Shown here: piece by piece, positions 1 to 64,000 of the stretch
Layout: each line of letters opens with the position of its first letter
Position numbering within the stretch: the first letter of the stretch is position 1
DNA from: Cliona cf. orientalis
Taxonomy: Eukaryota > Porifera > Demospongiae > Clionaida > Clionaidae
DNA: 64,000 nucleotides
Assembly: GCA_963930775.1 (NCBI GenBank)
Contig: OZ005707.1
Coordinates: 1,116,001 to 1,180,000, forward strand
Reading direction: 5' to 3'
The notes under the pieces: model-generated
Told to the model about the DNA's origin: nothing
The model's database searches: none
Seen by the model: only the letters and a program-made list of their open reading frames with translations
Made by a program: the position numbers and the translations under genes

Positions 1-595
1 CTTTTTTAGCTTGCGTTCTATTAGTATAAACACGGTACCTTTAATTGGGACATTGTCGGTAATAAAAACATTTCGGGAAAGTTCCCTGAACTAATTACCG
101 AGGATATTTTCCTTAACTTAATCAGGATACTAGAGTTGATATCAAGCAATGCTAATTTGTTTGCATGCACGCCACACTGCCATGCCAATTAATTAACATT
201 CCTCTTCCGGTTGCTATGGCACTCGGTGATGTAAACACAAGGAAGGCTATTGATCGGTACACGTACACACATACAACACGACAAGACAAGACATGACATA
301 ACATACACATGCACACTGCTGTTATCGGAACAATTAACACACACACACACACATGTACAGCACACTCACACACACATACTGTGGAACCCCTCTATTCTGG
401 AAACCATTGGGACAGCTTAAAGTGTCCTGATTAATTATTAACAGAGGAGGTATCCTCATTTCAGGGATAAGTTTTGTACACTGTTCTATGTAGCTGGGGC
501 CATGGGTGGTGTCCTGATTAAGGGAGATGTCCTCATTTCAGGGGTGTCCTTATAGAGGGGTTCCACTATACAAACACACACACATACGTCCTTAC
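1..595. other. Left edge: intron of the SRCR gene with a MITE-like insertion
   Basis: This stretch lies after the last SRCR exon I can place (donor gtaagg read on the minus strand at 590-595). It holds CA/TG-rich microsatellite sequence around 300-375 and the inverted-repeat element at 379-568. I see no further exon; the remaining exons of the SRCR gene should lie to the left of the window. Confidence 0.5.
379..568. mobile_element. Short inverted-repeat element (MITE-like), TA target duplication
   Basis: The left end (379-396, after TA) and the right end read on the other strand share GTGGAACCCCTCTAT as a terminal inverted repeat. TA dinucleotides flank both ends (377-378 and 569-570), as expected for Tc1/mariner-type insertions. 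The 190-base interior has no ORF and contains two related segments (GTCCTGATTAA followed by TCCTCATTTCAGGG). Fragments with the same end sequence recur near 2732-2760, 31429-31453 and 33186-33205. Confidence 0.6.
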
Positions 596-15360
<14,765 letters not shown>

Positions 15361-15715
15361 TAGAAAACGATATTCACCACTTATTTGATGCGAGACGAAC
15401 AATACTCCGACTTTTTATGGCACCGGTCATTAAAAACTGCTGATTCAGCAGTAGTTGGTTTGACCCTTGACCGCGAGTCTGGCGCCGCGCGCTACTATAC
15501 TTTATGCGCATGCGCGTCACTGCTTAGCTCCTTTGGAATGAGGAGTAATTTTATGTGCTTGGTACATCACTTCACAGAACTATAATTATAAATAAGCCAG
15601 TTTTTCCTCAGTTGCCACTGAAACACGTTTATAACTAGATCCAGAGCGAAAAGTCCAGCAAAGTGCTAAACTGTGCCATCTAGCTAGGTAGTGTTCCATA
15701 TCAAATCAAACAGCT
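15361..15715. promoter_or_regulatory. Shared divergent promoter region of the SRCR gene and gene A
   Basis: Only 355 bases separate the start codon of the SRCR gene (minus, 15358-15360) from that of gene A (plus, 15716), so both promoters must lie here. A TATA-like TATAAATA occurs at about 15587-15594 on the plus strand, some 125 bases before the gene A start. A TATA-like CATAAAAAG lies at about 15410-15418 reading towards the SRCR gene. A more GC-rich patch with CGCGCG and GCATGCGC words lies at about 15480-15515. Core promoter assignments are inference. Confidence 0.45.
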
Positions 15716-18700
15716 ATGAGCTACCTCCCCAGACTAGCATTGTTAGTGCTAGCTGCCCTTTTCAGTGGACAAGTACAAGCACAGGCACCTCCTTTTGATC
15801 AACTAGAGCCTCAGGCTCAAATTATTGCCTCGGATGATCCTTGTGCAACTGATCTCGGGGTTGCTTCACCTTCAGACAACCTCTCCTGTGAATTTATACC
15901 ACCAGGTGGTGGCACCTTCTGCTACCCCAGAGACGAACTTTGCAATATGAATCCAATTTGCCTTACTGGCTCCGATGAGGGTGCCAATATTGCTGCTTTA
16001 GATTGTAAGTTTTGCATGCAAATAATAATAAAACTATTGTTTAGGAATGGGTATTATTCTGTGGTTGCATATCAGGTACAGGAGAACGAGCCGGGACAAA
16101 TGTTCCAGTTTTTGAGTGTACTTCTGGAGAGAATGTTCTTTTGGAACAGCTTTGTGATGGTATTAATCATTGTAGTGCTGGAGACGATGAAGTTACTCCA
16201 CTTTGCGAGAGTAAGCTATTATTATGGGAATGCAGATCCATAATACTCTTGCATGACTGTATAATAATTATGTGTACCTTTGCAGATAAGTGCAGATATC
16301 CCTATTATGGTGGCTGTCCCTTCACCAGGGAATGTCTTACCTCTGCTTTGGATGTTGGCTGTCCAAATTGCCTTGCTGGCTTCGTTGAAAGTCCCAATAA
16401 TCCTGGTGGACAATGCTTTGGTGAGTTCTAAACTCAGGCTAATTGCAAGATAACTAGGGCCACGTAGTCAATACATGATCTGTTGAGCCTAGAATCTGCT
16501 ACAGATAATAGTTGCATTATTAATTTTAGGGCAAGAAGAGAGGTAATTAATTACCAAGCCTGTAAGAACTCTCTTTAGAGTGCCATATAAGTGCATCATA
16601 CTAGCTACCACTTGGCATACTAAATATGTCGGGCATATGAACTTTTGGATTTTTACATAGTCAACTACTTAGATTTAGCTTTATTATGAAAGGATCATAA
16701 TTATGTGCATGTGCATGGCTGAATCATTCACAACTTATTGTAGTATTGTATTATAATAAAATAATAACTTTACTTGATGTGCAGCTCTCATCGATATTGC
16801 TCTTGAGTTTGACATCTACAACACTGCTGAGGGACTGGGATTTGTTGAAGTGTGTGCAGTGGTTGTTGGTAGAAGTGTAGAGCCCAATGCATTTGCACCG
16901 GTCACTGCTCAACTTGATACATCACCAGGAACAGCTACTGCCGGTAAGAATAGACTGTCAGCTGAAAAGCTGTTGATCATGGTATGACTTCATTTAACTG
17001 CATGCAGCTGATTTTGAGCTCGAGAACCCTCCAGCTTCCCTCACTTTCACTAACACACAGTCAAGGGATTGTGCAAATATTCTAATCTTTGATGACAATG
17101 AAAACGAGCCTACTGAGGCTTTCACTGTGATTCTGAGTTCAACTAACTTTCGAGTGAACATTGTAACAGATCGAGAGACTGCTCAAGTGTTCATTGCAGA
17201 TAATGGTAATATCACTATCATGTTGATACAGCCCTTGAAGTTGATGCTATGAAATTTGCTTTACTTACAGAGGTTCTCTTTGAATTCACCCAAAACACAT
17301 ACATTGGTTTGGAGAGTGCTCCTGGTATTCCGTTTGCCATTCGAGTGGCACAAGAAAGTGCTGTCCTCACTGAGTCAGTGACAGTGACAGTCACTTCTGG
17401 ATCTGGATCAGCAATTGGTATGAGGATATCATCAACTGAGTTAGCGCCTAATAATTATTATTGATTATCCCTTGTTACGATTTGCAGCAACTGTTGATTA
17501 CACCCCAGTTATAGTACAGCTCACCTTTCCTGCTGGGAGTGGACCTTTGACAACCCTTGAAGGACTTCTAAATCCCATTGAGGATACTCGTGTGGAGCCA
17601 AATGAAAATGTCCAGCTTACCGCTATAATTACTGCGGGGACTGGAGCTTTCACACTTAATGGAGACACAGCCACTGTTGTCATTCAGGATAATGACTGTA
17701 CGAAGTTTGCAGCTATTATCACTGAAATAAAATTAATTAACATAGTTGTTGTTATTTACAGTCCTTACAATCGGATTTGAGCCGACCACATACCAAGTCA
17801 CTGAGGCAATGGGTGTAATTCAAGTATGCTTTGAAGTGGAAGAGGACAATGTACTGGACATAGCAGGAGTGGCAAGACTGAACACAGTGTCGGGATCTGC
17901 TATTGGTACGATACAGTTCAATCCACACTATTATCCAATATCATTCTCTTTTTATCTTCTTAGCCTTAGTTGATTTCACACCTCTCAACAATGTGGATTC
18001 CGAAGTAGCTCTCCCCATTGGCACTAGCCTGGGAAATCAATTCTGTACAGACATTGAAATTCTACAAGATGGAGTACCAGAGAATCTTGAAAGCTTTACA
18101 GTCGAGCTTACGAGCGATTCACCCGCATTTGTCATTGTGAATCCAGCTACAAATATGGCCACAGTCAATATACTTGGAGATTGTAAGGCTAACAAGTCAC
18201 AAAACGTAACTCTATAGCACAATGTCATTGACGTTTTCTATTTTAATAGTGATTCAATTTCAATTCTCTGAAGTCACCTACGACGTCAGTGAAGGAGATA
18301 TGTTTGCTCAGGTGTGCCTTGATTTGATCTCTGGTGTACTTGCTGCCGACACTCCCTTTACGATTACACCTCAGATTGGCACAGCTGGAGGTAGAAAAAC
18401 TCAATGATCATACCACTACATAACTATTGATCAAATTTAATAGCTACACTACTCTTTCCAATATCTTCATACAGATATGGATTTCACAAACGTAGCTCTG
18501 CCCACTCTCTTCCCAGCGGGGTCATCCGTTGGGGAGAGGAGGTGCGTTAACATTCCTCTCAACGACGATACTCTAGTTGAAGTTCCAGAGTCTTTCTCCG
18601 TTTCTGCTGATTCAAATGATCCAAATGTTTTGTTTACACCAGGACGTGATACGGCCACAGTCACCATCACAGATAATGACAGTAAGAAAAGTTGTTGATT

Positions 18701-18927
18701 GACACTCACAGAAAGATTATTAATCCATTTCTTCTGTCCATTCCAGTTGCCCAGTTCCGATACAGTCAGACTACCTACGTCGTTGGAGAGTCCAATGGCC
18801 CGGCTGTGCCAGCTATTGAGTTGGTGTTTGGTACACTCACCTTTGACATCGACGTCGACGTAGCCACAGTCGCAGGAGGATCAGCAACAGGTATGTAGTA
18901 ACTCTATCATTTAGTATGATTATTTCA

Positions 18928-18979
<52 letters not shown>

Positions 18980-21900
18980 GCTGGTGATGATTACGTAGCC
19001 ATCCCTACTCAGAGGCTCACTTTCCCAGCTGGGTCATCACCAAATGCTCAGATGCCCTTCAATATTCAGATCTTTCCTGATGTCCTGGTCGAGGGAGATG
19101 AGACAGTCAACCTCATGGCTAACTCTCCCTCCAACTTTGCAATTGTCGACCCTGACTCAGCAACTCTGGTGATTGATGATGACGATTGTAAGTATATTAT
19201 ACTTTAATTAATAATAATATTATTATTGTTTTTTGTTTCTATAGTGCTTGTGCTTCGATTGGAGCAAGTAAACTATCAAGTTCTTGAACCTATTCCCGGC
19301 TTTATTGAGGTGTGCTATCTAGTAGAGGATGGTGAATTGGCCATAAATCTCATCCCAGCTCTGAGGATGTTCACTACCGATGGGACAGCTACTGCTCTCC
19401 CAGGTACATATACATCATAGAGAGGAGTGTGCATAATATAATATATATTATATCTAGCTACTTCTAGAATATTATATTATCATTATGGACCACCTCTCTA
19501 TCTCACTAAACACGTACAGAGACTGAGATTTATCTTTCTAGGTCCTATTCCTAACTAGTACCGGTATTCAGTGTTGCATACTCACTGAGAGTGGATACGC
19601 TGCTATAATATTATATCACTCTATGACACTTACTCCATATTATATTATAGCACCAGGTGATTACAATGGAATTGATATGAACATCAATCTCAATGTCGGG
19701 GTCGGTCAGCCAGGCCTTACGAGGTTTTGTCAAAATATCATCATCAATGATGACCAACTAGCAGAAGGAGATGAATTCTTCACTGTCAGTCTAACCAGTC
19801 TCAATTCTCTGGTTACGATCAATCCACTGTTCAGCTCAGCCCAGGTTCAAATTTTGGACGAGGACAGTAAGTTAAGACTCTAGAGTAGGCAGAGGGGGAG
19901 AGGGAAGGAGGGAGGGAACGATATAGCTGCCCTCCCCCCTCCCCCCCCCCCCCCACCCACACACACACACTGCATCACATCGGACCACTTGATGAATTAA
20001 TTAATATTATCGATGATTAATTAAATAGATATTGAATTTGAATTTGATGAGCTGATATATGACACGACTGAGGGTGGTGTTGCCATGGTGATGGTCTGTG
20101 TCAATCTCGTCAGTGGAACGCTTGTATTAAGGGAAGTCCAGGTCGACGTTCAGCCTAAACCCTATGACCCAGCCTTGGATTCAGCAGAACGTAAGCTACT
20201 TCGTAAAATGCATAGCTAGCAGTACAATTAAAGATACTGTAATTATTCTCTATAGTAGTAATTGTACGGTAGTCTTGTGAAAGCGGCTGATTCTCGAATC
20301 ACATGCATACGCATGGTTCAGAGTAATATTATTCTTGATCCCAATGCTATGTACATGTTATTATGATACAGCTATTCTTGACTATGCTGCATTCTCGGCA
20401 CCTCTGATCTTCCCAATAAATGCAATCCCTGGACAGCAGGAGTGCTTCAACATCCAGCCATTTATCGTTGATGATCTCTTTGTGGAGAACCCAGAGAGTT
20501 TCAGGATAATGCTGTCGTCGCCCGATGCTACTGCTCAATTCATAGCTGGAAGAGACTGTGCAACAATAAACATTGCCGATAATGATCGTAGGTTTCTAGT
20601 AAATTGTAACTACAAGCAGGTACTACACTCACAATTATGAGGATGTCCCTGATAATTAAATTACATGATTCATCATTACAAGATTAATATTACTATTAAG
20701 TGTCCAAGATATATGTAGCTAAAGAAGATAGGATATGGCATTCAAATTTCATCCCATCATTCCATTAATTTTATCGCAGAGGTGATCATTGTGTTTGTGC
20801 CTCCCCCCGGTCTTGGTGTGCCAAGCTATACTACACCAGAGAACACACCCACTGGATCCCAGGAGATCTGTGTTGTGATCCAAGGTGCACCGGCAAACGT
20901 CCTCCAGCGACCAGTCACCGTTAATCTTGTCAGTTCTGATGGCCAACTTGGTGTCAATGGAGCTCAGAGTAAGCTTTTGGCTCAAACTATATACAGTAGC
21001 TAATGAAGGCTGAGTCATCACATTTATTAATTATTCGTTTATTATTATTTTGAGTGCAGGTCCTGGTGACTATGGTGCTATCAACGCACCAATCATCTTC
21101 AATCCGGGACAAGAGGGTCAACAAATGTGCCGAGAGATTCCCATCTTTGATGACATCATCTGTGAAGCAGATGAGGTGTTTAACATTTTCCTCCAATCAA
21201 ATGATCCTGCTGTCAATCTTATCCAACCAGCCGGGACAGTCACCATTATCGACAATGACGGTAAGAATAGCAAATTCATACAAGAAAGGATGGCTTAGAC
21301 ACTAATAGTGTAGTCCCTATTATTAGTCCACTCATAGTATAGAATTAGACTCAGTCACACCACAGTATATTACTCAGGTATATTATTATAATAGTCTAAG
21401 GCTAAGCATGAGACCACTGTCTATGGGCTAATACACACTTCCTCTGTACACTGCTTAGAGTAATGTTAACTTTAGTTGTACCCTACAATATTATTATAAT
21501 AATTATAAGCACCGCTCCACTCCTTGCAGTTGCTAGCGTCTCTGCCGACCAGACTGAATACTGGGTCAATGAGCAAGAGGATCTCTGGATCACTCTCCAC
21601 CTTGATGGACAGAAGGGAGAAGGTCGTGAGTGTGTGGTATCTGTCATGACCGTTGACGGAACTGCAACTGGTGAGCACTTTAGAAATCTATTTGTTGATA
21701 CAACTTAATCACATCTATGACTGTTTCTATAGATGGCGAGGACTATGTAGGCATTGCTGGCACCTATGTATTCAACAGCACTACGTTCACTCAAAGAATT
21801 CAGGTTGACATTATCAACGAGAGGCGCTGCGAAGGAGATGAAACTTTTCACATCTACCTCAACACCGATAGCCCAGGCTGCCAGGTGGCCACACCTGAGC

Positions 21901-22786
21901 TCTACGTCACCATCCACGACGATGAGATAGGGGGAATGGGAGACGATCCTCACTTCAGTATCTACCTACCCTCGGGAGAGATGCTCTGCTACACTGTACA
22001 GGGAGAGCACGGTTTTGCCTTCAACCTCATCAGCAACAAGCAGCTCATCATGAATGCCAAGTTTGTACCGGACGCTCGCAGAGAAGAGGTGACCTGGCTG
22101 GGCTCCATGGGCATCATCATCCAGAACAGCAACTACGGTGGCTCAAACGATACCAGGCTCAGGTTTGAAGCACAGGAGAAGAGCCTCTACATCAACGATA
22201 AGGTCACCCTCAGTGCCAAGAATGTGGAGAAGCTGACCTTCTCCAATGGGAAGATGACAATCTCTGAAGCCGCACCAATGGAGGGCTTCCACTATCCATC
22301 ACTGCTCATTGACCTGCAGGATGTGGAAGTCAGCTTCACTATCAAGTACACCAACCAGCACTTGGACATGTTCTGGCACAGTACGGGAAAGAAGGTCACA
22401 AACTCACATGGAATTATTGGTGAGTCAGCACAATACAATTATCTTTACAAAGTTAGAAGCTGGGTAGCATTGAATAATTATTCTGCTTCATGGTAATTAG
22501 GGTCCAGATGTGCTATATATGACTATTATCATTCTGCATAGGTCAATTCTTCCGTAAGGGCGTTGAGGTGGACAAAGTTAGAAAGATCCTGATCATGCCA
22601 GACAAGGAGCCTGTTCCTGTGATGCGTCGTCCTGTGTGGAGCTTCATGGAGAGAGAGACTCGTGATGACCAGCTCTGCTGGACTGCCATGAACCCTGGCT
22701 ACCAAGGAGAGGGGCTCATCGATGGAACCTACCTCGACTATCTCGTCGATGATGTCATGTCCACAGATTTCAAATTCAAGCAGTGA
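15716..22786 (+). CDS. Gene A: secreted LDLa / Calx-beta(x9) / ITIH C-terminal domain protein
   Basis: Twenty-two exons join into one frame of 1,516 residues: 15716-16004, 16076-16210, 16286-16420, 16785-16943, 17008-17205, 17271-17417, 17488-17697, 17762-17905, 17964-18182, 18250-18390, 18475-18681, 18747-18890, 18981-19187, 19245-19403, 19651-19866, 20029-20190, 20372-20587, 20780-20968, 21060-21260, 21530-21670, 21733-22419, 22542-22786. All introns are phase 1. A signal peptide (about residues 1-22) is followed by two LDL-receptor A-like modules (about 58-141), a six-Cys module (142-186) and nine Calx-beta domains (187-1276), each split over two exons and often ending in DND/DDD. The C-terminal 240 residues match ITI_HC_C: GDDPHF at about 1278, HGIIGQFF, and CW plus GEGLIDG near the end. 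Calx-beta domains usually bind calcium and mediate adhesion. No membrane segment is seen, so a secreted matrix or aggregation role is inferred. Paralogous to the genes at 23546 and 45687. Confidence 0.85.
16421..16784. other. Gene A intron 3
   Basis: A 364-base AT-rich intron between the Cys-rich module and the first Calx-beta domain. Nothing besides splice signals was recognised. Confidence 0.6.
18931..18976. repeat. (CT)n microsatellite at a splice acceptor
   Basis: About 23 CT units lie directly before the TGCAG acceptor at 18976-18980 and form the polypyrimidine tract of gene A exon 13. Confidence 0.9.
22581..22775 (+). repeat. Near-identical last-exon tract, copy in gene A
   Basis: Bases 22581-22775 match 26594-26788 of gene B with one difference (22765 A versus G). 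The first 147 bases also match gene C (45761-45907, minus strand) without difference. The tract encodes the ITI_HC_C end from KILIMPDKEP to the GEGLIDG motif. Sequence just outside it differs between the genes. Confidence 0.95.
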
Positions 22787-23545
22787 CAAATTTTTTAGCA
22801 CACAATTTTTAATATCATTGTTTATAGTGGCATATATACTGTAGGATAGCCGCTGTGCATTATATTAATATTTGTAACATTTATATGTTGTATCTTTCAG
22901 TTCAGTTGATAAAAATTTACTATTATAAGCCAGGCCAGAATGACCAAGTTTACAATAAAATTAATTACCGAATCAAGTCAGCCTGAGGCTACATACCATA
23001 CATAATTTTTTCCTTCAGTATCACTTATATGATTGAATACATTAATTTAATTAATATAGGTTCCTATGTATTACGTACGTAATCGTTGTTTATTATACTG
23101 TGTAACATAAGCTAAGACCTCAATGTATGCTGTCCTCGATTGCGTATCCTGACACAATATGAATTAAGCTCTATGATCAGTTTTCCGGTATCCACATGAC
23201 AGAGAAGATCACTTGTTTCCAAGCACAAATTATAACCGTTTAACAGGCATGCATGTGCTATAATATAGTTATACAGGTAACTCAATAGAATGTACCACGC
23301 ACAGAGTGGCAGCAACCAACGGTGAAATATCAGCATAGCATACCTCAGTAACTACCTACCAGTTGAATACCAGCATACCAGAGATTGCAATTGAATGATC
23401 ATACCATGCCATGGAGGAAGTGCTGCATACTAAGTAGCATTGTCGAGTGAATAGTGGTAGTTGCGGTGACTATAGTAAGTACCACAGTCGATCTGTGGTT
23501 AAAGTAGTCAGGACTTGTCATTTCAACGTCTGACGTGTTCGAAGA
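22787..23545. other. Intergenic region between genes A and B
   Basis: This AT-rich region contains the 3' UTR of gene A and the promoter of gene B. An AATAAA-type signal occurs at about 22954 (ACAATAAAATT), some 170 bases after the stop. No ORF of interest or RNA gene is visible. Confidence 0.55.
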
Positions 23546-26500
23546 ATGCGCTATCTAGCCACTGTGATTGGTCTGCTGGTTGTCTTCAGCACGGCAAGAG
23601 CCCAGGTAAGCAAAGTGACCAAAAACAGTTTTGATTCAATAGGTACAGTAGCTAGCCACAAATAGAGTATTATTATGAAGCAATTTCTCTGTACCCTCAG
23701 CAATAATATTAACAATAATTAATAATGTTCGATTATTAATTTTATAGAGTCGCCAGAAGGCAAAATGATCATGTTTTCTTGATTTAATCAGTTACTGTAT
23801 ATTCTTGCAGGTGAGTGTGGCACTGCAACTAGATTCATACAGATTCTCTGAGAACGACCTTGGGGCGGAAGTTTGTCTTCTGGTGCAGAGTGGAGTTGTT
23901 CAGATTGGACAAACTTTCAGAGCAGGATATGGCTCCTTTGGTGTATCTGCAAGTGAGTCAATAGTAACAGTTACTATAGTATGTACAGTAATAGCAGTTC
24001 AGACCATTGAGTCATTCTATATAGCTGACAGTGTATAGCTAGCTCTGCTACCTCCAGGCCCTCACTTGAATTAGCTAAACTTATTGAATAATTTTATAGC
24101 CTACTATGCACACCGTCACACTCACTCACACTCACACATACACACGTGCACGCACACACACATGCAACATTGTCATAACAGCGGCTTTCATAGACTACAA
24201 TCTCCCTGATGGCGATGTGACTGTGAACAGTAACAACCAATTTAACCCACTCTGTGTTCCGATCCCTATCATCAATGACAATATCCCAGAGTCCGAGGAA
24301 TGCTTCACTATCTTTTTCTTCGATGCGGACAATGATCCACAATTTGATGTCATTGAGCCGGACCAGGCCATGGTCTGTATCGTCGATGATGACTCTGGTG
24401 CTACACGTAAGCATGAAATGTCTGGAGTACTGTCGAGCATAAAAGTGCATGCATGATAATAATATAGTTGAGCTTGGTTGGTAACTAATAGTCCATTATA
24501 AAATATTATCCCATCATATTAGATGAGATACTGAATTCCTATGTATTTTACCATATTAAAGCTAAAGGCCAAGGTTACCAAACAGTGTATGATTGATACT
24601 CCTGACTACCTTAATTATAGCAGATATGCATAATAATATTATATTATTACTTCAATGTACAGCTGCTACTATTGGATTCAGTGTCTCTGCCATCGCTGTA
24701 ACCGAAGGCTCCCCAGCCACTGCCTGTGCTCAGGTAATGAACGGCCAGCAACTCGACAGAGATATAGTCTTCACCATGGCAACAGCAGACGGTTCAGCTT
24801 TGGCCGGTGAAGACTACACCCTCTTGAATGCCGAGCTTTCCTTCAATCCTACCAACGACCAGCAAGTGCTCTGTATGAACATCGCCACTGCTGATAATAG
24901 GTCAATTGAAGGAAACGAAATCTTTTTTGTTGATATTACAACGAGTGCTGCTCAAGTGAGTGTGAATCCTAGCAGGCTTACGGTCACCATCATAGACACT
25001 GATGTTCTCCCACCAGGTATGTTTGTTTATAGAATTCTCCCACCCCTCTCAAGCTCATAACAATTATTCCATTATTATGACATACACAAATAATAATAAA
25101 ATTATTATAGCTACACATTCACACACACCCCCACTTACTCACTGTGCCACAATGCATACAGACCTACTGTACACTTTATAGCCTTTTCTCTTTTCAACAG
25201 ATCCTTGTAATCCCAGCCCTTGTGATCCAAATGCCTCATGTACACCATCTGGTGGCCAACCAACATGCACATGTAACAGCGGCTTCATTGGCAATGGATT
25301 TACATGTAGTAAGTGGACTTTGTATTGATATTTCGACAGCCAATTATTATTATTATTAAATTTTAAACTATTGCAGTGCAAATGGGAGGGGGAGATGATC
25401 CTCACTTCAGCATAGTCCTCCCGTCCGGCCGACTGCTCTGTTTCACAGTCCAGGGAGAACACGGCTTTGCCTTCAACCTCATCAGCAACGAACACCTCCA
25501 CATGAACGCTATCTTCGTACCTGACTCTCAGCGAGAAGAGGTCACATGGATGGGATCCCTGGGAATAATAGTTCACTACGCCACCAATGGCTACCAGGGA
25601 AGCAACAAAACCAGCCTGAGATTTGAGGCAAAAGACGATAAAATTCACATTGGGGATAAGGTCACCCTCGATGCACGCGGCATACACTCTCTTGTGTTCA
25701 GAAATAACAAAATGTTCATCACAGAGGCTGAGAGTGGGAAGAAAATAGTGTACCCTTCCGTGACTGTGAATATGGACGACGTAGGCCTGCATTTTACGAT
25801 CAGATTTGTGGGAGAACACTTGGATATCTACTGGGATGATGTCGCTGCTCAGTCTCCAGAGGCCAGTGGACTCATAGGTATGACATTGTGCATTAAGGTA
25901 CTCGTGGCATGTGACGCTAATCTTCTAGGAAGGAATTTTTTGATACCAATTCTGGGAAATCTATACATTCCAAGCCATAGTGAATGCACACAACAGCCAT
26001 ACAATCCTCCCATTATCTTGACTTAATCACCAGGTGGCATGAAGGTTTTTGTTCAACTGCAAAAATCAATTAAAATTAATTATCCCCGTGGGAAGGTCTC
26101 ACACATGCACCAATACATTTTAGTCCTAGCTTGCCAGTGCACAGCAACCATCAACTAGGGCTGAAAATTTAATAATTGCAACTCTAACAATCTATAATTA
26201 TTACCTGCTCGAGACATTGTTATGTACAGCTGAGTATACATGTAAACATTAGTCGATAGATAAATCCTGTGAATGTCATGAAGTCATGCAGAAGGGCTGA
26301 ACCATAGTGGGCTAACCCACAAAATTAATGTTGAATTAGCCCCCCGAATCTTGAAAGTATGTTTAAAATGTGTCTCATGAGCTGCAGAAAATTCACATTT
26401 CTGAAAAATTCAGTAACTTGGTAGAGTACAATGTATGGTTTTTAGTCCATTTTTGGGCTTTTTAGACAATTCCCCGCATTTAATTTGGGGGTTAGCCCAC

Positions 26501-26814
26501 TATGGTTCTCGGCCCTTCATTATTATTATTATCAAGCCAATATATTCGTTACAGGTCAGTTTTTCCGCAAGGGAGTGGACATCGATGAGACGAGAAAGAT
26601 CCTGATCATGCCAGACAAGGAGCCTGTTCCTGTGATGCGTCGTCCTGTGTGGAGCTTCATGGAGAGAGAGACTCGTGATGACCAGCTCTGCTGGACTGCC
26701 ATGAACCCTGGCTACCAAGGAGAGGGGCTCATCGATGGAACCTACCTCGACTATCTCGTCGATGATGTCATGTCCACGGATTTCAAATCTCCCCTGCACA
26801 ATACCCTCAAATAA
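23546..26814 (+). CDS. Gene B: short Calx-beta(x2) / EGF / ITIH C-terminal domain protein
   Basis: Seven exons give 549 residues: 23546-23605, 23811-23952, 24182-24406, 24663-25016, 25201-25308, 25377-25877, 26555-26814. Exon 1 encodes a 20-residue signal peptide and ends in phase 0; the other introns are phase 1. Calx-beta domain 1 is split over exons 2-3, but domain 2 lies whole in exon 4, unlike genes A and C. Exon 5 encodes one EGF-like domain (about residues 261-296, six Cys). The ITI_HC_C domain begins with GGGDDPHF at about residue 304 and ends with CW and GEGLIDG. The LDLa and Cys-rich modules of A and C are absent. It lies 759 bases downstream of gene A on the same strand. It is likely a secreted, smaller family member that shares whatever the C-terminal domain does. 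Confidence 0.85.
25878..26554. other. Gene B last intron, with an inverted-repeat element
   Basis: A 677-base intron directly before the converted last exon. The inverted-repeat element at 26291-26518 fills its 3' part and ends 36 bases before the acceptor. A short ATT repeat follows. Confidence 0.6.
26291..26518. mobile_element. MITE-like inverted-repeat element in the gene B intron
   Basis: The left end (GAAGGGCTGAACCATAGTGG then GCTAACCC) is mirrored by the right end on the other strand (GAAGGGCCGAGAACCATAGT then GGGCTAACCC), giving terminal inverted repeats of about 30-40 bases around a roughly 150-base AT-rich core. No ORF. No clear target duplication was identified. Confidence 0.65.
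26594..26788 (+). repeat. Near-identical last-exon tract, copy in gene B
   Basis: See the gene A copy at 22581-22775: one mismatch in 195 bases. The first part of the same exon (26555-26593) is clearly diverged from A and C. Confidence 0.95.
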
Positions 26815-27307
26815 TAAACTAATAATACTGTTAATATTTTTATTAAATACAAGAGCATGCCAAGGTTTAAAGTCATAATATTTTTACTCCAGTTGTCCAT
26901 CAATCAATAGCACAATCTAAACCAATTTTTAAACCATTCATCACCGAAATTAACGACAACATCAATAATCTTTTTTTACATGTCACTATATATACCACTC
27001 TGTACATGTCAAGCTGTCTGTGTGTTGGAATAAGAAATAAATCTCTCAAAAGTGATAAATCTACTAGTCTATAGAGATGGGATGAATAAGTGGGATGTTA
27101 TACATGTGAGCTATTCTGAACAAGAGAATGACCTAAAATGGACACAAGGGGATATGATCACCACCAACAAACTCTATATAATTATGAGAGCTAGTAATGA
27201 TAGCTAGGATAGTTTTTCAGGGATGGAAAAAAAGAGACGAGAATAACAAAATCACAAAAGGAACAACAAAACGAAACAAAAACATTAATTACTAAATTTA
27301 ACTTGCT
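26815..27307. other. Convergent intergenic region between gene B and SIN3
   Basis: This holds the 3' ends of two convergent genes. An AATAAA-type signal for gene B occurs at about 27036 (AGAAATAAATC). The region is AT-rich with no further gene seen. Confidence 0.5.
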
Positions 27308-35913
<8,606 letters not shown>

Positions 35914-36103
35914 ACTTCTGTCTTCCTTAGTTCGGCCCACTCATAAACAAAACCGAGTAACAACAAACTCGTGTTCAAAAGTACACCAATATGCGCCCAC
36001 AAATGGCGCGGCGCGCGCATGGCCGGCCACGTGTGATGAGTAGGGAATTCCCCTACAGCTATCGAGTCAATGATAATTAAATACTGCAAAAACTGAGTGG
36101 TAG
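35914..36103. promoter_or_regulatory. Short gap between GPATCH4 stop and SIN3 start
   Basis: Only 190 bases separate the GPATCH4 stop codon from the SIN3 start codon on the same strand, so the SIN3 promoter and the GPATCH4 3' UTR must share or overlap this interval. It includes a GC-rich patch (GGCGCGGCGCGCGC, about 36004-36017). A TATA box is not evident. Confidence 0.45.
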
Positions 36104-39100
36104 TTATGCTCCTAATCTTTTCTTTTTCTTGATACTCTCATCTCTAGTTCTTTTCCTTTTCCTAGATTGTTTCTGATGGCACTGTGGATCTACATGATCA
36201 CTGCTACATGTAGTTCTAGTGGCTAAAGCTTCTCTTTTGTCTTGACTAGTTGTACAAGTGCTACTAGTGTGCTGTTCTTGTTCTTGGATTCTCTTTAGCT
36301 TTCCATTCAGCTTCAGCCCATGCCTTGCAGCCCTGCATGGTAGAGAGAGAGAGAGAGAGAGTAAGAGAGTAGACGAAGAAATATTTGTGAGCAAAGTAGA
36401 GGAGACTCACTTATGAGCAGTTCTTCCACCACAAGCCTGCAAGAGCTCTTCATCTGTTAGGCTACGGAATACACAGAGGAACGTACATGTCAAATCTATT
36501 GCTAAATTGTGATCCTTCAAGAGACAGAAAAATTCATAGTCTCAGCAACAATATAATGTCATGCACTCCTGAAATTAGGGCACTGATAATAAGCTTACTG
36601 CCTAAAGATAAGGCAGTCTCTATTCAGTGGACTGGACCACTGGACTGGACTACTGGACTGGAATACTGGATTCACCTTTGACCCCAAAAATAGCATACAA
36701 AAGGCTTCATTTAGCCCCCTATAGCTTGGTGGGGCAAGTGGGGCTATAGAATAAGACTAGTGGCTTTATGACCAGATGGCTAAGCAAGCAATTTACCTCC
36801 ATTTGAGGTGGGATAGCATGTCCCCAGGTCTCTTACCGGGAATGATCTGACACTGAATGAATATTATTAACTGATCAGTGAAAAGAATAGGTACCCATGC
36901 ACTCTTTTAATCATGCTGAGCTGGTGCAATTAGATTCTTCCGAGATAAATAGTCCCCATAACAACGGTATCCTGTCCAGGTGTACTCTGGGGTATCAGCC
37001 CCTTCGCAGGCTGGTATATACCAGACTAGTTCAGGTGCACGACAGTTGAGTCCAACTTAACGTCAGTAACATACTTGTGTCGTTTTGAATACATGACACT
37101 AATAGTATGACACTACACTCAAAGTGACACAAAATTGATAATAAGATGTCACTTACTCATAACACATGGTAGCTAATATTAATTATTATTGTATGCTAAT
37201 CGCAGCTGTGTAGCTAAATTAATAGAGTTACCCCTGTCATGTAGACACAAACATGTTACTGACGTTAAGTTGGACTTGACTGTCGTGTACTGTTGTTATG
37301 GGGACTACGTATCTCGGAAGAATCGTAATTGCACCAACACGATCAAACAAGTGCATGTGTGTCTATGCTATAATTTCGTTTCATTGATCAGATAGTTTAA
37401 CATTCATTCAGTGTCAGATCATTCCCGGCAAGAGACCTGGGGACATGCTATCCCACCTTAAATGGAGATAACTTGCTTGCTTAGCCATTTGGCCATAAAG
37501 CCACAAGGCCAAAGGCCATTAGGCCGTCTTATTCTATAGCCCCATTTGCCCCACCAAGCTATAGGGGGCTAAATGAAGCCCTTTGTATGCTATTTTTGGG
37601 GTCAAAGGTGAGTCCAGTATTCCAGTCCACTGAATAGAGACTGCGTAAAGATAACTGTGATTAATTTTTACTTACCATTTCAGTGTAATGTCATCAGATT
37701 CCTCAAAGGTATCACCATTTTGCTGACATAGCATGTTGACTCCATCAGGTTCTGACTTTTTGCTAGTTGACGAGTCCTTGTGATAAGTGCACGTAGAATC
37801 TAAGAATCCACCATAAAGCAGTGAACTTCGATGATTTCCATAGTGTCTAGCCTTCAGGGAGAGGCTACTGTCATCAACAACCTTCCTTTTTATGCACACT
37901 TCATCCTGAAAATCAATCAAAAATGAACTATAGACCTGTCATGCTACCAATGGTCCCCCCCATAATCGGTCCCCCCGGACCATCCATATCGGGAATAAAT
38001 GGTCCCCCCGGACCATTGGTGCCAGAATAACCTGTCCCCCCCCCCGGACCATCTGTGCCTGCTACAAGCAGTCCCCCCTGGACACTGATGGTCCCCCCTC
38101 CCCCCACCCTCCAATCATCCCGGACCATCCATATCAGGAATAAATGGTCCCCCCGGACCACTGGTGCCAGAATAACCTGTCTCCCCGGACAATCTGTGCC
38201 TGCCACAAGCAGTCTCCCCCCCCCCCCCCCAAATCATCAGATTCTGATAGTGCGCATGGATATTGCAGCTGTACCAAAGCAGTTGATGCTCTCAACATCA
38301 GGCATAATGCAGTGCCATCTGTGCTAGCCTCGTCCCCAGAAGGTCTGGGGACAAGGCTACATCAGTGTGCTTGTTGCAAGCTGTCACCATGAATATTAAA
38401 ACTCGATCCCCCTCTCACAATTAGTGCATGGATAATGCGGCGGCATTTGTGCCTGCCAGTGCCAAAAACAGTCTGCCTGGACATTTATCGTTCCCCCTCT
38501 CAACATCGATATAAATTGTTTTAGATCATTAATGAAGCACTAGCTATTATGATCTTAGTCAGTTCTACTGATGATTCCTGGTTCTCCTGCGATGATGTCT
38601 TCCGCGAATCGCCGTCTCGCTAGCCACACCCTTCAATCTCAAGGGGTGTGGCGAATCTGCTGCCTGCAGCTCAGCAGCTTTATAAGCGGCAGCGGCACCT
38701 ATTGCCCAGTTGAGTAAAGATAGCACTGCAGTTTGATAGCCTCGCCTTTCATGTGCATCACGCTCACCTTTTGGGCGGGTTTGTGCATGTCATTGCGTAC
38801 GTTCCAATGCTCGTGCAAGGGGGACCATTTGTGACTATGGGGGACCAATTTTAGCGGAAACGGACGGTCCGGGGGGACCACTTGTAGCGGGGGACCATTT
38901 ATTTCGTGACAGACCTACATCAACCACAAATATAACACTTGAAAACATGATCCATTCACGTGTGTGTGTAGTACCTCCGAAAACATCTCACACCTTTCTA
39001 GGTCCACTCAGTAAACAATTTATATACATACCCATCATAAATTTTACAACTTACATCACCAGTCGTCACTGATATGTTTTGAGCAGCCCTGTTGAAGACG

Positions 39101-39390
39101 TCACTCCACCAGTGACTGAACTCCTCCCCCGGAGCCAGACCAACCTAAAATAGGTTATTAAATTTCCATCAGGGTTCAGTATAGTAGGTACATGCATTGG
39201 TACTTGCCCCTCCAGAATCTCTCTTGATTTTCACCTTTATAGGATTGGCTATACCATTTTTCTCCCTACCCAGACCCTGTCCTGTGAAGTCAGAGGGTAA
39301 AATTGGACTAGACTAAGTCTTACACCACCAATCTGATCGTATACCTTCACTCCAGCCGTACTTCTCCAACTGCTTTCTTGCAAAGTCCAT
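36104..39390 (-). CDS. GPATCH4: G-patch domain protein 4 (GPATCH4) homologue
   Basis: Six exons give 239 residues: 39345-39390, 39208-39281, 39055-39144, 37676-37905, 36411-36461, 36104-36332. The protein starts MDFARKQLEKYGW and continues QGLGREKNGI, the G-patch glycine motif (residues 1-30). It then has EEFSHWWSDVFNRAAQN (about 50-65), a YGN..SLLYGGF segment, and LTDEELLQACGGRTAHKAAR (about 146-165), each aligning in order with vertebrate GPATCH4. It ends in a short basic KRKRTRDESIKKKKRLGA tail. The family is nucleolar; G-patch proteins typically activate DEAH helicases. The protein is much shorter than the vertebrate one because the long Lys/Glu-rich tail is reduced. Intron 2 appears to use a GC donor (GGG|GCAAGT). 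Introns 3 and 4 each carry a transposon-like insertion. It is divergent from RAB8 (534-base gap). Confidence 0.85.
36603..37654. mobile_element. Foldback transposon with 9-base target duplication (Mutator-like)
   Basis: Element 36612-37645 (1,034 bases) is flanked by the direct repeat TAAAGATAA at 36603-36611 and 37646-37654. Its ends are inverted copies: GCAGTCTCTATTCAGTGGAC on the left is matched on the opposite strand on the right. Homology between the arms continues nearly to the centre (for example 36797-36860 with 37402-37466, 36923-36964 with 37290-37335, 37050-37072 with 37252-37275), so most of the element is one imperfect palindrome. No transposase ORF. The 9-base duplication and very long inverted repeats fit a non-autonomous Mutator-like foldback element. 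It lies inside GPATCH4 intron 4. Confidence 0.85.
37932..38916. mobile_element. MITE-like element with GGTCCCCCC repeats in GPATCH4 intron 3
   Basis: The proposed element 37938-38910 is flanked by AGACCT (37932-37937 and 38911-38916). Its ends are imperfect inverted repeats (GTCATGCTACCAATGGTCCC and, on the other strand, GTCACGAAATAAATGGTCCC). The left half carries two direct copies of a block of about 100 bases, CCCGGACCATCCATATC..GGAATAAATGGTCC and onward, at about 37976 and 38119. GGTCCCCCC words recur at both ends. A nested hairpin (CCTCGTCCCCAG ... CTGGGGACAAGG) lies at about 38328-38360. No transposase ORF. Confidence 0.6.
38326..38362. repeat. CTCGTCCCCAG hairpin repeat, minimal copy
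   Basis: GCTAGCCTCGTCCCCAG is followed almost at once by its inverted partner CTGGGGACAAGGCTA. This is the shortest member of a family also seen at about 43177-43264, 53295-53380 and 54648-54739. Confidence 0.7.
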
Positions 39391-39924
39391 CTGCACCACA
39401 TGGTCGGGATGACGCGGCGCGGCACAAACGGAATTGCCGTATACTCTCTGTATACTCCATGGATGATGCCACGCCCATGCCCGCCCAATATTAATGTCGT
39501 AAACTATCACGTGATACTACCGTAAATTGTGACCTCAAATCCAAGTGCAAAACTGTTTTTGGGGAGCGAGCGAGCTGACTCGACTACAAGGGCAAGGGAA
39601 GACTTGATTGGAAGGCTGCTCCGTTTCTCGTTGGGTTCTCGTCCACCAAAATTCACACCTCCCTCGCCGTTCTGAATTCGAGGTCTTCTATTAAAGCACG
39701 ACTTCTAGTCTGGCAGCGGTGTATTGAGCGTACTACCGAAAAGTGGAGACGGGAGGAGACTGAAGCTGAGAAAAGGGTGTGCCCCTCCTGATTTGTGTAC
39801 TACCACGAAGCCAGGGATTGTGTGATAGAGCAGAAGACTCGGCTCGTTTTGTGTTTGAGAACCTGAAACTTTTTATCTAACTAACTCTCTCCTTCTTTTA
39901 TTTCTCTCTCTCTGTGTGTCTGAA
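39391..39924. promoter_or_regulatory. Shared divergent promoter region of GPATCH4 and RAB8
   Basis: The 534 bases between two divergent start codons. The interval is relatively GC-rich with several CpG-containing words (for example 39543-39720) and a CT-rich stretch just before the RAB8 ATG (39885-39915). No clear TATA box was seen. Confidence 0.5.
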
Positions 39925-44668
<4,744 letters not shown>

Positions 44669-45686
44669 TTTTGTTTTTCTCACACATCTGCTCGTCGTCT
44701 ATATCCCCTCCCATCTGTGTGTTTAATAACTCCTAGTTTAATTAAATATTTGCACGCATAATATTATTATTATTATGATTGTCCTCTCGTTATAGTTCAG
44801 ACATTGCTATTTTTACTTATTCTGAAGTTAAGTGTATTATTGTTATTTACTGTAGTTGACATCGTCCTTTTTTGCTTTTTTTTTTGTTGCTGTATTTTCA
44901 GTGCGCATGCTCAGATGCAATGATGTCATTGTTTGATAATGATCACATGATCGATATCTGAACTGCGGGACATACGTGAACATGATGCCATTAATTATTA
45001 AAAAAATTAAAAAATTAATAACCCCATCCTCCCTTCGACCTTCCGAGCTCTAGGCTGGAACGCTGGTCAGGGTAGACCGCAGACATTAGTGCAGTCAGTT
45101 AGGCTTCTGTGTCACAGCCACAGGAGACCGAAGTCAGCCTATGGTGGATTACCAGGCTTTATCCAGGATGGGGGGTATTCAAGGGAGGAACCTGGGCGAC
45201 CCCTAAGCCATATATGCCCAGGACCATGTGCAGTTTTCAGCTGCAGGTGCCAGAGGGGGTACCCCTGACACCGTCTAGCCCCGATAGTCCCTCCCGGAAA
45301 TCGCTATTTATTGAGCTGGGACAGCGGGTAGCAAAACGCATATGGGTTTCCGTTGGAATGTACGGGCCGTAATTAAGAGCTATAAATATCTTTAACTCCA
45401 TACCGCGGCGCGCGCATAATTGTATCTCGAGATAACGGAAAGAGCTATGGTGTTGGAATAAAAACCAGAACGTAGCTCGTAATAAGATGAAAGCAGCCAT
45501 CATGGTCCTGAACATGCTATTTTATATCTAGATTATTAAATTCATCTCCCCTCCCTTCCGTCGTCCCCTTTCTACTCATAAAATAGTATGACGATGAATC
45601 AGTGTGAATTGTAGTGAACAACAATTGAATTTCCAGTTGATTACTTATTTTGTTGTCTGGACATGCTAGCTACATGCTCTGTATGA
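44669..45686. other. Convergent intergenic region between RAB8 and gene C
   Basis: The 3' UTR of RAB8 (AT-rich, ATTAAATA at about 44739) and of gene C lie here. A GC-richer block at 45050-45400 stands out from its surroundings; part of it (about 45088-45145) resembles a degenerate tRNA-derived SINE head. No protein-coding gene is supported. Confidence 0.5.
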
Positions 45687-48600
45687 TCACAGTTCATTGC
45701 CTTTGCGGCTGAAAGTGAATTTTGGTGAAAGAATGTTCTTTACAATGTAGTCTGAGTGTTTTCCATCGATGAGCCCCTCTCCTTGGTAGCCAGGGTTCAT
45801 GGCAGTCCAGCAGAGCTGGTCATCACGAGTCTCTCTCTCCATGAAGCTCCACACAGGACGACGCATCACAGGAACAGGCTCCTTGTCTGGCATGATCAGG
45901 ATCTTTCGCACTTCATCCACCTCAACGCCCTTATGGAAGAACTGTCCTGAAAGGGGTACAAAAAGTGGATCAACAGCTTAGTATTTTATTGCTATACTCA
46001 GTGCCTATTAATTTCACATAGCAGCATGAAAACTGTTGCCAAATTACATGTAAAGGGTATAGCCAGTGCTGTTCAAAGGTAGGCAGTCAATTTATATACG
46101 CTTTAAAGTTTTTTCCCCCACCAAGGCCCACTCATTATTATTATTAAATACCTATAATTCCATGTGAATTTTCTGTCTGTTGCTTTGTGCTGTGCCAGAA
46201 GAGATCCAGATGCTCCCGTTTGAACATCACAGAGAAACTTACGCCAGCCACGTTGAATCTTACCGACGGATATCTGAACCCCTTTGAAAAATGAGCAACT
46301 TCAGATATCCTCAGCTTCCCATTCATCACTGCTATTTGATCGATATCGGCAGGGTGTAACTTGATCTTGTCATTGATGGAGAGTGAGGGGTGTGGCAAAG
46401 ACTCCAATCTAATGGAGGTCCTATTATCGCCACGGAAGTTTGATCCATGAATGACTAGGCCCAGGGAGCCTATCCATGTCACCTCCTCCCTGCGCGAGTC
46501 GGGAACAAACAGCGCATTCATCGTCAGATGCTTATTGCTGATGAGGTTGTAGTGATAGCCATGGTCTCCTTGTACGGAGAAGCAGAGCAGTTTCTTGCTG
46601 GGCAATACCACGCTGAAGTGGGGATCATCACCAAGTGTCACATCTGCATGTGCGATAATTGATGTAATGCAATTATCACTTATTGATCATGTATGTAGTA
46701 TTATTCATGCCCCAACTGCTATGATGTGTCACCATGGAGACTGTCAATGTCAGTACCATTGATCCTGAGGCATCTCCTCATGTTATTAAACTCTTACCGG
46801 CTGTGTCATCATCCTCAATGAAGATTTGAGCCACACCCCTGTTGAATATCAATTGGTCAGGTGGAAATGATGTTTGCACTGTAGAGAGAGTCAAGATGAA
46901 GTATTCCAAGTCTTCTGCCACCCCATCATCAATGATGTACTCTGATATGTTCAAGCATTGCTCCACATCCTGATTCACATAAGTGATGTTAATGAAGACA
47001 TCCTCCAGTGGCAGGAAATCCAATGATTCTGTAATTTATGCACAAAATAGTACAAAGATCTCAGTTATCTGTGAATATGAACTATGTCATTGTGGTAGAT
47101 AATAAAAAAAATGGTCTTCTTTAGGGTGCCCTTTAAATTTGCCACCCCCCCCCCCCCTCCCCATAATATTATAGAGTCAAGCAATGGTACACTGACCTGT
47201 AGCATTGGAAGCTTCCATTGCAGTAACATTGATGTCCGCCTCTCCGTCTCTCTCCAGCTTCCCTTCACTCACGATCACACACACCTCAGAACGATTGGCC
47301 CCTCCAGGACCTCCTTCTTGCACGGTGTAGCTGGCCTTGGTGAAGGTCACCACAAGCTCTGAAAATTATCATAGACTAGCTACTGAGCTAGCTGTATGGT
47401 AAGCGTGCATGTTCTTTGCTCACATGCTACCCTCCCTCTATGATATGGTATATGAATGGATTGACCTCCATAACCTACCGAAATCCAAAAGAGGAAACCA
47501 TCCTAGTCTCAGTGCTCAAGCACAAACATAGAGCCATTTATTGGATACTTGATCATTATTAAATTTTTATAACTTACCATCATCATCATAGATCACCAAG
47601 GTGATCGTATCGTTGACAAATTCCACTTGATTATTATCCGAGTTCAAGACCAGCTGAATGTAGAGCACCTCATTTCCCTCAACAAAGCTATCGTTGATGA
47701 CCGTAATGTACACTGTCTCATTGAAAATCCCCGAGAGGCAGATATCATCACTCTCTCCTGTGTGAAAGAACATGCACATTTGGCACAAAATTTCTTTACA
47801 TTTTAAATTTTATGTGGTGGACATACCTGGTTGATAATTATTGCCAGATCTAGTGCTGTTGGATATTCTGACAGTGCTGTTGCTATTTATAGTACTATTA
47901 CCATAGCTGAAGCCACTGCCAGAGCCACTTCCAGAACCAAAATCACCTAAATTAGAGTACACATTGGAAATGTCATGACAAGAGTGCTGATAGCTATATA
48001 ATATTATAATACTGGTATATTTATATGTGGCTTCCAGAAATGTGACAATTGCGGCTGTTTAATATATGTGGGATCTCACCTAGCAATGCTAATAACAGTT
48101 ACTATTACAGCCTAAAGCCATGAAGACTGTGGTACTGACAATGTGTATATACATGCTCCAATAATGAGCACAGCTGTCTCTCTTAAGCAGCACTGCTAAT
48201 TATTTGAATTGTACATCCGAGACTCACATAGTGCTATTGGAGATCCATCTACCAGCACCAAACCAAGATCACGTTGAGGATCAAATCCACCTTGAATGCC
48301 TCCGGGGCTAGGAGCAGAGCCAAAGCCAGGACCAGAGATTTCAAGAGCAAAGTTCAGCTTAGTTCCCTCATTGGTGGTGAACACTTCTTGCTCAAAGCCG
48401 ACAGTTATTGGCACCAGGGCTACATAGTGATGGTGCAGCAAAGTGAGATATTTCACCAAGTTTCTTTTTATTGAGAACAAAGTAGCTACATTCTGAATAT
48501 CCAGACAAGTAGACTAAAAAGGAGCATGTGCTCTGGCTAAAAATTGACACGTTCTACATACCATCATCATCCAAGATCATGACTGTAGCAGTTAAGTTGC

Positions 48601-51600
48601 TAGCGTTTGATACACCAACTTGTGTAAGTAGGTCAAGAGAGACTGTGAATGTTTCACTCGCTTCCTCTATGCCATCATCAGCGATCATTATTTCAAACTC
48701 AAATCGATACGAAGTCTCTGGAAATTGCGCTGGAACAAGTATCATGCTTGAGTTCCGCATAATATCATAGTCGTCTCCTGTTTGGAATATTAAGGCGGGT
48801 ATGTGTAAGGAGCTGTTATTGTTGTTGCTATGGTAACTTCTGACCTGATACAGCTGTGTAATTTTCCAGGACAACTCTGAACTCCAGAGGCACCTCCCAC
48901 CCACCAGATGATGTAATGGACACATTGACAGCAAGGGTTCCGTCAGATTCCAATACTGAGTACTCCCTTTGCTCAAAAGTGATTGTTAGTTCTGCAAAAT
49001 TGATAGTCAAAAGATGATACAAGTAGCTAATTAATTAGCTTGGGGGAGGGGGGTCTTACCATCATCGTCCAAGATGATAAAAGTTGCCGTTGTGATACTC
49101 ATATTTGCGAGCACTAACTGTTCCGCTGGCAGTAGCTGGAAGGTGACATTAAATGTCTCAGTTAGCTCAACTATATCATCGTTAGTTATATTTGTTTTGA
49201 AAGAGATGCGTTGTGGACTCATTGGCCATGGCTCGATGACTGCAGTCAGTATCTCGTTAGTGAAGTCCAACCCTGCATTAAATTTAAATTAGTTTTTCCT
49301 CGCTTGCATAACAATAATTACTCTAGTAACTGTTATTAAACTAGCTAGCAAATTAATATTTTCCAGGCTCATTCCCAGCACTGATTTAATGTGCAGCATT
49401 GAAAAAGTACCGGAGACGATGCTTTGTTTGACTAGCTTAAAAATACACACATGTAATAAAGTTCAAGTAAATATTCGCTGACCTCCTATTGCATCTACGT
49501 CTTGAAACGTAAATTGTACGTCCACAGCGACGACCGAACTACCAGTAGGAAATGTAATCTCAACTTCTCCCATTGCTACCATAGCTGACTCTGCTACAGT
49601 ATATTCCTCTTGTGTCCACACTGCTGTGAATTCTGTGGAATATATTATTATTATCAGAGTACATGTCATTAATATTGTACGGGAGCGGATAGGAATGAGG
49701 GTATACAACTCGCCTTCATTGTCTTGTATGAAGACAGTTGTTGTGACATTTTCAAACCCAGTTAGGTTACGTATGGCTAGTGTGAAATATTCCTCTCCTT
49801 CAAACACATTATCATCGGTGATCATAATCATTGCAGTATACACTGAAGGATCTATAATACAAAAAAAAATACGTATTATAATGCATTTTACTCAGTCTGG
49901 GGTATAATTATTATATTTACCTCCTGTTGGAAATGCTGCTGGCATTGGAAAGGAGTAATCAACTATATTATGAATAAAGTTGGTACATTTAATAATAGCA
50001 TCAAATAATGAAGCACTCTTGAAGGGCTTACCATTAAGCGTAGCTGTTCCATCCACAGCATTGAGAGGTATTGAATCCACAAGAATGTTTGTGTTGATGT
50101 TAATCATTATCGTTTCATCTTCCGTTGCCATTACTGTTGCATCCTCAAACATAACGGCTCGCTCTAACAATTGATTCAATCACAAAATTAGTATCCATCA
50201 TAGCTAGATTGAAGTACAAGTATTTGTTAAGAATTCATCTTGCAAAATTATATGCTCCTATTAGTATACAGCTTGCTTCTTTCCATCATAGCTAATAATA
50301 TTACTTTGGGGCCTAGCTCATAAACTTTAATTGTAATGGTTGTCCTTACTGCTTTATATAATAATATGGCTTACCTGGTGCTTCAAGAGTAACATTTGTT
50401 GACATGGTGCTGACACTAACACTACTTGAAGTATCAACGTGTACCAAGTTCACAACGTACATGATACTCATGCCAGCCACTTGCGGAACATTGTCAAAGG
50501 ACAGTGTTACGTCAGCATAACTATCCCCTGGTAATACAGTTACTGGACCTGCAGGCATTGATCAAAGTGCCAAAAAGGAGTAATTAGCTATCAATATTGA
50601 TTAATGACCTAATTTCTTAGATAGAGAAAATTGCTAGCTTAGAAGGAATTGGCTTAATTTGCTTAGAACAAATTGTAGAATCGCTTAGGATATCATTCAT
50701 AAATTTGACCCTTTGGGACCATGCACCATACTTAGTGGCTATATATAGCTAATATCTGACCAACCTGTGTCCATGACAGCCATGGCCATGAAGCCAGAGA
50801 CAACAATGTCCAGTGTGATGCTCGTTGCTAAATTACCATAGATCATTATTCTGAGTGTGATATTGGTGTCCTCCATGGGTACAGTGTAAGATACTTGCTC
50901 GAAAAACACAGTGGCAACTGATAGTATGACAAAATAGTTATTTTTACCATGATAATTATTTTCATATCTTACTATCGTCATCCAGAATAGTAATAGTTGA
51001 CATATTGTTGCTAGCAGCTGAAATGGGTAGTGATTCTATGGGCTGGACAAAGAGAGTCAGAGTTTCGTTGCCTTCCACCAGATTATCATCGATTATGGAC
51101 ACATTGAAGTCAAAATTGGTGCTAGCAGTACATGGAGGGATGTTGATCAGTTGAGTCTCATTGACAAAATCAATACCTGCGGATAAAGAGATTTGAATGA
51201 AAACTTTAACAATACTCAGCAGTATACAGATATGGTATGGAGGTGATGAAGGATAAAACAATGAATTTGTTCTAACGATACTCAAAAAGTGTATGGGTGT
51301 GGTATAATAATATATGGTCCCCTCAGAGATACTGAGAGCTAAATCAATGAGTTGTACTAACCTTCAGTTGCTGTGATGCCTAGCAGTGATGTCATGAACG
51401 TCACTGGAATGGCCAGTCCTCTGGCAGGAGGTGTCACTGTGAGTGAGACTTTAAGATTCTCTGATGTCTCTTCAACAGAGTAGTCTTGTAAGTTCACAGT
51501 CAGTTCTGTAGAGCAAAGCATACATTATAAATTTATTCCAAATGAGAGCTATTTCGCAACTTGAATACCGAAGTTACCTATGGAAATATATATAATGATA

Positions 51601-54600
51601 TGCTTGATATTGTGTACCTTCATCATCCAAAATTGTAATTGTGGCATTCAAGATGCTATCATCCGACACACCAACTTGTGTAAGTAGATCAAGAGAGACT
51701 GTAAATGCTTCACTCATTTCCAGTATTTCATCATCAATAATCACAATCTCCAGCTCAAACCAATATGATGCATTTTCAGACAGCTGTGCAGGAACAACTA
51801 TCGTACCGTTTGAAATTTGCATTCTAAAGTCCTGCCCTGTGATATAGGAGACAGAAATTCAAAAATTCAATGTAGATCTAGCATCTTATGCAAGAGTACA
51901 CTGTCATGTCATAAGCTGTTTATACAGCTGTTTCTGACCTAGTGTAGCAGAATCATTCTGTAAGATGACATCAAACTCCAGAGGTACCTCCCACCCACCA
52001 AAAGATGTGATGGATACATTAACTGCGACTGTTCCATCAGACTCCAATACAGAATACTCCACTTGTTCAATGGATATTGTTAGTTCTGTACATAAAAAAG
52101 GCACAAATATAGGGTAGAGGGAGTCTACAGGTTTATGTGTGTATAGCATTGTCTAGCTAGCTATAAGATTGGGTGGCTAACCGTCATCATCCAAGATCAC
52201 AAAAGTTGCTGTTAAGATGCTTGCACTTGAAATAACTAGATGTTGTTCAGGTTGTATCTCGACCGTGACATCGAATGTTTCATCTAACTCCACTGCCCCA
52301 TCATTGGCTATAGGTATTTGAACAGATGTATTTCCTATTTGGCCAATAAGATTAATGATGGTTGTATTGGTATAGTCAAGCCCTGCATGAAATCAAAGCA
52401 CAGTAAGCAATGAAATCTTACATACAGTAACATAATTTTTTCCTCACCGCCAGAAGCACTTATGTCTTGATATGTGAAAAGTGCTTCTATTCCACGGGCG
52501 ATACCTCCAGAGGGGAATGTTACCAACACTATTCCAGTTACTGTACCAGCTGACTCCATAATAGTATATTCCTGCTGTTGCCATTCCACTGTAAATTCTG
52601 CAGAATGATTTCGTGCAATATTATTGTAATACCAAGTAATATGAGACTCACCTTCATTATCCTGGATGACAATTGTTGTGTTGACGAATTTGAATCCAAT
52701 GGGCTCTACGACTGATATTATGAAGTACTCTCCTCCTTCGAAAATATTGTCGTCAATGATGGACACAGAAAGATTGTACTCTGTGGAACCTGTGAAAGTG
52801 AATGTTGCTATTTAGATAGATAGACATGATAATGTGAATAAAGACTGTCCAATTAGGCATAGCAGAAAGAAGCTTACAATCTCTATACTATACACATCAA
52901 TATCTATTCAGAATTTTTGCTTAGAATATTGTACCTAATGGCAGAGATATATCTTCGAAGTTTGATAGCATATAGTCCACTGTGAGCAATAATATATCGT
53001 AATAATAATGTATTATTATTACTGTTGATTGGTAATTACTTGTAGATGCTGTTCCATCAGTGACATTGAACGTTAAGTTTCCCACGAGTATGCCACTGTC
53101 TATCGTGAGAGTGGCTATTGCTGTCATTCCCTCCACTACCATCACCATTGACTCTTCAAAGGAGATTTCCAACTCTGAAAATAGGTTAGAGAGTGTGAAG
53201 CAATCAAAGTGTAGCTAAGTGTGAGTACACACCCTAGTTGTTCATAAAGCTTCAATATGCACCACCTCAGTGACCTGTTTGTTGGCTGTGATACCTTAGC
53301 CTCATCCCCAGGCCCTCCTAGCTTGTCAATGTTAGCTACTCACAGAAAACCTGGGAGCTAGGGCCTTGGGACCTACCTGGTACATAGGCGTAGGAACCAT
53401 GGGGGCTCCGGGGGCTGGTGTCCCCTATGTTTTCTGATAGTTACATAGCTAGACTGAATTTTATACACACTGATCATACTGCCCTTGCCTATAGATTTGT
53501 AGAGTCCCCCTTTACCAAACCATCTTCCTACGCCCCGGTGGTATGTGAGATGTACCATGGGTATCTCAATAGCTACTATTTGTACGGCTAGATATAAAGA
53601 TATTAATCCTGATGACACTGAGATTCTAAAGCCATCTATTACCAGGGCCTAGGTTGGTTAGTGTAGCTATGTGTGCTTATATTATCAGTGCTCACCTATT
53701 GGCTCGAGAATGATCGTTGATCGAGTGCTGCTGACATTCACACCACTGCCAGCATCAGTTAGCACCAAATCCACATAGAGCACTTGGTCTAGGCCCGTCA
53801 TTGTCACATTATCGAAGTACAGTGTCACATCTGCATAGCTTCTTCCCGGCATAAGAGTCACTGGACCTAAAATATGATATTCAGACACCCAATTGAAGTG
53901 CTTGATAATAATTATTGTAGGCTGTATGGTTTTGTGTGTACCGACCTGAACTCCTGACACCTTCAACTCCATTGAAGACGACTCCTAAAGTGATACTGGT
54001 TTGTAAGGTCTCATTGATCATGGCTCTGATTGTGATATTGGAGGCCGCTACCGAAATAGTATAGGAGGCTTGCTCAAAGAACACGTTGGCAACTGTGCAT
54101 GGTAGACAGTATTGGGATTGTTACTAGCTACATCTTCCCTCCCTCTCTCTCTCCCTCTCTCCCCTTTAATCCTCCATCTTTCACTTACTGCTTTCATCAA
54201 CGATGGTGAATTCAATGGTTGAATTATTAGTTCCCACGATTGAAATGTTGAATGTCTGATTTCCTTCAATTATCATATCATCCAAGATATTGATTGTGAA
54301 TTGCATTGCTCTCTCCATAAGATTGTCACCCATAAATGTCACATATGGCATGGAGGGCATAAAGGTGAAATCCTCTCCACCTATTGAAAGAAAAGTATAC
54401 TAGAAAACGTCTTTACCTAATTTGGTGTATAATTTACTCATGGCTGTTTCGTCTGCAAAGTCAAGTTGATAGGTGACAGTTGTGTTCTCCTGTACTTGTC
54501 CCTGGAGTACTACTTCAAGTGTGACACTGCTCCCCTCAGAAATTTCCGTAACACCACTGACGGTTTGAAGAAAGGCCACCACATCTAAGCATTGGAATTA

Positions 54601-56789
54601 ACACACACAACTTAGTTTCACGAAAATTCTTGAATCTTAATTTTCTTCTAGTCTTATCCCCAGGCTCCCCATTCTTTCAATGTAGCTATATAATAATGTG
54701 ACAGTTGAAACGACTGAAGAAATCTGGGGATGAGGCTATAATATTCTTGTTCTCTAGTGCCTCATCTAGCAAAAATTTAATAAGACTGAGGTACTTTTGA
54801 AATGATGTCTTGAAGTGTTACCTACCATCATTATCTTCGATAAGGATTGTCACGCTTGGTACAGGTGATGCAAGAAGGTCAGGTGTGCTTGCAGAAATGG
54901 GCCTCAGAGTGACCTGTTCGGGAATGGATCCTTCGTGAACAGTATCTTGTATGATCAAAACACTGAAGCAGAACTGTGAGCCACCCATGATCATTGTGGC
55001 TGAGCTAGCTCCAGGTAGCTGAAAATCATCTGTACATAGTACGTGTAATATCAGTAGCAGCTGATTAATCTACGTATTAGTACCATTACTTGTGGCATTG
55101 GTAGCAGATGGATCCACTTCTAGACCAATTTCCAATGATGTTCTTGTGATAGTGACGGTCGTACTGAAACATATCTGAACTGTTTGACCTTCCATTGCTA
55201 TCAGTGTACCATCACCAGTTGTCAGTGTAAATGCTGCATGAAAGTGTTATACAGTCCAGCACTAAATTTTACTCAAGTTATGTATATTAATGATAGGGGA
55301 CATACTCTCTCTTTCCAAGATTTGCACAGAGGAGGTATCCCCACTCGGAAATTCTACATCTGATGTTGTTTGAGCATTTTGCAAAGAAACTGTGAAGTTT
55401 TGATCATTCTCAATGACTCCCGTGTTGATTCCATTTGTAATGGCGACGCACATCCGACCCAAGGTACTGTTGAAGAATATGAAATCCATTGTAGTCACGG
55501 TAGTGCCACTGCCTGTTCAAGTGGACAATGTATAATAGTAATGAACAATGTAGTGTTTCTGTGTCATACTTGATGCTATCAAGGAGTAGGTGAGTGTCAC
55601 ATTTCGATCTCCTAGTGATGCTAAGGAGTTACTGCCGACCAGTACACTAGTGTCAATCAGCACCGTCCAACAAACTTCAAATGCCATGGACATCGAATTT
55701 GATGTGAATACAAATATCTGGTTTTCCCACTCAACATTCACAGGAATTTCTGCAGTTGCCAAAGTGAAATTTTTTTATTAGATAATAATAGTTATATGAG
55801 TGGGTGCAGATACGCTAGCTCCTGCAATAATTATTATTAGCACATCTGCTAAATAGGATTTTCTATTCCATGGCAAAAGTTAGGTATTGATGCCCTTAAA
55901 TTAATATCACATGGCTCTTTTGCTCACCAATGCATCTCTCTACTCCCATTACTACCATTAGATAGTAGCCCTCCAAGCAGTCTCCACAGGTCCGAAACAG
56001 TGGTTCCGAGTCCCGACACTCCCGATTAAAGGCTCTGCAGCCACCGCTGTAGTCTCCAAAGCACTTATCTGCAATATGTTGTAAGCACGCATGAATTAGC
56101 AGTCTACCGTATTATTAGCTGACTTAATAAATTAAGTACCTGCACATAAGGGGTTGATTTCATCAAATCCATCATCACAGGTGGCATTGCCGTCACATAG
56201 TTCATCCAGTCGCACCATTTGTCCGTTTCCATCACGACACCGAAAAAAATCCATTGCTGTAGTAATGACAAAATGTACTAGCTAGCTCCGTAACATTAAA
56301 GCATCCATGCATGATTATTATGTTATGGTAATAATAATACCGATAATGCATTAATTATATACATGCCTTTTTATTCTGATCCATGAAATCTATCCTACTA
56401 GCTATCGGAATTTAATTCTCCAGTACAATGAATCTATAATAATAAACCTGGTGATTGTGCACATTTATCAACTCACTGCATATTAATGTTGGGTTGAAGC
56501 TCTCACCGCCACGGTTTCCCATATCACCTTCATCAATATCAACGGGACAGTCTCTGTTTTCATCACAGAGAAGCTCATAGGCTGAAACGTTGGGTGGTGG
56601 AACCAGGCACTGAGAAATGGCTGAGTTGTTGGCGTCCAAGCTGATGCACTGCAGATTGAATCCCGTGATGCTGATGCAGTCAAAAGCCTCTACACCTCCT
56701 GCTATCAGTAGAGAATAGACAGCAAGATAAATCAGGGCCTTTGTAGCTGATGCTCTACTTGGCTTCATCCTCCTGTGAGCTCTCAACAT
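45687..56789 (-). CDS. Gene C: secreted LDLa / Calx-beta(x14) / ITIH C-terminal domain protein
   Basis: Thirty-six exons join into 2,115 residues: 56477-56789, 56140-56256, 55928-56068, 55570-55749, 55306-55512, 55090-55233, 54826-55029, 54438-54584, 54189-54380, 53946-54092, 53696-53866, 53040-53174, 52935-52979, 52652-52789, 52448-52597, 52182-52382, 51939-52085, 51618-51836, 51362-51505, 50973-51176, 50765-50917, 50375-50548, 50032-50163, 49921-49962, 49714-49851, 49483-49632, 49060-49272, 48845-48991, 48562-48777, 48228-48419, 47827-47946, 47578-47757, 47197-47358, 46798-47028, 46152-46643, 45687-45946. Every intron is phase 1. The start may be 56789 or the second Met at 56768, which gives a cleaner signal peptide. 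The order is signal peptide, LDLa-like module, LDLa (about 105-143), Cys-rich module (144-190), about 14 Calx-beta domains (191-1865) and ITI_HC_C (GDDPHF at about 1872 to the end). Domains 4-7 and 9-12 are a duplicated block. One intron (after 49714) seems to use a GC donor. Closest in layout to gene A, in inverted orientation. Confidence 0.82.
45761..45907 (-). repeat. Identical last-exon tract, copy in gene C
   Basis: These 147 bases, read on the minus strand, are identical to 22581-22727 and 26594-26740. Immediately 3' the coding sequence changes completely (KHSDYIVKNILSPKF instead of the TYLDYLVDDVMS of genes A and B). Confidence 0.95.
48845..54092 (-). repeat. Internal multi-domain duplication in gene C
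   Basis: The exon series starting at 54092 (FFEQASYT.., SYADVTL.FDNV), 53174, 52597 (EFTVEW) and 52085 (YSVLESDGTVAVNVSIT) is repeated in the same order starting at 50917 (FFEQVSYT.., SYADVTLSFDNV), 50163, 49632 (EFTAVW) and 48991 (YSVLESDGTLAVNVSIT). The offset is a near-constant 3.0-3.2 kb. The domain starting at 51505 has no partner in the second block. Confidence 0.85.
53295..53380. repeat. CTCATCCCCAG hairpin repeat (diverged copy)
   Basis: The left part TTAGCCTCATCCCCAGGC then TTGTCAATGTTAGCTA matches the family at 43177 and 54648. The right arm (CTGGGAGCTAGGGCC) is only partly conserved. It lies in the gene C intron before the exon at 53174. Confidence 0.5.
54648..54739. repeat. CTTATCCCCAG hairpin repeat (MITE-like)
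   Basis: CTAGTCTTATCCCCAGGCTC at the left is mirrored by TCTGGGGATGAGGCTA at the right, with TTTCAATGTAG inside, as in the RAB8 intron copy. It lies in a gene C intron. Confidence 0.65.
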
Positions 56790-57353
56790 AGCTAGCTACT
56801 ATGGAGCAATAATATTATTATTCAGCTGTACTTTCCAGTTCACTTGAGTCCATCATATAATATTATTATCATGCAGCTAACAGATCAGGTGTGAAAAGCA
56901 GAATTTATGACATCTTGTGACAATAATAGCTAGGATTTTGAGCTAATCATCACCTCCTTGTTAGGAGGTTGGTTGTTTATTCTCTGATAGATTTGCACCA
57001 ATCCACATGTGAGGTGGCAGGAAAAGTGCTTTGTTTACTGCTAATAGTGTTGTCCTAGTCTTCATTGTCAGCTCAGCATCATGTGGTAGTTTCAGAGAAT
57101 TGATTCATCCACACCTACTGATTATACCGCTAGAGGTGATAATGTGCTGGTGCTTTGTACAGTGCTTGACGATATTATCTATTAATGAGCTATAATACCC
57201 AAGGGCTTTGACATAATATTAAATAACTATGTGGTGCACATTAATCACTCTATATAAGGATCAAAAGTTCTTTAGCATACCAATCACATAATAATAATTA
57301 TTATCCATAATATTATCAGACTAATTGTTATTGTCTACATGTCTATGGTTCAA
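56790..57353. promoter_or_regulatory. Intergenic region between gene D and gene C
   Basis: These 564 bases contain the 3' end of gene D and the promoter of gene C, both on the minus strand. The sequence is AT-rich. No specific promoter element could be assigned with confidence. Confidence 0.4.
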
Positions 57354-60300
57354 CTATGGGTTCACGGAGCAGACCCATTCTGCATTTACATCAGTCGATT
57401 CACAGGCACTGCAGGAAGAAAATGAAAATCAATAAAGCCTTAGGGCACTTTTTCTCATGATTTGTTCAAAACTAACCAGATAAGGCTTTCATCTGAGACA
57501 TTGCTACCAACTGGGTAGAATATTCCATCCCTTATGCAGCCCCGGTCACAAGTGTCAGCCGTGCAGTGCCAGCGCTCTCCACTGAGCTCATCCCCTCGAC
57601 AAATACTGCAGAGTGGATTGGATAATACAGCAGAGATCATTAAATTAATGGTGATCAAGGTTATCGAGCCCTGGATCTTTAACTGTTACCAAGCTTGTTA
57701 ATTAATTTATTCAAATCTTTATGATTAATTTTATTAGACTGTGATCAATGTCAGTCTTACCACCAATTGCATCCAATCTTTACTCTGTCCCCGATAAGGT
57801 ACTCATATCCATTATAAGGACAGACTGTAATGAGAAATTAGCGAGTGATTTATAGTAGGTAGATCTATCATTCATTAATTTAGGATTAGGACATAAAGCA
57901 ACGGATATAAGGTGGAACGTACCACCACAGTTGAAGCCATCCATTGCCAGAGTTTTGCCTTCAGGGCAGCTGCAGGAGTAGGTATTGGGTTCATCCACAC
58001 ATCCATCTGAGCAAAGATTCTCTGAATTCTCTTGACACTCATTGATATCTAAAGTGAATATTACAGTGATTTTTATGACCACAGTGATTAAGTATTAATA
58101 TAGCCATCACTGTACCTTCAAAATTGTAATCAGGGCAGCATCTTCCTGGGAATCCATTCCCACGATAGTCTGGAATTGGTTGTACACCCTGTCCGCATTC
58201 CATGAGGAGTGGGCATGAGATATTGGGACACACACACTCGTACAAGACACAGCAGGCACTAATCCTAGTGGAAACTATGATGGAATCTGGTGGACACTGG
58301 TAGGGAGGGGTCGGGCAATCACACACAGTATCGCTACAGTCCATGAAGGGAATGGTAGCCGGCGACTGGTTGAAACAGATATCACTGGAATCAGCTGCAT
58401 GTGAAAAGAAAAGAGAAATCAGATAATACCTCATTAAATTTTATACTCGCAAGGTGGCTTAAATTCTCATCCCATTGCCATGACAACCTTTCCATGTGAT
58501 CTTAAAAGAAACTAGAAATAGGAGCTGTAGTAGATATGGCTCAGGTTTAAATTTTAAAGTCTTGAGTGATTAATCGATGCTAATAGAGCTAAATAGTATC
58601 GTAATTAGGCTGCTGGGATGCATACATCTGCATGTGATCTGCTCCTGCCCAATGAACCATTTGGCTGTGCAGGCACCACAGTAGTCAGCTCTGCAGACTG
58701 CTGTTGGGTGTGATGGACACTCTGCATTCCTGCAAGGGTCACCATCACACTGAACCAATGGAATCCCTCGTGGACAGTCTATAAATAGTAACAAAAACAA
58801 TAATAAAGATAGAACCAGTATTACTATAGACAAAGTTTCATTATTTTACCTCGAGTTGGTGTAGGGTCAGGGGCCCCTACTTCAATTTCACAATATTCTC
58901 CTTCAAATCCTGCCGGACATGAGCAGTTGTATGCCTCAGGCATAACTCTCCTCACTGCAATATCTGTACAGTTTGGATCTAGATCACTACCGCCACATAC
59001 ACCGTTGTTCTGACACAGTGAAGGCAGCAACTCTACTGTTAAAGACATTGTGGAGCTCAGCCTTCCATTTGAGTCTCCTACGAGAATCTGGATCATATCG
59101 ATACCTGTAAAAGCTGGATCATTGGGAAGATAAGTGATATAGGCCCCGATGAATGTAATGTATCCTGTGAAATCTGTGAGGTTGTGGTCAACATTGTCAG
59201 GAAATGTCAGGGGTAAGGACTCTGGCGTGTTGACAGCGTCTAGCCAAATCTGAAAGCCACCCGCTCCGTACATGCCATTCCTCACAAATACAGATATGTC
59301 ATCGTGGTAGCCATCATAGTCAAACGCAGCAATACTTGCCACTATAGCTGGTGCGGTTCGATTGGCTTCAGCATAGACGTAGAGAGTTGAATTGAGAGAG
59401 ACCACATCCGAGCCAACTTCAGCGTAGAAAATCACCTCAGGACGGTCGTTGTCGTTGGTAATATTAATCAGCAGCTGTCCTCTTGCCGGGAGTGGAATAT
59501 GGCTCTCACCAAATGGCTGCTCAATTACGTATACTTCAAGGACATCTAAACCGGTGCAATTTCCACACGGTTCATAGGTCAGCAGTCCGTCGATGCTGAG
59601 AGTGGCGTTTCCAAGTTTTGGTGCCGAAGCAAGATAAAAATCAACAAGATCACCTTCATTGTCTGAGAATTCAAGCTGGTATTCAAGGATTGTGTCTTCG
59701 ATGATCTCCAGGGGTTCCACTGGCAACTGGAGCTCAGGTGCAGTATTAGTGGAGACATTGCCAATTCTCATTAAGATGAAGTGGACTGGGCGATCGAGGT
59801 AGTCTGTCACTGGAATGGAACTCACGTCCATCGTTCCACTTCCCATTCCACTGCTTGTGACTGGATCCATTCCCATGTTTGCCTGCCTTCGACGCCTAGC
59901 AAGGCTTTCAGGTCGGGTAACAGTTTCTGTCAGCACTGTTGAGCACACCTGCAATAAAATTAAATAAGTACTTATCAATTTTTGCGATTTAAATTATGAC
60001 AATAGGCGGTATACCTGTACTGCTAGGGTGAAGGTGCTTTCGTCAACTCGTGAAGAATTCATACAGGTAGCACTAACTTCTCTCCATACTTGCTCATCTA
60101 CAGTATATAAAGTCATCATAAGGAGCTCACAAAAAACAATTTCTTAACATCAATGGCCACCTAGCTATATTCTTACCAACATCCCAGTAGCCCAGCTCTG
60201 GAAATGCTGTTGTCCAGTCAAGAGTTGAGTCGTACGTTACATTGATTTCCAAAGGAGCATTGAGACTGTCTTGCCCCAGGAAAGAAACATAGAAACTTGG

Positions 60301-63300
60301 TCCTCCAATCTCAGTAAATCTTCTAGCGATCTCCCTGGATGTCTGAGCCATAGTATCAAATGGATTACTGATGTATGGAGTTTGGACTCGATATCGATTC
60401 ATGATATCGGACTGATTCAGAAATCCCAAGAAGAGTGCAGAGGTAGATTCCAAACCTTAAAATAAATAAAATAGGCAGGTGTAGCCATTGGAATACTAAT
60501 TTTGTTGAAATGGCGTACCGGTAGTCCTTAGGGTAACTGTGTATCGTTTATCCAAAGCGGGAAGCAGCCTGCGATTTACTCTTGGTGGAAATTGCTGGAT
60601 ATGAGTTAATACTGATTCAGTTTGACCGACCGTTGGCATAAATTCTGCATCCTTGAGTCCTGTTTGAGTGTGCAGATTATAAGCACTTGATTGATAACTA
60701 AAGTTTGTAGCTCTCTACTTACTTATCAGAATGCTTGGATTTGCTCCAATTATGGCACAGCGGTGAACAAAGTTACAGAACTCCAATGAATTGTAGAGCT
60801 GCCTTCCAGGCTCAAAGAAGAAGAGATTATCACTAGGGTCTTCCTCCTTCCCATCGGCCAAGGCAACAATCTCAGAGAGGTTTGCAAAGGCATTGTTGTC
60901 CAAATAGAGGACTCCTGACTCTATAGTAGCTGTTTCACTGTTGTTGAAGTTCACTTGAGTTGCAGGAAAGACATCATCCCCCAGCCGCTCACTTCCAATT
61001 CTCCAGACTATAATAATGGAATTAAAAAAATGTATACATGATAAGCAGATATGCAAAGGTTTAGCATACGTGTCCCAACACACAATATTATTTTTCTAAG
61101 GCAAACTTACATATCTCTTCGATATCTTCACTGACTCCCGCCCACAGGATGGAGGCTCTGTCCTCCCTCACAGTCCTCAGTACCTCATTCACAGTGTCAT
61201 TCACAAGGAAAGTTAACACCTCGGCAAACTCAACTTCAAAAATAAGCTCCAATAGTGTGATATTCAACTCTGATTCGATATACGTGATCCCTCCACTGGT
61301 TATGTTAGCTCTCAAGCCTGCACCATTCACTGTTATCACTGTGATGTAGTATGTCGTATTGGCTTCCAAAAGTCCCAGAAGATTAGAGTTTGTTGCTCGA
61401 GTTGCTGCACCTACACTCACAGGCTGTTGTATGTCGTCTCCATAGGGAGAGCTGCCGATCGCCCAGAGGTACTCCACAATGCCACTTTGGGGATCTCGGA
61501 ATGCCCAGCTGGCAGAAATGGTGTCATTGTTTCCCTGGAATATGGTTGGCTCCACAGTTGAAAAAGCCACATCATAGTGATCAATCGCCCCAACTAATTC
61601 TGGTGGTGAAGTATCTATAACGACTCCATTAGAGCTTGATGAAAATCTCTTTCCTGAAGCCGTAACTGCTTCAACAGTGATATAGTAGACAGGTGGCTGA
61701 AAGTGATCGGTGAGAGGGTTGCTGAGGACATTTTCAGCAATTTCGTTGGTGAGGTGGAGAGGCAGCTGGCCCCCTGAGCCTACTAGGGATCGATCGACGT
61801 CCGAGTAGTAACCATCGTCTAGGTTGAGGTCTCGGAATGTCAATGGTATCGTGTAAGGATCTGTATCGGTACAGTTACTCTCACAGCCGTACTCAGCACA
61901 GGGGCCATTACCACAAGGCAAGCATGGATACTCAATGGTCTGAAAATTAGAGAATATAATAAAAATAGTATTATTAAAATTAATGTTGCTACTGAGAGTG
62001 ATTAATAATTTACCTGATAATCTTTGACGTCCACAATGCCTGGTCGTGTTCCAATCCCAGCTCTGAACTCCACTATAGGACTCCCAAGACTGAAGAATGG
62101 AATACCATAGTCACACAGGTGGCCCAGTCTGATGGGAAGATGAACATTGCCGAAGACTGCCTGGACCACAGGAATTGGATCTGGACTAGTAGGTTGGATT
62201 TCAGGAACCTGGCCATTCTTATTGAAGACATGAAGAATGATGGTTGTGTTATCATCTGAGAAGACAGGTAGTGTCTGTAGTGTTGTTTCCTGGACTCCAT
62301 CGACGTAGAGGTCTGCTTGTCTCGTGTTCGGAACCTCCACTCTGAATTCGATACTGTATGTGTGTGATATGCTAAGGTTGATGTGCGAGAGATCTTGTCT
62401 CACAAAGATCGGTCTGCTCAAAGGGTTCGTTGATTTTGACCACAGTACAACACTCTGAGAGGTCTGATTGCGATAGATTTGCACACCAAATGCGTTAATA
62501 TCAGGAAATTCAACATTCAACATTTCTGGCTCGAATATTGGAACGAGATTGGGATTTTCAGAATCAACAAAAGTGACGGCAGTAACTGCATTATCTTCAA
62601 AGCGTCTTGTCCCAAATGCTGTGAGAATATCTAGAGATACAACACCACCTCTTGAGAGTTGAACATTAGTCTGGTAAGCACCAGTTAAAATCGGTGGATC
62701 ACCTCTGTCAGTTTCAGCCATTATTTGCACTCCTGGTGGGTCAGTTGAAAGTGCAACTCGACTGCTTTGATAACCAATATTGCCAGCAACATGACCTATA
62801 GCTATGGCTGTTGATGCTGAAAGAGCTTCCCAAGGAGGTGTCGGGGCTTGGAAATCAAAGAAGGCTACCGTTGGGCAAGGCATATTCTCAATTGTGCCAT
62901 TGATGTAAGAGTTGGAAACAGGCAGCTTTGAATGTGTGAAGACTGCACTGAGCATACTCGTATCACTCTGGTAGATCACATCACCCTCCCAGTCGGTACC
63001 ATCCTTGACAGTGCCTGCTATTGGAGCGATGGAGTCCACCACAACTGGTTGGGAGTAGCCATCACTTTTCAAGCCTGCTCGGTTTGTCGCTCGTACCACG
63101 GCAACATATGACTGTCCTTCCTCGAGCTCCAAATTTCCAAAGCTCACCTGTCGCTCCAGACCAGCTTCAACAAACTCCCGTACTAGTATCAAGGTAGTTT
63201 CATTATTATTGTCACATCCTCCACTTTGTTGAAATATTCCAACTTCATACGATCCAATGCCACTCTCTGGGTCTTGGAAATCATCCCAAGTGACATCTAT

Positions 63301-64000
63301 GAGCTGCTCACGTTGAACATACACTACATATGTCTCATTTTCAGGAACCGTTTCTCTCGATTGTGGTGGTCCAAGGATAATTGATCGTGGAGAAGGATTT
63401 GGAATGGGTCTTGTGGTATCAACTGTTACACCATTCGGTGATAGTACTGCTCTGCATTTCTTAGCTTGGTCAATCACACGAAGCGTGACATAGTACGTAG
63501 AGTTGTGTTGGAGGTTTAGTTCAGTGGCTGTTGCTGTAGTGTCTAAGTTCATGCCAGTGAATCCAAATACTTCAAAATAGTCGGTGAAATTTGACTCGGT
63601 GTCCTCGCAAAACATTTCTAGCTCTCTCTCGGTGAAGCTACGTGTTCCAAGTGCCCATTCATACAATCTAATGGGCAGATCTGACTCAAATTCTGTCCAA
63701 TACAGACTCACTCTCGTGGTGTCAGACTGGTACTTGTTTAAGGTTATTTCTCCTGGGATGATGCCTCGCCGATAGCCTACAGATATACCATTCGAGGTGG
63801 CATCAATGTACGCCCCAGAAACTGTGTGTGCTCTGACAGTGATATAGTAGGTAATGGATTCTGGGACGAGATCTAGGTTGTAGAAAGCATGGCTAGTGTT
63901 TAACCCAACATTTGTGAATGGAGCAATGTCAGTACGTGTGCTCGGATACTCTCGATCACTACCGGCTGCGACCTCATAGAATGTGATCTCCTGTTCTGGG
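57354..64000 (-). CDS. Gene D: large extracellular FN3-like / cadherin-like / EGF / VWC protein (partial, 5' end beyond right edge)
   Basis: Thirteen exons, about 1,836 residues in the window: 62014 to beyond 64000, 61111-61939, 60723-61007, 60519-60659, 60177-60455, 60015-60097, 58850-59948, 58626-58778, 58116-58394, 57923-58048, 57761-57824, 57477-57605, 57354-57408. The first exons carry FN3-like beta-sandwich repeats with the linker (V/I)(V/I)D(T/S)(T/S/I)(R/P/A)P, at about 63400, 63030 and 61610. The exon at 58850-59948 starts with a basic RRRRQ site (possible furin cleavage), then cadherin-like repeats (EDTILEYQLEFSDNEGDLV) and an EGF domain (YNCSCPAGFEGEYCE). A Cys-rich module (CRADYCGACTA), a chordin-type Cys module, a calcium-binding EGF (DINECQ) and a VWC-like module (CNWCIC) follow before the stop. 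No membrane segment lies near the C-terminus, so it is probably secreted. Function is unknown; its position next to gene C suggests, but does not show, a matrix role. Confidence 0.75.

Follow-up and report, generated by a model that had tools for sequence, protein, structure and literature searches.

The C-terminal site of the inter-alpha-trypsin inhibitor heavy chains (ITIH) reads DPHF in ITIH1 and ITIH2. Sponge aggregation factors are another system to be compared with this locus, as they are secreted proteins with Calx-beta arrays. Work by Grice in 2017 is said to have described a Wreath domain in them. According to PMC7828597, about half of a sponge aggregation factor is acidic glycan. In inter-alpha-inhibitor, the C-terminal Asp of the heavy chain is reported to form an ester with the GalNAc C6 hydroxyl of chondroitin sulphate, and the chain can be transferred to hyaluronan (PMC4661386). 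An Asp-Pro-His motif also stands at the start of the VWD domains of FCGBP, MUC2 and SUSD2. In a VWD domain of FCGBP, the cut is described as abolished by any one of the substitutions D->A, D->N and H->N, and as aided by a Gln close to the side chain of the Asp (PMC10880436). The same source gives ITIH3, 5 and 6 a predicted domain with VWD topology, in which GDPH lies between the first two strands (PMC10880436).

The window, a stretch of 64,000 nucleotides (G000:C19:1116001-1180000), was taken from an assembly with 149 contigs and a total length of 216.8 Mb. Its genes are intron-rich, and three of them, A, B and C, encode predicted secreted proteins with Calx-beta arrays, secretion being judged on hydropathy only. 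All three end in a domain of about 240 residues, which is encoded by two exons, starts with GDDPHF and carries the motifs (I/L)IGQFF, Cys-Trp and GEGLIDG. The two domain exons are joined via a GT/AG intron at a common position, after the Gly of (I/L)IG, with the bounds given in Table 1. Identity to the domain of A is 67% for B and 63% for C. An earlier note on this DNA had claimed such a terminal domain for the three genes, and this was borne out, as the motifs were found and the exons spliced into single domains. The range given there (15716-26814) contains A and B, while gene C lies outside it. The predicted cut at residue 304 of B agrees with the earlier numbering, whereas the scissile Asp is residue 1146 in the model of A and 1689 in that of C instead of 1278 and 1872, because both models probably omit some Calx-beta exons.

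Table 1. Positions in the window of genes A, B and C, of their C-terminal domain exons and of the predicted cut sites.
Feature	Positions	Strand	Description
Gene A	15716..22786	+	predicted secreted; 1384 aa in a 20-exon model; hydrophobic stretch at the N-terminus, weak LDLa, nine Calx-beta stretches, DPHF domain at the C-terminus
A domain, first exon part	21939..22419	+	GDDPHF ... SHGIIG
A domain, second exon	22542..22786	+	QFF ... CW ... GEGLIDG ... stop
Predicted Asp-Pro cut, A	21945..21950	+	motif DPHF
Gene B	23546..26814	+	549 aa; hydrophobic stretch at the N-terminus, two Calx-beta, EGF, DPHF domain at the C-terminus
B domain, first exon part	25391..25877	+	
B domain, second exon	26555..26814	+	
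Predicted Asp-Pro cut, B	25397..25402	+	motif DPHF
Gene C	45687..56789	-	1932 aa in an incomplete model; hydrophobic stretch at the N-terminus, seven or more Calx-beta stretches, DPHF domain at the C-terminus
C domain, first exon part	46152..46632	-	
C domain, second exon	45687..45946	-	
Predicted Asp-Pro cut, C	46621..46626	-	motif DPHF

The Pfam scan of protein A gave 283 bits for Calx-beta and 23.3 bits for Ldl_recept_a (cut-off 24.1). Protein B scored 101 bits for Calx-beta and 33.9 bits for EGF_3 (cut-off 28.5); one 54-base exon was judged spurious and removed from its model. Gene C encodes 48 N-glycosylation sequons upstream of the predicted cut site. The Pfam scan returned no VIT or VWA match in the predicted proteins A, B and C, which supports the absence of both domains claimed earlier. 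Beside the Calx-beta genes, the window also has long open frames on the minus strand (58824-63711 and 6194-6733), which gave weak matches to Ig-like/fn3 and one match to SRCR (32.7 bits, cut-off 26.1). A, B and C resemble the aggregation factors in being predicted secreted proteins with Calx-beta arrays. Calx-beta genes are numerous on this contig, where further exons of this kind are abundant at about 156-226 kb, 303-307 kb, 1.7-2.2 Mb and 2.97-3.0 Mb. With 150 of the 973 candidates scored, the genome has at least 165 Calx-beta matches.

Between the last exons of the three genes, unbroken stretches of identical DNA reach 185 bases for the pair A-B and 147 bases for A-C and B-C. The DNA identity of these exons is 80-93%, and that of the first domain exons is 58-61%. 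This pattern indicates recent gene conversion, across strands too.

The occurrence of the domain in the genome was also analysed. The first domain exon has at least 27 genomic copies, and two queries from different branches led to the same places. From the upstream same-strand exons, that is from neighbouring exons rather than from transcripts, 6 copies were assigned to Calx-beta, 9 to CAP and 12 to NIDO. The sixth Calx-beta copy (L003) was assigned via Calx-beta exons about 3 kb further upstream, in L042. Examples checked with Pfam scored 25.8 and 23.9 bits for CAP (cut-off 21.1) and 96 and 92 bits for NIDO. NIDO is a neighbour of VWD in MUC4-type proteins, and it also adjoins the copies here. 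Two copies look damaged: L022 (G000:C15:3178817) has an in-frame stop and L018 (G000:C7:7538019) a frame shift at the end of the first exon.

The tie of the domain to Calx-beta proteins made in the earlier note holds for 6 of the 27 copies, but the other 21 lie beside CAP or NIDO exons, and a module confined to Calx-beta proteins was rejected on this ground. A tree built from 24 domains placed the Calx-beta group and the NIDO group each on one side of a branch (100/99), whereas the CAP group needs two changes. This grouping indicates that the N-terminal partner of the module has changed at least twice. VIT domains were found at 10 genomic places, and the nearest one on the same contig as any copy is 692 kb off, for which reason a conventional ITIH in the neighbourhood of a copy was also rejected. 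The broader and firmer result of this work is that a single C-terminal module, apparently of the self-cleaving type, has come to stand on secreted proteins of three kinds. Among the literature matches listed, none reports the DPHF domain for proteins with Calx-beta, CAP or NIDO parts.

The family of the domain was assigned with Pfam. The spliced domains of A, B and C matched ITI_HC_C (PF06668) with E values of 9e-5, 6.4e-5 and 1.8e-5 and scores of 22.6, 23.1 and 24.9 bits, below the curated cut-off of 27, and no other Pfam family matched them up to E 10. Five of six paralogues elsewhere in the genome also matched this family (E 1.7e-5 to 0.057), and the best score seen, 25.0 bits, is still under the cut-off. 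The scan covered 17 distinct domains, taken from 24 stop-free copies with near-identical ones omitted and including A to C and the six paralogues; 14 of the 17 matched ITI_HC_C at E <= 1 and none matched VWD (PF00094) at that level. The match is weaker in the whole predicted proteins A, B and C (E 0.0033, 4e-4 and 1.8e-4), the unspliced first domain exons alone gave zero Pfam matches, and a direct PF06668 search of the whole genome found nothing, the controls of that search being silent too. ITI_HC_C was unmatched in 3 of the 17 domains and also in two variant copies, L039 and L054.

Owing to the scores below the cut-off and the matches missing in some searches, the domain is termed a relative of ITI_HC_C and not a certified member; this assignment is supported, at a sub-threshold score. 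The ITI_HC_C identity proposed earlier thus stands insofar as this is the nearest Pfam family and Asp-Pro-His is kept, and falls short at the curated cut-off. The Pfam comparison with VWD, proposed there as a check, came out on the side of ITI_HC_C, and a VWD match without an ITI_HC_C match was absent. The two profiles do separate, as the genome's own VWD domain L046 scored 70.4 bits for VWD and had no ITI_HC_C match. An ordinary VWD domain was rejected on the 0/17 Pfam result and because the 14 genomic VWD places overlap none of the 27 copies, the nearest lying 20 kb away. The domains resemble ITI_HC_C in this sole Pfam match, in the Asp-Pro-His at the domain start and in the C-terminal position; they differ from ITIH in their low scores, in having neither VIT nor vWA, and in standing behind Calx-beta, CAP or NIDO. 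Profile searches of the PDB gave no match for A1 and one chance match for A3 (E 0.44), and the best NCBIfam match of the domain (E 0.028) was unrelated. A prokaryote genome scan gave 84 pattern matches and no relatives, which says little as the query was two heptapeptides special to A to C only.

A more distant kinship with VWD was examined with hhalign. The profile of the 24 copies against eight of the genome's own VWD stretches gave P 0.0094 with an HH-suite probability of 4.4%. With one VWD fragment and the gap-rich columns dropped, the comparison with seven own VWD domains gave a score of 31.0 (P 7.6e-4), and the alignment was collinear over 158 columns (columns 2-185 on 24-191). None of 300 column shuffles scored as high (best 23.8), and the reversed profile gave 15.2. 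Removal of the first eight columns lowered the score to 22.3 (P 0.018), a level that shuffled profiles also reach, so that much of the VWD signal comes from the DPHF end. The domain is like VWD in its Asp-Pro-His start and in the collinear profile match, but unlike it in the Pfam result, in having only two internal cysteines and in the D, S or G before the Asp. Taken with the VWD topology predicted for ITIH domains (PMC10880436), these values make the kinship likely, though not proven.

The conservation of the cut site was analysed in the aligned copies. Gly1, Asp3, Pro4, His5, Phe6, Cys17, Gln21, Gly22 and Cys-Trp are invariant in 24/24 copies, and the residue preceding the scissile Asp varies (D, G or S), being Asp in A, B and C, unlike the Gly of GDPH. 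Gln21 aligned by hhalign on the Asn of FNG in the genome's own VWD domains; we infer that it may play the same part as the Gln of FCGBP. DPHF is present in 26 of the 27 first exons, L022 and L038b counted. The exception is the CAP-linked copy L039 (G000:C10:5155234), in which NPHF amounts to a natural Asp-to-Asn change at the predicted cut. An orphan paralogue, L054 (G000:C12:94985-95506), follows a signal-like stretch, has SPRF in place of DPHF and gave 0 Pfam matches.

The same variants lacking Asp-Pro-His would suit a plain binding domain that stays uncut and keeps DPHF for reasons of the fold, and the FNL, MNA, TW and Cys-Trp positions are indeed conserved as strictly as DPHF. This explanation is improbable, as the residues required for the cut in VWD are kept in 26/27 copies while the residue just before them is free to vary. 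An Asp-Pro cut in these proteins is judged likely.

The explanation which we favour, with somewhat better than even confidence, is that A, B and C each end in a self-cleaving module of 240 residues, which is of the ITI_HC_C type and probably a distant relative of VWD. The self-cleaving reading is based on the sequence kinship, the Asp-Pro-His-Phe conservation, the two conserved cysteines, the absence of VIT and vWA, and the three kinds of secreted partner. During export from the cell, the Asp side chain would attack its own carbonyl and the Asp-Pro bond would open, leaving the Calx-beta part with a C-terminal Asp. The activated Asp would meet either water or a glycan hydroxyl.

What becomes of the two pieces depends on the cysteines around the site. 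Exactly two internal cysteines are present in 23/24 domains, with three in L029. In 16 of the 19 G-S-D copies, a cysteine is among the three residues that precede the motif; the 6 Calx-beta copies have none there, most of them carrying a Gly-rich stretch instead. In gene B, the nearest cysteine before the site is the last one of its EGF. It is conceivable, though rather unlikely, that the cut pieces are held together, the first strand staying in the fold so that the domain is stabilised and nothing is released. The cut is reported to stabilise FCGBP D10 (PMC10880436), and the cysteine near the motif in the G-S-D copies could tie the first strand; the Calx-beta copies lack this cysteine, however, and nearly all the domains have only the two invariant internal ones. 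Since the three proteins lack a cysteine shortly upstream of the site, the last one of the EGF in B excepted, the self-cleaving module would give two pieces with no evident disulfide between them. The cut would then free the Calx-beta part in a propeptide-like manner, and the module may be a propeptide that matures, and possibly activates, the C-terminus of a Calx-beta adhesion protein.

The earlier note went further and proposed the full ITIH-like chemistry, in which the new C-terminal Asp is esterified to a chondroitin-like or other acidic glycan to give a proteoglycan with Calx-beta arms. The cut Asp of these proteins may form an ester with a glycan, and the full chemistry is a doubtful prospect. 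It agrees with ITI_HC_C as the nearest family, with the known ester of the heavy-chain Asp and the transfer of that chain to hyaluronan, and with the acidic glycan of aggregation factors. In addition, CHGN, the family of the chondroitin polymerases, has 26 matches over the cut-off in the genome, and 9 of these exceed 190 bits. Against it, PMC10880436 reports no partner other than water for the cut of VWD domains, which takes place at the same motif. The ester of inter-alpha-inhibitor requires a chondroitin chain as its acceptor, and in this genome neither an acceptor proteoglycan nor a transferase was identified. A genome search for Xlink, the TSG-6/hyaluronan-binding module, returned 0 matches, with silent controls and no positive control. 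The interpretation of the earlier note as a whole is partly supported.

Extended to the approximately 27 genes, this reading would have the shuffled self-cutting module provide each Calx-beta, CAP or NIDO protein with an activated Asp, which would bond the protein by an ester to acidic matrix glycan. Such an ITIH-type assembly of protein and glycan, independent of VIT/vWA, hyaluronan transferases and bikunin, is still less probable than the ester in its narrower form.

If the module cuts, it would offer a ready explanation for the maturation of large Calx-beta matrix proteins, and an ITIH-type domain would be able to work outside the VIT-vWA context; the natural variants NPHF and SPRF would serve as built-in negative controls. 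If the ester also forms, a base-labile C-terminal Asp would be its simple signature in proteoglycan preparations, and the chemistry by which heavy chains are transferred would extend beyond hyaluronan matrices.
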